Shown here: positions 1 to 64,000 of the stretch, in pieces
Layout: every line of letters begins with the position of its first letter
Position numbering within the stretch: the first letter of the stretch is position 1
NCBI GenBank assembly: GCA_027013095.1
Contig: JALUYI010000017.1
Coordinates: forward strand, 1-64,000
Reading direction: 5' to 3'
Origin: Paracoccaceae bacterium
Lineage (GTDB): Bacteria; Pseudomonadota; Alphaproteobacteria; Rhodobacterales; Rhodobacteraceae
Length of the DNA stretch: 64,000 bases
The notes under the pieces: generated by a model
Seen by the model: the letters and a program-made list of their open reading frames with translations, nothing else
The model's database searches: none
Told to the model about the DNA's origin: nothing
Made by a program: the position numbers and the translations under genes

Positions 1-125
1 TATCTCAAAGCAACGCTTGAGGCTATCGCTGCTGGCCACCCGGCATCCCAAATCGACAATCTCATGCCGTGGGCGTTCAAAACAGCGTCAAGATGAAACC
101 GTTACGGTTTGTGCACACCGCTTAC
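1..125 (+). mobile_element. Right end of an IS66-family element (transposase C-terminus)
   Basis: The frame open from base 1 stops at TGA 94-96 and ends with GHPASQIDNLMPWAF, the hallmark of the C-terminal element of IS66 transposases. About 30 nt later CCGCTTAC (118-125) matches the inverted complement of the GTAAGCG-type terminal repeat of IS66 elements, so the element probably ends at 125. Only the tail lies in the window, so intactness cannot be judged. The family call is knowledge-based; the exact end is inferred. Confidence 0.75.
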
Positions 126-421
126 GTCTTTCCTGGGCAGCGCATCGGTTTCAGGTTTCATCGGCTGCTGACCAGTCCAGCCAAGGCGTTTCGACAAATG
201 GTTGAGACATTTCATCGCCAAAAGACCAACAACGCCAAAGGCATGGCAGGGTTTTGGGATTCAAACTTTTGGAAACCGGTTTGCTTTCGCCCTTAATGAC
301 AAAAGAGGCCGTTTTGTTCCCGGCAAGCCTCTATAGTCCTGATTATTCGTGGAGCACAATATGGGGCACAAATACATCAAGATCAGTAACAGACTTATAT
401 TATTATATTTTCCCGATATAT
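126..421. other. Gene-free stretch between IS66 end and tRNA-Ala
   Basis: No supported gene is seen. The short frames here have no family signature and are interrupted. GC is clearly lower than in neighbouring genes. It contains one copy of a 29-nt sequence (186-214) that recurs at 34564-34592. It is probably old intergenic DNA disturbed by the IS66 insertion. Confidence 0.5.
186..214 (+). repeat. 29-nt dispersed repeat, copy 1
   Basis: GCGTTTCGACAAATGGTTGA and the following nine bases match 34564-34592 at 25 of 29 positions. It starts with a CGTTTC-type arm. No function is known to me. It may be a family of short intergenic repeats. Confidence 0.5.
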
Positions 422-497
<76 letters not shown>

Positions 498-531
498 TGA
501 AACAGGACAGACGCAGCCGCCTGTCCGAGGG

Positions 532-560
532 TATTTAGGCAATGGCTGGAAGCAGATCAA
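532..560 (-). promoter_or_regulatory. Probable sigma-70 promoter of tRNA-Ala
   Basis: On the minus strand TTGATC (555-560) and TAAATA (532-537) are 17 bp apart, and the -10 lies 34 nt before the tRNA 5' end. Spacing and position fit a housekeeping promoter with a short leader. Confidence 0.55.
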
Positions 561-578
561 GCGATAATTGCGCTGCAA

Positions 579-914
579 TCAATTTTCGTCGTCATTGGCC
601 GGAACATCGGCGATTTCTTCCAGGTTCACCGTGTCATCATCGTCGTCGTCCAGAAGATCGTCGCCCAGATCCTCGGCGGTGACAACATCGGCGTCGTCAT
701 CCAGAACCACGGCAACCTCCAGATCGTCGGCCACGGGCTCGGCCTTTTCGACCTCTTTCACGGGCGTTGCGGCCCGCGTCTTTTGCTGAACCAGGCTGGT
801 CGCATCAAAGCTGGCCCCGCAGGATGGGCACGTCATCGGATCTTTTTGGAGATCGTAAAAACGAACCGAACATTTTGGGCAGGCGCGCTTTACGCCCCAT
901 TCTTCTTTGGGCAT
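579..914 (-). CDS. TIGR02300 family zinc-ribbon/acidic-tail protein
   Basis: The 111-residue product begins MPKEEWGVKR, followed by a CPKC...CPSC zinc-ribbon-like pair (about residues 12-33) with an FYDLQ core. This is the signature of the TIGR02300 (FYDLN acid) family, restricted mainly to Alphaproteobacteria. The C-terminal half is highly acidic, with a run of Asp around residues 84-93, and is probably disordered. No enzymatic function is known. It is a single gene whose stop lies close to the tRNA-Ala promoter. The start is supported by the family-typical N-terminus. Confidence 0.9.
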   Translation of the reverse strand: MPKEEWGVKRACPKCSVRFYDLQKDPMTCPSCGASFDATSLVQQKTRAATPVKEVEKAEPVADDLEVAVVLDDDADVVTAEDLGDDLLDDDDDDTVNLEEIADVPANDDEN

Positions 915-1085
915 CGGGAAAACCTCGTAAGGGTCATTGTCGAATAATTGCTGCCACCTGCCATAACCCTGTCACCTTTGTCAAAGGGTTTAGCAACTGT
1001 ATCTTTCATCGGCTCGCCCCGGCGCGGGGAATAAGGGCCATCTTGGCGGTTTACCCGGCTTCGATCGGCAAATATGATGGCGGGC

Positions 1086-1781
1086 ATGGCTGACAGCATC
1101 CAGTTATTTTCGCCGCCAATCACAGTCTATCTCAGCCGTTCAAGCCGGGCCAGACGATTTTCCCTGCGGGTCTCGAGCCACGACGGTCAAGTCCGCCTGA
1201 CCTTGCCGCAAAATGGCTCGCGCCGGGCCGCGCTTGCCTTTATCAAGCGTCAGGAAGGTTGGCTGCGGCAGGCGCTGGATCAACGCCCGGCACGCGTGGT
1301 GCCGGAATACGGCGGCACCTGCCTGTTTGAGGGCCGCCCGCATCTCTTGGTTCCAACGAGCGGGCGCCGCATCAGTGCGGGCGATGGCCAGATCCACATT
1401 CCCGGCCCGGCCGAGACTCTGCGCCCCAAATTGCAAGCGTTCCTGAAAACAAGCGCCCGCGCCCGGCTGGTCCAGAGCAGCGCGGCCTTTGCCGATAAGG
1501 TCGGTGCGACCATCAGCGCCACAACCCTGCGCGACACCCGTTCGCGTTGGGGATCGTGCAGCTCAAAGGGGCGATTGATGTTTTCATGGCGTCTGATTAT
1601 GGCCCCGCCCGAGGTTCTGAACTATGTGGCCGCGCATGAGGTTGCCCATCTCGTCGAGATGAACCACAGCCCCGCCTTCTGGGAAATCGTCGCGCGCCTG
1701 ATGCCCGATTTCACCCAACACCGCCACTGGTTGAGGCAGAATGGCGCGTTGCTCCACAGCGTCTGCTTTCAGGGCTGTTGA
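1086..1781 (+). CDS. YgjP-type zinc metalloprotease (M48/DUF45-like)
   Basis: The product carries the YgjP/DUF45 motif TRSRWGSCSSKG followed by the zinc-binding HEVAH-LVEMN-H arrangement (HExxH plus a third His ten residues after the first) near the C-terminus. The family is a minimal gluzincin fold, often annotated as SprT-like or M48 family metallopeptidase, with unknown substrate. It is cytoplasmic, with no signal peptide. ATG codons exist at 1074, 1077 and 1086. I prefer 1086 by comparison with usual N-termini, but this is uncertain. The next gene (GntR) begins 31 nt after the stop. Confidence 0.85.
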   Translation: MADSIQLFSPPITVYLSRSSRARRFSLRVSSHDGQVRLTLPQNGSRRAALAFIKRQEGWLRQALDQRPARVVPEYGGTCLFEGRPHLLVPTSGRRISAGDGQIHIPGPAETLRPKLQAFLKTSARARLVQSSAAFADKVGATISATTLRDTRSRWGSCSSKGRLMFSWRLIMAPPEVLNYVAAHEVAHLVEMNHSPAFWEIVARLMPDFTQHRHWLRQNGALLHSVCFQGC

Positions 1782-1812
1782 CGTTGCGGGCAAATGTGAT
1801 CACAATTCGCCA

Positions 1813-2499
1813 ATGTCCGCATCCGCACGAAACCCCGACTCCGGCGCCCAGCACGAGCGTGTTTACCGCAGCCTGCGCCGGCAAATCATGCATGGCGAGA
1901 TCCCTCCCGGCACCGCCCTGACCCTGCGTGGCATCGCCGCGCAGTTCGCGCTCAGCATGACCCCGGTGCGCGAAGCCGCCCGTCGTCTTGTGGCGGAAGG
2001 CGCGTTGACCTTGTCGTCTTCGGGCCGTCTGGCCTCGCCCGAGCTGTCCGATGATCGCATCGAGGAGCTATCGGCCTTGCGCGCCCTGCTTGAGCCCGAG
2101 CTGGCCGCCCGCGCCCTGCCCCGCGCCTATCCCGCATTGATCGACCGACTATATGCGATCAACGCCACTGCCGAACAGATGATCCTGCGACAGGATGCGA
2201 CCGGCTATATTCGCAGCAATCTTGAGTTTCATCGCACCCTTTACCTGCGCGCTCAGGCCCCTGCCATGCTGGCGATGGTCGAAACCGTGTGGTTACAACT
2301 GGGCCCGACCATGCGCGCGCTTTACAGTTCCCTGACCACATTCCCCAAATCGGGCCCGCAATCGAGCCTTCGCCCGGGGCTTCGCCGCCCCGGACATCAC
2401 CGCGCCATCATCGCAGCGCTGAAATCAGCGGACGAGGCACAGTTGCGCACGGCAACCAAAAGCGACGTGACCCAAGGTCTGCGGATGCTAATGGTCTAA
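1813..2499 (+). CDS. GntR family transcriptional regulator (FCD type)
   Basis: Residues about 15-80 form a GntR winged helix (HERVYRSLRRQIMHGEIPPG, then a recognition helix with TPVREAARRL). The remainder is a helical FCD effector-binding domain with a FHRTLY segment typical of FadR/VanR-like members. Such regulators usually control use of an organic acid, but no obvious target gene adjoins it: upstream is a protease and downstream is a convergent DUF1285 gene. The frame is open further upstream into the previous gene. The ATG at 1813 gives a normal 228-residue protein. Confidence 0.85.
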   Translation: MSASARNPDSGAQHERVYRSLRRQIMHGEIPPGTALTLRGIAAQFALSMTPVREAARRLVAEGALTLSSSGRLASPELSDDRIEELSALRALLEPELAARALPRAYPALIDRLYAINATAEQMILRQDATGYIRSNLEFHRTLYLRAQAPAMLAMVETVWLQLGPTMRALYSSLTTFPKSGPQSSLRPGLRRPGHHRAIIAALKSADEAQLRTATKSDVTQGLRMLMV

Positions 2500-2523
2500 G
2501 CGTCGGTGGTCTGGCTGCGCGGA

Positions 2524-3126
2524 TCACCGCGGCAATTTGCCAGCCTCGATGATCGGAAAAAACGTCCCCGTCGACCACAGCCCAAACCACTCGACCCCGC
2601 CGACACGGTGCGTGGTGCCGAGATCGACCAGCCGATAAAAGCTCTTGCGGTCAATCAGCGCTTCGAGATTGGCGCGGATCAGGACATAGGGCGCGGGCTC
2701 ATCCGTGTCGGGGTCATGGGTCACCCGAATCGGATGCTCGGGGCCAGCGGTGGCAGTATCATCGACATTTGTCGTGAACGTGATGGCCTGCTCACGCCCC
2801 GTGCCCGAGACACTGAAATCGACCGCCACAAAAGGCGCATCGTCAACCCGGATCCCCACCTTTTCGACCGGCGTGACCAGAAAATACTTGTCCCCATCCT
2901 TGCGCAGGACCGAAGAAAACAACCGCACCAATGGTTTACGCCCAACCGGCGTGCCCAGATAATACCACGTCCCGTCGCGCGCGATCCGCATATCAAGGTC
3001 GCCGCAAAACGGCGGATTCCACAAATGCACCGGCGGCGGGCCCTTTTTGGACGCCGCCTGTGCTGCACTGGCGATGCTCTCGGCACCGCCTTTCACGATC
3101 TTTTGTGACCCGGATTGATTTGTCAT
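2524..3126 (-). CDS. DUF1285 domain-containing protein
   Basis: About 200 residues with the DUF1285 pattern: a PPVHLWNPPFCGDLDMRI block, then RDGTWYYLGTPVGRKPLVRL, KDGDKYFLVTPVEKV and a C-terminal part ending WFGLWSTGTFFPI. The family is small, widespread in Proteobacteria and of unknown function. It is probably cytosolic. An alternative ATG lies 9 nt upstream (3135). It is divergent from the moxR gene at 3215, so 3127-3214 should hold both promoters. It often neighbours moxR-type clusters in alphaproteobacteria (recollection, not checked). Confidence 0.85.
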   Translation of the reverse strand: MTNQSGSQKIVKGGAESIASAAQAASKKGPPPVHLWNPPFCGDLDMRIARDGTWYYLGTPVGRKPLVRLFSSVLRKDGDKYFLVTPVEKVGIRVDDAPFVAVDFSVSGTGREQAITFTTNVDDTATAGPEHPIRVTHDPDTDEPAPYVLIRANLEALIDRKSFYRLVDLGTTHRVGGVEWFGLWSTGTFFPIIEAGKLPR

Positions 3127-3214
3127 TTGTTTCACATGCGTTACTTGGGTTTAATGTGACTAATCCTGTGGCGCGTGTCACGGGTTCATTTCAACATCGG
3201 GCAAGGCAGCAGGC

Positions 3215-4225
3215 ATGGATGACACAACCGAAACTCTTACGACCGGAATCGCCGCGCTCAGCGACCGACTGACAGAGGCACGCGCCAGTATCCGCCGGCG
3301 CATCATCGGTCAAGACGAGGTGGTCGAACTGTCGCTAATCACCCTGCTCTGTGGCGGGCATGGCCTGCTGATCGGGGTGCCCGGCCTGGCCAAGACACTG
3401 CTGGTCGAGACCCTTGGCACCGTCATGGGCCTTGCCACCAACCGCGTCCAGTTCACACCGGACCTGATGCCCGGCGATATCCTTGGCTCGGAAGTTCTGG
3501 AAACCGATGCGGACGGCCAGCGCAGCTTTCGCTTTATTGAGGGGCCGGTGTTTTGCCAGTTGCTGATGGCCGACGAGATCAACCGCGCCAGCCCGCGCAC
3601 CCAGTCGGCGCTGTTGCAGGCCATGCAGGAGCACGAGGTCACCATCGCCGGACAGGCCCGCCCGCTGGCCGCACCATTTCACGTTCTGGCCACCCAGAAC
3701 CCGATCGAGCAGGAGGGTACGTATCCGCTGCCCGAGGCCCAGCTAGACCGTTTCCTGTTGCAGATTGACGTCAACTATCCTGACCGCGAGACCGAGCGCC
3801 AGATCCTTCTGGCCACGACCGGCGCCCATACCGCCACGGCGCATCCGGTTTTCGACAGCACCGGGTTGATCGCAGCCCAGCGTCTGGTGCGCCGGATGCC
3901 GATCGGCGATTCGGTGGTCGATCAGATCCTTGATCTGGTGCGCGCTGGCCGCCCCGATGCGGACTCAGCCCCGCCCGAGGTGCGGGCGCATGTCAGTTGG
4001 GGTCCCGGTCCCCGCGCCGCGCAGGCCCTGATGCTGGCGGTCCGGGCTCGGGCCCTGCTGCAAGGGCGTCTGGCACCCTCGGCTGACGATGTCGTCGCGC
4101 TTGCTGGACCCGTTATGCAACATCGCATGGCCCTTGGCTTTGCCGCCCGCGCCGAGGGAATAAGCCTTGGCGAGATCATCGCTATCATGCGCCGCCATAC
4201 ACCGGGCCTTGGAGCGGCCGCTTGA
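3215..4225 (+). CDS. MoxR family AAA+ ATPase
   Basis: A 336-residue AAA+ protein with Walker A GVPGLAKT (about residue 55), Walker B LLMADEINRASPRTQSALL and the DRFLLQ/PLPEAQLDRF sensor region typical of MoxR chaperone-like ATPases. MoxR proteins act with VWA-type or DUF58 partners in maturation or assembly of membrane or periplasmic complexes. It is first in a four-gene cluster (3215-10038). Its stop overlaps the TTG start of the DUF58 gene (TTGA), implying translational coupling. Confidence 0.93.
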   Translation: MDDTTETLTTGIAALSDRLTEARASIRRRIIGQDEVVELSLITLLCGGHGLLIGVPGLAKTLLVETLGTVMGLATNRVQFTPDLMPGDILGSEVLETDADGQRSFRFIEGPVFCQLLMADEINRASPRTQSALLQAMQEHEVTIAGQARPLAAPFHVLATQNPIEQEGTYPLPEAQLDRFLLQIDVNYPDRETERQILLATTGAHTATAHPVFDSTGLIAAQRLVRRMPIGDSVVDQILDLVRAGRPDADSAPPEVRAHVSWGPGPRAAQALMLAVRARALLQGRLAPSADDVVALAGPVMQHRMALGFAARAEGISLGEIIAIMRRHTPGLGAAA

Positions 4226-5142
4226 TCGCCCCTGCCCCTCCCCTACGGCACCGGCACAGCGATCCATTTGCCGGGCCGCGCCACCGTGCGCAGGCCGAGG
4301 CCGCCCGCTTACCGCCGCTTCTGGCCGAGGCCCAAAAACTGGCCGCAACCGTGGTTGTCGGCACCCATGGACGTCGGCACGCCGGGGCGGGCGAAGAATT
4401 CTGGCAATTCCGCAACGCCCTACCGGGCGACAGCCGGCGCAGCATCGACTGGCGGCGCTCGGCGCGCTCGGACGCTCCCTACATCCGGCAGCACGAATGG
4501 CAGGCCGCGCAATCCGTTCTGTTCTGGATCGACCCAGCCCGCTCGATGGCCTTCAGCGGCGATAAGGCCCGCGAGGAAAAGGGATCCCGGGCCACGGTTC
4601 TGGGCCTGGCGCTAATGATCCTGCTTTTGCGCGCCGGTGAGCGGATAGGCTTGATCGATCAAGATACACCACCAAAATCAGGCCTGAGCCAGATCGAGCG
4701 AATCCTTGCCGCCCTTGGTAAACAGCGCGGACAGGCGCCGGACTATGCCACCCCCCGCACCCGCATTCTGCCCCGTGGCAGCCGGGCGGTTTTCCTGTCA
4801 GACTTTCTGGCCCCAGAACTTGATTTGCACAACACCTTGCAACGCGCAGCCGATCAGGGGGTCTCGGGCGCACTGGTTCAGATTCTCGATCCGGTCGAAG
4901 AATCCTTTCCTTTTGACGGCCGGACCCAGTTTCACAGCATTGGCGGGCAACTGCGCTTTGAAACCTTCCGTGCACGGGGCCTCAGAAACGCCTATCGCCA
5001 GCGGCTGGCGGCGCGCAAGTCGGCCGTGGATGAGGCCTGCCGCGCAGCGGGGTGGCGTTATCTTGTCCATCACACCGACGCCCCCGCCCAACCTGCCTTG
5101 ATGTGGCTTTACGCCGCCCTGAAAGGAGACCCCGCGCCATGA
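4222..5142 (+). CDS. DUF58 domain-containing protein (MoxR partner)
   Basis: 306 residues. The DUF58 signature GDSRRSIDWRRSARSD lies around residues 70-85, followed by an alpha/beta VWA-like region with LFWIDPARSM. DUF58 proteins are encoded beside MoxR ATPases almost universally. The proposed start is TTG at 4222 inside the moxR stop (TTGA overlap). No better ATG or GTG sits between the moxR stop and the DUF58 core. No signal peptide is seen. Exact function is unknown; complex assembly or envelope stress is suggested for related clusters. Confidence 0.88.
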   Translation: MIAPAPPLRHRHSDPFAGPRHRAQAEAARLPPLLAEAQKLAATVVVGTHGRRHAGAGEEFWQFRNALPGDSRRSIDWRRSARSDAPYIRQHEWQAAQSVLFWIDPARSMAFSGDKAREEKGSRATVLGLALMILLLRAGERIGLIDQDTPPKSGLSQIERILAALGKQRGQAPDYATPRTRILPRGSRAVFLSDFLAPELDLHNTLQRAADQGVSGALVQILDPVEESFPFDGRTQFHSIGGQLRFETFRARGLRNAYRQRLAARKSAVDEACRAAGWRYLVHHTDAPAQPALMWLYAALKGDPAP

Positions 5143-7925
5143 CCGCCCTTGGCGCCATCGGCTTTCTGTCTCCGTCGCTGCTGATCGCTCTCGCAGCCCT
5201 GCCGCTGTTGTGGTGGCTGTTGCGCGCAGTTCCCCCTGCGGCAATCAAGCGACGCTTTCCGGCGGTGTCACTGTTGCTGGGGTTGAAAGACCCTGAATCG
5301 ACCCCGGTAAAAACGCCGTGGTGGCTGCTGGCGTTGCGCATGACGGCGCTGGCCGCAATCATCATCGGCTTTGCCGAACCGGTGCTGAACCCGGAACCAG
5401 CCAGCAGGTCCACGCATCCGCTTCTGATCCTTGAGGACGCCAGTTGGGCCAGCGCATCGGACTGGGGCGCCCGTAAGGCGCGGGTGCGCGCGGCCCTGAA
5501 ACGCGCCGGGGCATCCGCTCGTCCGGTGGCGATCCTGTCCCTCAGCGCCCCCCGAGAGCGCCGTCTGGAGTCCGGCGCAAACCTGCCGTTTCAGCCCGCC
5601 CGTGCGTGGCTGGACAGATTACCCGCCATGGCCCCAAACCCGTGGGAACCGGATTATGACACCTTTCGCAAGTGGCTGGAGTCCCAGCCCGCGCAGCGGT
5701 TTGATACGCTCTGGCTGTCTGACCGGCTGGCCCGCAAAGGACGGCTCAGCCTGACCCGGGATCTGCTGGCCCGAGGCCGTCTGAGCGTCGTCCAAGGCCG
5801 CGGCCCGATCGGCGCCTTGCTGCCCGCAGAGAGGGTTGGGGGAAAAATCACCGTTCCGGTTCTTCGTCTGCCCAATATCCTGCCCAAAACCGTCACACTG
5901 ACCGCCTATGGCCCTGATCCGGCCGGGATCATCCGTCCGCTGGGCCGCACCAGCGGGCGCTTTGCCAAGGGCGCATCGCGGCTGAACCTTGCGCTTGACC
6001 TGCCGCTCGATCTGCAGAACCGGATCACGTGGTTTCGCCTTGGCAACACGCGCTCGGCAGGGGCGGTCCTGCTCAGCGACGACACGCTTCAGCGGCGCAA
6101 GGTGGCGTTGTTTTCCGCCCAGCGCGCCCGCGAGGAACAAGAGCTTCTCAGCCCCCTGCATTATCTCGAAAAGGCCCTGCAACCCACCGCCGAAGTGATC
6201 AAGGCCCCGATGCGCGCAGCACTTAATGCCAATCCCGACGTCATCATTCTTGCCGATATCGCCCACCTGACCGGCGCCGAGGCCGGCCTCTTGGAAAAAT
6301 GGGTCCGCGCTGGCGGCCTTTTGGTTCGCTTTGCCGGGCCGCGACTGGCGGCAAATAGCTTGCAACAAAACCAAGGCGATCCGCTGCTGCCGGTCCGGCT
6401 GCGCGCCGGTGGGCGAACCATCGGCGGGGCCATGTCATGGGGCGCACCACGCCACCTGCAGGCCTTTCGGCGGGATACGCCTTTTCACGGCCTGACGGTG
6501 CCCGCCGACGTGAACGTGTCAACGCAGGTGCTGGCCCAGCCCGACCCCGAGCTGTCCCAGCGCACAATCGCGGCCTTGCAGGACGGAACACCGCTGGTGA
6601 CCGAAAAAACGCTGGGCAAGGGTCGCGTGGTGCTGTTTCACGTCACCGCCAGCGCAGAATGGTCAACCCTGCCGCTGTCGGGCCTGTTCGTCAAGATGCT
6701 CGAGCGTCTGTCCGTCTCCACTGGCGGCTCTGCCAGCCGTACCAACGCCGATCTGATCGGGCAGAACTGGCAGCCCCGGCGCCTGATCGATGCGTTTGGC
6801 GCCTTCACCTCGGGCAAGGATCGCCCCGTTGTCACGGGCAGGATTCTGACCGCCGGACGCCTTGGGCCCGAGCTGCGACCCGGCCTTTATGTCAACGGGC
6901 CGCGGCATGTGGCGCTGAATGTCCTGAAAGCCGGGCGCCGCCTTGATCCGGCCCAATGGCCCGCCGGTGTTACTCTCCTTCCCATGACCCAAACCCGGGA
7001 ACAGCCGCTGGAACCGCTATTCCTCCTGGCTGGGCTAATGGCGCTGCTTGTCGATATTCTGGCCACCCTCTGGATCGGTGGGCGGCTCTGGGGCAGTCGC
7101 GCCGGCGTCATGTCAGCGCTTGCCGTTCTGGCGATTCTGCCAGGGCAGCAGGCGCGGGCGGATGACGCCTTGGCCCTGCGCGCCACCCAAAACACGGTTC
7201 TGGCCTATGTGATCACGGGAGATGCGCGCCTTGACCGGGAATCCGAGGCAGGGCTTTATGGTCTGTCGCAAATTCTTGCGCAGCGAACCGCAGTTGAGCC
7301 GGCGGACCCCATCGGGGTTAATCTGGAAAAGGATGAGCTGGCCTTTTTCCCACTGATCTACTGGCCGATCTCGGCGCGGCAGAAAACCCCTTCGGAGGCG
7401 GCCTATCGGCGGTTGAACACCTATCTGGCCAAGGGTGGGCTGATCCTGTTTGACACGCGTGATGCAAATCTTGCCGGCACAGGGCAGCCCCCGGGCGCAA
7501 ACGGGCGACGGCTGCAAGAACTGGCGGCACGTCTGGATATCCCGCCGCTCGAACCGATCCCCTCGGATCACGTCCTGACCCGCAGCTTCTATCTGTTGCA
7601 GGATTTCCCCGGACGGTACGCGCAAAGCGACGTCTGGGTCGAGGCCGCACCGCCAAATGCGACTCAGACCAAGGGGGTGCCATTTCGCAACCTGAATGAC
7701 GGTGTCTCTCCGGTTGTCATCGGCGGCAACGACTGGGCCGCAGCCTGGGCCTTGTCGCGCGCAGGCCAGCCTCTCTATCCGGTCGGGCGCGGCGGCTATG
7801 CCGGCGAACGCCAACGCGAGATGGCCTACCGTTTTGGGGTCAATCTGGTGATGTATGTCCTGACCGGGAATTACAAATCGGACCAGGTTCACGTCCCGGC
7901 CTTGCTGCAACGGCTGGGGCAATAG
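5139..7925 (+). CDS. BatA N-terminal / DUF4159 membrane protein
   Basis: 928 residues from ATG 5139, which overlaps the DUF58 stop (ATGA) and follows an AAGGAGA ribosome site at 5122-5128. The N-terminus (FLSPSLLIALAALPLLWWLL) is the BatA/aerotolerance-type membrane hairpin, with a second membrane segment near residues 62-85. A large extracytoplasmic region follows, then a membrane span near residues 620-645. The C-terminal 240 residues form a DUF4159 domain with the GGLILFDTRD glutamine-amidotransferase-like fold. It probably forms a membrane complex with the flanking genes. Substrate and reaction are unknown. Confidence 0.82.
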   Translation: MTALGAIGFLSPSLLIALAALPLLWWLLRAVPPAAIKRRFPAVSLLLGLKDPESTPVKTPWWLLALRMTALAAIIIGFAEPVLNPEPASRSTHPLLILEDASWASASDWGARKARVRAALKRAGASARPVAILSLSAPRERRLESGANLPFQPARAWLDRLPAMAPNPWEPDYDTFRKWLESQPAQRFDTLWLSDRLARKGRLSLTRDLLARGRLSVVQGRGPIGALLPAERVGGKITVPVLRLPNILPKTVTLTAYGPDPAGIIRPLGRTSGRFAKGASRLNLALDLPLDLQNRITWFRLGNTRSAGAVLLSDDTLQRRKVALFSAQRAREEQELLSPLHYLEKALQPTAEVIKAPMRAALNANPDVIILADIAHLTGAEAGLLEKWVRAGGLLVRFAGPRLAANSLQQNQGDPLLPVRLRAGGRTIGGAMSWGAPRHLQAFRRDTPFHGLTVPADVNVSTQVLAQPDPELSQRTIAALQDGTPLVTEKTLGKGRVVLFHVTASAEWSTLPLSGLFVKMLERLSVSTGGSASRTNADLIGQNWQPRRLIDAFGAFTSGKDRPVVTGRILTAGRLGPELRPGLYVNGPRHVALNVLKAGRRLDPAQWPAGVTLLPMTQTREQPLEPLFLLAGLMALLVDILATLWIGGRLWGSRAGVMSALAVLAILPGQQARADDALALRATQNTVLAYVITGDARLDRESEAGLYGLSQILAQRTAVEPADPIGVNLEKDELAFFPLIYWPISARQKTPSEAAYRRLNTYLAKGGLILFDTRDANLAGTGQPPGANGRRLQELAARLDIPPLEPIPSDHVLTRSFYLLQDFPGRYAQSDVWVEAAPPNATQTKGVPFRNLNDGVSPVVIGGNDWAAAWALSRAGQPLYPVGRGGYAGERQREMAYRFGVNLVMYVLTGNYKSDQVHVPALLQRLGQ

Positions 7926-7926
7926 G

Positions 7927-10038
7927 ATGATCACCAACCTTGTCTTTGACCCTCTTGTGCCGGTCAGCCTACTGACCGGACTGGGGGCTGTGGCGGCAGC
8001 CCTCGTGCTGTTTTCCCTGTGGCGCGGGCTGGGCGGCTGGTGGTTGCGCGGATTGGCGGTGCTGATCCTGCTGGCGGCGCTGGCCAACCCCTCGCTGCAA
8101 CGCGAGACCCGCAACCCCCTTGGAAACATTGTCTTTCTGGTCATGGACCAGACCGCCAGCCAGACCATTCGCAAACGTCCCGAGCAGCTGAAAACCGCGC
8201 TGGCGGGAATGCAACAGCGGCTGGGCCAACTGAAAGGGTTCCAGACCCGAACGGTAATCGTCCCGGATGCGCCCGAGGGCAGCGACGCAGGCACCCGCCT
8301 CATGCACGCCCTGAACAGCGCTGCATCCGGCGTTTCGCGCCGCCGTATTGCCGGAGCAATCCTGGTCACCGACGGTCAAATCGACGACATGGCGCTGGCC
8401 CCGAGGGACTTTCCGGCGCCTGTTCAGGTGCTGCTGACCGGCCGCCGGAATGAGTGGGACCGGCGTCTGGTCATCACCAACGCCCCCGCCTTTGCGATCA
8501 TGGGTGAGCCCGTGACGCTGGGGTTGAAGGTCGAGGACAAGGGCGCCGTGCCCAAAGACACGCCAAGCCAAAGCGACCTTGCAATCTCGGTCGATGGCGG
8601 CCCCGAGCAGCATTTCTCGGTTCCGATAGGCCATGAGGTCAGCCTGCCTCTGAAACTGTCCCACGCCGGACAAAACGTGCTGCAATTCCGCCTTCCGGCC
8701 GTCAAGGGCGAGCTGACGACACGAAACAATTTCGCCGTCGTCACCATCAACGGAGTCCAAGACCGGCTGCGGGTTTTACTGGTCTCGGGCGAGCCCCATG
8801 CCGGTGAACGCACCTGGCGCAACCTGCTGAAATCCGACAGCTCGGTCGACCTTGTCCATTTCACCATATTGCGCCCGCCAGGCAAGCAGGACGGCGTGCC
8901 GATGAACGAATTGTCGCTGATCGCCTTTCCCACCAGCGAGCTGTTTCTGGACAAGATCGACCAGTTTGACCTGATCATTTTCGACCGTTACCGGCTGCGC
9001 GGGATTCTGCCCTCGGTCTATCTGGATAACGTCGCGCGTTACGTGGAAAAAGGTGGCGCTGTGCTGATCGCGGCGGGACCCGAGTTCGCTGGCGCTGAAA
9101 GCCTCTATCGCTCGCCGCTGGCCCGCATCCTGCCGGCATCCCCCACTGCGGGCGTTTTCGAGACCGGCTTTGTTCCCCGGATCTCGGCCTTGGGACAGCG
9201 TCATCCGGTGACTGCGGGGCTTCAGGATTTCGCGCCGCGCAAACCCACAAAAGACGGCACGCCGGGTTGGGGGCGCTGGTTTCGCATGGTCGATGTGACT
9301 CCAAAATCCGGCGATATCGTCATGACCGGCCCCAAAAACCGACCGCTGCTGATTCTGGATCGGGTCGGCAAAGGGCGCGTTGCACTGCTGGCCTCGGATC
9401 AGGCGTGGCTGTGGGATCGCGGATTCGAAGGCGGCGGCCCGCAGCTGGAGCTGTTACGCCGTCTGGCCCACTGGATGATGAAAGAGCCGGAACTGGAGGA
9501 AAACGCCCTTGGCGCAACGGCCAAAGGGCGGCACATCACCGTCACCCGGCGCACGTTGAGGGACAAGCCCTACCGCCTGTCCATAACCGGCCCGACCGGC
9601 AAGGCACGCGAGGTGTCGATGAAAAAGATCGCACCGGGGCGTTATGTCTATCGCTTTACCGGTCGGCAGAACGGGCTCTATCGGTTTCAGGAGATTGCGT
9701 CGCCCGATGGCGTCAACGGACCTCGTCCGCTGACGGCGGTTCTGGCCTTGGGGCCGCGGGCGCCAAAGGAATTTGAGGATCCGGTCTCGACCGGCGCGCG
9801 GCTGGCAACTCTGGTGCGCACCAGCCGCGGCGGGATCCACCGGATCGCGGATGGCCTGCCCGCGCTTCGTCTGGTGCACGCCGGGCATGTCGCCTCGGGA
9901 CGTGGCTGGATGGGGCTGGTGGCGCGCAACGCCTATGTCACCACCGACATCCATCTGCGGCCTCTGGCGCGGACCTGGGTATTTCTGCTGCTGGCTGCAT
10001 CCCTGATGCTGCTGGCCTGGTGGCGCGAGGGGAAATAA
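7927..10038 (+). CDS. Membrane-anchored GATase1-like protein of the MoxR cluster
   Basis: 703 residues starting 2 nt after the previous stop. It has two N-terminal membrane segments (about residues 10-55) and one at the C-terminus (RTWVFLLLAASLMLLAWW), so most of the chain faces the periplasm. The middle has VWA-like and class-I glutamine-amidotransferase-like strands (VLLVSGEPHAGERTWRNLL; FDRYRLRGILP; GGAVLIAAGPEF) without an evident catalytic Cys-His-Glu triad. Related proteins are annotated only as membrane protein or glutamine amidotransferase. It is the last gene of the moxR-DUF58-BatA/DUF4159 cluster. Confidence 0.72.
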   Translation: MITNLVFDPLVPVSLLTGLGAVAAALVLFSLWRGLGGWWLRGLAVLILLAALANPSLQRETRNPLGNIVFLVMDQTASQTIRKRPEQLKTALAGMQQRLGQLKGFQTRTVIVPDAPEGSDAGTRLMHALNSAASGVSRRRIAGAILVTDGQIDDMALAPRDFPAPVQVLLTGRRNEWDRRLVITNAPAFAIMGEPVTLGLKVEDKGAVPKDTPSQSDLAISVDGGPEQHFSVPIGHEVSLPLKLSHAGQNVLQFRLPAVKGELTTRNNFAVVTINGVQDRLRVLLVSGEPHAGERTWRNLLKSDSSVDLVHFTILRPPGKQDGVPMNELSLIAFPTSELFLDKIDQFDLIIFDRYRLRGILPSVYLDNVARYVEKGGAVLIAAGPEFAGAESLYRSPLARILPASPTAGVFETGFVPRISALGQRHPVTAGLQDFAPRKPTKDGTPGWGRWFRMVDVTPKSGDIVMTGPKNRPLLILDRVGKGRVALLASDQAWLWDRGFEGGGPQLELLRRLAHWMMKEPELEENALGATAKGRHITVTRRTLRDKPYRLSITGPTGKAREVSMKKIAPGRYVYRFTGRQNGLYRFQEIASPDGVNGPRPLTAVLALGPRAPKEFEDPVSTGARLATLVRTSRGGIHRIADGLPALRLVHAGHVASGRGWMGLVARNAYVTTDIHLRPLARTWVFLLLAASLMLLAWWREGK

Positions 10039-10133
10039 GGGAAAATACTGGACACCACCTCGGCATTCTGCAACTGGTAAAGCCATATGACCAATCTTGC
10101 AGAGCGTTCTGACGCCCGTCAGGAGACCCGACC

Positions 10134-11567
10134 ATGGACATGCCCACCCCCGATCCATCTGTTCTGTCCCGCAAGGACGAGATCGTTGCCCGCCTTCGTG
10201 CTGCCTTGCCTGAAGGGGCGGTCATCGCGGACCCGACCGAAACGCGAGCCTATGAATGCGACGCGCTGACAGCCTATCGCTGCCCGCCTCTGGCGGTAGT
10301 GCTGCCGGCTTCGACAGCCGAGGTCGCGGCGGTTTTGAAAATCTGCCATGCTGCACGGGTGCCTGTGGTTCCACGCGGCTCGGGAACATCGCTATCAGGG
10401 GGGGCCCTGCCGACGGCAGACAGCGTAATTTTGGGCGTATCGCGGCTGAATCAGGTGCTGGAAACGGACTATCAGAACCGCTTTATCCGGGTGCAGTCCG
10501 GGCGAACCAACCTCAGCGTCACCGGGGCGGTCGAGGCCAACGGGTTTTTCTACGCGCCGGATCCATCCAGCCAGCTGGCCTGTGCCATTGCCGGTAATGT
10601 GGCGATGAATTCGGGCGGCGCCCACTGTCTGAAATACGGGGTCACCACCAATAATCTGCTGGGGGTGACGTTGGTGCAGATGGACGGCACCGTGATCGAG
10701 ATCGGCGGTGCTCATCTGGACGCTGCGGGGCTGGACCTGCTGGGGGTGATCTGCGGTAGCGAGGGCCAGCTGGGAGTCGTGACCGAAGCCACCCTGCGGA
10801 TCCTGCACAAGCCCGAAGGCGCGCGCCCGATTCTGATCGGGTTCGACAGCAATGAGGCGGCGGGGGCCTGTGTCGCGGACATCATCAAGGCCGGAGTCCT
10901 ACCGGTTGCAATCGAGTTCATGGACCGCCCGTGCATCCGGGCAACCGAGGCGTTCGTCCATGCCGGATATCCAGATGTCGAAGCGCTGCTGATCGTCGAG
11001 GTGGAAGGCGACAAGGCCGACATAGACGCCCAACTTGCCCGCATTAGCGACATCGCAACCCGGCATAATCCGGTCGAGATCCGTCAAAGCAAATCGCCCG
11101 AGGAAAGCGCGCGCATCTGGGCCGGGCGAAAATCGGCATTCGGTGCGATGGGGCAGATCAACGATTACCTCTGCCTTGACGGCACGATTCCGGTATCGCA
11201 ACTGCCCCATGTGCTGCAGCGTATCCGGCAATTGTCGGGGCAATATGGTCTGGACGTGGGCAATGTCTTTCACGCCGGAGATGGCAATATGCACCCGTTG
11301 ATCCTGTTTGACGCCAACAAGCCGGGCGATCTGGCCAAGGCCGAGGCGATGGGCGCCGACATCCTGCGCCTCTGCGTCGAAGTCGGCGGCTGCCTGACCG
11401 GCGAACATGGCGTTGGGGTCGAGAAACGCGAGTTGATGTTCGACCAGTTCTCGGCCGAAGATATGGCGGTGCAGATGGCGGTCAAGGATGTGTTTGACCC
11501 AGGGTGGCTGCTAAATCCGGCCAAGGTATTTCCCCTTTCCGTCAGCAACGCCCACCGCGCGCCCTGA
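10134..11567 (+). CDS. glcD: Glycolate oxidase FAD-binding subunit GlcD
   Basis: 477 residues. An N-terminal FAD-binding PCMH domain (VPRGSGTSLSGGALP; GNVAMNSGGAHCLKYGVT) is followed by a FAD-oxidase C domain with HAGDGNMHPLILFD and TGEHGVGVEKRELM. These are standard GlcD features. With GlcE and GlcF it oxidises glycolate to glyoxylate and passes electrons to the quinone pool at the membrane. It follows 95 nt of intergenic DNA and starts the glcDEF operon. Confidence 0.95.
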   Translation: MDMPTPDPSVLSRKDEIVARLRAALPEGAVIADPTETRAYECDALTAYRCPPLAVVLPASTAEVAAVLKICHAARVPVVPRGSGTSLSGGALPTADSVILGVSRLNQVLETDYQNRFIRVQSGRTNLSVTGAVEANGFFYAPDPSSQLACAIAGNVAMNSGGAHCLKYGVTTNNLLGVTLVQMDGTVIEIGGAHLDAAGLDLLGVICGSEGQLGVVTEATLRILHKPEGARPILIGFDSNEAAGACVADIIKAGVLPVAIEFMDRPCIRATEAFVHAGYPDVEALLIVEVEGDKADIDAQLARISDIATRHNPVEIRQSKSPEESARIWAGRKSAFGAMGQINDYLCLDGTIPVSQLPHVLQRIRQLSGQYGLDVGNVFHAGDGNMHPLILFDANKPGDLAKAEAMGADILRLCVEVGGCLTGEHGVGVEKRELMFDQFSAEDMAVQMAVKDVFDPGWLLNPAKVFPLSVSNAHRAP

Positions 11568-11604
11568 GAGCCGGGAACTTCGGACGTTTTGGGGGTGGAT
11601 GTTT

Positions 11605-11661
11605 GGGGGGCGCGGCCCCCCGGCCCGTCCGGGCCTTCCCCCCGGAGTATTTGGACAAAAA
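11605..11661 (+). repeat. GC-rich double hairpin element between glcD and glcE
   Basis: GGGGGGC-GCG-GCCCCCC (11605-11621) is followed by GGCCCG-TC-CGGGCC (11622-11635) and a tail CCCCCCGGAGTATTTGGACA. From memory, the form 'CCCCCGGAGTATTTGGxCAAAAAGAA' recurs in intergenic regions of Rhodobacteraceae genomes. Here it sits inside an operon directly before the glcE start, so it may act as an attenuator or mRNA stabiliser. Only one copy is seen in this window. Confidence 0.55.
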
Positions 11662-11664
11662 AGA

Positions 11665-12795
11665 ATGCATGTTTGTGATGAAAAAGAACTGTCCGAAGCG
11701 ATCGTTTCAGCCGAAGGGCCGTTGCGAATCATCGGCGGCGGCACCCGGGGCTTTGCCGATACGGTTTCGGGGACAGAGCTGTCCACCCTTGGCCTGAACG
11801 GCGTCAGGGTTTACAAACCGGGGGCCCTTACGCTGGTCGTCGGCGCAGGCACGCCGGTCTCGGAGGTCGAGGCTCTGCTGCAGGCCCAAGGGCAGCGCCT
11901 TGCGTTTGAGCCGATGGATCATCGAGGCCTGACCGGACAGAGCGGCCCACCGACGATTGGCGGTATGGCAGCGGCCAATGTCTCGGGACCACGGCGCATT
12001 CAGGTCGGGGCCTGTCGTGATTTTCTGCTGGGCGTGCGCTTTGTCGATGGGGCCGGACGGATCATCAAGAACGGTGGGCGCGTGATGAAGAATGTCACCG
12101 GGTATGATTTGGTCAAGCTGATGGCCGGCAGTTTCGGAACGCTCGGGGTCCTCAGCGAACTTTCGCTGAAGGTTCTGCCGGCGGCCGAAACCGCCGCCAC
12201 CCTGCGCATCGAGGGGCTGGACGACAGCCGCGCAATCGAGGCGCTGGCCGCAGCATTGGCGGCCCCCTTTGACGTCAGCGGAGCGGCCCATACGGAGGGC
12301 GCAACCCTTTTGCGTCTTGAAGGGTTTGCCCAGTCCGTGAGCGCCCGGGCAAAAAAGCTGGCAACCCACCTGAGCCGCTTTGGACCGGCCGAGATTCTGG
12401 ACCATACGGCCACCGATATGATCTGGAAGCGCCTGCGTGATGTCGTGCCATTTCATGACCGTCCGGGCAATGTTTGGCGGATCTCGGTCAAGCCCTCGGA
12501 CGGGCCGCGCATCGGGGCAGCCTTGCGTGATATGGGCGAGGCCCAGATCATCTATGACTGGGGTGGCGGTCTTGTCTGGGCATTGCTGCCCGATGACATC
12601 GATGCGCGCGCCGCGTTGCAGGGGATCAGAGGGCACGCCCGGCTGGAGCGCGCCAATCTGGAAAACCGCAAGACCCTTGGGGTCTTTGCCCCCGAGAGCG
12701 CTGTTATTGCGCAGATTTCGGCAGGGCTGCGGGCCCGGTTCGACCCTCGGGGGATCCTCAATCCCGGGCTGATGCAAACGGCAAAACGAGGCTAG
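11665..12795 (+). CDS. glcE: Glycolate oxidase FAD-binding subunit GlcE
   Basis: 376 residues from ATG 11665. The frame is open 66 nt further up but that part runs through the hairpin element. The FAD PCMH domain shows IIGGGTRGF, FEPMDHRGLTGQ, TIGGMAAANVSGPRR and GGRVMKNVTGYDLVKLMAGSFGTLG, typical of GlcE. It partners GlcD as the second flavin subunit. The stop is 2 nt before the glcF ATG. Confidence 0.93.
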   Translation: MHVCDEKELSEAIVSAEGPLRIIGGGTRGFADTVSGTELSTLGLNGVRVYKPGALTLVVGAGTPVSEVEALLQAQGQRLAFEPMDHRGLTGQSGPPTIGGMAAANVSGPRRIQVGACRDFLLGVRFVDGAGRIIKNGGRVMKNVTGYDLVKLMAGSFGTLGVLSELSLKVLPAAETAATLRIEGLDDSRAIEALAAALAAPFDVSGAAHTEGATLLRLEGFAQSVSARAKKLATHLSRFGPAEILDHTATDMIWKRLRDVVPFHDRPGNVWRISVKPSDGPRIGAALRDMGEAQIIYDWGGGLVWALLPDDIDARAALQGIRGHARLERANLENRKTLGVFAPESAVIAQISAGLRARFDPRGILNPGLMQTAKRG

Positions 12796-12797
12796 CA

Positions 12798-14132
12798 ATG
12801 CAGACCCATTTCACCCCAGAGCAGCTGGAAAATCCGGCAATTTCCCGGGCCGACAAGATTCTGCGGGCCTGCGTCCACTGTGGGTTTTGCACCGCGACCT
12901 GCCCCACCTATCAGGTTCTTGGCGATGAGCTGGACAGCCCGCGCGGACGCATCTACCTTATCAAGGACATGCTGGAAGAGGGGCGTGCGGCGGATACCAG
13001 AACGGTTCAGCATGTGGATCGCTGCCTTTCCTGCCTGGCCTGTGTCTCGACCTGCCCGTCAGGGGTTGATTACATGCATCTGGTCGATCTGGCGCGCGCC
13101 CATATCGAAGAGACCTACCAGCGCCCGCTGGTGGATCGGCTGCTCCGCTGGGCATTGGCGCGAATCTTGCCCTATCCAAACCGTTTCCGGCTGGCCATTT
13201 ATGCCGCCCGGTTGGCCCGACCGTTACAATCCGTTCTGCCGGTGAAACTGCGGGCTCTGATGGCCTTTGCCCCGGACTCATTGCCGCCGGTCAGCCGCAA
13301 TGACGATCCGCAGGTGTTCCCGGCAATCGGACCACGCAAACGCAGGGTTGCGCTGATGACCGGCTGTGCGCAACGGGCGCTGAACACCGACATCAACGAC
13401 GCAACCATTCGCATCCTGAGGCGCGCGGGCTGTGACGTCGTCATCGCCAAGGGGGCCGGGTGCTGCGGCGCCCTAACCCATCACATGGGCAAAACCGACG
13501 AAAGCCACCGAACCGCAGCAAAGAATATCCGCGCCTGGTGTGCTGAAATCGACGGTGCGGGACTGGACGCCGTTGTCATCAACACCTCGGGCTGTGGCAC
13601 GACGCTGAAGGATTACGGCTATATGTTTCAGGACAGCCCACTGGCGGCCGATGCCGCGCGCGCTTCGGCGCTGGCCTGTGATATTTCCGAACTGCTGGCC
13701 GATCTTCACCTGCCCCCAGGCGGGGCGGCACCGCTGAGGGTGGCCTATCACTCGGCCTGTTCACTGCAGCATGGGCAGCAAATCAAGACCCTGCCAAAAG
13801 ACCTGCTGCGTAAGGCGGGGTTCGAGGTGGTCGAACCGGCGGACCCTCATCTCTGCTGCGGCTCGGCGGGCACCTATAACCTGCTGCAGCCAAAGATCGC
13901 AAACCAGTTGAAGGCGCGCAAGATTGCGACGCTAGGCGCCACCGAACCGGCGGTTATCGCAGCCGGAAATATCGGATGCATGATCCAGATCGGCTCGGGC
14001 ACCGATACTCCGGTGGTTCACACGGTCGAACTGCTGGACTGGGCGACCGGTGGTCCCAAGCCCCGCGCGTTGTCGCAAAATCAGGGCCAAACTCCGCCGA
14101 AACCACAGGATTTCCCCGAGATGCACCAATAA
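12798..14132 (+). CDS. glcF: Glycolate oxidase iron-sulfur subunit GlcF
   Basis: 444 residues. Two 4Fe-4S motifs (ACVHCGFCTATCP at about residues 24-36 and CLSCLACVSTCP at about 75-86) precede two CCG domains (GCCGALTHHMG and CCGSAGTYNLL). It carries electrons from the flavin subunits GlcDE to quinone. Tightly coupled to glcE, it ends the operon. Confidence 0.95.
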   Translation: MQTHFTPEQLENPAISRADKILRACVHCGFCTATCPTYQVLGDELDSPRGRIYLIKDMLEEGRAADTRTVQHVDRCLSCLACVSTCPSGVDYMHLVDLARAHIEETYQRPLVDRLLRWALARILPYPNRFRLAIYAARLARPLQSVLPVKLRALMAFAPDSLPPVSRNDDPQVFPAIGPRKRRVALMTGCAQRALNTDINDATIRILRRAGCDVVIAKGAGCCGALTHHMGKTDESHRTAAKNIRAWCAEIDGAGLDAVVINTSGCGTTLKDYGYMFQDSPLAADAARASALACDISELLADLHLPPGGAAPLRVAYHSACSLQHGQQIKTLPKDLLRKAGFEVVEPADPHLCCGSAGTYNLLQPKIANQLKARKIATLGATEPAVIAAGNIGCMIQIGSGTDTPVVHTVELLDWATGGPKPRALSQNQGQTPPKPQDFPEMHQ

Positions 14133-14207
14133 TCCCACATTCCCGCCTTAGTTTCGCCGCATGAACCCGTAGATTTGTCTGTGGGGGCGCGGAGTTAAGG
14201 ACGCGCA

Positions 14208-14984
14208 ATGCGTAAATTTTTGTTGCTGCTGCTCGTGTTGTGGATCACCTCTGAGAAGGCCCCGGCGCAGGACCTGATACAGCCGGTCCGTCTGGCCACG
14301 GCGGATACCGCCGGAGTCTGGAATGCGGTTGGTCGGGTCAATCTGATCGGGACCGGATTTTGCACCGGAGCGTTGATCGCGCCGAACCTCGTGCTGACTG
14401 CAGCCCACTGCATGTATGACAAACGCACGGGCCAACGGGTGAAAACCGAGAACGTCGAATTTCTGGCCGGCTGGCGTGACGGGCGCGCCGTTGCCGACCG
14501 TTTCGCCCGAAAAGTCATCATCCACCGGGCCTACAAATATAACAGCCGCCGCCGCCTTGACCGGGTGGCCTCCGATATCGCGCTAATCGAGCTTGAGCAT
14601 CCGATTCGGAATGTACGGATCTTGCCCTTCGGCTGGGCCGGGCGTCCGAAAGTCGGGCAAACCGTGCGCGTCGTCAGCTATTCCAAGGACCAGCCGCAAG
14701 AGCCCGCGTTGCATAACATCTGCCGGGTTCTGGGCCGCGATCCCAGCGTTCTGGTGCTGTCCTGCCACGTCACCTTTGGGGCCTCGGGTTCGCCCATCTT
14801 CATCACCGAAAACGGCGTGCCCCGCATTGCCTCGATCATCTCGGCCAAGGCCGAATGGCAAAACCGCGATGTCGCCCTTGGCGTAACCCTCAGCCGCCCG
14901 CTGGAAGAGATGCTTTCGTCGCTGGCCTCGGGAAAATCCGCTATCCGCCGTATCCAGTCGCTGAGTTCCCGGCTGCGAAAGTAG
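14208..14984 (+). CDS. Secreted trypsin-like serine protease (S1/V8 type)
   Basis: 258 residues with an N-terminal signal peptide (MRKFLLLLLVLWITSEKAPAQ). The catalytic triad can be seen as His in LTAAHC, Asp in DIALIE and Ser in GASGSPIF. The serine context lacks the classical GDSGGP, as is usual for V8-like bacterial members. It is probably periplasmic, for protein quality control or processing of unknown targets. A lone gene between glcF and hsp20. Confidence 0.85.
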   Translation: MRKFLLLLLVLWITSEKAPAQDLIQPVRLATADTAGVWNAVGRVNLIGTGFCTGALIAPNLVLTAAHCMYDKRTGQRVKTENVEFLAGWRDGRAVADRFARKVIIHRAYKYNSRRRLDRVASDIALIELEHPIRNVRILPFGWAGRPKVGQTVRVVSYSKDQPQEPALHNICRVLGRDPSVLVLSCHVTFGASGSPIFITENGVPRIASIISAKAEWQNRDVALGVTLSRPLEEMLSSLASGKSAIRRIQSLSSRLRK

Positions 14985-15018
14985 CTGGGGTCCGGATAAA
15001 TTTTTTCCCAAAAATCCT

Positions 15019-15046
15019 CTTGAAACACCGATTTTCGCGCCCATAT
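15019..15046 (+). promoter_or_regulatory. Predicted RpoH (sigma-32) heat-shock promoter
   Basis: CTTGAA (15019-15024), a 15-bp spacer, then CCCATAT (15040-15046) matches the sigma-32 consensus CTTGAA-N13-17-CCCCATNT. It lies about 110 nt upstream of the small heat-shock gene, the expected target. Confidence 0.8.
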
Positions 15047-15154
15047 TTTTTTCAGTCGGGCGCTGAGTTCAGGCCTGACATCACAGCCGAGGGGTCGGTC
15101 CGCGATGGACGATCCCGCAACGAACAGTATCGCTCAAGTCAGGAGGATGCGACT

Positions 15155-15634
15155 ATGCGCAATTTTGATTTTACCCCCCTTTACCGGTCAACCGTTGGCT
15201 TTGATCAGTTCGCCGATCTTCTGGATCGGGCGTTTTCAACCGATCTGAACCAAACCACCTATCCGCCCTATAACATTGAAAAAACCGCCGAAGATGCCTA
15301 TCGCATCTCGATTGCGGTTGCCGGTTTCTCCGAGGACGACCTGAATGTCGAAACCCGGGAAAACCAACTGTTCATCTCAGCCCGCAAAACCGAAGAAACC
15401 AAGGAAGAGGCCAAGACCTTCCTTCACCGCGGCATCGCGGAGCGCTCGTTTGAAAAACGCTTCCAGTTGGCGGACCATGTCATCGTGACCGGCGCCAGCA
15501 TCGAAAACGGCATGCTGAACATCGACCTTGTGCGCGAAATGCCCGAGGCGCTGAAACCGCGCAAAATTGAGATCAACGCCAAGAAGGCCATCGAAGGCAA
15601 GTTGTCGAAAAAATCGGTGGACAAGGCGGCCTAA
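15155..15634 (+). CDS. Small heat-shock protein (Hsp20/IbpA family)
   Basis: 159 residues from ATG 15155, preceded by AGGAGGA. The N-terminus MRNFDFTPLYRSTVGFDQFADLLDRA is IbpA-like, here abbreviated to MRNFDFTPLYRSTVGFD. The alpha-crystallin domain runs from about residue 35 to 135 (YPPYNIEKTAEDAYRI; FLHRGIAERSFEKRF; A-x-I-x-N-G-M-L motif as ASIENGMLNI). It is a cytosolic ATP-independent holdase. The sigma-32-type promoter and terminator make it a single-gene heat-shock unit. Confidence 0.95.
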   Translation: MRNFDFTPLYRSTVGFDQFADLLDRAFSTDLNQTTYPPYNIEKTAEDAYRISIAVAGFSEDDLNVETRENQLFISARKTEETKEEAKTFLHRGIAERSFEKRFQLADHVIVTGASIENGMLNIDLVREMPEALKPRKIEINAKKAIEGKLSKKSVDKAA

Positions 15635-15662
15635 CCCGCTCCCGACGGTTCACGACAAAATG

Positions 15663-15692
15663 GGTCCGGGGCATTCGCTCCGGGCCTTTTTA
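15663..15692 (+). terminator. Rho-independent terminator of hsp20
   Basis: GGTCCGGGGC (15663-15672), loop ATTC, then GCTCCGGGCC (15677-15686), pairs over 10 bp including two G-U pairs, and is followed by TTTTTATT. It lies 28 nt after the hsp20 stop. Confidence 0.85.
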
Positions 15693-15711
15693 TTGCGCAG
15701 AGTCCGGTGCC

Positions 15712-15921
15712 TTACCAATGCGGCGGCGGCTGATCGGCCAGCGGGATTGAACCGGCGCTGGCGGCCTCGTCGCTGGCAAGGCGGGCGATCAGCATGTCCA
15801 CATGGCGCCTCAGGGCCTCGATTTCCCCGGCCTGCCGGGCCACGACGTCATTCAACTCATCCACAGTCCGCGCCAGATGCGCATGCTGGATTTCCAGATC
15901 GGTCAGTCGAACATCGCTCAT
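15712..15921 (-). CDS. slyX: SlyX family protein
   Basis: 69 residues, almost entirely a predicted coiled coil (LTDLEIQHAHLARTVDELND, then a second heptad run), ending with the SlyX tail PPPHW. SlyX is a small conserved protein of unknown function. It is convergent with hsp20 and divergent from hisS. Confidence 0.9.
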   Translation of the reverse strand: MSDVRLTDLEIQHAHLARTVDELNDVVARQAGEIEALRRHVDMLIARLASDEAASAGSIPLADQPPPHW

Positions 15922-16047
15922 CCCGGCTCCCCTTTTGGCCCCTTTCCCTTAGCGATAGCACGCCGCATAGAGCGCCTGCAACTTGCCCCTTATTGCCCCA
16001 TGCGTTAGGGAGGCGGCAACATTCGGCCCGACGACAGGAAAACTCCA

Positions 16048-17643
16048 ATGGCCAAGCAGAAGAAACAAAAAATCCACCGCCCCCGCGCCGAGACCCCAAA
16101 GGGGTTTCGGGACTATTTTGGCGCCGATGTGACCCAGCGAAACGAGATGCTGGCAAAGATCGCCGAAGTTTACCACCGCTATGGCTTTGATCCGCTGGAA
16201 AGCTCGGCGGTCGAAACCGTCGAGGCGCTGGGCAAGTTTCTGCCAGACGTCGAGCGCCCCAACGAGGGCGTGTTCGCGTGGCTTGAGGAGGACAAGGATT
16301 GGCTGGCGCTGCGCTATGACCTGACGGCGCCGCTGGCGCGGGTTTACGCCCAGCACCGCAACGATCTGCCCACCCCCTATAGGCGCTATGCAATGGGGCC
16401 GGTCTGGCGCAACGAAAAACCGGGGCCGGGACGGTTTCGCCAGTTTTATCAATGCGATGCCGATACCGTGGGCGCGGCAAGCGTGGCCGCGGACGCCGAG
16501 ATTTGCGCCATGCTGGCCGACACGCTCGAGGCCGTGGGGATTGCGCGCGGCGATTATGTTATCCGGGTCAATAATCGCAAGGTTTTGGATGAAATCATCC
16601 GTGGTTTGATGGTCGACAGTGAAAAAACACGCGCTTTGCCAAGAAACTTTAGTGATGCACTTAACACTAGAGGGAGTGATTGGAAGTTTGTGGAACCCGA
16701 AGATATACTACGTACGATTGATAAGTTTGATAAGGTCGGTGCCGAAGGCGTAATCGAATTGCTGACGGAGGGTCGAAAAGATCAGTCCGGTGCATTCATA
16801 GAGGGTGTTGGGCTTTCCACGCAAGACGCCGCTCGAGTCGTGCAATTCATGGAGTCGCGTGGGCAAGACAATACTGAGACGCTCTCAAACTTGCGCGAGT
16901 TAATGGGGCCTTCCGTCTTGGCCGTCCATGAGGAGCATGGGGTTCACCATACCGGCCTCGAAGGATTGGATGAGCTTGAAACCATCGCAACCCTTCTTGA
17001 GGCCCAAGGCTACGGCCCTGATCGCATCGTCATCGACCCCTCGGTCGTGCGTGGTCTTGGCTATTACACGGGGCCGGTGTTTGAGGCCGAGTTGACCTTT
17101 GAAATCAAGGACGACAAGGGCCGTGTGCGACAGTTCGGCTCGGTCGCGGGAGGTGGGCGTTATGATGATCTGGTGAAACGCTTTACCGGGCAAAGCGTGC
17201 CGGGAACAGGCGTTTCCATCGGCGTTGACCGTTTGCTGGCGGCCCTGCGCGCCAAGGGGCGGATTGACAGCACATCCCAAGGCCCCGTTGTCGTGACGGT
17301 GATGGACCGCGACCGCATGGGTGATTATCAGGCGATGGTGGCCGAACTGCGCAATGCGGGGATCCGCGCCGAGGTTTACCTTGGCAATCCGAAAAATTTC
17401 GGCAACCAGTTGAAATATGCCGATAAACGAAACAGCCCCGTTGCGGTGATCGAAGGGGCTGATGAAAAGGCGCGCGGCGTTGTGCAGATCAAGGATCTCG
17501 CCCTTGGCGCGCGTTTGGCTGCGGATATGACCACCAACGAGGAATGGAAATCCCAGCCCGCCCAAATGGAAATCGCGCGTGCCGATCTGGTGGCCGAGGT
17601 TAAAAAGATGATCGCCCGCGCCAATGCTGCGGATCGGGAATAA
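16048..17643 (+). CDS. hisS: Histidyl-tRNA synthetase
   Basis: 531 residues. Class II motif 2 is [17 protein letters not shown], the histidine-specific loop is [14 protein letters not shown] and motif 3 is [13 protein letters not shown], followed by an anticodon-binding domain from about residue 415. It charges tRNA-His. The segment about 16565-16900 (residues about 173-285, the insertion domain between motifs 2 and 3) has about 48 percent GC and A/T-ending codons, unlike the surrounding coding sequence, while the frame stays open. This suggests a mosaic gene. Its neighbours hisZ and hisG are in the same direction. Confidence 0.95.
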
Positions 17644-17649
17644 TCCCCC

Positions 17650-18759
17650 ATGCTGACCCCAAGCAACGCCCGCACCAAATCCGAGGCCGACCGCCTGTTT
17701 GCAGCCTTTGTCGCCGCCGGTGCCGAGCCGGTCGAGGCCGCTGCCCTGCAACCCGCCGAGACGCTGCTTGATCTTTACGGCGAGGATATCCGCGCGCGCG
17801 CCTATGTCACCCATGACCCCTTGGTGGGCGAGATGATGCTACGTCCAGATTTCACTGTTCCCGTGGTTCAGATGCATATGCACAACGGTGCCGAGCCGGC
17901 CCGCTACACCTATCAGGGCCCGGTCTGGCGCAAGCAACCGACAGAACGCGACCGGGCGCGGGAATATCTGCAGGTGGGGTTTGAACTGTTTGACCGCTCC
18001 AACCCCGCCAAGGCGGATGCCGAGGTTTTCTCGCTATTTTCCCGTGTGTTGCAACATCTTAACCTGCGCGCGGCCAGTGGCGACATGGGGATCCTGATGG
18101 CCGCCATCGAGGGGCTGGACACAATGGAGCAGCGCAAGGCCGCGCTGAAACGGCATATCTGGCGCCCACAACGGTTTCGTCAGCTTCTGGACCGCTTCGG
18201 GGGGCAATCGCCCGTACCCGACACCCGCCAAGCGCTGCTGGTGGCCGCCGAAAAAACACCCGTGGCCGATTTGTGCGCTGCCGCCGGGCAACACGTCGGC
18301 CTGCGCAGCATCTCGGACGTCAGCGCGCGCGTGGCAACGCTGGTTGACGACGCCAGAACCCCGCCGATTTCTGCGGAACAGGTGAATCTTTTGGAGGACA
18401 TCCTGAACATCCGCGAAAAATCACCCGCCGCTTTGGCCCATTTGCGCGCCCTTGCCTGCGACATGCCTCCCCTGACCCCGGCGCTGGACAAGATGGAGGC
18501 GCGTCTGGACGCGATGTCCGCCCGCCAGATCGATGTCGACGCGCTGGATTTCGAGGCCAGTTACGGGCGGACCACGATGGAATATTATGACGGCTTCGTC
18601 TTTGGTTTTTTTGCCGAAACCCGCGACGATCTGCCCCTGATCGCCAGCGGCGGACGGTATGATGCGATGACGGCAGTTCTGGGGCGCGGCCGCAGCATTC
18701 CGGCGGTGGGCGGTGTAATCCGCCCGGCGGCAATCGCCTCCCTGCTGGAGGCTCTGTGA
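17650..18759 (+). CDS. hisZ: ATP phosphoribosyltransferase regulatory subunit HisZ
   Basis: 369 residues resembling a class II HisRS catalytic core without an anticodon domain: MMLRPDFTVPVVQMHM, GPVWRKQPTERDRAREYLQVGFELF and a C-terminal GGRYDAMTAVLGRGR. HisZ forms a hetero-octamer with short HisG and provides histidine feedback. It starts 6 nt after hisS. Its TGA stop overlaps the hisG ATG by one base (TGATG). Confidence 0.94.
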   Translation: MLTPSNARTKSEADRLFAAFVAAGAEPVEAAALQPAETLLDLYGEDIRARAYVTHDPLVGEMMLRPDFTVPVVQMHMHNGAEPARYTYQGPVWRKQPTERDRAREYLQVGFELFDRSNPAKADAEVFSLFSRVLQHLNLRAASGDMGILMAAIEGLDTMEQRKAALKRHIWRPQRFRQLLDRFGGQSPVPDTRQALLVAAEKTPVADLCAAAGQHVGLRSISDVSARVATLVDDARTPPISAEQVNLLEDILNIREKSPAALAHLRALACDMPPLTPALDKMEARLDAMSARQIDVDALDFEASYGRTTMEYYDGFVFGFFAETRDDLPLIASGGRYDAMTAVLGRGRSIPAVGGVIRPAAIASLLEAL

Positions 18760-19484
18760 TGACCATAAAGCTGGGAATTCCGTCCAAGGGGCGCCTGCAG
18801 GACAAGACCTTTGAATGGTTTCAGGCGCGCGGCGTCACCTTGCAGCGCAGCGACTCAACGCGCGAATACGCTGGCTCGGTCAAGGGCATGGAAGGGATCG
18901 ATCTGGTGCTGTTGTCGGCTGGCGAAATTCCACAAGAGCTGGCTGCCGGTCGAATCCACCTCGGCGTGACCGGCACCGACCTGATCCACGAAAGGATCGT
19001 CCGCTGGCAAGACCGGGTCGAGATCCTCGGGCTGATGGGCTTTGGGCACGCCGACCTTGTGGTTGCGGTGCCCAAAACATGGGTTGACGTCGAAACACTG
19101 GACGATCTTGACGCCGCCGCGGCACAATTTCGCGCCCGACACGGGTTTCGCCTGCGGATTGCCACGAAATACCACAATCTGGTGCGCGATTTCCTGCGCG
19201 CCCACGGGGTTGCGGATTATCAACTGGTGGACAGCCAGGGGGCCACCGAGGGCACAGTCAAGAACCTGACCGCCGAGGCGATTGCCGACATCACCTCGAC
19301 CGGCGATACGCTGGAAGCCAACCACCTCAAGGTGTTGTCCGACGGGCTGATCCATCAGTCCCAGGCGGCTCTGGTGGCCTCGGTCAGCGCCGAACCCTCA
19401 ACCGCCGAGCGCGCGACGCTGACCACCCTGCTTGACCGCCTTGGCTTGCCTATGCGCACAACCTCGGAAGGTTCCGCCTGCTAG
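18759..19484 (+). CDS. hisG: ATP phosphoribosyltransferase catalytic subunit HisG (short form)
   Basis: 241 residues from ATG 18759 (a GTG lies one codon earlier). Motifs LGIPSKGRLQ at the N-terminus, HLGVTGTDLI, and DSQGATEGTVKNLTAEAIAD as the PRPP-binding region identify HisG. The C-terminal ACT-like regulatory domain of long HisG is absent, consistent with dependence on HisZ. It catalyses the first step of histidine synthesis (ATP plus PRPP). Confidence 0.95.
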   Translation: MTIKLGIPSKGRLQDKTFEWFQARGVTLQRSDSTREYAGSVKGMEGIDLVLLSAGEIPQELAAGRIHLGVTGTDLIHERIVRWQDRVEILGLMGFGHADLVVAVPKTWVDVETLDDLDAAAAQFRARHGFRLRIATKYHNLVRDFLRAHGVADYQLVDSQGATEGTVKNLTAEAIADITSTGDTLEANHLKVLSDGLIHQSQAALVASVSAEPSTAERATLTTLLDRLGLPMRTTSEGSAC

Positions 19485-19501
19485 ACCCAGTCCCCCTGCG
19501 C

Positions 19502-20371
19502 CTACTCGGCAGCCAACTTTTCCCGCTGACGGCCGAGATCGCACAATTGGCGAACGACATCTCCGATCAACTGCTGCAGTGCGCCGAAATTCGCATTGGG
19601 CTGGATCGTAACTTCGTCCATATAAAGGGCCCGGTCGATCTCGATCTGCAGGGCATGCTGGCCCTTTTCCGGCCTGCCGTAGGTCTGTGTCACAAACGCC
19701 CCGGCAAACGGCAGATTGCGCGATACCCGCAGGCCCGCGCCCTGAAACAGCCGCGCCGCCTCGTCCATGATTTCAGGTGCACTGGAAGCCCCGAAACGAT
19801 CACCCAGAACGATCTCTGGTTTGCGCTCAAAGGCAAAGGACGTGGCACTGAGCGCGGCGTGGGGCATTGAGTGGCAGTCAAACAGGATCGCCCGCCCGAA
19901 CGTCCGCTGGCTGCCAGCGATCAAGGCTCGCAAGGCCTGATGGTAGGGGTGATAGCACTGGTTCAATCGCGCTCGTGCCTCAGCCACGGTTATCTTGCCG
20001 CTGCGGATCTCTTGCCCATTGGCAACGACGCGGGGAATAACGCCCAGCCCGGCAGCAATCCGGGGGTTATAGCGCCTTTTTTCAAGGCCGATGATCAGCG
20101 CCGGGTCCAACTCATCCTCGCCACGGTTGAGTTCCACATACGCGCGCGGTAACAGCGCAGTCAGCAGAGGTGCACCATGTTCCGGAGCCGAGGCAAACAG
20201 CTGGTCGATAAAGGCGTCTTCGGATGAGCGAATCGTTGTTTCGTCCAGTTGCGAGCTGCGAATAAAGCTCCACGGATACATCCGCCCACTGTGCGGAGAC
20301 GCAAACACCACCGCCGTCTTGCGGTGTTTCGGCCATTTCACGTCATAGGTTGGTCGGGACATACGACTCAT
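19502..20371 (-). CDS. N-formylglutamate amidohydrolase family protein
   Basis: 289 residues: FASPHSGRMYP near the N-terminus, SSEDAFIDQLF, RAYVELNRGEDELDP, the FDCHSMPHA zinc-ligand block and a C-terminal LQIEIDRALYMDE. These are features of the N-formylglutamate deformylase family, which releases formate and glutamate in histidine or related catabolism; other family members have unknown substrates. Internal start ATG 20362 has a better upstream GGAAATGAG. Convergent with hisG. Confidence 0.85.
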   Translation of the reverse strand: MSRMSRPTYDVKWPKHRKTAVVFASPHSGRMYPWSFIRSSQLDETTIRSSEDAFIDQLFASAPEHGAPLLTALLPRAYVELNRGEDELDPALIIGLEKRRYNPRIAAGLGVIPRVVANGQEIRSGKITVAEARARLNQCYHPYHQALRALIAGSQRTFGRAILFDCHSMPHAALSATSFAFERKPEIVLGDRFGASSAPEIMDEAARLFQGAGLRVSRNLPFAGAFVTQTYGRPEKGQHALQIEIDRALYMDEVTIQPNANFGALQQLIGDVVRQLCDLGRQREKLAAE

Positions 20372-20417
20372 TTCCGATTATTCTCTGTCTTTGAGCATTT
20401 CATTTTCCGAAAACCAC

Positions 20418-20446
20418 TTGAACCCCAAAGCGACTCTGACTATAGA
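20418..20446 (+). promoter_or_regulatory. Probable sigma-70 promoter of tRNA-Val
   Basis: TTGAAC (20418-20423), 17-bp spacer, then TATAGA (20441-20446). The -10 lies 58 nt before the tRNA-Val 5' end. Confidence 0.6.
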
Positions 20447-20504
20447 AGCGCGACGTGGGCGTTGCCACATTCCCACAGGATTATGGCAGCGCCTTTGACA
20501 TTTC

Positions 20505-20579
20505 GGGCGTATAGCTCAGCGGGAGAGCACTTCGTTGACATCGAAGGGGTCACAGGTTCAATCCCTGTTACGCCCACCA
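20505..20579 (+). tRNA. tRNA-Val (anticodon GAC)
   Basis: GGGCGTATAGCTCAGCGGGA begins a 75-nt cloverleaf with anticodon stem CTTCG/CGAAG and loop TTGACAT (anticodon GAC). The T arm is GGTTCAATCC, the acceptor 3' side is TACGCCC and CCA is encoded. Confidence 0.96.
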
Positions 20580-20643
20580 TTCCCTTCCCGGGGGAAACCA
20601 AAACCAACGGGCGCAAGCGCGCCGCGACTTATGGAGAGAGACC

Positions 20644-20769
20644 ATGAAGGTCAAGAACTCACTTCGCTCTTTGAAAGCGCGCCATCGCGATTGCCGAATC
20701 GTGCGCCGTAAAGGCCGCGTTTACGTCATCAACAAAACCCAGCCCCGTTTCAAAGCCCGCCAAGGCTGA
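20644..20769 (+). CDS. rpmJ: 50S ribosomal protein L36
   Basis: A 41-codon gene: [20 protein letters not shown], then [21 protein letters not shown]. This is the zinc-free (C-minus) L36 form with only one Cys, common in Alphaproteobacteria. It is preceded by GGAGAGA and lies 64 nt after tRNA-Val, perhaps in the same transcript. A structural protein of the large ribosomal subunit. Confidence 0.96.
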
Positions 20770-20840
20770 CGGATCGCGCGGCGACAACTCTGCGGCATTA
20801 ACCGCAGACGCCATCGCCAACCGGCGAAAGACCATAAAAC

Positions 20841-20875
20841 AGGCCGCCAGGGATGTGCCCGGGCGGCCTTCTTGT
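20841..20875 (+). terminator. Hairpin terminator after rpmJ
   Basis: AGGCCGCC (20841-20848) and GGCGGCCT (20862-20869) form a perfect 8-bp stem with a 13-nt loop, followed by TCTTGTG. The T-tract is poor, so efficiency is uncertain. It could serve rpmJ, and in reverse the convergent gene at 20911. Confidence 0.65.
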
Positions 20876-20910
20876 GTCGTTGTCTTGCGTCTTGTGTCGT
20901 CGCTCTGGAG

Positions 20911-22920
20911 TCAGGGCCGTTCGCCGACCGCAGTCAATGCTGCCATCGTCTTAGTATTCAGGAATCCGGTAACGGGCAAGTGTTTGTCCCTTTGGTATTT
21001 TCGAATCGCCTGCCGGGTCCAATCGTCAATGACGCCATCGACTGGTCCCGGATCATACCCCCGCAATGCCAGAATGCGCTCAACCATCTCGAACTGACCC
21101 TTGAACTTCAGCTCGGCTTGTCTGGCCTTGCCCTTTGGCTTGGCTGGCGGTGGCGCCTGCAATGCGCTCAGGCGATCCCGCGCCTGCCCAGCAAACTGGC
21201 CATCGGGAAAGGCCAGCAAGAATGTTCGATACCCGGCCACCGAGTTGGCCAGCACGGCCGCGCTCCACGCCAGTTGCTCTTTCTTGTTTCGGGCGTCTTC
21301 CCTCTTTTTTCGGGCGTCCTCTTTGGCGGCCTGAATAGCCCCCAGCCGCGTCCGGGCAAGGTCTGAGAACAGGCCGTTCGGATAGCGGTCGAGATAGGCG
21401 CGCAAACCCTGCTCGTCGCCGGCTTTGGCGCCACTTGCCGCCCAGAAATCCTTGTCATCGCGGCGTTGCGCCTGATTTTGCTGGGCCTGACGCAACTGGT
21501 TCAGCCGTTTCACGGCGATATTCGCGTGATAGCCCGCCGGGTATTGACTGAGAAAGGCTTGGTAGGCGGCGATCGTATTCAACAGCGCCGCATTGTCCCA
21601 AGCGTCACGCTCGCGCGCGGCAGTGGCGTTTCGTCGGGCTGCGACAAGCGCCTGCAAATCGCGCTGTGCGCGGGTCGCATAGAGCCCGTTCGGATAGCGC
21701 CTGAGATACCGTCTCAGGCCTTTTTCAGTGCCGTTGACCGCACCCGACGCCACCCAGTAATCCCGGTCCGCCGCCTCTCTTGCCCGCTGCGCCCGCGCTG
21801 CGGCCTGCGCGCGTTCATTGGCGGCCTGAACCGCTTGACGATTCAACTGCCCGATCTGCCCAGCTGTGATGTAACCGGTGATCGGCAAACCGCGATCGCG
21901 TTGCCAGGCGGCGATCGCCTTGCGTGAACCACGACCAAACATCCCGTCAATGCCGTAGGTGTTATAGCCAAGCGCGGTCAGGTTGCGCTGAATTTGCAAC
22001 CGCGTTGCGCGATCAAGGTTAAGAGCCGCCTCTCGGTCCTGCGCAATCTGGGCCGGGGTTTTGGCCGGGATCTGAGCCGGGGCGGGTATCACGACGGGTC
22101 CCGGATTCAGCCGATTCCGGGCCTCCTCGGCATGCCGCCCGTCAGGAAAGGCCCGCAGGTATGCGCGCACCCCCTCGGCTGGACCGCCCATATCCAGAAC
22201 CGCCTGCCAATAGCCGTCATCCTTGGCACCGGCCTGATCTGAAACCGGAACGGCCCCGGGGCGCAGGCTGCCGAGGTTTGAAATGAACCCGAACCCTTCA
22301 ATCCCGTTCGGAGCGGCGGCCAGAGCATCGGAAAACCCCATCCCCGGCAGCAGGAAACCCTGCCGCAGAACGTGGTCGATATCATCCGGGCGGCCCTTGA
22401 CCAGCAACACCCCCTGCGGAACCTGAAACTGGCCGATCCCCGGCTTCAGCCCGGCGCTGGTTTTCAGGTTGGACTTGGTCGTGGCCAGAAAAATCGCTGC
22501 CCGCCCCGGCTTGGCGGAAATAACGTCAAGCAGAACGTTGATTGAAACCCCGTGCCCGTAAATATCGCCAAGGCTGGTCGGGCTGGTATCGACAGGCAAA
22601 AACCATGTGTCGTTATCAGAGTGGACAAATTGCCCGGCCAGAACAACCGCAGCCCCCTCTGCGCCATCAACGCGCGCAAGCAGGCCGTCAATTGCGCGCT
22701 GGGTTTGCCGAGTGTCCAGATTGCGCCCCGAGATGATTGCATAGCCGGCATCCCGAAACGGGCTGGTGGCATTCAGAACAGCAACCCCCCGCGGCATCCG
22801 ACCGGCACCAGCATAATTCGAGTTGCCTATCAACAGGGCAACATTTGCCGAAAATGCAGCAGAGGCCGAAACCAAGCCGCCAATGAACAAGAACAATCCC
22901 AGTCTGAAAATCGCCAACAT
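20911..22920 (-). CDS. Caspase-fold pseudo-protease with Sel1/TPR-like repeats and two peptidoglycan-binding domains
   Basis: 669 residues with a signal peptide (about 1-24). Residues 25-230 follow the bacterial caspase (peptidase C14) fold: VALLIGNSNYAG, VDGAEGAAVVLAG and FLPVDTSPTSLGDIYGHG. The catalytic His loop, normally (Y/F)SGHG, reads LAGQF, and the catalytic Cys region, normally DACR, reads ATTKS. Five repeats of about 60-80 residues follow, each ending like LRAYLDRYPNGLFSDLARTR. There is a peptidoglycan-binding domain between repeats 1 and 2 (about 305-355) and another at the C-terminus (about 605-665). It is probably a periplasmic scaffold. The start has GGAGG upstream. Its neighbours give no function. 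Confidence 0.8.
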   Translation of the reverse strand: MLAIFRLGLFLFIGGLVSASAAFSANVALLIGNSNYAGAGRMPRGVAVLNATSPFRDAGYAIISGRNLDTRQTQRAIDGLLARVDGAEGAAVVLAGQFVHSDNDTWFLPVDTSPTSLGDIYGHGVSINVLLDVISAKPGRAAIFLATTKSNLKTSAGLKPGIGQFQVPQGVLLVKGRPDDIDHVLRQGFLLPGMGFSDALAAAPNGIEGFGFISNLGSLRPGAVPVSDQAGAKDDGYWQAVLDMGGPAEGVRAYLRAFPDGRHAEEARNRLNPGPVVIPAPAQIPAKTPAQIAQDREAALNLDRATRLQIQRNLTALGYNTYGIDGMFGRGSRKAIAAWQRDRGLPITGYITAGQIGQLNRQAVQAANERAQAAARAQRAREAADRDYWVASGAVNGTEKGLRRYLRRYPNGLYATRAQRDLQALVAARRNATAARERDAWDNAALLNTIAAYQAFLSQYPAGYHANIAVKRLNQLRQAQQNQAQRRDDKDFWAASGAKAGDEQGLRAYLDRYPNGLFSDLARTRLGAIQAAKEDARKKREDARNKKEQLAWSAAVLANSVAGYRTFLLAFPDGQFAGQARDRLSALQAPPPAKPKGKARQAELKFKGQFEMVERILALRGYDPGPVDGVIDDWTRQAIRKYQRDKHLPVTGFLNTKTMAALTAVGERP

Positions 22921-22971
22921 AATGCCTCCGTAAATCTTGTCCCGTCCCGGGGCGGCCTGTGGGGGTAGACC

Positions 22972-24198
22972 TTAATCGTAGCTCCTCTTATCTTCGATCA
23001 CTTTCCCGTCATTTGGCAAGGTGCCCGGGGCGACAATATTCACGTTTCCGCGCAGTTTCAGGGTTTCCAGAACCGCTTTTTCAAAGATTTCCGGATCGGG
23101 CGTATCACTTTCGATCTGAACCGTCATCACGTCCTTTTCTCCGGCGCGGCTGGCAATCACCCGGGCGCGAACGATCGCCGGGTGGCTGGCCACAAGGGCC
23201 GCAACCTGTTCGGGACGCACGAACATGCCCTTGATCTTGGTGGTCTGGTCGGCGCGGCCCATCCACCCCTTTATGCGCATGTTGGTGCGCCCACAGGGGC
23301 TGATCCCCGGCAGAACGGCGGACAAATCGCCGGTGGCAAAGCGGATCAAGGGATAATCGGGGTTGAGCGTGGTCACAACAACCTCACCCACCTCGCCCTC
23401 GGGAACCGGCGTTCCGGTCCCAGGAGTGACGATCTCGACGATAACGTGCTCGTCCACGATCATCCCCTCCATCGCCGGCGTTTCATAGGCGATATTGCCA
23501 AGGTCCGCGGTGGCGTAGTTTTGCAGGCACTGGATTCCGCGCGCCTGATATTCGGCCCGCAGCGAGGGGAACAGCGCCCCGCCGCCAACGCCGGCACGCT
23601 TGATCGAGGACAGGTCAACACCCATCGCATCGGCCCGGTCCAGAATGACCTTCAGATAGTCGGGTGTCCCTGCGTACGCGGTCACGCCGATATCATGAGC
23701 GGCCCGCACCTGCAGCTCGGTCTGTCCGGTTCCCGCTGGAAAAACAGCGGCCCCGACACTGCGTGCGCCGCTTTCAAAAATCATCCCCGCCGGGGTCATA
23801 TGATAGGAAAAACAGTTCTGTACGATGTCACCCTTGCCAATCCCGCACGCATGCAGAAACCGACCGATCCGCCACCAATCCGGCGTTGTGCGTCCGGGCT
23901 CATAAATCGGGCCCGGCGACTGAAAGATATGCTCAAACCCGGACGCCGGACGGGTCGTCAAGCCGCCAAAGGGCGCCGCCCCGGCCTGTGCCTTGCCAAG
24001 GTCGGATTTGCGCAGGACAGGTAGCCGGGCCAGATCCGAGACACTGGTGATGGCCTCTGCATCGATCCCGGCCAGCAGCTCGGCCAGCTTTGGTGCCTGC
24101 TCTTGCGCGCGCCGGATCTGGGCCGGCAATTCCCGGGCCAACGCTGCAGCGCGCTGGTCCGATGAACGGGTCTCCAGGTCATCAAAGTAACGTGTCAT
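22972..24198 (-). CDS. PaaK-like phenylacetate-CoA ligase family protein (divergent A3 loop)
   Basis: 408 residues of the PaaK family: GTPDYLKVI, GVGGGALFPSLRAEY, LIRFATGDLSAVLPGISPCG and GRADQTTKIKGMFVRPEQV are typical. The nucleotide-gripping A3 loop, normally SSGTTGKPT, is replaced by FQSPGPIYEPG, so activity as a classical AMP-forming ligase is not assured. It is the last gene of the acyl-CoA ligase/liv operon. It may activate an aromatic acid, or a relative of it, imported by that transporter. AAGGAAAGG precedes the start. Confidence 0.8.
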   Translation of the reverse strand: MTRYFDDLETRSSDQRAAALARELPAQIRRAQEQAPKLAELLAGIDAEAITSVSDLARLPVLRKSDLGKAQAGAAPFGGLTTRPASGFEHIFQSPGPIYEPGRTTPDWWRIGRFLHACGIGKGDIVQNCFSYHMTPAGMIFESGARSVGAAVFPAGTGQTELQVRAAHDIGVTAYAGTPDYLKVILDRADAMGVDLSSIKRAGVGGGALFPSLRAEYQARGIQCLQNYATADLGNIAYETPAMEGMIVDEHVIVEIVTPGTGTPVPEGEVGEVVVTTLNPDYPLIRFATGDLSAVLPGISPCGRTNMRIKGWMGRADQTTKIKGMFVRPEQVAALVASHPAIVRARVIASRAGEKDVMTVQIESDTPDPEIFEKAVLETLKLRGNVNIVAPGTLPNDGKVIEDKRSYD

Positions 24199-24309
24199 GG
24201 GTTTGACCTTTCCTTGGGTTGCACGCCATGCTGAGGGTGCAGCCCGCTCTCACCACTTGATTTTGAATGTACGAAGCGCGAAAAGTCGGCTCCTTTTTTA
24301 TCACATGCC

Positions 24310-25143
24310 CTAATTCAGCCAGCGTTTGCGCCGCCGATATGAGCGCACATCGCGGAACGACTTTCGCCCTTCCTCGGAAACCCCGAGGTAAAATTCCTTT
24401 ACATCCGGGTTCTCGCGCAACTCCTGCGCCGGCCCATCCATCACCACACGCCCGGACTCCAGAATATAGCCATGATGGGCGTATTTCAGCGCCACATTGG
24501 TGTTCTGCTCGGCCAGCAGGAACGAGACGCCTTCTTTTTCATTAAGGTTTTTCACAATGCCGAAGATTTCCTCAACCAACTGCGGTGCAAGTCCCATCGA
24601 GGGCTCATCCAGCAGGATCGTCTCCGGTTTACTCATCAGCGCGCGCCCGATTGCAATCATCTGCTGCTCACCCCCCGAGGTATAGCCGGCCAGCGATTTG
24701 CGCCGCTCTTTCAGGCGCGGGAAATAGCTGTAAACCAGATCCAGAGCCGCGTTGATCGCCTGCCCCCCGTCCTTGCGGGTGAACGCGCCGGTCAAAAGGT
24801 TCTCTTCAACGGTCAGATGCTCAAAACAATGGCGCCCTTCCATCACCTGAATGACGCCGCGGCGCACCAGCTCGGCAGGGTTCAACTGGGTAACATTCTC
24901 GCCGTGATATTCGATCCGCCCCTTGGTCACCTCGCCGCGCTCGGATTTCAACAGGTTCGAAATTGCCTTTAGCGTGGTGGTCTTGCCCGCACCATTGCCC
25001 CCCAGCAGCGCCGTAATCCCGCCTTTGGGAACGGCTAGGCTGACGCCCTTCAAAACCAGAATGACGTGGTTGTAAATCACCTCGATGTTGTTGACCTCCA
25101 GAATGGTTTCGGCCGGGGTCGCATCGGGTTTGGTCATGGTCAT
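24310..25143 (-). CDS. livF: Branched-chain-type ABC transporter ATP-binding protein LivF
   Basis: About 277 residues. Walker A GGNGAGKTT, signature SGGEQQMIAIGRAL and Walker B ILLDEPSMGLAPQLV are clear, and RGVIQVMEGRHCFEHLTVEE is typical of LivF. One of two cytoplasmic ATPases of the transporter encoded here. The start is uncertain: ATG 25143 or ATG 25167 both follow the hairpin at 25190-25216, and the frame is open to 25218. The C-terminal extension (about 30 residues after the ABC core) is basic. Confidence 0.9.
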   Translation of the reverse strand: MTMTKPDATPAETILEVNNIEVIYNHVILVLKGVSLAVPKGGITALLGGNGAGKTTTLKAISNLLKSERGEVTKGRIEYHGENVTQLNPAELVRRGVIQVMEGRHCFEHLTVEENLLTGAFTRKDGGQAINAALDLVYSYFPRLKERRKSLAGYTSGGEQQMIAIGRALMSKPETILLDEPSMGLAPQLVEEIFGIVKNLNEKEGVSFLLAEQNTNVALKYAHHGYILESGRVVMDGPAQELRENPDVKEFYLGVSEEGRKSFRDVRSYRRRKRWLN

Positions 25144-25189
25144 GGCGCTTGTCCGCTTGCTTGTCATCGTGACGTTTGGGAGGAGTGCA

Positions 25190-25216
25190 GGACCAGCCCC
25201 CGCAAGGGGCTGATCC
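25190..25216 (-). promoter_or_regulatory. Stem-loop between the binding-protein gene and livF
   Basis: On the minus strand GGATCAGCCCC (25216-25206) pairs with GGGGCTGGTCC (25200-25190) over 11 bp with one G-U pair and a 5-nt loop. It follows the binding-protein stop by about 40 nt and lacks a T-tract, so it is more likely a partial attenuator or RNA-stabilising stem than a full terminator. Confidence 0.6.
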
Positions 25217-25257
25217 AAGGTCTTGTCTGACCCTGTTGCGGGATCAGAGCAACAGCA

Positions 25258-26565
25258 TCAGCCGCCGCATTTCTGGGTGACCCAGTCAGGCTTGCCCGCG
25301 ACATATTTGTCGGCAGCTTTTTCCAGAGCGGCACGAACCCGGTCGGTCATCGGCGTGATGCCATCCGACGTCTTGACCCATTTTTTGCCGTCCCACTGCT
25401 GCATGAAGATCGCTCCACCGCTGCCGTGGTTCTTGCAACTAGCCTTGATCGGCAGGGCAAAATTCGGCAGACCGATTTCCTTCAGCCGGGCCGCGGACAG
25501 ATCAAGGTTCTCAAGGCCAAGGCGCATGTCCGCCCCGGTGATTACCTTTTTACCTGTCAGTTTCTGCGCCGTCCGGATTGCTTCGGCAACCGCCACCGCG
25601 TTGTAAAGGCCACGGTTATAAAGGACCGTGCCCACTTGCGAGCGATCCTTGACCTGACTCTTACCCTTGTCCACGACGTATTTCAGAACGTCCTGAAGCG
25701 CGGGAAAGTCGGTCCCCGAGGCCGCCATATTGGCCGAGCGATAGCCCTTGCCAGCCGCACCTGCTGGGCGCAGGTCAACATCGGCCCCTGACCACCAGTT
25801 GCCGATGAAATGATCCATCGGATAGCGGATCTTGGCGGCTTCCTTGATTGCGGTCGGGTTCATCGAACCCCAGCCCCACATGATCATCCAGTCAGGACGC
25901 TCTTTGCGCACCTTCAGCCATTGCGATCCCTGAGACTGCATTTCCTTCACGCCAACCGGAATCTTGACGACCTTAAAGCCCATCTCCTTTGAGAGTTGAT
26001 CAAGCAGCGGAATCGGCTCTTTGCCGTAACCGACGTCAAGGTAGATAAATCCGACCTTCTTGCCCTTGATGCCGCCATCCTGGCTGTCGATGAACTTGAT
26101 GATCGAGGACAGCTGATCCCAATACGTGGCCGGATAGTTGAAGGTCCACGGGAACTTTTCGCCAATCGCGGCGGCGGACAGGCCGTAACCCATTGAAAAC
26201 ACCGGGATCTTGTCAACCGGAGCCTTGGGAATCAGCTGCAGCGTGATACCTGTGGAATACGGGTTGTAAACCAGCGCGCCCTTGCCCTTGGTGGCCTCAT
26301 AACACTCAACCCCCTTTTGAGAGTTATAGCCGGTTTCACATTCATCCGAGACAATCGGCACACCGCCAATCCCGCCGTCACGGGCGTTCAGCATGGCCAG
26401 ATAATCGCCAAAACCGTTGGCAATCGGCGTGCCGCCACCAGCGAACGGACCCGTGCGATAGCTGAGCTGAGGAATATATAGCGACTCCCCTGCACTTACG
26501 CTGGATATCTGCACGCTCGCCGCAAGAGCGACAGCCACAGCCCCTGTCGTTAGTTTTTTGAACAT
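25258..26565 (-). CDS. Periplasmic substrate-binding protein of a liv-type ABC transporter
   Basis: 435 residues with signal peptide MFKKLTTGAVAVALAASVQI and an AG cleavage region. The body is a type I periplasmic-binding fold (LivJ/HBT-like): GFGDYLAMLNARDGG, NSQKGVECYEATKGKGALVY and KKVGFIYLDVGYGKE. It captures the substrate in the periplasm. Clustering with two CoA ligases suggests an aromatic or other organic acid rather than leucine (inference). GGGAGGAAC precedes the ATG. Only two cysteines remain near the C-terminus, plus two in the N-terminal half. Confidence 0.9.
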   Translation of the reverse strand: MFKKLTTGAVAVALAASVQISSVSAGESLYIPQLSYRTGPFAGGGTPIANGFGDYLAMLNARDGGIGGVPIVSDECETGYNSQKGVECYEATKGKGALVYNPYSTGITLQLIPKAPVDKIPVFSMGYGLSAAAIGEKFPWTFNYPATYWDQLSSIIKFIDSQDGGIKGKKVGFIYLDVGYGKEPIPLLDQLSKEMGFKVVKIPVGVKEMQSQGSQWLKVRKERPDWMIMWGWGSMNPTAIKEAAKIRYPMDHFIGNWWSGADVDLRPAGAAGKGYRSANMAASGTDFPALQDVLKYVVDKGKSQVKDRSQVGTVLYNRGLYNAVAVAEAIRTAQKLTGKKVITGADMRLGLENLDLSAARLKEIGLPNFALPIKASCKNHGSGGAIFMQQWDGKKWVKTSDGITPMTDRVRAALEKAADKYVAGKPDWVTQKCGG

Positions 26566-26678
26566 CTCTGTTCCTCCCTAATTGTACGGACAACGAATTT
26601 GCAGCCCGCTTCCAATATCTGAAACCTTAAAGGTCTTTGACGATGCACAAGGTTTCAGTGCGCATCTTCAGGCAAGGC

Positions 26679-27755
26679 CTAATACGGGAAAGGCCACACC
26701 CGTAATTTCTGCTTGGCAATGGCCCATATCCGGGCGAGGCCGTGCGGTTCAACGATCAGGAACACCAGAATCAGGGCGCCGACGATCATGAAATTGATAT
26801 GCTCGACGGTCGACGCGTTGATATCCAGTCCCAGAATCTTGGGGATGGCGCGAATGACGATCGGCAGCATCCAGATAAACCCGGCCCCCATAAACGAGCC
26901 GATCAAGCTGCCCAGCCCGCCAAGGATCACCATGAACAGGATCAGGAAAGACTGGTTGACGTCAAAGCTTTCGACCTCGGCCGCGCCCAGCCACAAAAAC
27001 ACCATCATCGCGCCCGCAACACCGCAGTAAAAGGACGAGACCGCAAAGACCGACAGCTTGGCCACCAGTGGGCGCACGCCGATCAGCTCGGCGGCGATAT
27101 CCATATCGCGGATCATCATCCAGCTGCGCCCGATGCGGCCGTGGATCAGGTTCGAGGCTACCCATGTCAGCCCGACAACGATGGACAGGACCACCAGATA
27201 GCGCGTGGTCGCACTGGCCTCCGAACCGCTGACAACGATATCGAACACCCGCCTGTTGGGCACCTCGATAGCGCCGGAATCGTTATAGTTATAGAGCCAC
27301 GGGATACGGATAAAGGCCCATTCCAGAAAGAACTGCGCCGCCAGTGTCGTCACCACCAAATAAAACCCCTTGATCCGCAGGCTGGGCAGACCAAAAATCA
27401 TCCCGATAAAGGCTGCAAAGAACCCCGACAAAAGAATGGCCAGAATGACGTTCATGTCGGGAAAAATCGTCACCAGCTTATAGGTCGAATACGCCCCGAC
27501 CCCCATGAAGGCGCCGCTGCCCAGCGAAATCTGCCCGGTATAGCCGGTCAGAATGTTCAGCCCGATCGCAGCCAGCGAAAAGATAAGGAACGGGATCATC
27601 ATCGAGTTGATGAAGAACTCGGACCCAAACAGCGGCACAGCAATAAAGGCCACCGCCAGATAGAACCAGATGGCAATCCGGTCCTGCAGGATCGGGAAAA
27701 TTGCCGAATCCGCCTTGTAACTGGTCTTGTACTGTCCGGCTTCACGATAGAACAT
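26679..27755 (-). CDS. livM: Branched-chain-type ABC transporter permease LivM
   Basis: 358 residues from ATG 27755 (MFYREAGQYKTSYKADSAIF). The longer open frame upstream runs through livH and is not used. About nine hydrophobic segments and the permease motif GRSWMMIRDMDIAAELIGV place it in the LivM family. Inner-membrane component pairing with LivH. A 5-nt gap separates it from livH. Confidence 0.92.
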   Translation of the reverse strand: MFYREAGQYKTSYKADSAIFPILQDRIAIWFYLAVAFIAVPLFGSEFFINSMMIPFLIFSLAAIGLNILTGYTGQISLGSGAFMGVGAYSTYKLVTIFPDMNVILAILLSGFFAAFIGMIFGLPSLRIKGFYLVVTTLAAQFFLEWAFIRIPWLYNYNDSGAIEVPNRRVFDIVVSGSEASATTRYLVVLSIVVGLTWVASNLIHGRIGRSWMMIRDMDIAAELIGVRPLVAKLSVFAVSSFYCGVAGAMMVFLWLGAAEVESFDVNQSFLILFMVILGGLGSLIGSFMGAGFIWMLPIVIRAIPKILGLDINASTVEHINFMIVGALILVFLIVEPHGLARIWAIAKQKLRVWPFPY

Positions 27756-27760
27756 CTGCC

Positions 27761-28723
27761 TTACACCCTCTCGATAATTTTGTCGCCGAACAGGCCTTGC
27801 GGACGGAACAGCAGAAAGATCAGCGCGATCACATAGGCAAACCAGCCCTCGACGCCACCGCCCAGCAGCCCGCCCCAGTAAACCTCGAACAGTTTTTCGC
27901 CAAAGCCGATGATCAACCCGCCGACAATCGCGCCGGGGATCGAGGTAAAGCCCCCGAGGATCAGCACCGGCAGTGCCTTCAGGGCGACGATCTGCAGGGC
28001 AAAGGACACATCCGAGCGCGCCCCCCACATGATCCCCGTCGCCAGCGCAACGATGCCGGCGGCAAACCACACGATCGCCCAGATCTGGTTCAACGAAATT
28101 CCCACCGATAACGCCGCCTGATGGTCATCCGCCACTGCGCGCAGGGCCCGACCGATCCGCGTCTTGCTGAAAAAGAAGGCCAGCCCGGCCACCAGAACCG
28201 CCGCGATTACGACCGCCGCAATATCGATATGTTGCAGGATCAGAACACCCCCGAAGGGCGCGAATGTGGTCGAGCCGGTGGGCAGGCCCAGTTGCTCGGT
28301 AATCATCGATTTGGTTTCCCCGCCAAAGATGAATTCGCCAAGGCCGATCAGGAAATAGCTGAGGCCAATCGTGGCCATGAACAGGATGATATCCGGCTGG
28401 TTGACCATATGGCGCAGCACCAAGCGCTCAACCCCGATGGCCAGCAGCGCCATGACGCCTACCGCCAACAGCAGCGCCAGATAGGCCGGCACACCGGCCT
28501 GATAAAGGCCAACAAGGGTCAGCGCCGAAAACACAACCATGATGCCCTGAGCAAAGTTGAACACACCCGATGCCTTGAAGATCAGCACAAAGCCCAACGC
28601 GATCAGCGAATAAAGCGTGCCGGTGACAAAGCCCTCCCACAGGACCTGCAGCAGAAAGTCCGGGGTCGAAAACATGTCCACGAAAGGGCCGACAAACAGA
28701 GAGTAAAGGAAATCCATGGTCAC
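27761..28723 (-). CDS. livH: Branched-chain-type ABC transporter permease LivH
   Basis: 320 residues with about eight membrane segments and the motif GRALRAVADDHQAALSVGI. The start GTG at 28723 overlaps the livG stop (GTGA); an ATG follows two codons later. Pairs with LivM in the inner membrane. Confidence 0.92.
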   Translation of the reverse strand: MTMDFLYSLFVGPFVDMFSTPDFLLQVLWEGFVTGTLYSLIALGFVLIFKASGVFNFAQGIMVVFSALTLVGLYQAGVPAYLALLLAVGVMALLAIGVERLVLRHMVNQPDIILFMATIGLSYFLIGLGEFIFGGETKSMITEQLGLPTGSTTFAPFGGVLILQHIDIAAVVIAAVLVAGLAFFFSKTRIGRALRAVADDHQAALSVGISLNQIWAIVWFAAGIVALATGIMWGARSDVSFALQIVALKALPVLILGGFTSIPGAIVGGLIIGFGEKLFEVYWGGLLGGGVEGWFAYVIALIFLLFRPQGLFGDKIIERV

Positions 28724-29529
28724 GCGACCCCCAGATATGCGTCGATAACGTCTTGGTTTTTCTGCACCTCGTTCGGGGTGCCATCGGCAATCTTCTTGCC
28801 ATAATCCAGCACCACCACCCGGTCGGCCAGATCCATGACCACGCCCATGTCATGCTCGATCAGGGCGATCGTGGTACCGAATTCGTCGTTGACGTCCAGA
28901 ATAAAGCGGCTCATGTCCTCTTTTTCCTCGACGTTCATGCCCGCCATCGGCTCGTCCAGCAGCAACAGAGACGGCTCGGCAGCCAATGCGCGCGCCAGCT
29001 CGACGCGCTTTTGCAACCCGTAGGGCAAACTGCCCACGGGCGTCTTGCGGATCGCCTGAATCTCAAGAAAGTCAATGATTTCCTCGACTTTCCGGCGATG
29101 TTCGATCTCTTCATTCAGAGCCGGACCATAGCGCAGCATTTGCCAGAGGAAATTTTTGTGCATCTTCAGCTGTCGCCCGGCCATGATGTTGTCCAGCGTC
29201 GTCATGCCCGAAAACAGCGCAACATTCTGGAACGTGCGCGAGATCCCCTGCTTGGCTGCCTGATAGGGGCGCATCCGTTTGCGGTGTTCGCCGCGAAAGA
29301 TGATCTCGCCCTCCTGCGGGTGGTAAAAGCCGTTAATGACGTTCAGCATCGAGGTCTTGCCCGCCCCGTTCGGCCCGATGATCGCCCGGATCTCGCCCTC
29401 GCGGATGTCAAGCGAGATATTCTTGATCGCCGTCACCCCGCCAAAGCGCAGGGTAATGTTCTTCATTTCCATCAGCACCCCGCCGATGGTTCGCCCGTCT
29501 GCCGTCGTGTACCCTACGTCGAAACTCAT
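28720..29529 (-). CDS. livG: Branched-chain-type ABC transporter ATP-binding protein LivG
   Basis: 269 residues. Walker A GPNGAGKTS, signature LPYGLQKRVELARALA and Walker B LLLLDEPMAGMN. The LivG-specific C-terminal helix region with TPNEVQKNQDVIDAYLG is present. ATGA overlap with the upstream acyl-CoA ligase gene and GTGA overlap with livH show a tightly coupled operon. Confidence 0.92.
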   Translation of the reverse strand: MSFDVGYTTADGRTIGGVLMEMKNITLRFGGVTAIKNISLDIREGEIRAIIGPNGAGKTSMLNVINGFYHPQEGEIIFRGEHRKRMRPYQAAKQGISRTFQNVALFSGMTTLDNIMAGRQLKMHKNFLWQMLRYGPALNEEIEHRRKVEEIIDFLEIQAIRKTPVGSLPYGLQKRVELARALAAEPSLLLLDEPMAGMNVEEKEDMSRFILDVNDEFGTTIALIEHDMGVVMDLADRVVVLDYGKKIADGTPNEVQKNQDVIDAYLGVA

Positions 29530-31490
29530 GCCGCCTCTGCCCTCCGCGGGAAGACCTTGGCATCCCGGATTTCCAATGTTGCCGAGATCGAGCCCTTGCG
29601 TCCATCCTCGTAGGTAACCTCGGTAGTGGTCGATATCTCGGTGCTGCCATCGGCGAGGGCCGCGATCAGGTCGGCGTATTTCTCGTCAATGATCCGGCGG
29701 CGCACCTTGCGCGTGCGCGTCATCTCACCATCGTCGGCGTCCAGCTCCTTGTGCAGGATCAGGAACCGATGGATCTGACAGCCGTTCAGCATCGGATCAT
29801 TGGCAAGCGATGCGTTCACCTCTTCAACATGCGCCTGAATCGCGTCCAGAACCTTCGGGTGCCCGGCCAACTCTTGATACGAGCTATAGCCGATGTTGTT
29901 GCGCTCGGCCCAGTTGCCAACCGAGGACATATCGATATTGATGAAGGCCGTGCATTTGTCGGTCTCGGCGCCAAACAGCACCGCCTCCAGAATGTTGGCA
30001 TAAAACTTCAGCTTGTTCTCGACATATTTCGGTGCGAACAAGCTGCCGTCCGCCATCTTGCCAACATCCTTGGCTCGGTCGATGATTTTCAGATGGCCGG
30101 TCTCCTCGTCGAAAAATCCCGCATCTCCGGTGGCCACCCAGCCCTCGGGATCCTTGGTGGACTTGGTGCTTTCCGGGTTCTTGTAATATTCGACAAAGGT
30201 CCCGGCCGAGCGGTAAAAGACCTCGCCGGTCTCGCCAATCCGGATCTCGACCCCCGGCGCGGGCACGCCCACCGTGTCCGGTCGCACCTCGCCATCCGGC
30301 TGGACGGTGATATAGACCGAGGCCTCGGTCTGGCCGTAAAGCTGCTTCAGGTTGATCCCCAACGAGCGGTAAAACTCGAAAATCTCGGGTCCGATGGCCT
30401 CGCCCGCGGTATAGCCGACGCGCACGCGGCTCATGCCCAGACGATTGCGCAACGGACCATAGACCAGAATATTACCCAGCGCATATTTCAGCCGGTCTAT
30501 CAGGCTGACCGGCTTGCCATCCAGAAGGCGCCCGCCGACCTTTTTGGCATGCGCCATGAAATACGAGAACATGCGGCGTTTCATCGGGCCGGCGTCCTCC
30601 ATACGGATCATGACCGCTGTCAGCAGGCCCTCGAAAAAACGCGGCGGGGCGAAAAAATAGCTGGGGCCGATCTCGCGCAGGTCCTCCTGCATGGTTTCAG
30701 GGCTTTCCGGGCAGGACACGCAAAAGCCGGTCCAGTAACATTGACCGATAGAAAAGATGAAATCCCCGACCCATGCCATCGGCAGGTAGGCCAGAACGGA
30801 ATCGCCGGCATTCAGATGATCGAATTCCGCAGATGTGCGCGACGCCTCGATGATATTACGATTCGACAGCACGACCCCCTTGGGTCGGCCCGTGGTGCCC
30901 GAGGTATAAAGCATCACGCAGGTCGAATCGTAATTCACTGATTTCAGCCGCTCCTGCAGGATTGGCTCCAGACGATAATGCCCGGCGCGCCCTTCCTCCT
31001 GCACGTCGCGATAGGCGTTCATCGCGGTGTGGTCGTATTTGCGCATGCCGCGCTTGTCATAATAGATGATCTGCTCAAGCGCGGGCAGGCGCTCCTGCAC
31101 CTCCAGAACCTTGTCCACCTGCTCCTGATCTTCGGCGATAACGAACCGCGCCGAGCAGTGATCCAGCACATAGGCCATCTCTTCGGCGACCGAGTCCTGA
31201 TAGATCGGCACCGGCACCGCCCCGCAGGACTGTATCGAAACCATCGACCAGTAGAGCGCCGGCCGGTTGCGTCCGATGATTGCCACATGGTCGTTCGCGT
31301 TCAGCCCCAGCGCCAGCAGCCCCATTGCCAGAGCGTTGACCTCCTCGGCAACTTCAGCCCAGGTCCAGCTTTGCCAGATGCCGAACTCTTTCTCACGGCT
31401 GGCTGGCCGGTCCCCGAATTCGCGGGCATTACGCGCCAGTAATTTGGGGATCGAGTCCAGCCCGCCTGTCGGCGCTATCCTTGACGTCAA
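29526..31490 (-). CDS. AMP-dependent acyl-CoA synthetase/ligase (long-chain type)
   Basis: 654 residues. The A3 motif YTSGTTGRPKGVVLSN, RVGYTAGEAIGPEIFEFYRS, QLYGQTEASVY and the A8 region IIDRAKDVGKMADGS identify an AMP-forming ligase. The likely start is TTG 31490, six nucleotides after GGGAGGA; no ATG lies close by in frame, although the frame is open to 31595. It is the first gene of the liv operon and probably converts the imported acid to its CoA thioester. Whether it accepts benzoate, and so could feed the benzoyl-CoA cluster at 53620, is unknown. Confidence 0.88.
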   Translation of the reverse strand: MTSRIAPTGGLDSIPKLLARNAREFGDRPASREKEFGIWQSWTWAEVAEEVNALAMGLLALGLNANDHVAIIGRNRPALYWSMVSIQSCGAVPVPIYQDSVAEEMAYVLDHCSARFVIAEDQEQVDKVLEVQERLPALEQIIYYDKRGMRKYDHTAMNAYRDVQEEGRAGHYRLEPILQERLKSVNYDSTCVMLYTSGTTGRPKGVVLSNRNIIEASRTSAEFDHLNAGDSVLAYLPMAWVGDFIFSIGQCYWTGFCVSCPESPETMQEDLREIGPSYFFAPPRFFEGLLTAVMIRMEDAGPMKRRMFSYFMAHAKKVGGRLLDGKPVSLIDRLKYALGNILVYGPLRNRLGMSRVRVGYTAGEAIGPEIFEFYRSLGINLKQLYGQTEASVYITVQPDGEVRPDTVGVPAPGVEIRIGETGEVFYRSAGTFVEYYKNPESTKSTKDPEGWVATGDAGFFDEETGHLKIIDRAKDVGKMADGSLFAPKYVENKLKFYANILEAVLFGAETDKCTAFINIDMSSVGNWAERNNIGYSSYQELAGHPKVLDAIQAHVEEVNASLANDPMLNGCQIHRFLILHKELDADDGEMTRTRKVRRRIIDEKYADLIAALADGSTEISTTTEVTYEDGRKGSISATLEIRDAKVFPRRAEAA

Positions 31491-31629
31491 TATATTTCCT
31501 CCCGATCGCCACCTGAGCGTGGCAAGACAACCCTGCTGCGACACACCCACACGCACCCGCATGCGGGCGAATCCGCACCAGTCTTGACTGCTCATTCGTG
31601 AAGGTCAAATGATACCTGAGTTTTTCCCA

Positions 31630-31649
31630 ATTGTAACAAATTGTATCAA
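31630..31649. promoter_or_regulatory. Tandem decamer, candidate regulator site
   Basis: ATTGTAACAA (31630-31639) is followed directly by ATTGTATCAA (31640-31649), 9 of 10 identical. It sits between the divergent acyl-CoA ligase operon and the PAS kinase. OmpR-type regulators bind tandem repeats with about one-turn spacing, and such a regulator is encoded at 33664. This is a candidate only. Confidence 0.4.
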
Positions 31650-31724
31650 TGGCATGATTATCCCCGGCTCTCTGGCCAAGCGGGGGGATTCGGTGCTACC
31701 GGAAGAACACAAAGGAGGCGGCGC

Positions 31725-33656
31725 ATGGCGCAGAAACCGCAGAAATCGGCGGACATGCCGGACGGGCTGATGCACGCCGGGCTGAACCTGATCCAGCAGG
31801 GCCTGTCGATCTATGACAGCGCGCTGCGGCTGGCCGTCTGCAACAGCCGCTTTCGGGAAATGTTCGGCCTGCCCGAGGCCCTGACCACCCCCGGCGCATC
31901 ATTCGCCGAAACCCTGCGTTTTCTGGCTGAAAACGGTGAATATGGTGCCATCGACGACATCGACCGCTTTGTGCGCGAGCGCACCGAGCAGGCCCGCGCC
32001 TTTCAACCCCATTATATGGAGCGCCAGCGCGCCAACGGGCGGATGATCTCGGTCGAGGGGCACCCCCTCAGCCAAGGGGGTTGGGTCACCGTCTATACCG
32101 ACATCACCGCAACCAAGCGCCAGGAAGAGCTGCTGCGCAGCCACTCGGCGCAGCTTTCCGATCAACTCCTGACCCATGCCGAGCATCTGGCCACCACCAA
32201 CCGCGAGCTCGAAGCAACGGTGCTGGCCCTCGAGGAAACCAAACGCCAGTTGACCGACAGCGAATCGCTGGCCCGGATGACCACCGAGATGATGCCCGCC
32301 CATATCGCCCATCTGGATTTGCAGGAATGTTACACCTATTCCAACCACCGCCTGCCCGATGTCGTGCCGGGCCGACCCATGGATATCGAGGGCCTGTCCG
32401 CCAGAACCGCCCTTGGCGCCGAGGCCTATGACGCCATCCGCCCCTATCTGAACAAGGCCTACCGGGGCGAGGCCAGCGTGTTTGAATTCACCCACACATC
32501 GGGGGCCCGGCGCATCCGCGTGTCGTTCACCCCCGACATCGACGCCGACGGGCAGGTGGCCGGAATATATGTCCTGTCCATGGATGTCACCGAAGAGGCC
32601 CAGGCCCGCGCCGCCCTCATGCAATCGCACAAACGCGCCCTTGCGGCACAACTGACCAGCGGCCTTGCCCATGATTTTGCCAATCTTCTAACAATCATTC
32701 TGGGCCTTCAGGGACGACTGGAAAAACTGCCCGGCCTGCCACCTGAAGCGCGCGAGATGATCGAAACAACCCGCGCCGCCGCCCGGCGTGGTGGGATCCT
32801 GCTGGACCGGCTGTCGGGCATCTCGGGGCGGCGCGACATCCAGCCCGCACCGGTCGAGCTGGCCCGGCTGTTGCGGGACGTCAAGGCACTGGCCACGCCC
32901 TCGTTGCCGGACCAGTTGACGCTGGATTGCGAAATCGACGAGATCACACGGCCGGTCATCCTCGACTCGGGGTTTTTGCAGGATTCCCTTTTGAACCTGA
33001 TCCTGAACGCCCGCGATGCGCTGGGCGAGGCGGGCGGCAAAATCTACATCACCGTGCGCGGCGTCGGCCAGCGCTGGCTGGAATTCAACGTCCGCGACAG
33101 TGGTCCCGGCTTTTCGCCCGAGGCCCTCTCGCACGCGCTGGATCCGTTCTTTACCACCAAGCGCAACGACGAAGGCTCGGGCCTTGGTCTGCCCATGGTC
33201 TATGATTTTGCTCAGGCCTCGGGCGGCCATGTCAAGATTGCCAACCACCCCGAGGGTGGCGCCAGCGTCACCCTCCGCCTGCCTCTGAAATACGGCCGGA
33301 AATCGCCCTCTCCGCGGCTGGTTCTGCTGGTCGAGGACACCCCCGAGATCCGCGTCTCGGTGCGCGAAATGCTGCGTGAGCTTGGCCATTCCGTGCTGGA
33401 GGCCTCCAGCGCCGACGAGGCCCTGAACCTGGCCCGCATTCCCGGCATCGACGTGATCCTGACCGACATCACCCTTGACGGCACCCGAACCGGGCTTGAC
33501 CTCGCCCGGGACCTGTCACAGGAAAAAAACCCGGCGATGATCTACATCATGACCTCGTTGCCGCCGTCAAATCCGCTGCGCCGCTCCGCCAGCGCCGAGT
33601 TTCCTCTGATTGGCAAGCCGTTCGGGCTAACTGATCTTGCCAATTTTCTGATCTGA
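31725..33656 (+). CDS. PAS-domain hybrid sensor histidine kinase with C-terminal receiver
   Basis: 643 residues from ATG 31725, after AAAGGAGG. Order: PAS-7-like domain (about 20-120), coiled coil (about 130-180), PAS (about 185-285), dimerisation/phosphoacceptor helix with His315 in GLAHDFANLL, HATPase domain (NLILNARDAL; RDSGPGFS; GSGLGLPMVYDF) and a receiver domain with phospho-Asp near 581 (ILTDITLDG). No membrane segment is seen, so it should sense a cytosolic signal. It probably phosphorylates the adjoining response regulator. Divergent from the ligase/liv operon, it may control it. Confidence 0.9.
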   Translation: MAQKPQKSADMPDGLMHAGLNLIQQGLSIYDSALRLAVCNSRFREMFGLPEALTTPGASFAETLRFLAENGEYGAIDDIDRFVRERTEQARAFQPHYMERQRANGRMISVEGHPLSQGGWVTVYTDITATKRQEELLRSHSAQLSDQLLTHAEHLATTNRELEATVLALEETKRQLTDSESLARMTTEMMPAHIAHLDLQECYTYSNHRLPDVVPGRPMDIEGLSARTALGAEAYDAIRPYLNKAYRGEASVFEFTHTSGARRIRVSFTPDIDADGQVAGIYVLSMDVTEEAQARAALMQSHKRALAAQLTSGLAHDFANLLTIILGLQGRLEKLPGLPPEAREMIETTRAAARRGGILLDRLSGISGRRDIQPAPVELARLLRDVKALATPSLPDQLTLDCEIDEITRPVILDSGFLQDSLLNLILNARDALGEAGGKIYITVRGVGQRWLEFNVRDSGPGFSPEALSHALDPFFTTKRNDEGSGLGLPMVYDFAQASGGHVKIANHPEGGASVTLRLPLKYGRKSPSPRLVLLVEDTPEIRVSVREMLRELGHSVLEASSADEALNLARIPGIDVILTDITLDGTRTGLDLARDLSQEKNPAMIYIMTSLPPSNPLRRSASAEFPLIGKPFGLTDLANFLI

Positions 33657-33663
33657 GGCCCTG

Positions 33664-34374
33664 ATGACCGCACCCGCCCCGATGATCGCCATACTGGACG
33701 ACGAACCGCAAATTCGCCTGATGCTGTCCGACGCACTGAAAGAGGCCGGGTTTCGCACCGCCACCTTCAGCCGTGCCACCGAGTTCGAGGCCGCCCTGCC
33801 CGGCCTTGCCCCGCAACTGTGCCTTGTGGACCTCGGCCTGCCCGACCGCGACGGGCTGGCGCTGGTGCATCGTCTGGCCCTGGAAAGCGGCGCCGCCATC
33901 ATCATCATTTCGGGCCGGGCACAGGTACAGGACAAGATCACCGGGCTTGAGCTGGGGGCGGATGATTATATCATAAAGCCATTTGACCCCGCCGAGGTCG
34001 TGGCCCGCGCCCGCGCCCTGCTGCGCCGCGGGCGCGCGGACAAGCCCGGACACCGCACCACCGCCCGCTTTGCCGGCTGGACAGCGCGTTTTGACCGCTA
34101 TCAGCTGCAGGCCGACGACGGCGAAACCGTGCCCTTCTCGCAGGCCGAAGGCGAGGTTTTGCGCCTGTTTCTCGAGGCCCCGAACCGATTGATTTCCCGG
34201 GCCTACATGCAGGAAACCCTCGGCGGCTCGGCCAGTGACACGTTTGACCGCGCGATGGATGTTCGGGTCTCGCGCCTACGCACCAAGCTGCGTGAAGATC
34301 CCAAAAACCCGAAACTGATCAAGACCATTTACGGCGCCGGCTATATCTTTCTTGGCGACGTCACCTGGAGCTGA
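33664..34374 (+). CDS. OmpR/PhoB-family response regulator
   Basis: 236 residues. The receiver domain has acidic residues at 12-14, phospho-Asp56 (CLVDLGLPD) and Lys105 (YIIKPFDP). The C-terminal winged helix contains DRAMDVRVSRLRTKL and LIKTIYGAGYIF. It begins 7 nt after the kinase gene and is its presumed partner. A tandem decamer upstream of the kinase may be its binding site (inference). Confidence 0.93.
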   Translation: MTAPAPMIAILDDEPQIRLMLSDALKEAGFRTATFSRATEFEAALPGLAPQLCLVDLGLPDRDGLALVHRLALESGAAIIIISGRAQVQDKITGLELGADDYIIKPFDPAEVVARARALLRRGRADKPGHRTTARFAGWTARFDRYQLQADDGETVPFSQAEGEVLRLFLEAPNRLISRAYMQETLGGSASDTFDRAMDVRVSRLRTKLREDPKNPKLIKTIYGAGYIFLGDVTWS

Positions 34375-34378
34375 CCTC

Positions 34379-34540
34379 ATGGACCTGTTCGCCATTGGCT
34401 ATTTTGCCATCGTCTGCGGCTTTCTCGCCATCAGTGCGCCGAAACTGGAAAATGGCTTTCGCCGTCTGCTGTTCGGCCTTACGCTGGGGGTCATCGCGAC
34501 CACGGCGCTGCCGTTTCTGCGCGCCTATTGGGGGGTGTGA
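34379..34540 (+). CDS. Small two-span membrane protein, unknown
   Basis: 53 residues from ATG 34379: MDLFAIGYFAIVCGFLAI then SAPKLENGFRRLLFG and a second hydrophobic stretch ending ALPFLRAYWGV. It starts 4 nt after the regulator stop, so it is likely co-transcribed with the two-component genes. No family is recognised. An earlier ATG (34352) overlaps the regulator. Confidence 0.6.
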   Translation: MDLFAIGYFAIVCGFLAISAPKLENGFRRLLFGLTLGVIATTALPFLRAYWGV

Positions 34541-34563
34541 GGCGGCCCGATCCCCCGCCTATA

Positions 34564-34592
34564 GCGTTTCGAGAAACGGTTGAGACACTTTA
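34564..34592 (+). repeat. 29-nt dispersed repeat, copy 2
   Basis: 25 of 29 bases match 186-214. This copy contains the near-palindrome CGTTTC-GA-GAAACG and its last bases form the stop codon (34590-34592, minus) of the saccharopine gene. Confidence 0.5.
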
Positions 34593-35738
34593 GCCGGCCA
34601 GATGATCCACCACCTCCAGATGCTGGGCGATCCCTGCGACCGTCTGCATCCAGCGCGACACCAGCACAGGGTCGCTGGGCGCGGCCGAGACGCCGGGGCC
34701 GATCTCGCCCGCCTTCACTGCCTCGATCGCCAGCGACAGGGGAATAGACACCAACTGCGCCATGGCGCTGCCCTCCGCGGTGCCATAGGCGTCCATCGCA
34801 TAGGTCTTGTGATAGACCTCCCGGCCATCGCGCACCGCCTTCAGCGCCACGCACAGAATCACGCGATCCGGCTCACCCGGCGCATAGGCATTGTCACGCC
34901 AGAACTGATCCGACATCTCTTTCAGCCGCGCGTCTCCGCTCGCACCTGATAATGTCTCGACCTCGCGAAAAACCGGGGCCCACGCCTTGGCCCAGCCGTT
35001 CAGGCGCAGCGTTCCGCGCACGAACTCACGCACGCGCCAGTCCGGCTCGAACCCATATTGCGCCATAAACGGCAGGCTGTCGCGGTTGGGATAAACCTCG
35101 AATGTTTCGGGAATTGCCAGAGGGGCGGTGTAGCTTTCAATGGCATCCCAAGGACGGGCAACATCGCGCGGTTTGAAATCCCGGATCGAGCGCGACGCCG
35201 AGCGCAGCGCCTTTAACACGCCCAGCGGCGACCACGAAAACTTGTAGCGGAACGGGTTTTCCTGCGCCGGAACCCCGCCGCAATACGAAAGAAAAGACAG
35301 TTCGTTATGCGCATCGAACGCCCCGGAGGCTCGGTAATCCGCCATCAACCAGTGGGCCATCACATGATCTATCCCCGGATCCAGCCCCACCTCGTTGACC
35401 AGAGACAGCCCCTTGTCGCGGGCCGCGTCGTCACAGGCGCGCATCTCGGCCGAGATATAACTGGAGGACACGAAATGAGCCCCGGCAGCAAGGCATATCT
35501 CGGCCAGCGGCACATGCCAGTCTGCGGGCAACATCGAGACCAGAATATCCCCCGCCGACAAAGCCGCTGTAATCTCGGGAAGAGAAAAGGCGCGGATGTC
35601 CTCGCAAAGGTCCCCCACCGCCGCACGCGCCTTGTCCGGCGTGCGGTTCCAGACCGTGACGTCATGGCCGCGCGTCAACAGGCGCCGCAGGCCCGGAATG
35701 GCCGACAGGCCGGTGCCAATCCAGTGAATCCGTGTCAT
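34590..35738 (-). CDS. Saccharopine dehydrogenase/reductase family protein (Lys9-like)
   Basis: 382 residues. N-terminal Rossmann fold (HWIGTGLSAIPGLRRLL; DILVSMLPADWH) and the family motif VNEVGLDPGIDHVMAHWL followed by SYCGGVPAQENPFRYKFSW, as in saccharopine reductases that interconvert saccharopine with aminoadipate semialdehyde and glutamate. Its ATG overlaps the stop of the Lys1-like gene (ATGA), so the pair likely forms a lysine degradation (or aminoadipate) module via saccharopine. Direction of flux is inferred. Confidence 0.85.
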   Translation of the reverse strand: MTRIHWIGTGLSAIPGLRRLLTRGHDVTVWNRTPDKARAAVGDLCEDIRAFSLPEITAALSAGDILVSMLPADWHVPLAEICLAAGAHFVSSSYISAEMRACDDAARDKGLSLVNEVGLDPGIDHVMAHWLMADYRASGAFDAHNELSFLSYCGGVPAQENPFRYKFSWSPLGVLKALRSASRSIRDFKPRDVARPWDAIESYTAPLAIPETFEVYPNRDSLPFMAQYGFEPDWRVREFVRGTLRLNGWAKAWAPVFREVETLSGASGDARLKEMSDQFWRDNAYAPGEPDRVILCVALKAVRDGREVYHKTYAMDAYGTAEGSAMAQLVSIPLSLAIEAVKAGEIGPGVSAAPSDPVLVSRWMQTVAGIAQHLEVVDHLAG

Positions 35739-36823
35739 CTTGCTGTCCTTTCCGCCGCCGTGGCGTGTTGTTCAAAAACCTCGCGCGCCCGCCCCCAGAC
35801 GCCTGCCTCGATCTGCCCCAGCGTCGCCAGCACCGGCAACAGTTGGGCGCTGTAATCGGTGCTACTTTCAACCGGCAGCATCGAGGGCAGATTGTCAATC
35901 GCGGTCACGTCCAGTTTTGGGTGCGCACAGACCCGGATCACCGGATCATCAAAACTGCTGGCCCGATCGTAGATCGGAACCGGGTTGAAATCGCTGGACG
36001 GGTCGCAGGCGATATCCGCCACCACCGACAGGCGCCGCGCCGCATCCAGCGCCGATTTTGGCACAAACACCGGAATGCCGGGCATCGCCAACACGCAGTT
36101 GATGAAAATCTCATGCGCCAGAATCTCGGGGAACGGGCCGCCGCCAGAGGTCTCGGCCTTATCCCAGCGCGTCACCGCAAGGCCCAGCGCCTCCAGAAGA
36201 TCTCCGGCACCCCGACCGACACGGCCATGCGCGCCAATGATCATCGCCCGGGGCGGTGGTGCCCCGTTGCCACAGCCCGCCGCCAGATCCTTGCCCAGAT
36301 CCGCCAGCAAGGCCTCCTTGTCGGCATAGACACCGACACGTGGCGGGCCCGGCAAATCGCTTGTCTGCTGGGCGGCCCAAACCTTCAGGCCAACCGCCGC
36401 CCCTGCAAACCCCGCCCAATAGCCAAAGGCCGCGACCCGGCGCCCGGCATCATCGACGAGATACTCGAGATCATATAGCGCGCCGCCCCCCGCGCGGAAC
36501 CGCCGCAAGAGGGCCGGACCGTCGGCCTGCCCCTTGAAGGCGTGACCGAACATGATATGCCGATGCTGCAGAGCCGAGCCATCGTCCGGCAGTTCTTTCA
36601 GGCCAAAGATGATTGCATCGCGCGCCGCCGCGGGCCATGCGTTCTCAGCCACGATCTCGGCCCCGGCCTCGCGGTAGCCTTTGATCGGGATGGCGCGACA
36701 CCGGCTCTGCTCGACGCTGACGCGAAATCCGCGGGCCAGCAACTCGGCTACCCCCGCCGGGGTGATCCCGACCCGTTGCTCGTTGGCGCGCTGTTCGGCG
36801 CGCACCCATAAATGTGGCTGCAT
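35735..36823 (-). CDS. Saccharopine dehydrogenase (L-lysine-forming, Lys1-like)
   Basis: 362 residues from ATG 36823 with AAAGGAC upstream. The alanine-dehydrogenase/transhydrogenase-type N-domain (LWVRAEQRANEQRVGITPAG) and RAMIIGAHGRVGRGAGDLL nucleotide fold, with VVADIACDPSSDFNP and LPSMLPVESS, are characteristic of Lys1-type saccharopine dehydrogenase. Such enzymes reversibly join lysine and 2-oxoglutarate. First gene of the pair. An ABC transporter for polar amino acids lies just upstream on the same strand and could supply lysine (inference). Confidence 0.87.
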   Translation of the reverse strand: MQPHLWVRAEQRANEQRVGITPAGVAELLARGFRVSVEQSRCRAIPIKGYREAGAEIVAENAWPAAARDAIIFGLKELPDDGSALQHRHIMFGHAFKGQADGPALLRRFRAGGGALYDLEYLVDDAGRRVAAFGYWAGFAGAAVGLKVWAAQQTSDLPGPPRVGVYADKEALLADLGKDLAAGCGNGAPPPRAMIIGAHGRVGRGAGDLLEALGLAVTRWDKAETSGGGPFPEILAHEIFINCVLAMPGIPVFVPKSALDAARRLSVVADIACDPSSDFNPVPIYDRASSFDDPVIRVCAHPKLDVTAIDNLPSMLPVESSTDYSAQLLPVLATLGQIEAGVWGRAREVFEQHATAAERTAR

Positions 36824-37001
36824 GTCATGTCCTTTTCGCTGCGCCAAGGATTAGCGCGACTTTGTCCCCTTGCCAATGGCCCGTAAGTGCGGCCAGAATT
36901 ATCGCACGAAAATTACGGTGTTGTTCAGAGATTCCCTAACTGACAAACCGGAGCCTCGCGGTGTGAACCGGCACGCAAGACTGGCCCCTGAATCGCGCCG
37001 G

Positions 37002-37811
37002 TCAGACGACATTGCGCTCGCGGTAGGTTTGCAAAAACGCGCGGATGCGCGGGTCGGCCGGCTCGGTGCCAAAGACCTCGGCCGGGGGCACACAGGCGAC
37101 CAGACGCCCACTGTCGAGAAAAGCCACCCGGTCGGCGACATTGGCGGCAAACCCCATCTCGTGGGTCACGACCACCATGGTCATGCCCTCGGCGGCCATC
37201 TTTTTCATTACGTTCAGCACTTCGCCGACAAGCTCGGGGTCGAGGGCAGAGGTCGGCTCATCGAAAAGCATCAACTTTGGCTCCATGGCGATGGCACGGG
37301 CGATTGCGACACGTTGCTGCTGTCCTCCCGAGAGACTTGCGGGGTAGCTGTCGGCCTTTTCCTTCAAGTTCACCTCTTGGAGGGCGGCCTCGGCGCGCGC
37401 CTGGGCCTCGGCGCGCGGCAGCTTCTTCACCCTCAGCAGGGCTTCGACGACATTCTGCAGGGCGGTGTAATGCGGCCACAGGTTGAATTGCTGAAACACC
37501 ATGCCGATGTTCTTGCGCTGATCGCGCAACGCCGCAGCAGGCAGCGGTTTGCGCGGTGAGGGGCCATCCTGCCAGCCAATCAACTGCCCCCCCATGCGCA
37601 CCTCGCCGCCGTCGTATTGCTCAAGAAAATTCAGGCAGCGCAGAAGGGTGCTTTTGCCCGATCCCGAGCGGCCGATCAGGCACAGCACTTCGGAGCGGTG
37701 GACATCAAGGTTGATGTCATGCAGCGCCTCGAAATCGGCAAAATGCTTGGTCATGTGGCGCACGGTGATGATCGGGTCGTTCGCATCTGCGGGCAGAGTT
37801 TCCGGCTTCAT
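37002..37811 (-). CDS. Polar amino-acid ABC transporter ATP-binding protein
   Basis: 269 residues from ATG 37811 after GAAGGAA. Walker [23 protein letters not shown], signature [17 protein letters not shown] and Walker [17 protein letters not shown] are classic for GlnQ/HisP-type ATPases. The C-terminal part [12 protein letters not shown] is typical. Last gene of a four-gene operon (40062 to 37002). Confidence 0.94.
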
Positions 37812-37836
37812 GTGCTGGGTTCCTTCATTGATTTTC

Positions 37837-38496
37837 TCACGCGCGGCGCAAATGACGTGTGACCCGCGCCTCGACCTTGGCGCCAAGCCAGGTCGTCGCC
37901 ACCACCATCAGCCAGTAGAACAGCGACAGCGCAACATATGGCTCGATATAGGTAAAGGTCTCGGCTGCCATGGTCTGGGTCTGGTAGAGCAGTTCGGGCA
38001 CCGTCACCACCGAAAGGATCGCGGTTTCCTTGCTCAGGATGATGACGAAATTGGTCAGCGGCGCGGTAATCAACACCAGCATCTGCGGCAGGATGATGCG
38101 GCGCACAATACTCCCCTCGCCAAGCCCGACGCAGCGCGCAGCCTCGATTTGCCCTTTCGGGATCGACTCAAAGCCAGAGCGGAAAATCTCGGAAAAATAG
38201 GGACTGCCGTAAACCACAAAGCTCAGGATCCCGGCCTCGACCGGCCCCAGTACCACCCCGACATAGGGCCCGCCGTAATAGAGGATGAAAAGCTGGATCA
38301 TGAACGGCGTGCCGCGGATGATCTCGATATAGGCTTGCAGCAACCAACGCACCGGACGACCGGCCCAATGCTGCAGGCTGGCGATGGCAAAACCGACCAC
38401 CATCCCGCCCAGAGAGCCGGCAATCCAGCACAGGATGGTGACGGCAAAACCGCTGACAAGCGCCGGCCCGTAGTGCAGATAGAGCCCCAGTTCCAT
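37837..38496 (-). CDS. Amino-acid ABC transporter permease (HisM/GlnP type)
   Basis: 219 residues with about five membrane segments. The permease motif [21 protein letters not shown] is seen at about two thirds of the chain (EAA loop). It begins [17 protein letters not shown]. Second of two permeases, forming a heterodimer in the inner membrane. Confidence 0.92.
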
Positions 38497-38505
38497 GTCG
38501 CCTCC

Positions 38506-39192
38506 TCAACCCACCTGCAACCGCCGCTCGGCGATTCTGCCAAGCACCGAGATGACAAGATTGATGACGAAATAGATCGCGGCGGCAGAGATGTAGATCT
38601 CTAGCGGCCGGTAGGTCTCGCCGGTGATGTTCTGCGCCACTCGAGTCAGCTCGCCGATGCCCACCACCGAGGCAAGCGAGGATACCTTCACCAGCAGGAT
38701 CAGCTCATTGATCAGTGACGGCATGCCAAGGCGCAGCGCTTGCGGCACCAAGATGCGCGCCCAGAGCCAGAACGGCGCGATACCCAGTGCATGAGCGGCC
38801 TCGGTCTGGCCTGCGGGGATTGCTTGCAGGGCGCCGCGCAGGATTTCGGCAGTATAGGCCGCCGAGCACATCCCGACCGCGAGGATGGCGGCGGCGATGG
38901 CTGGCAGGTTGAGCCCGATACTGGGCAGCATGTAATAAAAGATCAGCAGTTGCACCAGCAGCGGTACGCCGCGAAAATAGCTGATGTAAAGCGCCGCGGC
39001 GCGTCTCAGCCCGCGCCCGGGCGAGATGCGGGCGGCACAGACGAAAATCCCCAAAAAGATGCTGATCGCCATTCCAGCCCCCGAGATCAGCAGCGTCCAC
39101 CGCGCGGCGCCGATCAAGTATGGCAGATTGTGAAAGATGGTCTGAAAGGAAAAGGTCACGGTTCCAAATTTCCAGTCCCGGGAAATGAACAT
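38506..39192 (-). CDS. Amino-acid ABC transporter permease (HisQ type)
   Basis: About 228 residues. The EAA-loop motif ALQAIPAGQTEAAHALGIAP and FRGVPLLVQLLIFYYMLP are typical. The start is uncertain: ATG 39192 lies at the 3' foot of a strong stem-loop (39192-39221). TTG 39222 precedes the stem, and a GTG sits about 12 codons downstream. The stem may lower permease translation relative to the binding protein. Confidence 0.88.
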   Translation of the reverse strand: MFISRDWKFGTVTFSFQTIFHNLPYLIGAARWTLLISGAGMAISIFLGIFVCAARISPGRGLRRAAALYISYFRGVPLLVQLLIFYYMLPSIGLNLPAIAAAILAVGMCSAAYTAEILRGALQAIPAGQTEAAHALGIAPFWLWARILVPQALRLGMPSLINELILLVKVSSLASVVGIGELTRVAQNITGETYRPLEIYISAAAIYFVINLVISVLGRIAERRLQVG

Positions 39193-39221
39193 GCGGTCCG
39201 GCAACGTCTGGCCGGACCGCA
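39192..39221 (-). promoter_or_regulatory. Strong stem-loop between binding protein and permease genes
   Basis: TGCGGTCCGGC (39221-39211) and GCCGGACCGCA (39202-39192), reading minus, form a perfect 11-bp stem with an 8-nt loop. It starts 14 nt after the binding-protein stop and ends on the A of the permease ATG, with no T-tract. A role in uneven expression within the operon is likely. Confidence 0.7.
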
Positions 39222-39234
39222 AACGGGTGCAGGC

Positions 39235-40062
39235 TTATTTGACGGCCGGCATCGTCGTTGGCAGATCGGGCACTGCACCAATCCATTTTGTGTAAATGGC
39301 AGCAAGGCGGCCATCCTTTTGCATCTTGATCAGCGCGGCGTTGATTGCCTTGATCAGGCTGGCACTGTTGTCCCCCTTGCGCGCCACCCAGCCGAAATAT
39401 TTGGGGTCGCCGAACGGCGGCATGACCAGTGCGAACACGTTCGGACGCTTCACCGCCGCATAGCCCATCAGCGGCAATGAGTTGGCCACCGCCTTGATCC
39501 GGCCGGCCGCAAGATCAGCAAGCGCGTCATCGATGTTGACATATTCGCGCACGTCAGCCGGTTTCGCAAGGGTCTTGGAAAAGGCGATCAGCTGCGCCAG
39601 TTGCGCCGAACCCTTCTGCGAGCCGACTGCCTTGCCGGCAATATCAGCCGGCTTCATGATCGAATTGTCGCCAGCTCTCTTGGCCAGTGCCACCGTGGCA
39701 TTGCCCATCGGCAGGGTAAAATTGTAGCGCTTGAATCGCTCGGCGGTCATCGTCACCGGGGCGTTGACCATGTCGAATTTACCGGCTTCCAGACCGGGAA
39801 GAACGCTGGACCATGGCAGATCGAGATACTTTGGCTTGACGCCGAGTTCTTTGGCGATCTGATCGAAAAGATCGCGACCAATACCCTGATATTGACCATC
39901 GACAAGCATGTCGAACGGCGCATAGTGCATTTCGGTTGCGACGACGATCTTGCCTTTTGCCTGAATGTCCGAAAGCAAATCGGCGTACGCCGGAGCAACC
40001 AGGCCCAGGCCCAGGCCCATGGCCAACACGGCGACGGCTCCCATGAATTTGCGTTTGATCAT
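39235..40062 (-). CDS. Periplasmic amino-acid-binding protein (SBP family 3)
   Basis: 275 residues from ATG 40062, with GGAGGAG upstream. A signal peptide (MIKRKFMGAVAVLAMGLGLG, cleavage after AYA) precedes a family 3 binding domain: KGKIVVATEMHYAPFDM, GIGRDLFDQIAKELGVK, GKFDMVNAPVTMTAERF. Captures a polar amino acid. First gene of the operon. The ligand is not predictable from sequence alone; lysine is attractive given the saccharopine genes downstream. Confidence 0.92.
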   Translation of the reverse strand: MIKRKFMGAVAVLAMGLGLGLVAPAYADLLSDIQAKGKIVVATEMHYAPFDMLVDGQYQGIGRDLFDQIAKELGVKPKYLDLPWSSVLPGLEAGKFDMVNAPVTMTAERFKRYNFTLPMGNATVALAKRAGDNSIMKPADIAGKAVGSQKGSAQLAQLIAFSKTLAKPADVREYVNIDDALADLAAGRIKAVANSLPLMGYAAVKRPNVFALVMPPFGDPKYFGWVARKGDNSASLIKAINAALIKMQKDGRLAAIYTKWIGAVPDLPTTMPAVK

Positions 40063-40429
40063 TTTGGTTCTCCTCCTGTTTGGGGTTGGTATTTTCTTGT
40101 TTTCACGTCTCGCAAGATAATGTCGGCCGGCCACCGCCGATGGAAACGAGGCATGGCTTGATCCCGCGGTAGGGAACGGGTCGCGAAGCGCGTCATCGCG
40201 CAAATTGCGGGGGGTGTAGCCCCGTCAGGCAACGCCGTGATTCGTTCCCGTTCAATTATCTCCAGCGCATGGATCAGTATGTATTTTCTCCCGGAACGCA
40301 GACTATAGTTGTCTGCAAATGTAAAAGTATTCGCGTGTTATGTCTACACATAATAAGCAATCGAGTAGGTAATTGAAGTCGACCACGGGAGTGTTGTGAG
40401 TCTGGTGGAAATTCGAGGCACTCCTCGTA
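40063..40429. other. Gene-free region upstream of the amino-acid transporter operon
   Basis: It should contain the operon promoter (minus), but I could not find a convincing -35/-10 pair. The part near 40300-40430 is clearly A/T-richer and may belong to the broken insertion element that follows. No gene is supported. Confidence 0.4.
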
Positions 40430-40654
40430 AATGCGTAAAATGCCCTCGGCCCGGCTTCATAACACATAACATACGTGCAGATGCTCAAACCGGCTGGCGA
40501 GGTTTTTTAACAGCTTTTCCACCGCCGCATTGGTCGTCAAAATAGTTCCAAACCCCCTGACCTCGCCATCTCTTCCGCCTTAGGCAATCGCAACCGCGTG
40601 CGAATTCTTGGAAACATCAAACCCCATGAATGCTTCTTTCTTCATGTCCTTCAT
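40430..40654 (-). pseudogene. IS110-family transposase remnant
   Basis: From ATG 40654 (GGAGGA upstream) the minus strand reads MKDMKKEAFMGFDVSKNSHA then VAIA and a stop (40580-40582), followed in frame by GGRDGEVRGFGTI, then AAVEKLLKNLASRFEHLHVC. This is the N-terminal DEDD-domain start of IS110 transposases. A tandem 7-bp duplication CATAACA (40458-40471) then shifts frame before CYEAGPR. The remaining two thirds of the gene are missing. An inactive fragment marking the left side of the arsenic island. Confidence 0.8.
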
Positions 40655-40839
40655 AATGATCCTCCAAAATTAGGGGCAGATCGCCTTCGGAGTTCAGGCC
40701 AAGATTAACGCCGATCAAGCCGCCGTACAAAAGACATGCGGTCTTACTGTTGGTCGGACTTTCCCGAGAATTCAGGACTGCTTTGACTGGACGAGAAATC
40801 AAACTCCGCATAGGATTTTCACAAACAAGGAGCAAACAC

Positions 40840-41694
40840 GTGTTGAATAGACGGCGGGTATTAATAGGAGCGGGGGCACTGACATTGCTCCCCACATTAT
40901 CCGCGCACGCCATGGTGCCGTTTCGCTTGGGATTAACGCCGGTATTCCTTGATAACGACGCCGAAGTCATAAGCCGCATGCGGGCAGCTTTCTCCGAGGC
41001 GCTCGGGGTGGACGTGAAGCTGGAGCAGCGGCGCACCTATGAGGAGGTGACGGCGCTGTTGCTGGAGGGCTCGATTGATGCGGCGTGGCTCTGTGGCTAT
41101 CCATATTTGCAGCATAAAGAGGCGCTGTCGCTGATGGCAGTGCCGGTCTGGAACGGGCGACCGCTTTACCAGTCCTACCTGATTGTCGGAACCGACAGCA
41201 CGGCAAAGGGGCTGGCGGATTTGCGCGGGGGAACCCATGCCTATTCGGACCCGAATTCCAATTCCGGCTATCTGGTGACGGTCTCGGACCTTGTGCGCAT
41301 GGGCGAGCGGCCCGAGACGTTTTTTGGCCGCACGATCTTTACCTATGGCCACCGAAATGTGGTGCGCGCCGTGGCAGGCGGTCTGATGCAATCGGGCAGT
41401 GTGGACGGCTATGTGTGGGAGGCCTTGGCCAAAACCGAACCGGCGCTCACCGCCCGCACCAAGGTACTGACCCGCTCCGAGTGGCTCGGCTTTCCGCCCT
41501 TTTGTGGCCGCAGCGACCAGATGGGTACGCCGCGGATGCAGGCCATGCAGCAGGCCATTCTGGGGCTGGACAAAACCGAAAAAGGCCGCGCCGCGCTCTC
41601 GCTTTTGCAGTTGGACGGCATGACCAAGGCCGCGCCCTCGCTCTTTGACGGCATTGCCGCGCGGATGCGGATCATGGAGACGGTTCGCCCGTGA
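40840..41694 (+). CDS. aioX: AioX, arsenite-binding periplasmic protein (PhnD-like)
   Basis: 284 residues from GTG 40840, after AAGGAGC. N-terminus MLNRRRVLIGAGALTLLP looks like a Tat-type signal. The body is a PhnD-family binding fold (PFRLGLTPVFLDND; RRTYEEVTALLLEGSIDAAW; GGTHAYSDPNSNSGYLV). Known AioX proteins bind arsenite through a cysteine and activate AioS. Here Cys85 (WLCGYPY) is the candidate, with another Cys in FPPFCGRSD. Position directly before aioS-aioR-aioB-aioA makes the call firm. Its stop overlaps the GTG start of aioS (GTGA). Confidence 0.88.
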   Translation: MLNRRRVLIGAGALTLLPTLSAHAMVPFRLGLTPVFLDNDAEVISRMRAAFSEALGVDVKLEQRRTYEEVTALLLEGSIDAAWLCGYPYLQHKEALSLMAVPVWNGRPLYQSYLIVGTDSTAKGLADLRGGTHAYSDPNSNSGYLVTVSDLVRMGERPETFFGRTIFTYGHRNVVRAVAGGLMQSGSVDGYVWEALAKTEPALTARTKVLTRSEWLGFPPFCGRSDQMGTPRMQAMQQAILGLDKTEKGRAALSLLQLDGMTKAAPSLFDGIAARMRIMETVRP

Positions 41695-43085
41695 ACCTGT
41701 TACACCGAATTCCTTTTTCCCTCAGGGTGCCGATGTTCACCGCCGCCCTGATGATTTTGGTGGGGTTTCTGGCCTCACAGCAGGTGCTGGCCGCCTTGCG
41801 GCAGGTGCAGGATGCCCGCATCCGCGAACTGGCGCAACTTCAGATCGAAGCGCTGTCGGTGGCGCTGGGGCCACTGGTGTCGCGCAATGATATTTGGGGG
41901 GTCTATGACACGCTGGACCGCGCCTCGGGGCAAAACGAGGGGCAGCGGCTGGTGTTTGCCGCTGTGGCCAATGCTGGGGGCGCGGTGCTGGCCGCTACCA
42001 ACCCGCGCCGCGCGCCGGTCGATAGCAACATTGCGGCGCTGACCAAAGGGGCGCAGGCGCTGGATGCGCTGTCGGTCGCGGGAAAAACCGCCGAGATCAA
42101 GGTATTGGCCCCGCTTGTCTATCAGGGCCGCGAGGTCGGGCAGATATTGACCGAAATGGATGTCTCGGACCTTGTCGCCGCGCGCCGGCGGGTGTCGCGC
42201 TGGCTGCTGATCGGCAATGCAGTGGCTACGTTTTTGCTGGCCATCCTTGGCTATCTGGTGATGCGCCGGATCTTGATGCCCGTCACCCGCGTGGTAGAGC
42301 GGATGCGGGAATCCGCCGATGCGCCCGAGCCGATTGCCCCCTCGGACATGCCTGCCGGAGATAGCGAAATGGCACAATTGGCGCGGAGCTATAACTCCAT
42401 GGTCGGCGCGATCGGGGCCAAGGCAGAGGCCGACCGGCGGCTGGCCGAACGCGAGCGATTCGTCAGCCTCGGGCGGCTGTCGTCGTCCTTGGCGCATGAA
42501 ATCAACAACCCGCTGGGTGGGCTCCTGAATGCCGTGGACACGGTGCAAAAATACGCCGACCGTCCTGACGTTGTGCGCGAAAGCGCCGATCTCTTGAGGC
42601 GTGGCCTCGGCCATATGCGCGACGTCGCCCGCGCCACGCTGGACCTGAACCGGCTGGACCACACAGGCGCGGTTTTGGCGGCCGAGGATTTTCACGACCT
42701 CAAGCTGCTCATCGAGCCGGAAATCAGCCGCCAGCAACAGCGGCTGGGCTGGGAGGTGGGCAAAATCACCTGTACCTTGCCCGCTGCCCCGGTGCGCCAA
42801 ATCGCACTCAACCTGCTTCTGAACGCCAGCGAGGCGGCGGGGAGAGAGGGGCGGGTTTCCCTAAAGGCCGGTCATAGCGGCGGGCGGCTCTGCCTTGAGA
42901 TTGCCGACAGCGGGCCGGGATTGTCCAAATCCGCCTGCGCGCGGCTTTTAGGCACGGAAGCAGCGGTGACGGGCAGCGGCGTGGGCCTGCGGCTGGTGCG
43001 CGACCTCGTGAACCAGCTCAAGGGCTGCGTGAGCTTTGACCGTGCCGGTGGCGAAACGATCATTCGGGTCGAGCTGCCATGCTGA
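41691..43085 (+). CDS. aioS: AioS, arsenite-responsive sensor histidine kinase
   Basis: 464 residues. Membrane segment (about 12-35), periplasmic sensor region (36-175), second membrane segment (about 178-200), HAMP domain, phosphoacceptor His269 in LAHEINNPLGG and a HATPase domain (NLLLNASEAA; DSGPGLS; GSGVGLRLV). In known aio systems AioX presents arsenite to the periplasmic loop of AioS, which phosphorylates AioR. Starts with GTG overlapping the aioX stop and overlaps aioR by 7 nt. Confidence 0.9.
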   Translation: MNLLHRIPFSLRVPMFTAALMILVGFLASQQVLAALRQVQDARIRELAQLQIEALSVALGPLVSRNDIWGVYDTLDRASGQNEGQRLVFAAVANAGGAVLAATNPRRAPVDSNIAALTKGAQALDALSVAGKTAEIKVLAPLVYQGREVGQILTEMDVSDLVAARRRVSRWLLIGNAVATFLLAILGYLVMRRILMPVTRVVERMRESADAPEPIAPSDMPAGDSEMAQLARSYNSMVGAIGAKAEADRRLAERERFVSLGRLSSSLAHEINNPLGGLLNAVDTVQKYADRPDVVRESADLLRRGLGHMRDVARATLDLNRLDHTGAVLAAEDFHDLKLLIEPEISRQQQRLGWEVGKITCTLPAAPVRQIALNLLLNASEAAGREGRVSLKAGHSGGRLCLEIADSGPGLSKSACARLLGTEAAVTGSGVGLRLVRDLVNQLKGCVSFDRAGGETIIRVELPC

Positions 43086-44320
43086 ACGGGCTGAACATCA
43101 TCTTGGTCGAGGATGATGAGATCATGGGCGGCTCGTTGATGCAGCGTCTCAAACTGGAGGGGGCGACGGTAAGCTGGCACAAGCAAACCCGCACTGCGCT
43201 TGGGGCCATCCGCACCCCGCGCATGCCCGTGGATGCGGTGATTAGCGATATTCGTCTGCCCGATGGCTCGGGGGAAGAGCTGTTTACCACGCTTTGCCAA
43301 AGCACCACCCCGCCGCCGTTTTTGTTTGTCACCGGCCATGGCGGCATTGAACAGGCGGTGCGACTGATGAAGGCGGGGGCGATTGATTATGTTGCCAAAC
43401 CTTTCGAGATATCGGTGCTGCTGGAGCGGCTGGCAAACCTGCTGGCGGTTGGCCCCGTTGACGATCTGCCTCCTGTTCTGGGCATTTCACCCGCCGCCCG
43501 TCGGATCGAGGATCTGACCCAAAAGGCAGCGGCAAGTGACGGGGCGGTGCTGATCCTCGGGGGGCCGGGCACTGGCAAGGGACTGGTCGCGCGGCGTATT
43601 CACGAAATGTCCGACCGGTGTGCGGCACCTTTTGTCACCGTGAATCTCGCGCGCGAACCGGATGCCGCCGCCGCGTTGCTGAAACCCGGTGGCAGTCTTG
43701 AGAGGGTAGGCGAAGGGGTGCTTTACCTGCATGCGCTGCCGTTGTTGCCCGAAGCTGCGCAAGCGGGCCTTCTGGCCATGCTCGAAAGTGACTTTCCAGC
43801 GCGCATCATTGCCTCGTGCCGCAAGGGAGCCACGGAAATTGTTGCCCGGGGCGGCCTTGGAGCCGAGTTGTTCTTTCGCCTCGGGATGATGGAAATCGCG
43901 GTGCCTCCCCTTTCTGACCGCCCCGAGGATGCTGTCTGGCTGATGGCGCGTCTGTTTGGGGCGATGAACGCACACCGCGCGGTGCCGCTGGACGGAATTT
44001 CCGGCCTTACCGAGGAAGCGGTGCGAAACCACGACTGGGCCGGTGGCGGGCGCGAGCTGCGCGCACGCATGGTGCGCGGTGTTGCCAATGCCGCCGGTCC
44101 CCTTTTGCAGCCGACCGATCTTTTCCCCGATTATATCGCCGATGGCGGCCCGCTGCGCACCCTTGCCGAGGCCCGAGAAGCCGCCGAGCGTCGGCATATT
44201 GTCACCGCGCTTGAACGCTGTGACCGACAGGTCGGGCAGGCCGCGAAACTGCTAGGCGTGTCGCGCACGACGCTGTGGGACAAGATGCAGAAATACGGTC
44301 TGCAGCGCGAGGACCGCTGA
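43079..44320 (+). CDS. aioR: AioR, NtrC-like response regulator with degenerate AAA+ domain
   Basis: 413 residues. Receiver domain with acidic residues 11-13, Asp57 (VISDIRLPDG) and Lys107 (YVAKPF). AAA+ domain with Walker A GGPGTGKG (161-168), but no GAFTGA motif between Walker A and B, and the Walker B position reads VLYLHALP (about 214-221) instead of LFLDEI. The arginine-finger region ELFFRLGMMEIAVPPLSDRPED is kept. C-terminal Fis-type helix-turn-helix (VGQAAKLLGVSRTTLWDKMQKYG). It should activate aioBA, but probably not through sigma-54 in the standard way. Confidence 0.88.
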   Translation: MLNGLNIILVEDDEIMGGSLMQRLKLEGATVSWHKQTRTALGAIRTPRMPVDAVISDIRLPDGSGEELFTTLCQSTTPPPFLFVTGHGGIEQAVRLMKAGAIDYVAKPFEISVLLERLANLLAVGPVDDLPPVLGISPAARRIEDLTQKAAASDGAVLILGGPGTGKGLVARRIHEMSDRCAAPFVTVNLAREPDAAAALLKPGGSLERVGEGVLYLHALPLLPEAAQAGLLAMLESDFPARIIASCRKGATEIVARGGLGAELFFRLGMMEIAVPPLSDRPEDAVWLMARLFGAMNAHRAVPLDGISGLTEEAVRNHDWAGGGRELRARMVRGVANAAGPLLQPTDLFPDYIADGGPLRTLAEAREAAERRHIVTALERCDRQVGQAAKLLGVSRTTLWDKMQKYGLQREDR

Positions 44321-44374
44321 GGCCTCAGGCGATTCCCACCGTCTGCCCGAACGCGCGAGCAAATCCCCATCTGA

Positions 44375-44392
44375 TGTTCAGAATTCCGAACA
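44375..44392. promoter_or_regulatory. 18-bp palindrome upstream of aioBA, candidate AioR operator
   Basis: TGTTCAGAATTCCGAACA has arms TGTTC/GAACA around a central GAATTC; only one base pair (A/C) breaks symmetry. It lies 123 nt before the aioB ATG, a usual activator position. A weak relative centred on GAATTC (40768-40773) lies before aioX. Confidence 0.55.
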
Positions 44393-44463
44393 TGAAAAAA
44401 ATATCCCTGATTACAGGATCTTGAAGCCGCGTTTTGCGCCGATTGTTTGGCTCCCAAATTTTT

Positions 44464-44493
44464 TTGCGCTGCTATCCTTGCCGGGCATAACAA
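44464..44493 (+). promoter_or_regulatory. Weak candidate sigma-70 promoter of aioBA
   Basis: TTGCGC (44464-44469), 18-bp spacer, TAACAA (44488-44493), with the aioB ATG 22 nt later. No GG-N10-GC (sigma-54) pair was found in 44321-44514. The match is modest. Confidence 0.35.
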
Positions 44494-44514
44494 CCTTAGG
44501 GAGGACCTCACAAG

Positions 44515-45039
44515 ATGAGATGCAAGAACTTGGTCGATGTCGGCCGCCGGCAATTTTTGCGCGGCGGCGCAATGGCGACAGCGGGTGCCGCCGTGGTTAC
44601 CGTCGCTGGAGCCTCAAGTGCAAGCGCAGCGCCGGTTGCAGGCGCACAGCTGGACTATCCATCCAACAAGCTGGCCAATATCGCCGACCTCAAAGTTAAC
44701 GAGCCGATGGATATCGAATATCCCGACGCCGACAGCCCGGGAGCGCTGATCAAACTGGGCAAGGCGGTCGAGGGCGGCGTTGGCCCGGACGGCGACATCG
44801 TGGCCTTTTCGACGCTCTGCCCGCACAAGGGGTATAACGTCAATTACAACGACAAGGATCGCACTATGAACTGCCCCGGCCACTTCTCGCGTTTCGACGT
44901 CGAGTCCGGTGGCCAGCAGGTCTGGGGTCACGCCACGTCGAATCTGCCGCAGTTCGTCCTGCGTGTCGATGCAAAGGGCGACATCTACGCCGAAGGCGCC
45001 AGCGACCTGATCTTTGGTCGCCCGTCAAACGTGCTCTGA
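44515..45039 (+). CDS. aioB: Arsenite oxidase small (Rieske) subunit AioB
   Basis: 174 residues with a Tat signal (GRRQFLRGG at about 10-18, hydrophobic stretch, ASA cleavage). Rieske 2Fe-2S ligands are Cys102/His104 (LCPHKGY) and Cys120/His123 (CPGHFSR). It takes electrons from the AioA molybdenum centre and passes them to a soluble cytochrome or similar carrier in the periplasm. Tat export of the AioAB complex relies on this signal. AGGGAGGA precedes the ATG. Confidence 0.95.
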   Translation: MRCKNLVDVGRRQFLRGGAMATAGAAVVTVAGASSASAAPVAGAQLDYPSNKLANIADLKVNEPMDIEYPDADSPGALIKLGKAVEGGVGPDGDIVAFSTLCPHKGYNVNYNDKDRTMNCPGHFSRFDVESGGQQVWGHATSNLPQFVLRVDAKGDIYAEGASDLIFGRPSNVL

Positions 45040-45055
45040 AGGGGAGAAAACGACA

Positions 45056-47509
45056 ATGGCATTTAAAAGACAAATAGACAGACTGCCGATTCCGCCCAAG
45101 GATGCAAAGGTGCATAACGTCACCTGCCATTACTGCATCGTTGGTTGCGGCTACAAGGCCTACACTTGGCCGCGCAACAAGCAGGGCACCGCCAAGAGCA
45201 ACGCGCTGGGGATCGATCTGAGCCAACAGCAAGGCGCTGATGGCACCTGGGTTGCCCCTTCAATGCACAATATCGTGCGTCAGGACGGCAAGGATGTCCA
45301 TCTTGCGGTTGTTCCCGACAAGGAATGTGTGGTGAACTCGGGCCTCGTCTCGATCCGTGGCGGCCGTATGGCTGAAAACCGCCCCTCGCGCATAACCAAC
45401 ACGCAACAGCAGCGCCTGACCGATCCGATGATCTGGCGCAATGGCACATGGCAGCCGACCAGCTGGGATGATGCGCTGGATCTGGTGGCCCGTGTGACCG
45501 CTCGGGTCATCAGTGAATATGGCGAGGATGAACTGCTGGTGTCGATGTTCGACCACGGCGGGTCTGCCGGCGGGTATGAAAACACCTGGGGAACCGGCAA
45601 GCTCTATTTCCAGAGCATGAACATCAAGAACGCCCGTATCCACAACCGCCCGGCCTATAACTCGGAGGTTCATGCAACCCGCGACATGGGTATTGGTGAG
45701 CTGAACTATAGCTACAGCGACTATGAGGTCACCGATACGATCTTCATGATCGGGGCAAACTCATTGGAAACGCAGACCAACCTGTTCCTGAACCACATGC
45801 GCAAGGGCATGGAGAACGGAGCCAGGTTCATTTCCGTTGATCCGCGCCGCACGGTGACGATCAACGCCGCCGAGGAAATCGCCGGCAAGGAAAACGTGTT
45901 GCACCTGCCGATCGATCCGGGCAGCGACATGGTTCTGATGAACGCGATCCTGACCCATATCGTTGATAATGGCTGGACCGACAAGGAGTTCATCAAGAAC
46001 TCAACCTTCCAGGGTGGCGAAGCCGTGGCCGCAGACGCCGCGCATCCCGCTGGTTTGGGCAGTCTCGACTACGCGATGCAGACCTGCCGCACGACAACGG
46101 CCAAAGCGGCGGAAATCTGCAAGGTTCCCGAAGCGGACATCATCAAGGCCGCCGAGTGGATTGCCAAGCCCAAGGCTGACGGCTCGCGCCGCAAATGTGT
46201 GACCTGCTATGAAAAAGGCATCATTTGGGGCAACGACAATTATCGCAGCAACGGTGCGATTGTGAATATTGCACTGGCAACGGGCAATATCGGTCGTGAA
46301 GGTGGCGGCTGCTGTCGTCTGGGCGGACACCAGGAGGGGTATTATCGTCCCGCCGATCACGTCGGACGTCCGGCCACCTATGTTGACCAGCTTCTGATCA
46401 GCGGTGGCGGCAAGGTGCAGCATATCTGGGCCTGTGACCACTTCAAGACCACACTGAACGCGGCCCAGTACAAGAAAGTTCATCGTCGGCGTGCCGGCAT
46501 GGTCAAGGATGCCATGGACGCCGCGGCGTCAGGCACCCGTGAACAGCAGGTCGAGGCAATCCTTGCCGCGGTCAATGCCGGTGGCCTGTTCGTTGTCGAT
46601 ACCGATATCATCCACAGCCAGATCGGGCAGAACGCACATGTGATCCTGCCGGCGGTGGAAAGCAACGAGATGAACCTGACCTCGATGAACGGTGAACGCC
46701 GTCTGCGCCTGTCCGAGAAATACATGGACGGCCCGGGCGACGCCAAGCCAGACTGCCTGATCGCTGCCGGCATTGCCCAGAACCTCGAGCGCGTCCTGCG
46801 TGAGATGGGCAAGAATGATTATGCCGACAAGTTCAAGGGCTATGATTGGAAGACCGAGGAAGACGCCTTCATGGACGGTTATCATCAAGGCAACCCAGAT
46901 GTGACCTATGACCGCCTGCGCGCGATGGGCAACAATGGGGTGCAGGAACCTGTTCACGGATACGAGAACGGCAAGCTGCTGGGCACGCCGCGTCTTTACG
47001 CCGATGGCAAGTTCGATCGCCACGGCCGTAAGGACAAAAAGGCGTTGTTCTGTGCCGCCGGTTGGCGTGGGCTGCAGGCACCCGGCAAAGAGCGCGAGCG
47101 GGCAACGCACAAGTTCTGGATCAACAACGTCCGGGCCAACATCTTCTGGCAGAACCAGTTCTTGGATCAGGACAATGACTTTATCCAGGATCGCTTCCCC
47201 TATCCATTCATCGAGATGAATCCTCAGGATATGGCCGATATGGGCCTGAATCCGGGCGATCTGATCGAGATCCACAACGAGAATGGATCGACTCAGGGGA
47301 TGGCCTACCCGACCAAAACGGCGCGTCCGGGGCAGGTTGCGATGGTCTTTGGTTCGCCCTCGGGCAGTCAGGGTAACGTCGTCAACCCCGGCGTGAACGA
47401 GCTGGTGTTGCCAGACTACAAGCACACCTGGGGCAACATCCGCAAGATTGCGAATGCCACGCCCAAGGCCAAGGGTGTTTCCTTCAAGTCCAAGGAATAC
47501 ACCAGCTAG
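45056..47509 (+). CDS. aioA: Arsenite oxidase large (molybdopterin) subunit AioA
   Basis: 817 residues from ATG 45056, after GGGGAGA; family length is about 820-830. The 3Fe-4S ligands are Cys24, Cys27 and Cys31 (CHYCIVGC), followed by molybdopterin oxidoreductase domains (ARIHNRPAYNSEVHATRDMG; VDPRRTVT; GREGGGCCRLGGHQEGYYRP; SPSGSQGNVVNPGVNELV-type C-terminus). It oxidises arsenite to arsenate. No signal peptide of its own, so it is co-exported with AioB. The usual downstream cytochrome c and molybdenum-cofactor genes are absent here. Confidence 0.95.
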   Translation: MAFKRQIDRLPIPPKDAKVHNVTCHYCIVGCGYKAYTWPRNKQGTAKSNALGIDLSQQQGADGTWVAPSMHNIVRQDGKDVHLAVVPDKECVVNSGLVSIRGGRMAENRPSRITNTQQQRLTDPMIWRNGTWQPTSWDDALDLVARVTARVISEYGEDELLVSMFDHGGSAGGYENTWGTGKLYFQSMNIKNARIHNRPAYNSEVHATRDMGIGELNYSYSDYEVTDTIFMIGANSLETQTNLFLNHMRKGMENGARFISVDPRRTVTINAAEEIAGKENVLHLPIDPGSDMVLMNAILTHIVDNGWTDKEFIKNSTFQGGEAVAADAAHPAGLGSLDYAMQTCRTTTAKAAEICKVPEADIIKAAEWIAKPKADGSRRKCVTCYEKGIIWGNDNYRSNGAIVNIALATGNIGREGGGCCRLGGHQEGYYRPADHVGRPATYVDQLLISGGGKVQHIWACDHFKTTLNAAQYKKVHRRRAGMVKDAMDAAASGTREQQVEAILAAVNAGGLFVVDTDIIHSQIGQNAHVILPAVESNEMNLTSMNGERRLRLSEKYMDGPGDAKPDCLIAAGIAQNLERVLREMGKNDYADKFKGYDWKTEEDAFMDGYHQGNPDVTYDRLRAMGNNGVQEPVHGYENGKLLGTPRLYADGKFDRHGRKDKKALFCAAGWRGLQAPGKERERATHKFWINNVRANIFWQNQFLDQDNDFIQDRFPYPFIEMNPQDMADMGLNPGDLIEIHNENGSTQGMAYPTKTARPGQVAMVFGSPSGSQGNVVNPGVNELVLPDYKHTWGNIRKIANATPKAKGVSFKSKEYTS

Positions 47510-47530
47510 AGCGGGTTTAAACCAATGGAA

Positions 47531-47557
47531 CGGGCGGCCTTTGTGCCGCCCGTTTTT
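47531..47557 (+). terminator. Rho-independent terminator of aioBA
   Basis: CGGGCGGC (47531-47538), loop CTTTGT, GCCGCCCG (47545-47552), then TTTTTA. A perfect 8-bp GC-rich stem 21 nt after the aioA stop. Confidence 0.92.
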
Positions 47558-47612
47558 ATATCCAATGCGGTTTTAGGGTTGTAAATATTATTATTTTATA
47601 TATTCATGAAAT

Positions 47613-48452
47613 ATGGAAAATGTGATTCTCGATCGGCTAACCACCCTCGGACACCCGCAGCGTATGGCAGTGTTTCGCTTATTGATGCGACGCTACCCGG
47701 ATGCCGTGCCGGCAGGTGAACTCGGGCAGGCGCTCGGACTGAAGCCCAGCACGCTTTCGGTCTACCTCGCCGCGCTTGCCTCCGCTGGTTTGGTGGGTAA
47801 AACCCGCCACGGTACATCCCTGCATTACAAGATAGAAATGGAGGCTGCGCGTGAGGTCATTGACTATCTGTTTCTGGACTGTTGCCGGGGTCGGCCACAG
47901 CTTTGTCCAACTGTTTATTCCGGCCAAAATCGAGGAAACGCTCTGATGCCCAGCCGAAAACTAAATGTCATTTTTATATGCACCGGAAATTCGGCACGCT
48001 CGATATTGGCGGAATCAATCCTGCGCGATGAAGCGGGAGACCGCTTCAATGCCTATTCCGCCGGCACGCGACCGGCGGGTAAACCCAATCCCTTCGCGCT
48101 TGCCCTGTTAAAGGAAAAGGGTCACAAAACATCGGGGCTGCGCTCAAAAAATCTGGACGAATTCCAGCAGAGGGGTGCGCCGCAGATGGATTTCATCTTC
48201 ACGGTTTGTGATTCCGCCGCCAACGAGGAGTGCCCGCTTTGGCCGGGCCAGCCGATCAGCGGCCATTGGGGCATCCCCGATCCGGCGGCTGTGAAGGGGA
48301 GTGATACCGATAAATACCGCGCCTTTGAGACCGCCTATGCCCAGATGCAGGCGCGCATTAGGGCCTTCCTCGCCCGTAACCCCGAGGGGTTGGACAAGGG
48401 TGCCTTGCAGAAACATATTGATCAAATCGGCGCTTTAGCGCACACGGAATAG
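47613..48452 (+). CDS. ArsR-type regulator fused to ArsC (LMW-phosphatase arsenate reductase)
   Basis: 279 residues. Residues 1-100 are an ArsR winged helix (LGHPQRMAVFRLLMRRYPD; KPSTLSVYLAALASAGLV) with cysteines at 90, 91 and 98 (DCCRGRPQLC), resembling the C-terminal arsenite site of some ArsR repressors. Residues about 115-260 are a low-molecular-weight phosphatase-type ArsC with P-loop CTGNSARS and a GIPDPA loop. It may sense arsenite and reduce arsenate in one chain. The upstream region is very A/T-rich and no ribosome site is seen before ATG 47613; a leaderless start is possible. Confidence 0.88.
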   Translation: MENVILDRLTTLGHPQRMAVFRLLMRRYPDAVPAGELGQALGLKPSTLSVYLAALASAGLVGKTRHGTSLHYKIEMEAAREVIDYLFLDCCRGRPQLCPTVYSGQNRGNALMPSRKLNVIFICTGNSARSILAESILRDEAGDRFNAYSAGTRPAGKPNPFALALLKEKGHKTSGLRSKNLDEFQQRGAPQMDFIFTVCDSAANEECPLWPGQPISGHWGIPDPAAVKGSDTDKYRAFETAYAQMQARIRAFLARNPEGLDKGALQKHIDQIGALAHTE

Positions 48453-49305
48453 GATAAGGTAGTGTCGCGAGCAATGCCCGAAAGTTGGTGATGGGCTGAT
48501 TGGGTGGCATATCATGGCGGTGTTGACGCGCCGCGATTCTCCGCAGAGAAAAGGATATGCCACATGAAAGGTGATACGATTTTGGAGTTCAGCGATCCAG
48601 CCGGAATTTCACCGGATCCGCTGACGGACATCTTGCGCAAGGGTGCGCCGGATCTGCTGGCGTAGGCGGTGAAAAGATCCGGTTCAGATCGAGCCTTCTG
48701 TCGGCCTGGCTGCGCCGGGCGAAATCGGTCGAGGAGCTGCTACCGTGATTATACCTCAAGGGGTGAGGAGCGCCCGGAAAACAGTCCGGGGGACTGTTTT
48801 CAGCGACGAACACGCGGAGCGCCGGACACAGGTGATTTCGGCGAGGCCCTGGCCGCCCTTCCGGGCCCTGATGCGCCGGGCCTGACATCGAGCACCATCT
48901 TGCGCCTCAAGGCCGATTGGTGGATCGAATACGAACGCTGGTGCCGGCGCGAGCCTCGCGGCGAAACGCTATGTGTATCTCTGGGCCGACGGGGTTTATT
49001 TCAAGCCGCGCATGGACGCCGACAAGCAATGCATGCTGGTGATTATCGGCGCCGACGAGTGGGGCAACAAGGATATTCTGGGCCTTGTGGATGGCTACCG
49101 GGAGAGCAGACAGAGCTGGCACGAACTGCTTTTGGACCTGAAGCGTCGCGGCCTGAGCAAGGCCCCGGCCTGGCCATCGGCGAAGGCGCACTCGGCTTCT
49201 GGAACGCCCTCAGCGAGGTGTTTGGCACAACCCGCGAGCAACGCTGCTGGGTGCACAAGATGGGCAACGTTCTGAACGCCATGCCGAGGTCGCTGCAATG
49301 CCGGG
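48453..49305 (+). pseudogene. IS256-family (Mutator-type) transposase remnant
   Basis: ATG 48564 opens MKGDTILEFSDPAGISPDPL, the IS256-type N-terminus, which stops at TAG 48663-48665. Further pieces in shifting frames are RRAKSVEELLP, GDFGEALAALPGPDAPGL, YLWADGVYFKPRMDADKQCM, GLAIGEGALGFWNALSEVF and RCWVHKMGNVLNAMP. An internal deletion and an inserted palindromic element (48767-48823) break it. Before the gene, GTGGCATATC (48504-48513) and GATATGCCAC (48554-48563) form a perfect 10-bp inverted repeat. Non-functional; it bounds the arsenic island on the right. Confidence 0.85.
48767..48823 (+). repeat. Palindromic insertion element inside the IS256 remnant
   Basis: GAAAACAGTCC (48777-48787), loop GGG, GGACTGTTTTC (48791-48801) is a perfect 11-bp hairpin. 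The 8-bp direct repeat GGAGCGCC flanks it (48767-48774 and 48816-48823). It interrupts the transposase just after YLKG, where VSTGDF would continue. One frame reads PENSPGDCFQ, a peptide I recall from many Rhodobacteraceae proteins. Confidence 0.6.
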
Positions 49306-49363
49306 CCAGTCCATACCCGCTGATGTGGAATCGAAAGAGGCGCAGGTTGTGGGATTCCGGCGG

Positions 49364-50863
49364 TTACATCATTCTGAATGACAGGGCTTCGGCCAGATGG
49401 TGCCGGGCAATGCCCTTGGAGTCGTCAAGATCAGCGATCGTGCGCGCGACCCGCAGAACGCGGTGATACCCGCGGGCCGAGAGGTGGAATTTTTCGGCCG
49501 CGCGGGTCAGCAGTTCGATGCCGTCGGCCTCAGGGGTGGCGATTTCTTCAAGCAACCGCCCTTGGGCGTCAGCATTCACCCGGCAGCCTTGCGTGCCAGC
49601 AAAGCGCGCGCTCTGGACTTCGCGGGCGGCGGAAATGCGGGCGGCGACGCTGCTCGAGGGTTCGCCATCGGCAGGCAGGGACAAATCCTGCATGGTCACG
49701 GCCGGCACCTCCAGACGCAAATCGAAACGATCCAAAAGAGGGCCTGAAATCCGCCCCAGATAATCGGTGCCGCAGTTAGGCGCCCGGTTGCAGGCCAGAG
49801 CGGGATCGGCCAGATGCCCGCATTTGCAGGGGTTTGCCGCCGCCACCAGCAAGAATCGGCTGGGGTAGCGTACATGGGCATTGGCCCGGGCGACGACGAC
49901 ATCACCAGTCTCGATAGGCTGGCGCAGGGTTTCCAGAACCGCACGCGAGAACTCGGGGATTTCATCCAGAAACAGGACGCCATTATGTGCCAACGAGATC
50001 TCGCCGGGTTTTGCGCCACGTCCGCCGCCGACAATAGCCGCCATCGAGGCCGTGTGGTGGGGCGTGCGAAAGGGGCGCGTGCGTGATATCCCGCCCTCGT
50101 TCATAAGCCCCGCGAGCGAGTGGATCATTGACGTCTCAAGCGCTTCCTCGGCGCTGAGCGGGGGTAGGATGCCCGGCAAGCGGGCAGCCAGCATGGACTT
50201 TCCCGACCCGGGAGCTCCGATCATCAGCAGGTGGTGGCGTCCTGCCGCCGCGATCTCAAGCGCGCGCTTAGCCCGTTGCTGGCCTTTGACGTCGCAAAGA
50301 TCGGGGGCGTCTGCCGGGCTGGTGACGTCTCCGGGCTGCGCGGGGGCCAAGACGGTCCGGCCGGTGAAATGGTGTATGCAGGCCAAAAGCGAACGCGCAG
50401 CAATGACCTCGGTTGCATCAACCCATGCGGCCTCGGCGCCGCAGGATTGAGGGCAGATCAGGCGGCATCCCCGGCTGGCCGCACCAACGGCTGCAGGCAG
50501 GGCACCAAGCACGGGAACCAGCGTCCCGTCAAGGGACAGCTCGCCCAGCGCGACGCTTTGTGCAATATCGTCGCCGGGCAGAATATTCAGCGCCGCAAGC
50601 AAGGCAAGGGCGATCGGCAAATCAAAATGCGATCCTTCCTTGGGCAAATCGGCAGGCGACAGATTGACCGTGATTCGCCGAGCGGGCAGCGCGATTGACA
50701 TTGACGTCAGGGCGGCGCGCACCCGTTCGCGGGCTTCGGATACAGCCTTGTCAGGCAGACCAACGATGGAAAAGGCGGGCAGGCCCGGGGTGATGGCGCA
50801 TTGCACCTCGACAAGGCGGGCGTCAATTCCCTGAAAGGCCACCGTATATGCGCGCGAAACCAT
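49364..50863 (-). CDS. comM: YifB/ComM family AAA+ protein (Mg-chelatase-like)
   Basis: 499 residues. N-terminal Lon-protease-like domain (GLPDKAVSEARERVRAAL; NLSPADLPKEGSHFDLPIAL), Mg-chelatase AAA+ core with Walker A GAPGSGKS, Walker B GVLFLDEIPEFSR, FRTPHHTASMAAIVGGG, and a C-terminal domain with RGYHRVLRVARTIADLD. Family members (ComM) are hexameric helicases for branch migration in natural transformation. Full length. It ends near the IS256 remnant, so the insertion did not damage it. Confidence 0.93.
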   Translation of the reverse strand: MVSRAYTVAFQGIDARLVEVQCAITPGLPAFSIVGLPDKAVSEARERVRAALTSMSIALPARRITVNLSPADLPKEGSHFDLPIALALLAALNILPGDDIAQSVALGELSLDGTLVPVLGALPAAVGAASRGCRLICPQSCGAEAAWVDATEVIAARSLLACIHHFTGRTVLAPAQPGDVTSPADAPDLCDVKGQQRAKRALEIAAAGRHHLLMIGAPGSGKSMLAARLPGILPPLSAEEALETSMIHSLAGLMNEGGISRTRPFRTPHHTASMAAIVGGGRGAKPGEISLAHNGVLFLDEIPEFSRAVLETLRQPIETGDVVVARANAHVRYPSRFLLVAAANPCKCGHLADPALACNRAPNCGTDYLGRISGPLLDRFDLRLEVPAVTMQDLSLPADGEPSSSVAARISAAREVQSARFAGTQGCRVNADAQGRLLEEIATPEADGIELLTRAAEKFHLSARGYHRVLRVARTIADLDDSKGIARHHLAEALSFRMM

Positions 50864-50951
50864 CCCTGTCCCCGTTGTTCTGGGGGGAGCCTAGGGGATC
50901 GTGGTTAAGCAATGATAAACCACCCGGCAAATAACCTGAGTGTATCCCGCC

Positions 50952-51776
50952 TCAGACCTTAAACCGTGCATCAAGGATTCCGGCGTCCCCGGCCTCATCC
51001 TTGACATGGGCCTGATAGGGTGCGCGCTTGCCACGATAAAGGATGCCGGTGTTCAAGCCGTCATCGGTCAGAATGCGACGTGCGGCGCGTGCTGGGTCGT
51101 CGGTTTCATCGACCGAGGCCCGATGAACGGCACCTTTCCAAGCGCGCTCATCCGGACGGAAGGTAACACAGGGGCTAAGGATTTCGACAAAGGAAAAGCC
51201 AGGGTGATTGACCGCCTCGACAATGGTTTTGGTGGTGTTCTTGATGTCGCCGGAAAATTCGCGCGCAACGAAATTTGCGCCGGATGCCAGCGCGATCACC
51301 AGCGGTTGAAAGGGTGACAGGCCGGTGCCGCCGGGCGACAGGGCGCTGTCCCAGTCGGGCTCGGTCGTGGGCGAGGGCTGGCCCTTGGTCATGCCATAAA
51401 CCCGGTTGTCCATGACGATATAGGTCATGTCGATATTGCGCCGACAGGCGTGCAGGAAATGGTTGCCGCCAATGGAATAGCCATCGCCATCGCCGCTCAT
51501 CACCAGCACCGTCAGGTCGGGGCGCGACACCTTCAACCCCGAGGCCAGCGCCAGCGAGCGCCCATGGACCCCGTGAAAGCCATAGCAATTCGTATAGGCC
51601 GGAATGCGCGAGGAACAGCCGATGCCGGAAATTACCGCCATGTCCTTGGGGTCGCGGTTCAGGTCGGCCATCGCCTTGGTGATCGACATCAGCACATGGT
51701 AATCACCGCATCCGGGGCACCAGATCGGGGTGACATCGGATTTGTAGTCTTTGGCTTTGAATGCGTTGGCGTTCAT
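50952..51776 (-). CDS. korB: 2-oxoacid:ferredoxin oxidoreductase beta subunit KorB
   Basis: 274 residues. Thiamine pyrophosphate-binding features WCPGCGDYHVL near residue 20, GIGCSSRIPAYTNCYGFHGVHGR and SGDGDGYSIGGNHFLHACRRN (cited in part) identify the beta subunit. With KorA it oxidises 2-oxoglutarate (by analogy with Thauera KorAB) and reduces ferredoxin, which is needed by benzoyl-CoA reductase. Its ATG overlaps the korA stop (ATGA). Confidence 0.9.
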   Translation of the reverse strand: MNANAFKAKDYKSDVTPIWCPGCGDYHVLMSITKAMADLNRDPKDMAVISGIGCSSRIPAYTNCYGFHGVHGRSLALASGLKVSRPDLTVLVMSGDGDGYSIGGNHFLHACRRNIDMTYIVMDNRVYGMTKGQPSPTTEPDWDSALSPGGTGLSPFQPLVIALASGANFVAREFSGDIKNTTKTIVEAVNHPGFSFVEILSPCVTFRPDERAWKGAVHRASVDETDDPARAARRILTDDGLNTGILYRGKRAPYQAHVKDEAGDAGILDARFKV

Positions 51777-53500
51777 GATGCGCTCCAGTCTTTGATGGCG
51801 GTGACGATTTCATCGGGCCCGATCAGATCCGGGCCTTCGCGGTTCAACTGTTGTACCGCGCAGGGCAGGTCCATATGGGCGCGGATATGCCTGAAAAACT
51901 GGCCGCTGTGGGATTGCTCGATCACCAGCAGGCGTTTGGTCTGTGCCAGTTCGCGCCCCAGCGCCTCGGCGGGAAACGGCGAGATCTGACGCAGCGCGAT
52001 CAGCTTTACCCCGCGCATCTGCCGCATGGCCTCGCGCGCGGGGCCGGTCAGCGAGCCCCAAGTCAGGATCGCGGTCTCGCCCCCTCCTTCGACCACACCC
52101 CAGAGGTTGCCATAGTCGAAAGCCTCGACCTTGGTGCGGCGCTTGTCCATTTGCGCCTTTTGATCCGTGGCGCGGCTGGAGGGGGTGCCGCTCTGATCGT
52201 GGGTTAGCCCATCGGCGGTATATTGCCCCCCGCGCGTGCCGGGGAGGGCCATCGGCGAGATCCCGTCAGCGGTTATGGCATAACGGTGGTAGGTTTCGTC
52301 GCGTTCCTGCCGGTATGTTGTGCGCTGCGCCAGAAAGGCGACATCGGCGGGGCGCTCGACCAGAACCCGCGCCTGCCCGAGCGACTGATCCGATAACAAA
52401 ATGACGGGAACCTGCATCGCCTCGGCCATATGAACGGCCCATTGCGCAGTGAACAGGCAGTCGGCAACGCTGGTCGGGGCGACAACCACGTGCGGCGCAT
52501 CGCCGTGAAAGCCGTAAACCGCGATATTTAGGTCGGATTGTTCCGATTTCGTGGCAATGCCGGTCGATGGCCCGGCACGCATCACATCAACCACCACGAC
52601 CGGCACCTCGGCGGCGGCGGACAGGCCGAGCGCCTCCATCATCAGGGCCAGACCGGGGCCCGAAGTTGCGGTCATCGAGGGACGGCCGCCAAAGGAGGCA
52701 CCAATTGCCATATTGATCGAGGCCAGCTCATCCTCAGCCTGAACAAGGGCACCGCCAAGGTTTTTCAACGCCGGGGCCAGATATTCCAGCACATCTGTTG
52801 CCGGCGTAATCGGATAGGCCGCGGCAAAGCGGATCCCGCCGCGAATGGCGCCAAGGCCGACGGCCTCGTTGCCGGTAATCAGCCAGCGCTCACCAGTTTG
52901 CACCGGTGCGCAGGCCAGCGGATAAGCGGGCTGACACGCGGCCGCCACCGCCATTCCGGCGTCGATTCCAGCACGACCGGCGACCACCACCGCATCGCCC
53001 TTTTTGCCAAGTTTCGTGCCAAGGACCTGCAACAGCGCATCCGTCGGCAGGCCGATCAGCCCGGCAACAATACCCGCCGCGATCATGTTTTCCCGCCCGC
53101 CGGGGATTTTTTTGGCCAGTTCCTTCAAGTCGCATTCGTGAATGGCCACGCCACTGTCGGCAAGGGCCGCCGGAACCGGACCGGCGCTTGGATCAGCAAA
53201 GACCAGACCACCCTTGGCCACCGGCATATTGCCGATGAACCGGTCGGCGTTTTTCCAGTCAAGCGCGATCAGGATGTCGAAATCCTTGCTCATGCACTCG
53301 GCGGGATGGGTAGCAAGGCGCACCAGCGCTGCCGCTTCGCCACCCCGGATCTGCGGGCCGACCGAACGGTTGAGAACGCCATACCAACCGGCCTTGCCCG
53401 CGGCCTCGAGCAAAAGCGAGCCTGCGGTGATCGCACCGGCCCCCCCGGTGCCGACAATGGCAAATGAGATACTGTCGCGTGGCTGGGCCGATCGGGTCAT
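51773..53500 (-). CDS. korA: 2-oxoacid:ferredoxin oxidoreductase alpha subunit KorA (gamma-alpha fusion)
   Basis: 575 residues. The N-terminal gamma domain (IVGTGGAGAITAGSLLLEAA; NRSVGPQIRGGEAAALVRL) is fused to the alpha domain (GIRFAAAYPITPATDVLEYL; GPGLALMMEALGLSAAAEVP), the usual architecture of this family. AAGGAG precedes the ATG. It is divergent from had across a 119-bp region that should hold both promoters. KorAB plausibly supplies low-potential electrons from 2-oxoglutarate to the fdx product at 61253. Confidence 0.9.
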   Translation of the reverse strand: MTRSAQPRDSISFAIVGTGGAGAITAGSLLLEAAGKAGWYGVLNRSVGPQIRGGEAAALVRLATHPAECMSKDFDILIALDWKNADRFIGNMPVAKGGLVFADPSAGPVPAALADSGVAIHECDLKELAKKIPGGRENMIAAGIVAGLIGLPTDALLQVLGTKLGKKGDAVVVAGRAGIDAGMAVAAACQPAYPLACAPVQTGERWLITGNEAVGLGAIRGGIRFAAAYPITPATDVLEYLAPALKNLGGALVQAEDELASINMAIGASFGGRPSMTATSGPGLALMMEALGLSAAAEVPVVVVDVMRAGPSTGIATKSEQSDLNIAVYGFHGDAPHVVVAPTSVADCLFTAQWAVHMAEAMQVPVILLSDQSLGQARVLVERPADVAFLAQRTTYRQERDETYHRYAITADGISPMALPGTRGGQYTADGLTHDQSGTPSSRATDQKAQMDKRRTKVEAFDYGNLWGVVEGGGETAILTWGSLTGPAREAMRQMRGVKLIALRQISPFPAEALGRELAQTKRLLVIEQSHSGQFFRHIRAHMDLPCAVQQLNREGPDLIGPDEIVTAIKDWSAS

Positions 53501-53533
53501 GTTGTGGCTCCTTAAACTTCACGGAATTTTCTG

Positions 53534-53562
53534 TTGACGGTATTTAGGTATTCGAGTACTTA
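53534..53562 (+). promoter_or_regulatory. Predicted promoter and overlapping palindromic operator before had
   Basis: TTGACG (53534-53539), 17-bp spacer, TACTTA (53557-53562). The -10 region overlaps an imperfect 18-bp palindrome (53545-53562) with halves TAGGTATTC and GAGTACTTA, 7 of 9 pairs matching. Two related 12-mers, ACGGTATTTAGG (53537) and ACGGTAATAAGG (53566), lie 29 bp apart. This suggests repressor control of the benzoyl-CoA operon and perhaps korAB. Confidence 0.5.
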
Positions 53563-53619
53563 TTTACGGTAATAAGGATACACGGCCTTGTCAACAAGGC
53601 AAAGACGGGAGAAATCAGG

Positions 53620-54684
53620 ATGGCGCGACGCTGGGTCATGCAGGCTGCGAATGCACCGCTGGAGCGGCAGGACTTTACCCCCGCCCCACCCGGCGACGGT
53701 GAAGTCGTGGTGGAAATCGCGGGCTGCGGCGTTTGCCATACGGACCTTGGCTATTACTATGACGGTGTGCGCACGAACCGGCCCTTGCCCTTGACGCTGG
53801 GCCACGAGATCAGCGGGACAGTCGTTCAGGCCGGTGCCGGTGCCGACGCATGGCTAGGCCGCTCGGTCATTATCCCCGCTGTCATTCCCTGCGGGGAATG
53901 CGATGCCTGCGCCCGTGGCAAGGGCACCATCTGCAAGTCGCAAAAAATGCCCGGCAACGATATCGAGGGCGGGTTTGCCAGCCATATCACGGTGCCCGCG
54001 CGGGGCCTCTGCCCGGTGGAGCCCGAGCAACTGCGGGCGGTCGGGCTGGAGCTGGCCGATGTTTCGGTCGTTGCCGATGCCCTGACCACCCCCTATCAGG
54101 CGGCGGTGCAGGCAGGGATCGGCCCCGGCGATCTGGTCGTTGTCAATGGGATTGGCGGTGTTGGAGGATATGCCGTGCAGGTCGCCGCCGCCCTTGGGGC
54201 CAGTGTGGTTGCGATTGATGTCGTGCCGGAAAAACTGGCCGCGGTGCAAGAATACGGCGCCAGCCTGACCCTGAACGCTCGAGACTTTGATCGCCGCGCC
54301 CTTAAAAACGAGATCGCGGACTTTGCTGCCAAAAACGGCCGACGCAACCGCGAGTGGATCATCATGGAGACCTCGGGGACAGCCGCCGGGCAAAAGACCG
54401 CCTTTGGTCTACTGAACCACGGCGCAACGATGTGTGTCGTCGGCTTTACCATGGACAAGGTCGAGGTCCGCTTATCAAATCTGATGGCCTTTCACGCGCG
54501 CCTATTGGGAAACTGGGGCTGCCCGCCCGATCTTTATCCCGGCGCGCTGGATCTGGTTCTGAGTGGCAAGGTCCGCTTGCAGCCCTTCATCGAACAGCGC
54601 CCCCTTGACCAGATCAATCAGGTTTTCACCGAGGTTCACGACGGAAAACTGCTGCGGCGGGCCATTCTGGTGCCAACGCTATGA
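53620..54684 (+). CDS. had: 6-hydroxycyclohex-1-ene-1-carbonyl-CoA dehydrogenase
   Basis: 354 residues of the zinc-dependent medium-chain dehydrogenase family: catalytic-zinc Cys in [23 protein letters not shown], a structural-zinc cluster [15 protein letters not shown], and the nucleotide fold [20 protein letters not shown]. In the Thauera-type benzoyl-CoA pathway Had oxidises 6-hydroxycyclohexenoyl-CoA with NAD+. The assignment depends on the adjoining oah, dch and bcr genes. GGGAGAAATCAGG precedes the ATG. The last bases overlap the oah start (ATGA). Confidence 0.92.
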
Positions 54685-55826
54685 CGGAGACTATCATGCC
54701 CGACACTTTCTCTTTCCGCCCCCACGATCTGGTGCCCGACGATGCCCGCGCCGCGATTTGCGACGAGGTTATTCTGGAAAAACGCCCGGCAAAAGACGCC
54801 GATGGCGCCGAGGTTGACGGACTCTATAACGCCTGGATCATCCTGAACAACCCGGCGCAGTTCAACTCTTACACAACGGCGATGGTCAAGGCGGTGATCC
54901 TGGCCTTTCGCGCCGCGAGCAATGCACGCGATGTCAACGCGGTAGTGTTTACCGGGGTCGGAGACAAGGCCTTTTGCACCGGCGGCAACACCCGCGAATA
55001 CGCCGAATATTACGCTGGCCGACCGCAGGAATACCGCCAGTACATGCGCCTCTTCAACGATATGGTCAGCACCATCTTGACCTGTGACAAGCCGGTGATC
55101 TGCCGCGTCAACGGGATGCGCATCGGCGGCGGTCAGGAAATCGGCATGGCCTGCGATTTCTCGATTGCGCAGGACTTGGCCCGTTTTGGGCAGGCGGGGC
55201 CAAAACATGGCTCGGCGGCAATCGGGGGATCGACAGACTTTCTGCCGGTGATGATCGGGGCCGAACAGGCGATGGTCTCAGGGGTGCTGTGTGAGCCGTT
55301 CTCGGCCCAAAAGGCGCTGCGTCTGGGGCTGCTGACTGATCTGGTGCCGGGCCTCAAGGTCGATGGGAAATACATCGCCAACCCGCTGGTTGAAACCCGC
55401 ATGATCACAGACGCGTGGGGCCGCCTGCTGCATGGCGAGGCTAAAACCGGCGATGATCTCGCCGCCGGCAAGGCGCTGCTAAAACGCGGGCAGATTGACC
55501 TTTCGGCGCTGGATGATGCGGTCGAGCGGCTGTGCACCAAGCTGCTGCTGACCTTTCCCGACTGCACCACGAAATCAGTCGAGGAGTTACGAAAACCCAA
55601 GCTGAACGCGTGGAACGCAAACAAGGAAAACTCCCGCGCTTGGCTGAGCCTGAACATGATGACCGAGGCCAACGCCGGGTTCAGGGCGTTCAACGCCGGC
55701 ACTCGTGAAACCGGACGCGAGGTTGATTTTGTTGCCCTGCGTCGGGCCCTTGCTGCGGGTCAGATCTGGACACCCGAGTTCATCGACAGCCTGATGCCCG
55801 GCGCCGGGGAGGGCAAAGACAGGTGA
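54681..55826 (+). CDS. oah: 6-oxocyclohex-1-ene-1-carbonyl-CoA hydrolase
   Basis: 381 residues, an enoyl-CoA hydratase-fold enzyme with the long N-terminus typical of Oah (known enzymes about 375-380). Diagnostic stretches are [40 protein letters not shown] and [20 protein letters not shown]. It hydrolytically opens the ring to 3-hydroxypimelyl-CoA. It overlaps had and dch by 4 nt each. Confidence 0.93.
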
Positions 55827-56590
55827 CGGCTCCGCTTTTGATATCCCGCGAACAGGATGGCGCCCTCTTGCGCCTGACCCTGAACCGTCCCAAGGCAAAT
55901 ATTGTGGACGCGCGCATGATCGTCGCCCTTGATTCGGCACTGGAACAGGCGTTGGCGGACCCGGAGCTGAAGGCCGTTCTGCTGGCGGCCAACGGACCAC
56001 ATTTCAGCTTTGGCGCGTCGGTAGAAGAGCATATGCCGGAAAGCTGTGCAGCGATGCTGAACGGCTTACACGGACTGTTACGGCGGATGCTGGAAAGCCC
56101 GGTTTCAATCCTCGTTGCGATTCGCGGGCAATGTCTGGGGGGTGGGCTGGAGCTGGCTCTGGCGGGACACCGGCTGTTCGCGGCACCGTCCTCCAGCCTC
56201 GGACAGCCGGAAATGCGGCTGGGCGTTTTTGCCCCGGCCGCCAGCTGTCTGCTGCCGCCACGTATCGGTCAGTCGCGCGCCGAAGACATGCTGCTGAGCG
56301 CGCGGAGCCTGACCGGTGAAGACGCCTTGCAAAACGGCCTTGTGGATCAACTGGCCAAGGACCCCGAGGCCGCGGCTGTGGATTATTTTACCGTCCATCT
56401 GGCGCCGAAATCCGCCAGCTCGCTGCGGTACGCAGTGCGCGCAGCCCGCCTTGGATATGTCGAGAGCATGGTCAAAAAATTGCAAGTCGTTGAAAATATG
56501 TATCTTTACGAGCTTATGAAAACCCGCGACGCGGTTGAGGGGCTAAACGCCTTCATCGCCAAGCGCCCAGCCAAGTGGGAGAACCGATGA
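55823..56590 (+). CDS. dch: Cyclohexa-1,5-diene-1-carbonyl-CoA hydratase
   Basis: 255 residues of the crotonase family: LTLNRPKANIVDARMIVAL, NGPHFSFGASVEEHMPE and AIRGQCLGGGLELALAGHRL (oxyanion-hole region). The ASVEEHMP segment and the cluster position fit dienoyl-CoA hydratase, which adds water to the product of benzoyl-CoA reductase. Starts with GTG inside the oah stop (GTGA) and overlaps bcrC (ATGA). Confidence 0.92.
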   Translation: MTAPLLISREQDGALLRLTLNRPKANIVDARMIVALDSALEQALADPELKAVLLAANGPHFSFGASVEEHMPESCAAMLNGLHGLLRRMLESPVSILVAIRGQCLGGGLELALAGHRLFAAPSSSLGQPEMRLGVFAPAASCLLPPRIGQSRAEDMLLSARSLTGEDALQNGLVDQLAKDPEAAAVDYFTVHLAPKSASSLRYAVRAARLGYVESMVKKLQVVENMYLYELMKTRDAVEGLNAFIAKRPAKWENR

Positions 56591-57762
56591 CAAACCCAAC
56601 CACATCCGAGATCATCGCACGCTGTCAGGAGCTTTACGACGATCTGCGATTCACCAGCGCCCGCGACTGGAAAGACGCTGAACCGGGGCGCAAGGTTATC
56701 GCCCATATGCCGATATATGTTCCGCGTGAGCTGATCCACGCTGCCGGCATGTTGCCGCTGGGGATCATGGGAGGTGGCGACAATCTGGAGGTCATCCACG
56801 GCGACGCCTACTACCAAAGCTATATCTGCCGGATCCCGCGCTCGACCATCGAGCTTGGCCTGTCAGGGCGGCTCGATTTCGTGGACGGGATGATCTTTCC
56901 CTCGATCTGCGATGTGATCCGCAACCTGTCAGGCATGTGGAAAATGCTGTTTCCCGAGGTTTACGTCAAATATTTCGACGTGCCGCAAACCTATGACGAC
57001 GACATCGGCGGCACGTTTTATATCGGCGAGATGCGCGAGTTCCTGACCGATCTTGAAGCTCTGGCCGGGCGCAAGATCAGCGATGACGACATTCGCACCT
57101 CGATCACCGTTTACAACGAGAACCGCCGCGCGATTGCCGAACTTTATCGCCTGCGAGCGGCCAAACCATGGCAGGCTCCGGCGTCCGAGGCCTATCTGGT
57201 GATGCGCGCGGGCCTGACCCTGCCGGTTGAAGATCACACCCGCCTCGTGCACGATTACATCGCCGCGGCAAAGGCCGAAAAGCGCCCAATCAAGGACAAC
57301 TCGCGGATCATTCTGACCGGTATGTTCTGCGAACAACCGCCCCTTAACCTGATAAAATCTCTGGAGCTTTCCGGCTGCTATGTGGTTGACGACGACTTTA
57401 TGCTGGTCAGTCGCTGGCTGGTTGGCGATGTGCCGACGGACGGGGACCCGGTTTACAACCTCTCGCAGGCGTTTCTGCATCAGTCGATGTCCACGGCGGC
57501 AAAATATGAGCCAGACGAGGCCGAAAAAGGCCAGTTCCTGGTGCGCGCGGTCAGGGACACCGGTGCCGAAGGGGTGATTTTTGCCTCGACCAGTTTTTGC
57601 GATCCCGCTCTGTTGGACCGGCCAATGCTGCAAAACGTCCTGAAGGCAGCCGATATCCCCTACATCGCCTTCAAATACTCTGAAAACTCTGGGCAGATGC
57701 AGCCGATCCGCGAACAGGCCGGAACCTTTGTCGATTCAATCAAACTCTGGAGCGCCGCATGA
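56587..57762 (+). CDS. bcrC: Benzoyl-CoA reductase subunit C
   Basis: 391 residues from ATG 56587, overlapping the dch stop. 2-hydroxyacyl-CoA dehydratase D-component fold: ELIHAAGMLPLGIMGGGDNL, FPSICDVIRNLSGMW, ILTGMFCEQPPLNLI and FASTSFCDPALLDRP. Cysteines in these stretches are candidate ligands of the active-site 4Fe-4S cluster. With BcrB it forms the module that binds and reduces benzoyl-CoA. Length agrees with the 43-kDa subunit of Thauera. Confidence 0.94.
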   Translation: MTNPTTSEIIARCQELYDDLRFTSARDWKDAEPGRKVIAHMPIYVPRELIHAAGMLPLGIMGGGDNLEVIHGDAYYQSYICRIPRSTIELGLSGRLDFVDGMIFPSICDVIRNLSGMWKMLFPEVYVKYFDVPQTYDDDIGGTFYIGEMREFLTDLEALAGRKISDDDIRTSITVYNENRRAIAELYRLRAAKPWQAPASEAYLVMRAGLTLPVEDHTRLVHDYIAAAKAEKRPIKDNSRIILTGMFCEQPPLNLIKSLELSGCYVVDDDFMLVSRWLVGDVPTDGDPVYNLSQAFLHQSMSTAAKYEPDEAEKGQFLVRAVRDTGAEGVIFASTSFCDPALLDRPMLQNVLKAADIPYIAFKYSENSGQMQPIREQAGTFVDSIKLWSAA

Positions 57763-59066
57763 AACCTTCGATCCTGAAAGCCCAACCCGCCGACGTCCAA
57801 AAGGACGCCTCCATGATCAAGCAAAAACAGATGATGGCAGGCCATTACGACCGCCTGACAAGCGCCCCAGAGACCGGCGCCAAGGTCGCCTCGACCTTTG
57901 TACCGGGAAATTTGAACGAGTTGATCATGTGCTTTGATCTGGTCAACAACCTGCCCGAGGTGAACGCCATCCAGAACGGCCTGCGCAAGAAATCCGGCGC
58001 CTATATCATGGAGGCCGAGCGCTCGGGCCATTCCGAGGACGTCTGCACCTATGTGAAATCCGACATCGGCATGATGCTGAAGGGTAACATCGGCCCGAAC
58101 GGCAAACCCTTGCCAAAGCCCGACGTTCTGCTTTTGAGTTACACCGGCTGTTTCACCTTTCTGAAATGGTTCGAGCTTTTGCGCGAGCAATACAAATGCC
58201 CAACCATTTTCTTGCAAACCCCCTATATGGCCGATGGAAAGATCACGCCAAACATGATCCAGTACATGGTCAAACAGTTGAAAGAGAACGTTATTCCGGT
58301 TCTCGAAGAGGTCTCGGGGGTCAAGTTCGACATTGATCGTCTGCGCGAATATCTGAAAAAATCCGCCGTTGCCGAGGACGATCTGGTCGCCGTCTTGCAA
58401 AGCGCCAAGAACAAGCCCTCGCCCATCGATGCCTATTTTGGCGGCATCTATTACATCGGCCCGATTTTCGGCGCCTTTCGCGGCACAGACGACGCGATCG
58501 ACTATTATCGGTTCCTGCGCGCCGAAGTGGAAGAGCGCATCGCCAAGGGGCTTGGCCCGGTCACGCCCGACGGCACCATGAGTGAGGAGAAATATCGTCT
58601 GGTCGTCGAAGGCCCACCCAACTACACGAATTTCCGCCAGTTCTGGAAAATGTTCTATGACGAGGGCGCAACCGTGGTTGCCTCGAGTTATACCAAGGTT
58701 GGCGGCACCTATGATTACGGCTTTCGCCACAACCCCGACAAGCCGCTGGAAAGCCTCGCGGAATATTGCCTGAATGTATACACCAACCGCAGCCTGCCAA
58801 TGCGCATTGATATGCTGAGCGATTATATCAACGAGTATGAAGCCGACGGGTTGCTGATCAATTCCATCAAATCCTGCAACAGCTTTTCCGCCGGGCAGTT
58901 GTTGATCATGCGCGAGGTTGAAAAACGCACCGGAAAACCGGCGGCCTTTATCGAAAGCGATCTGGTGGACCCGCGTTATTTCTCGGGTGCCAATATCAAG
59001 AACCGGCTGGAAAGCTATTTCCAGATGGTTGAACAAAAACGCAGCGGACGGGGGGCAGCGGCATGA
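57759..59066 (+). CDS. bcrB: Benzoyl-CoA reductase subunit B
   Basis: 435 residues, same dehydratase fold as Bcr[59 protein letters not shown] and [20 protein letters not shown]. Conserved cysteines again sit in cluster-ligand positions. It overlaps bcrC and bcrA by ATGA junctions. Oxygen-sensitive cytosolic enzyme. Confidence 0.94.
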
Positions 59067-60388
59067 AAACCTTTGTGGGAATTGACCTCGGCTCAACCAC
59101 CACCAAGGCGGTGCTAATGGACGAGGACGAAAAGGTTCTGGGCCGCGGGATCACCAACTCGCGCTCGAACTATGACACGGCCTGCCGCGTGGCCCAGCAG
59201 GAGGCGGCGGTTGATGCGCGCTTTACCCTGTTTCGCCGCGAATTCGGTGCCGAGGATGGCAGCAAGCAGGAGGTCGAGGACTTTCTCGCCAGTCTCGAGC
59301 GCGCCTTTCGTTTGGAACAGTTTCTTGAACAACTCGACGATCTTGAGGAAACCTGTATTCGGCAGGTTCAGGGGGCGCGGTTTGAAAAGAATGCCGCTGG
59401 CGTGAAAACGGCTCTGGCCGAGGTCTTTGGCCGTCTGCGCGGCGAGGCGCCGGCGATGTATGCACCGGGGGCGGCGCGCAAGTCCGATTTTTTCCGCGAT
59501 ATCGCGGGATCTCGATACTTGGCCCTGGCCGAAGACGTCGCCCGCGCCGCCGATTTGCCTTATGATCTGTTGCTGAATGTCTATGACAAGTCGATCATCG
59601 CGGTGGAAAACCGCCCGCCCCGGGGGGTTCTGTCGGACAAATTCCAGCGCGCCCTGAAACGGGTGGTCGCCGAGGGGACGGGCCTGTCGGGGGAAATGCT
59701 GAAACCGGTTCAGCACGCACTGGATGTCGAGCTTGAGGAAAGCTATCTCGTTGGCACCGGCTATGGCCGCGTCACACTGCCCTTTTCCAAGGAGCATATC
59801 CGCAGCGAGATCCTGTGTCACGGGCTGGGCGCGCATATGATGTATCCTGAAACGCGCACCGTTCTTGATATCGGCGGGCAGGATACCAAGGGGATTCAGG
59901 TTGACGAAAACGGCATCGTCGAAAATTTCCAGATGAATGATCGCTGTGCGGCGGGCTGCGGGCGCTATCTCGGCTATATTGCCGACGAAATGAACATGGG
60001 TCTGCATGAACTTGGCCCGCTGGCGATGAAATCGGAAAAACCGGCGCGGATCAATTCAACCTGCACGGTGTTTGCAGGGGCGGAATTGCGTGATCGGCTG
60101 GCATTGGGTGAGGCACGTGAGGATATTTTGGCGGGTCTACACCGCTCGATCGTGTTGCGGGCAATGTCAATCATCGCGCGCTCGGGCGGGGTTACGGACC
60201 AGTTTACGTTTACCGGCGGGGTGGCCAAGAACGAGGCCGCCGTGCGCGAATTGAAAAAGCTGGTGTTTGAAAACTACGGCAAGGTGAAAATCAATATCGA
60301 CCCGGATTCGATTTATACCGGAGCGCTGGGCGGGGCCGAATTTGCCCGTCGCGCCGCCGAGGGGCGTTTGGAAGGAGTGGACGCATGA
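59063..60388 (+). CDS. bcrA: Benzoyl-CoA reductase subunit A (ATPase/activator)
   Basis: 441 residues. An ASKHA ATPase (BadF/BcrA type): phosphate loop [17 protein letters not shown], a family-specific insertion (about 60-250), [16 protein letters not shown] and the cluster-binding [10 protein letters not shown], plus [15 protein letters not shown]. BcrA and BcrD share a 4Fe-4S cluster and use two ATP per electron pair to push electrons from ferredoxin to BcrBC. The longer of the two activator subunits, as in Thauera. Confidence 0.94.
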
Positions 60389-61230
60389 CCATTGCAGCAG
60401 GAATTGATGTCGGCACGGGGGTCGTCAAGGCGGTGATCTTCAAGGTCGAGAACGGCACTGAAACGTGGTTGTCGCGCGCCAATATGCGCATCCGCCAACG
60501 CGACCCGATGGAGTTGGCGCGCGAGGCGTTCGAGCAGTGTCTTGAGGATGCGAACCTCGAGGAAAGAGACATAGATTATGTGGCCACGACGGGCGAGGGC
60601 GAGGCGATTCCCTTTCACACCGGGCATTTTTATTCGATGACCAGCCACGCGCGCGGGGCGCGGTTTCTGAACCCCGAGGCGGTTGCTATTCTGGACTGCG
60701 GCGCCTTGCACGGGCGTGCCATCATCACCGATGAGCGCGGCAAGGTCCTGAACTACAAGATGACCAGCCAATGCGCTTCAGGCTCGGGGCAGTTCTTGGA
60801 AAATATCGCACGATACCTCGGCATTGCGCAGGACGAAATCGGCAGCCTGTCACTGTCGGCGGACAACCCCGAAGAGGTCAGCTCGATCTGCGCGGTGCTG
60901 GCGGAAACCGACGTCATCAACATGGTTAGCCGGGGCATCACGGCACCCAACATTCTGAAGGGCATCCACATGTCCATGGCCAACCGTCTGGCCCGGCTGT
61001 TGAAAAGCATCGGCGCCCGCGAAGGAGTCATCATGATGACCGGCGGTCTGGCGCTGGATGAGGGGCTGTGTGCGGCCATGCGTGAGCAGCTGGGCAAGAT
61101 GAAAGGGGTGACAGCCGAGGTCGCGAACCACCCGGACTCGATCTACGCCGGGGCAATCGGCGCGGCGCTCTGGGGGGCGTTCCGGGCGGAAAAACTGGCT
61201 GCGGCCGGACACTTGTTGAAAGCATCCTGA
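60385..61230 (+). CDS. bcrD: Benzoyl-CoA reductase subunit D (ATPase/activator)
   Basis: 281 residues. ASKHA ATPase partner of Bcr[51 protein letters not shown] (cluster Cys) and [20 protein letters not shown]. It lacks the BcrA-type insertion, so is about 160 residues shorter, as usual. ATGA overlap with bcrA. Confidence 0.94.
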
Positions 61231-61252
61231 GGCACGAAAAGGAGAAACACCA

Positions 61253-61498
61253 ATGGCCCTGATGATCATCGAAAGCTGCACCGCCTGCGATGCGTGTGAG
61301 CCGGTCTGCCCAAACGAGGCGATCTCGGTGGGGGATCCCATCTATATCATCGACCCGATGAAATGCACCCAATGCGTCGGCGAAGAGGATGAGCCGCAAT
61401 GCCGTCTGGTTTGCCCGGAATCCTGCATCGTGGACAATCCCGACTGGGTGGAAAGCGAAGAAGAACTGCAGGCAAAATACGATGCCCTGCACGGCTGA
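61253..61498 (+). CDS. fdx: 2[4Fe-4S] ferredoxin (Alvin type), electron donor to BCR
   Basis: 81 residues. First cluster motif CTACDACEPVCP (residues 7-18). The second, CTQCVGEEDEPQCRLVCP, carries the 8-residue spacing typical of Chromatium/Thauera-type ferredoxins, which have very negative potentials. AAAAGGAGAAA precedes the ATG, 22 nt after bcrD. It should carry electrons from KorAB to BcrAD. Confidence 0.95.
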   Translation: MALMIIESCTACDACEPVCPNEAISVGDPIYIIDPMKCTQCVGEEDEPQCRLVCPESCIVDNPDWVESEEELQAKYDALHG

Positions 61499-61520
61499 TT
61501 GCGATCAATCAAGCAGACCC

Positions 61521-61544
61521 GCCCCCCCGGAACCAAGGGGGGGC
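61521..61544 (+). terminator. Hairpin at the end of the benzoyl-CoA operon
   Basis: GCCCCCCC (61521-61528), loop GGAACCAA, GGGGGGGC (61537-61544): a perfect 8-bp stem 22 nt after the fdx stop. No T-tract follows, so termination may need Rho, or the stem may protect the mRNA end. Confidence 0.6.
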
Positions 61545-61621
61545 CGCGGCGCTGGAAAGCCGCGTTGCGACATGCAAGGTTGCGATCTTGGGGCAGCGGC
61601 GGCGTGCATGCCGCACCCGTT

Positions 61622-62626
61622 TCAGAGTGGGCAGCTTAGCGCGATGCTCTGGCTCGGGGCAAAACCTGACAGGCTGAAAAAGGCGATCAGGGGCGTATCA
61701 TTCCAGGCAACCTCGGTGCGCAGGCGTTCGACCTGCAATATGGCGAGGTTCGAGATCAACTGGTCCATCAGCGCGCGGCCAATGCCCTGACCTTGAAAGC
61801 CGGGGTCGATGCCCAGTGCGTCCATCACGGCCACAGGAACGGTGCGCCCGAACTCGCCATAATCCACCCGTGCCATGATGTAACCGACGACAAAGCCGTC
61901 TCGCTCGGCCACCAGCGACAGACGCACGCCCGCACCGACCTCGATCTGACGCTGGATATGGGCAAAATAACTGCCGCGATCCTGACCGGAAAGAGCGCGA
62001 TCAATACGTTTCACGGCCGCCAGATCCTCGGGTTTCATGGCCCGCAGCAATTCCCGGTCCCGAGCCAAAGCATGGACCTCATCCCCACTGGGATCACTGT
62101 AATCGGTCTCTGCCGGATCTCCGGCGTCGTTCAGGTCCGCGTTGACAGTCGGGGAGAACGCCTCGATCGTGCGGCAAAGGACCATCCGCGGCGCCAGATC
62201 AAAACCGGCATTGCCAAGGAACCCAAGCAGCGCCCGGTCGGACCAGTCCACCTGTGTTTCAAGGGCCGATGTGCCCTTGTGAACCAGAATTTCCTTAACC
62301 CTGTTCAGCAGATCATGCCCCGCGCCGTGGTTCTGGACCTCTCGCGAAACCCCGATGGCATCCAACGCCGCCCGCGCGCCAGGTTGGCCGAAATCGCCGT
62401 CAATCAGTCGGGCCATGGCAAAGCCGCACAGGTGGCCCGCGGCGTGCAAACCCACATAGACGTAATCATGCGGGCGTTCCAACGCGGCATCCAGACGGCG
62501 TTCAAAGAACGTCCGGCGCGCCTGCCCGCTGCTGGCCTGATCAATGGCGATGACCGCCTCTAGATCAGAGCGCCCGAGCGGCGACAGGTGGGTATCGGTG
62601 GCGGTTGCGGCGGTGTGTTCTGTCAT
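61622..62626 (-). CDS. Tandem GNAT-type acetyltransferase
   Basis: 334 residues from ATG 62626 (a TTG at 62656 overlaps the hemerythrin stop as TTGA and could also be used). Two GNAT domains: the first has SREVQNHGAGHDLLNRV as its acetyl-CoA loop, the second GIDPGFQGQGIGRALMDQL. Substrate unknown. Same strand as the hemerythrin gene and probably one operon with it. Confidence 0.82.
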   Translation of the reverse strand: MTEHTAATATDTHLSPLGRSDLEAVIAIDQASSGQARRTFFERRLDAALERPHDYVYVGLHAAGHLCGFAMARLIDGDFGQPGARAALDAIGVSREVQNHGAGHDLLNRVKEILVHKGTSALETQVDWSDRALLGFLGNAGFDLAPRMVLCRTIEAFSPTVNADLNDAGDPAETDYSDPSGDEVHALARDRELLRAMKPEDLAAVKRIDRALSGQDRGSYFAHIQRQIEVGAGVRLSLVAERDGFVVGYIMARVDYGEFGRTVPVAVMDALGIDPGFQGQGIGRALMDQLISNLAILQVERLRTEVAWNDTPLIAFFSLSGFAPSQSIALSCPL

Positions 62627-62652
62627 GGCGCTCTCATCGGTTGAAGGTTGAT

Positions 62653-63153
62653 TCAAACAGTGCCGGCATAGCGTTCGGCCAGCGCCATGTCGGTCTCGGC
62701 GTCCAGCAGATCGTCAAGCATGGGCAGCAGGGCCATTTCTTCTTTCTGGATATGGGCAAACATGCGCTCGACCAACTCGGCAGCCGCGTTGCGATAGCTC
62801 TGCCAGCTGCTGGCGGTAAAACCGGTCTCTAGCGCCTGTTTTGAGAGGTCGGCAACCTGCTGGCCAAGGGGCAGAATGGCGGCGTGCTCGGCCCTGAGAT
62901 GGGCACCGATCGCTTGATCTCCAGCCTCTTCCAGACGCGGGAAAAGTTCAGTCTCTTCAAAGGTGAAATGGGCACTGACCTCTTGTGAAATGGCGCTGGC
63001 AGCCAGCGACAGGGTTTTCGAGGTCTGCGCATCGCTGGTATCGGCCGGTTTTCGTTTAGCCTGCGCCAGCAAGCGGTCGAGAGCCTCGATCACCTCAATG
63101 GTACGTTGGTGGTCTTCGTGAAGGATCTGCGGGGTGCGGCGAACAAGGTTCAT
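62653..63153 (-). CDS. Hemerythrin HHE domain-containing protein
   Basis: 166 residues forming the four-helix hemerythrin pattern: ILHEDH, SAHFTFEETELFPRL, IGAHLRAEHAAILPL and AHIQKEEMALLPMLDD contain the His/Glu iron ligands. Such proteins bind oxygen or nitric oxide, or help repair iron-sulfur clusters. This fits beside an oxygen-sensitive iron-sulfur pathway (inference). A GGAG lies 6 nt before the ATG. Confidence 0.9.
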   Translation of the reverse strand: MNLVRRTPQILHEDHQRTIEVIEALDRLLAQAKRKPADTSDAQTSKTLSLAASAISQEVSAHFTFEETELFPRLEEAGDQAIGAHLRAEHAAILPLGQQVADLSKQALETGFTASSWQSYRNAAAELVERMFAHIQKEEMALLPMLDDLLDAETDMALAERYAGTV

Positions 63154-63169
63154 GGGGGACTCCGATTAA

Positions 63170-63195
63170 TACCTATTTAGGTACCTTAATACCGC
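63170..63195. promoter_or_regulatory. Palindromic A/T-rich site before the hemerythrin gene
   Basis: TACCTA-TT-TAGGTA (63170-63183) is perfect over 6 bp arms, overlapped by GGTA-N6-TACC. TATTTAGGTA (63174-63183) is identical to 53541-53550 in the korA/had control region. It may be a shared operator, or just a reverse -10 element (TAAATA) common to both. Confidence 0.45.
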
Positions 63196-63237
63196 TTTAG
63201 ACAAACTGCAAGGGCATGTGGGCTGTTTGCCCATGTA

Positions 63238-64000
63238 TCAGCCGGTTGCCAGATCAAACAGCAGTTTGGTATTCAGAGCGATGATGATCGCCGCTATGAC
63301 CCACGCCGACCCGGTCAGCCAGCGTGGCGACACCAGCGCCCCCATCTTTTCGCGCGAGGCGGTAAAGCGGATCAATGGCACAATGGCAAAGGGCAGTTGA
63401 AAGCTGAGGATGACCTGGCTGAAGATCAGCAGTTTGCCAGTGCTCTCGGCCCCCCACAGGATGATCGCCAACGCCGCCGGGATGATCGCAAGGCCCCGGG
63501 TGATCATCCGGCGCAACCACGGGCGCAGGCGGATATTGATAAATCCCTCCATCACGATCTGACCGGCCATAGTAGCGGTTACAGCCGAGTTCATCCCGCT
63601 GGCCAGCAGAGCAACGCCAAAAAGGACCGGGGCCACGGATGCGCCGAGCACCGGCTGCAACAGACGATATGCGTCCTGAATTTCCGCAACCTCTGTCATC
63701 CCGTTGCGATTGAATGTCGCTGCAGCCAGAATCAGGATTGCCGCATTGATCGACAGCGCAAACATCAATGCAATCGAAGAATCCAGCGTTGCCATGTGCA
63801 AGGCCTGTTTTTTGGAGTTATCATCCAGACCAAAGGCGCGGGTCTGCACGATGCCCGAATGCAGATACAGATTATGGGGCATGACGGTTGCGCCGATAAT
63901 GCCCAGCGCCAGATACAACATTCCCGGATTGCCAAGGATCTCGCGGTGCGGGGCAAAGCCCCTCAGGACCGCGCCCCAGTCCGGGTCGGCCAGAACGATC
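63238..64000 (-). CDS. Nramp family divalent metal (Mn/Fe) transporter, partial
   Basis: The C-terminal part, open to the window end. The Nramp hallmark [19 protein letters not shown] (transmembrane segment 6) is clear, followed by further membrane spans, for example [19 protein letters not shown], the consensus transport region. It imports Mn2+ or Fe2+ by proton symport. The 5' end lies beyond 64000. It reads toward the hemerythrin gene, 84 nt apart. Confidence 0.92.

Follow-up and report, generated by a model that had tools for sequence, protein, structure and literature searches.

A class I benzoyl-CoA reductase operon with a candidate BadM regulon in a Rhodobacteraceae genome

Why does a Rhodobacteraceae genome carry a set of genes for ATP-dependent reduction of the aromatic ring, how long has it carried them, and which other genes serve the same pathway? 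These questions are raised by a stretch of 64,000 nucleotides (termed here the window), in which bcrCBAD-like genes lie between a divergent korAB pair and two further genes, encoding a tandem GNAT acetyltransferase and a hemerythrin-like (HHE) protein. The explanation favored here, which as a whole is given a probability of about 0.75, is that a Bcr operon long resident in its genus would be governed, together with the GNAT and HHE genes and with partner genes scattered over other contigs, as a single BadM regulon.

Identity of the ring-reduction operon

Judged by its protein families, the locus encodes an ATP-dependent benzoyl-CoA reductase of class I and of Bcr type, together with Had, Oah and Dch for the lower steps (Table 1). 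All seven of had, oah, dch, bcrC, bcrB, bcrA and bcrD exceed NCBIfam equivalog cut-offs: the four distinct subunits C, B, A and D expected of a class I Bcr-type enzyme each score above their own, and dch, had and oah, as expected of Thauera-type ring opening, do so within one operon. For KorAB, the alpha subunit lies above and the beta subunit just under its cut-off; of the 54 named loci whose sequence extends 9.9 kb upstream of bcrB, 50 have korB near bcr. The first-pass annotation had described this gene set with its overlapping junctions, and every gene was indeed found in its place: had/oah, oah/dch, dch/bcrC, bcrC/bcrB, bcrB/bcrA, bcrA/bcrD and korB/korA each overlap by 4 bases (bcrC being started here at ATG 56587; the open reading frame list has GTG 56575), bcrD and fdx are separated by 22 bases, and the divergent korA and had by 119. 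The second cluster motif of fdx carries an insertion (C-x2-C-x8-C-x3-C). Two genes that follow bcr in their occurrence, directly downstream of fdx, were unlisted in that inventory.

Table 1. Features of the ring-reduction locus in the window
Feature	Position	Strand	Evidence
korB, 2-oxoacid:ferredoxin oxidoreductase beta subunit	50952..51776	-	PF02775; TIGR02177 258.8 bits, cut-off 261.9
korA, 2-oxoacid:acceptor oxidoreductase alpha subunit, POR + POR_N fused	51773..53500	-	TIGR03710 543 bits, cut-off 482.75
divergent korA/had promoter region	53501..53619	.	holds element conserved across loci
palindrome GTATTCGAGTAC, candidate BadM-type operator (GTAYTNNARTAC)	53548..53559	.	site conservation
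had, 6-hydroxycyclohex-1-ene-1-carbonyl-CoA dehydrogenase	53620..54684	+	TIGR03201 572 bits, cut-off 338.65
oah, 6-oxocyclohex-1-ene-1-carbonyl-CoA hydratase (ring opening)	54681..55826	+	TIGR03200 639 bits, cut-off 464.45
dch, cyclohexa-1,5-dienecarbonyl-CoA hydratase	55823..56590	+	TIGR03189 384 bits, cut-off 292.5
bcrC, benzoyl-CoA reductase subunit C	56587..57762	+	TIGR02263 689 bits, cut-off 421.15
bcrB, benzoyl-CoA reductase subunit B	57759..59066	+	TIGR02260 859 bits, cut-off 486.55
bcrA, benzoyl-CoA reductase ATPase subunit A	59063..60388	+	TIGR02259 773 bits, cut-off 578
bcrD, benzoyl-CoA reductase ATPase subunit D	60385..61230	+	TIGR02261 454 bits, cut-off 312.85
fdx, 2[4Fe-4S] ferredoxin	61253..61498	+	NF033683 109 bits, cut-off 86
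tandem GNAT acetyltransferase	61622..62656	-	two GNAT domains
hemerythrin-like (HHE) diiron protein, first gene of HHE-GNAT pair	62653..63153	-	PF01814
GTACCTTAATAC, one-mismatch operator copy upstream of HHE-GNAT pair	63181..63192	.	sequence match

Established knowledge of these families suggests the activities: KorAB would oxidize a 2-oxoacid, probably 2-oxoglutarate, and thereby reduce ferredoxin; BcrAD would hydrolyze ATP and hand an electron to BcrBC; BcrBC would convert benzoyl-CoA to the diene by reduction; and Dch, Had and Oah would perform hydration, oxidation and ring opening. The cluster is ordinary of its class, and the pathway is already textbook. With the class I Bcr operon of Thauera aromatica and Magnetospirillum it has bcrCBAD, fdx, dch, had, oah and korAB in common; it differs in that the host here is a member of the Rhodobacteraceae, that a GNAT-HHE pair follows, and that ligase and hcr genes lie on other contigs.

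Cysteines 85, 112, 252, 268 and 342 of BcrC (numbered from the GTG start), 58, 96, 131, 147, 337 and 373 of BcrB, 252, 295 and 334 of BcrA, and 130 and 169 of BcrD are invariant in 66 of 66 sequences, and a 39-residue cysteine spacing is common to BcrA and BcrD; these residues would be the ligands of iron-sulfur clusters in B, in C and between A and D. Under models of 2-hydroxyglutaryl-CoA and 2-hydroxyisocaproyl-CoA dehydratases, BcrB scores 167 against 750 (HadB) and BcrC 189 against 700 (HadC), so that the initial reading as an ATP-dependent benzoyl-CoA pathway rather than a 2-hydroxyacyl-CoA dehydratase holds; a dehydratase with a single activator ATPase was likewise rejected, two different ATPase subunits being encoded here. 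As regards a Bzd-type reductase, the BzdN, BzdO and BzdQ cut-offs are missed (BcrC 115 against 454, BcrB 67 against 449 and BcrA 144 against 380).

Substrate and residence of the cluster

BcrB exceeds its cut-off in 12 of the 394 genomes of the family, which bears out the earlier statement that such clusters are uncommon. These 12 are taken here as the bcr-positive set; G078 (a contig-end fragment, 248 bits) and the weak matches in G162 and G283 were counted as bcr-negative. Nine of the ten genomes of the window's genus carry the cluster (eight of eight among the good ones), and its tetranucleotide distance is lower than that of 34 of 37 comparison windows, some of which overlap the cluster, in agreement with the adapted composition noted before. 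A Bcr tree was built from the 63 of 80 named loci in which all four proteins are present, plus the window, L119 and L123; in an AU test performed without the long branch L123, a single clade for the genus is rejected (p 0.0002), whereas the rpoB tree groups the genus together.

Two readings at odds with benzoyl-CoA reduction by a long-resident cluster have to be weighed against these data. The main substrate of the gene set might be the CoA ester of a different ring acid, 3-methylbenzoyl-CoA for instance, or the set might serve a different dehydratase reaction, and the closest solved structures for BcrA and BcrB are indeed 3-methylbenzoyl-CoA reductase subunits; this ranking is a weak guide to substrate, however, because no chain among the solved matches is named as Bcr-type, and with four subunits above the Bcr-type cut-offs and far under the dehydratase and Bzd-type ones, and with had, oah and dch above pathway-specific cut-offs, such a role is very improbable. 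A recent horizontal acquisition by the window lineage from outside the order would agree with the rarity of the cluster in the family, with the disagreement between Bcr and rpoB trees within it, and with the position of loci named Halieaceae and Roseibium inside a mainly Rhodobacterales clade of the Bcr tree. It is nevertheless improbable, and is not supported: because the composition is native and nine of the ten genus genomes carry the cluster, it is not newly arrived; the Bcr row closest to the window belongs to the same genus; and plasmids, rejected as an origin, give distant relatives only (in a tblastn search BcrB matched 14 of 72,556 plasmid records, with 22-25% identity among the matches listed). 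What the conflict between the trees does support is movement of the cluster between the genus and other Rhodobacteraceae, so that the horizontal transfer proposed at first stands as exchange within the family and is not supported as a recent acquisition. Benzoyl-CoA reduction by a cluster probably long resident in the genus, and passed to or from other Rhodobacteraceae, is preferred here. The genus, whose members matched to named records are metagenome bins, would then carry the capacity for anoxic ring reduction consistently, and exchange it with better-known relatives.

Partner genes and a candidate operator

As the first-pass annotation had stated, neither a benzoate-CoA ligase nor a regulator occurs among the scanned neighbor genes; both, however, are on other contigs. 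The genome search that it had suggested recovered the ligase (TIGR02262, 720 bits, cut-off 375.25) together with box genes, BoxC and BoxB exceeding their cut-offs. On the window's contig there are no more than two matches to the ligase family, both weak (55 and 32 bits); two AMP-binding enzymes of the window (22972-24198 and 29526-31595) are 22-24% identical to the benzoate-CoA ligase family and 29-32% to a PaaK-type family and, because these identities are low, are not claimed as aromatic ligases. HcrA of 4-hydroxybenzoyl-CoA reductase (1241 bits, cut-off 994.55) is also encoded on another contig, with HcrB (382 against 405) and HcrC (237 against 258) both under cut-off, as are a BadL-like GNAT and, on contig C59, a BadM-like Rrf2 regulator (PF02082, 91 bits). 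Benzoyl-CoA would be supplied by two routes, the ligase encoded next to the aerobic box genes, and reduction of 4-hydroxybenzoyl-CoA by HcrABC.

The korA/had promoter holds the palindrome GTAYTNNARTAC with at most one mismatch in 53 of 55 loci and exactly in 34 (25 of the 80 named loci were dropped, had or the 330 bp upstream being missing); one of the two promoters without it is that of Ruegeria marisrubri. Related promoters are not independent in these counts. The 74 control loci include ten fetched for strong HHE matches, and the six exact copies among them are HHE promoters by position; the control rate is therefore, if anything, too high. Within 251,958 bp of the window's genome there are four exact sites against 0.05 expected, the palindrome recurring at hcrC/badL, at ridA and at a CoA-ligase promoter (contig C33; this ligase scores 189 bits against 375 for TIGR02262), and eight distinct sites with at most one mismatch are seen in 252 kb against 3.2 expected by chance. 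The window's HHE promoter has a site with one mismatch, and HHE promoters of relatives have a site with at most one mismatch in 24 of 45 cases, 19 of them exact. No site was seen at the box locus, which would lie outside the proposed control.

From these shared sites we infer that GTAYTNNARTAC is a candidate BadM operator, through which the BadM-like Rrf2 repressor, its gene lying beside hcr, would most likely control the loci; common control of this kind would make the pathway one regulon in separate pieces, and an operator this specific opens the regulon of BadM-like proteins to testing. Both the shared operator and the scattered partner genes were overlooked at first reading, the overall interpretation of which is thus upheld in part: its pathway type, rarity and adapted composition stand, its horizontal transfer stands in part, and the ligase, the regulator, the GNAT and HHE genes and the operator had been missed.

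A close comparison is with the bad cluster of Rhodopseudomonas pseudopalustris DSM 123 (L086), whose BcrCBAD homologs are 67-83% identical and which shares kor, a BadL-like GNAT, a BadM-like Rrf2 protein and a tandem GNAT that clusters with the window's. It differs in having only distant homologs of had, oah and dch (28-36%), in that no HHE gene was found in it, and in an FNR-type box before its badD homolog, whereas a search of the korA/had regions of the window and of Rhodobacterales loci gave no such box. In the BadL/BadM system, as set out in PMC6191541, an Rrf2 regulator gene, encoding the inferred repressor of a dearomatizing operon, likewise adjoins a GNAT gene; here badL-badM lies with hcr on another contig, and the tandem GNAT beside bcr is distinct from, and additional to, the one adjoining badM.

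The GNAT and HHE genes

Within the family, a tandem GNAT (at least 100 bits) occurs in 11 of the 12 bcr-positive genomes and an HHE protein (at least 116 bits) in 10 of the 12, each against 0 of the 382 other genomes, an association assessed by Fisher test that makes the two close marker genes for bcr. Each is linked to bcr in 40 of 51 named loci; in the same-genus genomes G009 and G006, neither is near bcr in the stretches read. Their orientation relative to bcr differs between lineages, and the linkage has therefore been made or kept more than once. The window's GNAT clusters apart from BadL-like GNATs and is tandem rather than single-domain, and one of its halves has weak similarity (33 bits) to the GNAT at 8799-9263 of C59; its target is probably a small molecule or a ligase.

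Residues H15, H62, E66, H90, H134 and E138 of the HHE protein are invariant (44 of 44), a four-His, two-Glu pattern that presumably corresponds to the ligands of YtfE. YtfE/RIC shares the HHE domain, and YtfE ranks first among PDB matches (E 6e-5), although the alignment is confined to its C-terminal part; the window's protein was rejected as YtfE/RIC itself (TIGR03652, 32 against 204.7 bits). In relatives a membrane protein adjoins HHE (it lies on C59 here). An NnrS label for it was rejected (PF05940 at best 8.8 against 28 bits, four members scanned); a PDB profile search with it gave no match, the predicted fold of another member matches heme-copper oxidases, and a literature search found no paper holding both NnrS and benzoyl-CoA. 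PMC11218638 describes DUF2249/hemerythrin/heme-copper-oxidase associations in denitrifiers, which resemble the relatives' HHE beside DUF2249 and the membrane protein of predicted heme-copper-oxidase fold; the difference is that the set is attached here to an aromatic-degradation cluster, and that the window's genome keeps only HHE beside bcr. A hemerythrin-domain gene also occurs in BenR-, AphS- or BoxR-regulated benzoate clusters of Rhodocyclales and Rhodoferax, its role being called unclear in PMC6449761.

Two alternatives bear on the proposed regulon. The palindrome could be the site of another regulator, of Crp or MarR type for example, since its link to BadM is drawn from sequence and badM was found in the flank of 23 of the 45 loci with 9.9 kb downstream, though contigs break. 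This is rather unlikely: badL and ridA, each with an exact site beside it, flank badM on C59; R. pseudopalustris has a one-mismatch copy just upstream of its badD homolog (by chance, such a site falls in a 340-bp stretch about 2 times in 100), and in R. palustris the badC-badD fragment is bound by BadM according to PMC6191541; and FNR-type boxes are separate from the palindrome and were seen only outside the Rhodobacterales (11 of 51 regions). That GNAT and HHE are instead passive neighbors, carried along with bcr and having no part in the pathway, draws on the fact that their role is argued from genomic context, and on HHE proteins that occur in 5 of 353 bcr-negative alphaproteobacteria (in four of these five as a DUF2249-membrane protein-HHE set), that stand apart from bcr in several bcr-positive genomes (in four of five read from other families, with DUF2249 and the membrane protein) and that are missing from 3 of 14 bcr-positive alphaproteobacteria. 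The near-perfect profile within the family, the linkage made or kept repeatedly and the frequency of the promoter site upstream of HHE genes make this, too, unlikely.

It is probable, then, that GNAT and HHE are both part of the benzoyl-CoA regulon. The HHE protein probably protects iron-sulfur enzymes against nitric oxide or oxygen; if it does guard the reductase, this would help to explain how a fragile enzyme works in facultative nitrate reducers. (The genome encodes NarG, at 2082 bits against a cut-off of 1084.15; NirS was sought in it and not found, and just two COX1-type proteins, unclassified, were recovered, so that these searches do not establish a full denitrification route.) A broader proposal is put forward tentatively, at somewhat less than even odds: that alphaproteobacterial benzoyl-CoA reductases are accompanied by a module dedicated to their protection and control, of which the literature search found no description, in which HHE and tandem GNAT (in many relatives with DUF2249 and the membrane protein of heme-copper-oxidase fold) would shield an oxygen- and nitric oxide-sensitive enzyme and one BadM-type operator would unite the scattered genes. 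The GNAT match in G371 is interrupted by one in-frame TGA. Among named strains, Roseovarius amoyensis carries the bcr-following marker genes.

Benzoyl-CoA reductase and its distribution

Every gene that the first-pass annotation had assigned to the cluster (korBA, had, oah, dch, bcrC, bcrB, bcrA, bcrD and fdx) was recovered at its position, and the cluster is genuine: Had, Oah, Dch, BcrC, BcrB, BcrA and BcrD each pass their NCBIfam equivalog cut-offs, and the ferredoxin lies above the NCBIfam cut-off of its own family. With the start of bcrC placed at ATG 56587, four-base overlaps occur at six junctions of the main operon and at the korB/korA junction. The second motif of the ferredoxin has the long form, C-x2-C-x8-C-x3-C, which we take to be that of the Allochromatium type.

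Membership of the subunits in the 2-hydroxyacyl-CoA dehydratases was tested as the alternative to a benzoyl-CoA reductase, and the proteins fall outside those families: BcrB scores 859 bits on its own model versus 167 on the dehydratase model (cut-off 750), and BcrC 689 versus 189 (cut-off 700). On Bzd-type models the Bcr proteins score far below cut-off. Among solved structures, the top matches of BcrA and BcrB are 3-methylbenzoyl-CoA reductase subunits, with dehydratases and their activators ranking lower. In an alignment of 66 sequences (63 of the 80 named loci, two further loci and the window), eleven cysteines of BcrB and BcrC, as well as a cysteine pair with 39-residue spacing in each of BcrA and BcrD, are kept in 66 of 66. 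The main reading of the first-pass annotation is right and the pathway as such is of an already known type; what is worth following is the candidate operator described below, together with a gene pair that the annotation overlooked.

The cluster is uncommon, as had been supposed: BcrB exceeds the cut-off in 12 of 394 family genomes and in 14 of 367 genomes sampled from the class. Within the genus, the count is nine of ten genomes, the lone genome without it being 77% complete (the window genome, at 2.9 Mb, has a completeness rating of 100%). The cluster's composition is ordinary, in agreement with the suggestion that it is adapted: of 37 windows of ten kilobases in this genome, some of which overlap the cluster, 34 deviate more in tetranucleotide usage from the average of the stretches available.

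In a quick tree built from 66 BcrCBAD concatenations, the window lies within a clade that has 26 rows (20 named Rhodobacterales) and that also includes loci named Halieaceae and Roseibium; L070 (Rhodobacteraceae) and L123, a long branch of the same family, fall outside it. The data (19 genomes, L123 left out) reject monophyly of the genus for Bcr (AU p 0.0002). In the corresponding tree, one genus member is paired with Roseovarius amoyensis (support 100/99) and a second with genome G117 (98/97), unlike the rpoB tree, in which monophyly of the genus is held at 88/87. The horizontal transfer that had been proposed stands in part: this conflict favors exchange between the genus and other Rhodobacteraceae, whereas presence in nine of ten members argues that the genus has long been a carrier. 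Together, the genus-wide presence and the conflicting trees indicate that the cluster has been long resident in the genus and has moved between it and other Rhodobacteraceae; nesting hints at the direction of transfer.

Features located in the window, on contigs C33 and C59 of the same genome, and in locus L050
Feature	Location	Position	Remarks
Window	C17	1-64000	contig of 77,701 bp
Tandem GNAT gene	window	61622-62656	strand opposite to bcr; directly downstream of cluster
Hemerythrin-like (HHE) protein gene	window	62653-63153	strand opposite to bcr; directly downstream of cluster
Palindrome, exact	window	53548	
Palindrome, one mismatch	window	63181	before HHE gene
Palindrome, exact	C59		hcrC-badL gap
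Palindrome, exact	C59		before ridA
Palindrome, exact	C33		before CoA ligase gene
Membrane protein gene	C59	3240-4565	
Membrane protein gene, relative	L050	15525-16790	
GltD-like oxidoreductase and PorA/PorB-like genes	C59	10897-14639	about 600 bases past operator copy at 10296
Operator copy with CoA ligase and PCC-domain protein genes	C33	938-4261	copy lies about 160 bp ahead of the ligase gene; IS66 transposase on other side
ABC transporter, branched-chain type, with two AMP-binding enzymes	window	22972-31595	one enzyme on either side of the transporter
Arsenite oxidase large subunit family (TIGR02693, 1075 bits), then ArsR-ArsC-like fusion	window	45014-48452	upstream: phosphonate-type binding protein, histidine kinase, sigma-54 response regulator
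ORF between arsenite oxidase genes and yifB	window	48669-49466	short weak IS256 transposase match

The HHE and tandem GNAT genes

The overlooked pair encodes a hemerythrin-like diiron (HHE) protein and a tandem acetyltransferase of the GNAT family, the genes overlapping by four bases. Tandem GNAT matches of at least 100 bits occur in 11 of 394 family genomes, every one among the 12 bcr carriers (next highest score, 33 bits; the match in genome G371 contains an in-frame TGA), and HHE matches of at least 116 bits in 10 of 394, every one a bcr carrier (next highest, 32 bits). Fisher p-values for association with bcr are about 2e-20 (GNAT) and 3e-18 (HHE), for genomes that are almost one per genus and are not independent. 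Each gene is found in 40 of the 51 named loci that extend 6.5 kb downstream of bcrB, in varying orientations.

Across the class sample, HHE occurs in 11 of 14 bcr carriers and in five of 353 other genomes. In four of these five, HHE follows genes for a DUF2249 protein and a membrane protein, and the remaining one is a contig end bearing korAB, HHE and GNAT. Likewise, when five bcr-carrying genomes of other families were read at the HHE gene, four had DUF2249 and the membrane protein beside it, away from bcr, and the fifth had HHE on a stretch lacking bcr, observations that weigh against a strict tie between the two. Outside the window's family, HHE is therefore better described as a member of this DUF2249-membrane protein set, one that has often been taken up into bcr clusters. 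All three genes of the set also occur in the absence of bcr in three genomes that share a genus (L257, L258 and L260; 1.4-2.5 Mb), and a gene near the set in L258 and L260 presumably resembles hemN.

The six presumed iron ligands of HHE are kept in 44 of 44 sequences and its top solved-structure match is YtfE; against the RIC model, it scores far below cut-off. The membrane protein, a family with no Pfam match whose relatives lie beside DUF2249 and HHE genes, was considered as a candidate NnrS, a label rejected because it fails the NnrS model. The predicted fold of its L050 relative (pLDDT 86.7) matches cbb3 oxidase (Z 34.2) and nitric oxide reductase (Z 32.9) over nearly the entire length at about 10% identity. 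One study links DUF2249 both to hemerythrin-like proteins and to proteins of the heme-copper-oxidase kind, and reports induction of DUF2249 genes in denitrification (PMC11218638); another describes nnrS and dnrN (ytfE) as recurring among NO-responsive regulons (PMC1274295). By analogy with these links, and given the oxidase-like fold, the most likely role of HHE would be protection from nitric oxide; the alternative would be that it scavenges oxygen. The tandem GNAT model (pLDDT 78.5) matches several kinds of tandem GNATs, including glucosamine and mycothiol acetyltransferases, so that the fold does not fix the substrate.

A candidate operator and a proposed dispersed regulon

Within the korA/had intergenic region, a block of about 40 bases is kept while its flanks vary, and its core is the palindrome GTAYTNNARTAC. 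A copy with no more than one mismatch lies upstream of had in 53 of the 55 named loci in which had and the 330 bp before it are present, and in 34 of them the match is exact. The two loci that have no such copy in that region are L067 and that of Ruegeria marisrubri, which does carry the genes; the korA/had region of Roseovarius amoyensis contains an exact site. In 74 control loci the rate is 0.019 per 340 bp, six exact copies coming from HHE loci within that set. Under a first-order model, 0.26 exact copies are expected over 82 sequences (the 80 named loci, the window and the C59 stretch; 1.39 Mb) and 69 are found; the copies are not independent, as many of the loci are related. The palindrome also precedes the HHE gene, exactly in 19 of 45 cases and at up to one mismatch in 24. 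Across the 251,958 bases of the window genome that were covered, four exact copies are found versus 0.05 expected, and eight distinct sites with no more than one mismatch versus 3.2 expected; the one-mismatch copy before the window's own HHE gene is, alone, not significant.

A copy with one mismatch stands upstream of the badD homologue of Rhodopseudomonas pseudopalustris, directly after an FNR-type box; strict FNR-type boxes occur in 11 of 51 korA/had regions, none in Rhodobacterales. In R. palustris, the regulator BadM binds the intergenic fragment between badC and badD, and acetamidobenzoates made via the acetyltransferase BadL release it (PMC6191541). On this evidence we infer that the palindrome is most likely the BadM site, and that the pathway probably forms one regulon spread over at least three places.

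Contig C59 encodes HcrA over cut-off and HcrB and HcrC slightly under, along with a DUF2249 homologue, the membrane protein, a BadL-like GNAT and an Rrf2 regulator. Of the 45 named loci that extend 9.9 kb downstream from bcrB, 26 have hcrA, 27 the membrane protein, 27 DUF2249, 29 badL and 23 badM. Because the entire block continues from HHE-GNAT-bcr in several loci, it appears to be split in the window genome. The GltD/PorA/PorB-like genes of C59 may represent another enzyme of the proposed regulon, serving in electron supply or acting on a 2-oxoacid.

Other routes and neighboring genes

A genome search for the benzoate-CoA ligase missing beside the cluster found it on contig C25 (720 bits; cut-off 375), adjoining BoxC and BoxB, so that an aerobic epoxide route is, by homology, encoded as well; no exact palindrome was seen in this box stretch. 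NarG is present (2082 bits; cut-off 1084), a search of the genome for NirS did not find it, and only two COX1-type proteins were found; hence predicted nitrate reduction is supported but full denitrification is not. Elsewhere in the window, the ORF preceding yifB is perhaps a transposase remnant, and the transporter with its flanking AMP-binding enzymes is possibly a set for organic-acid uptake and activation.
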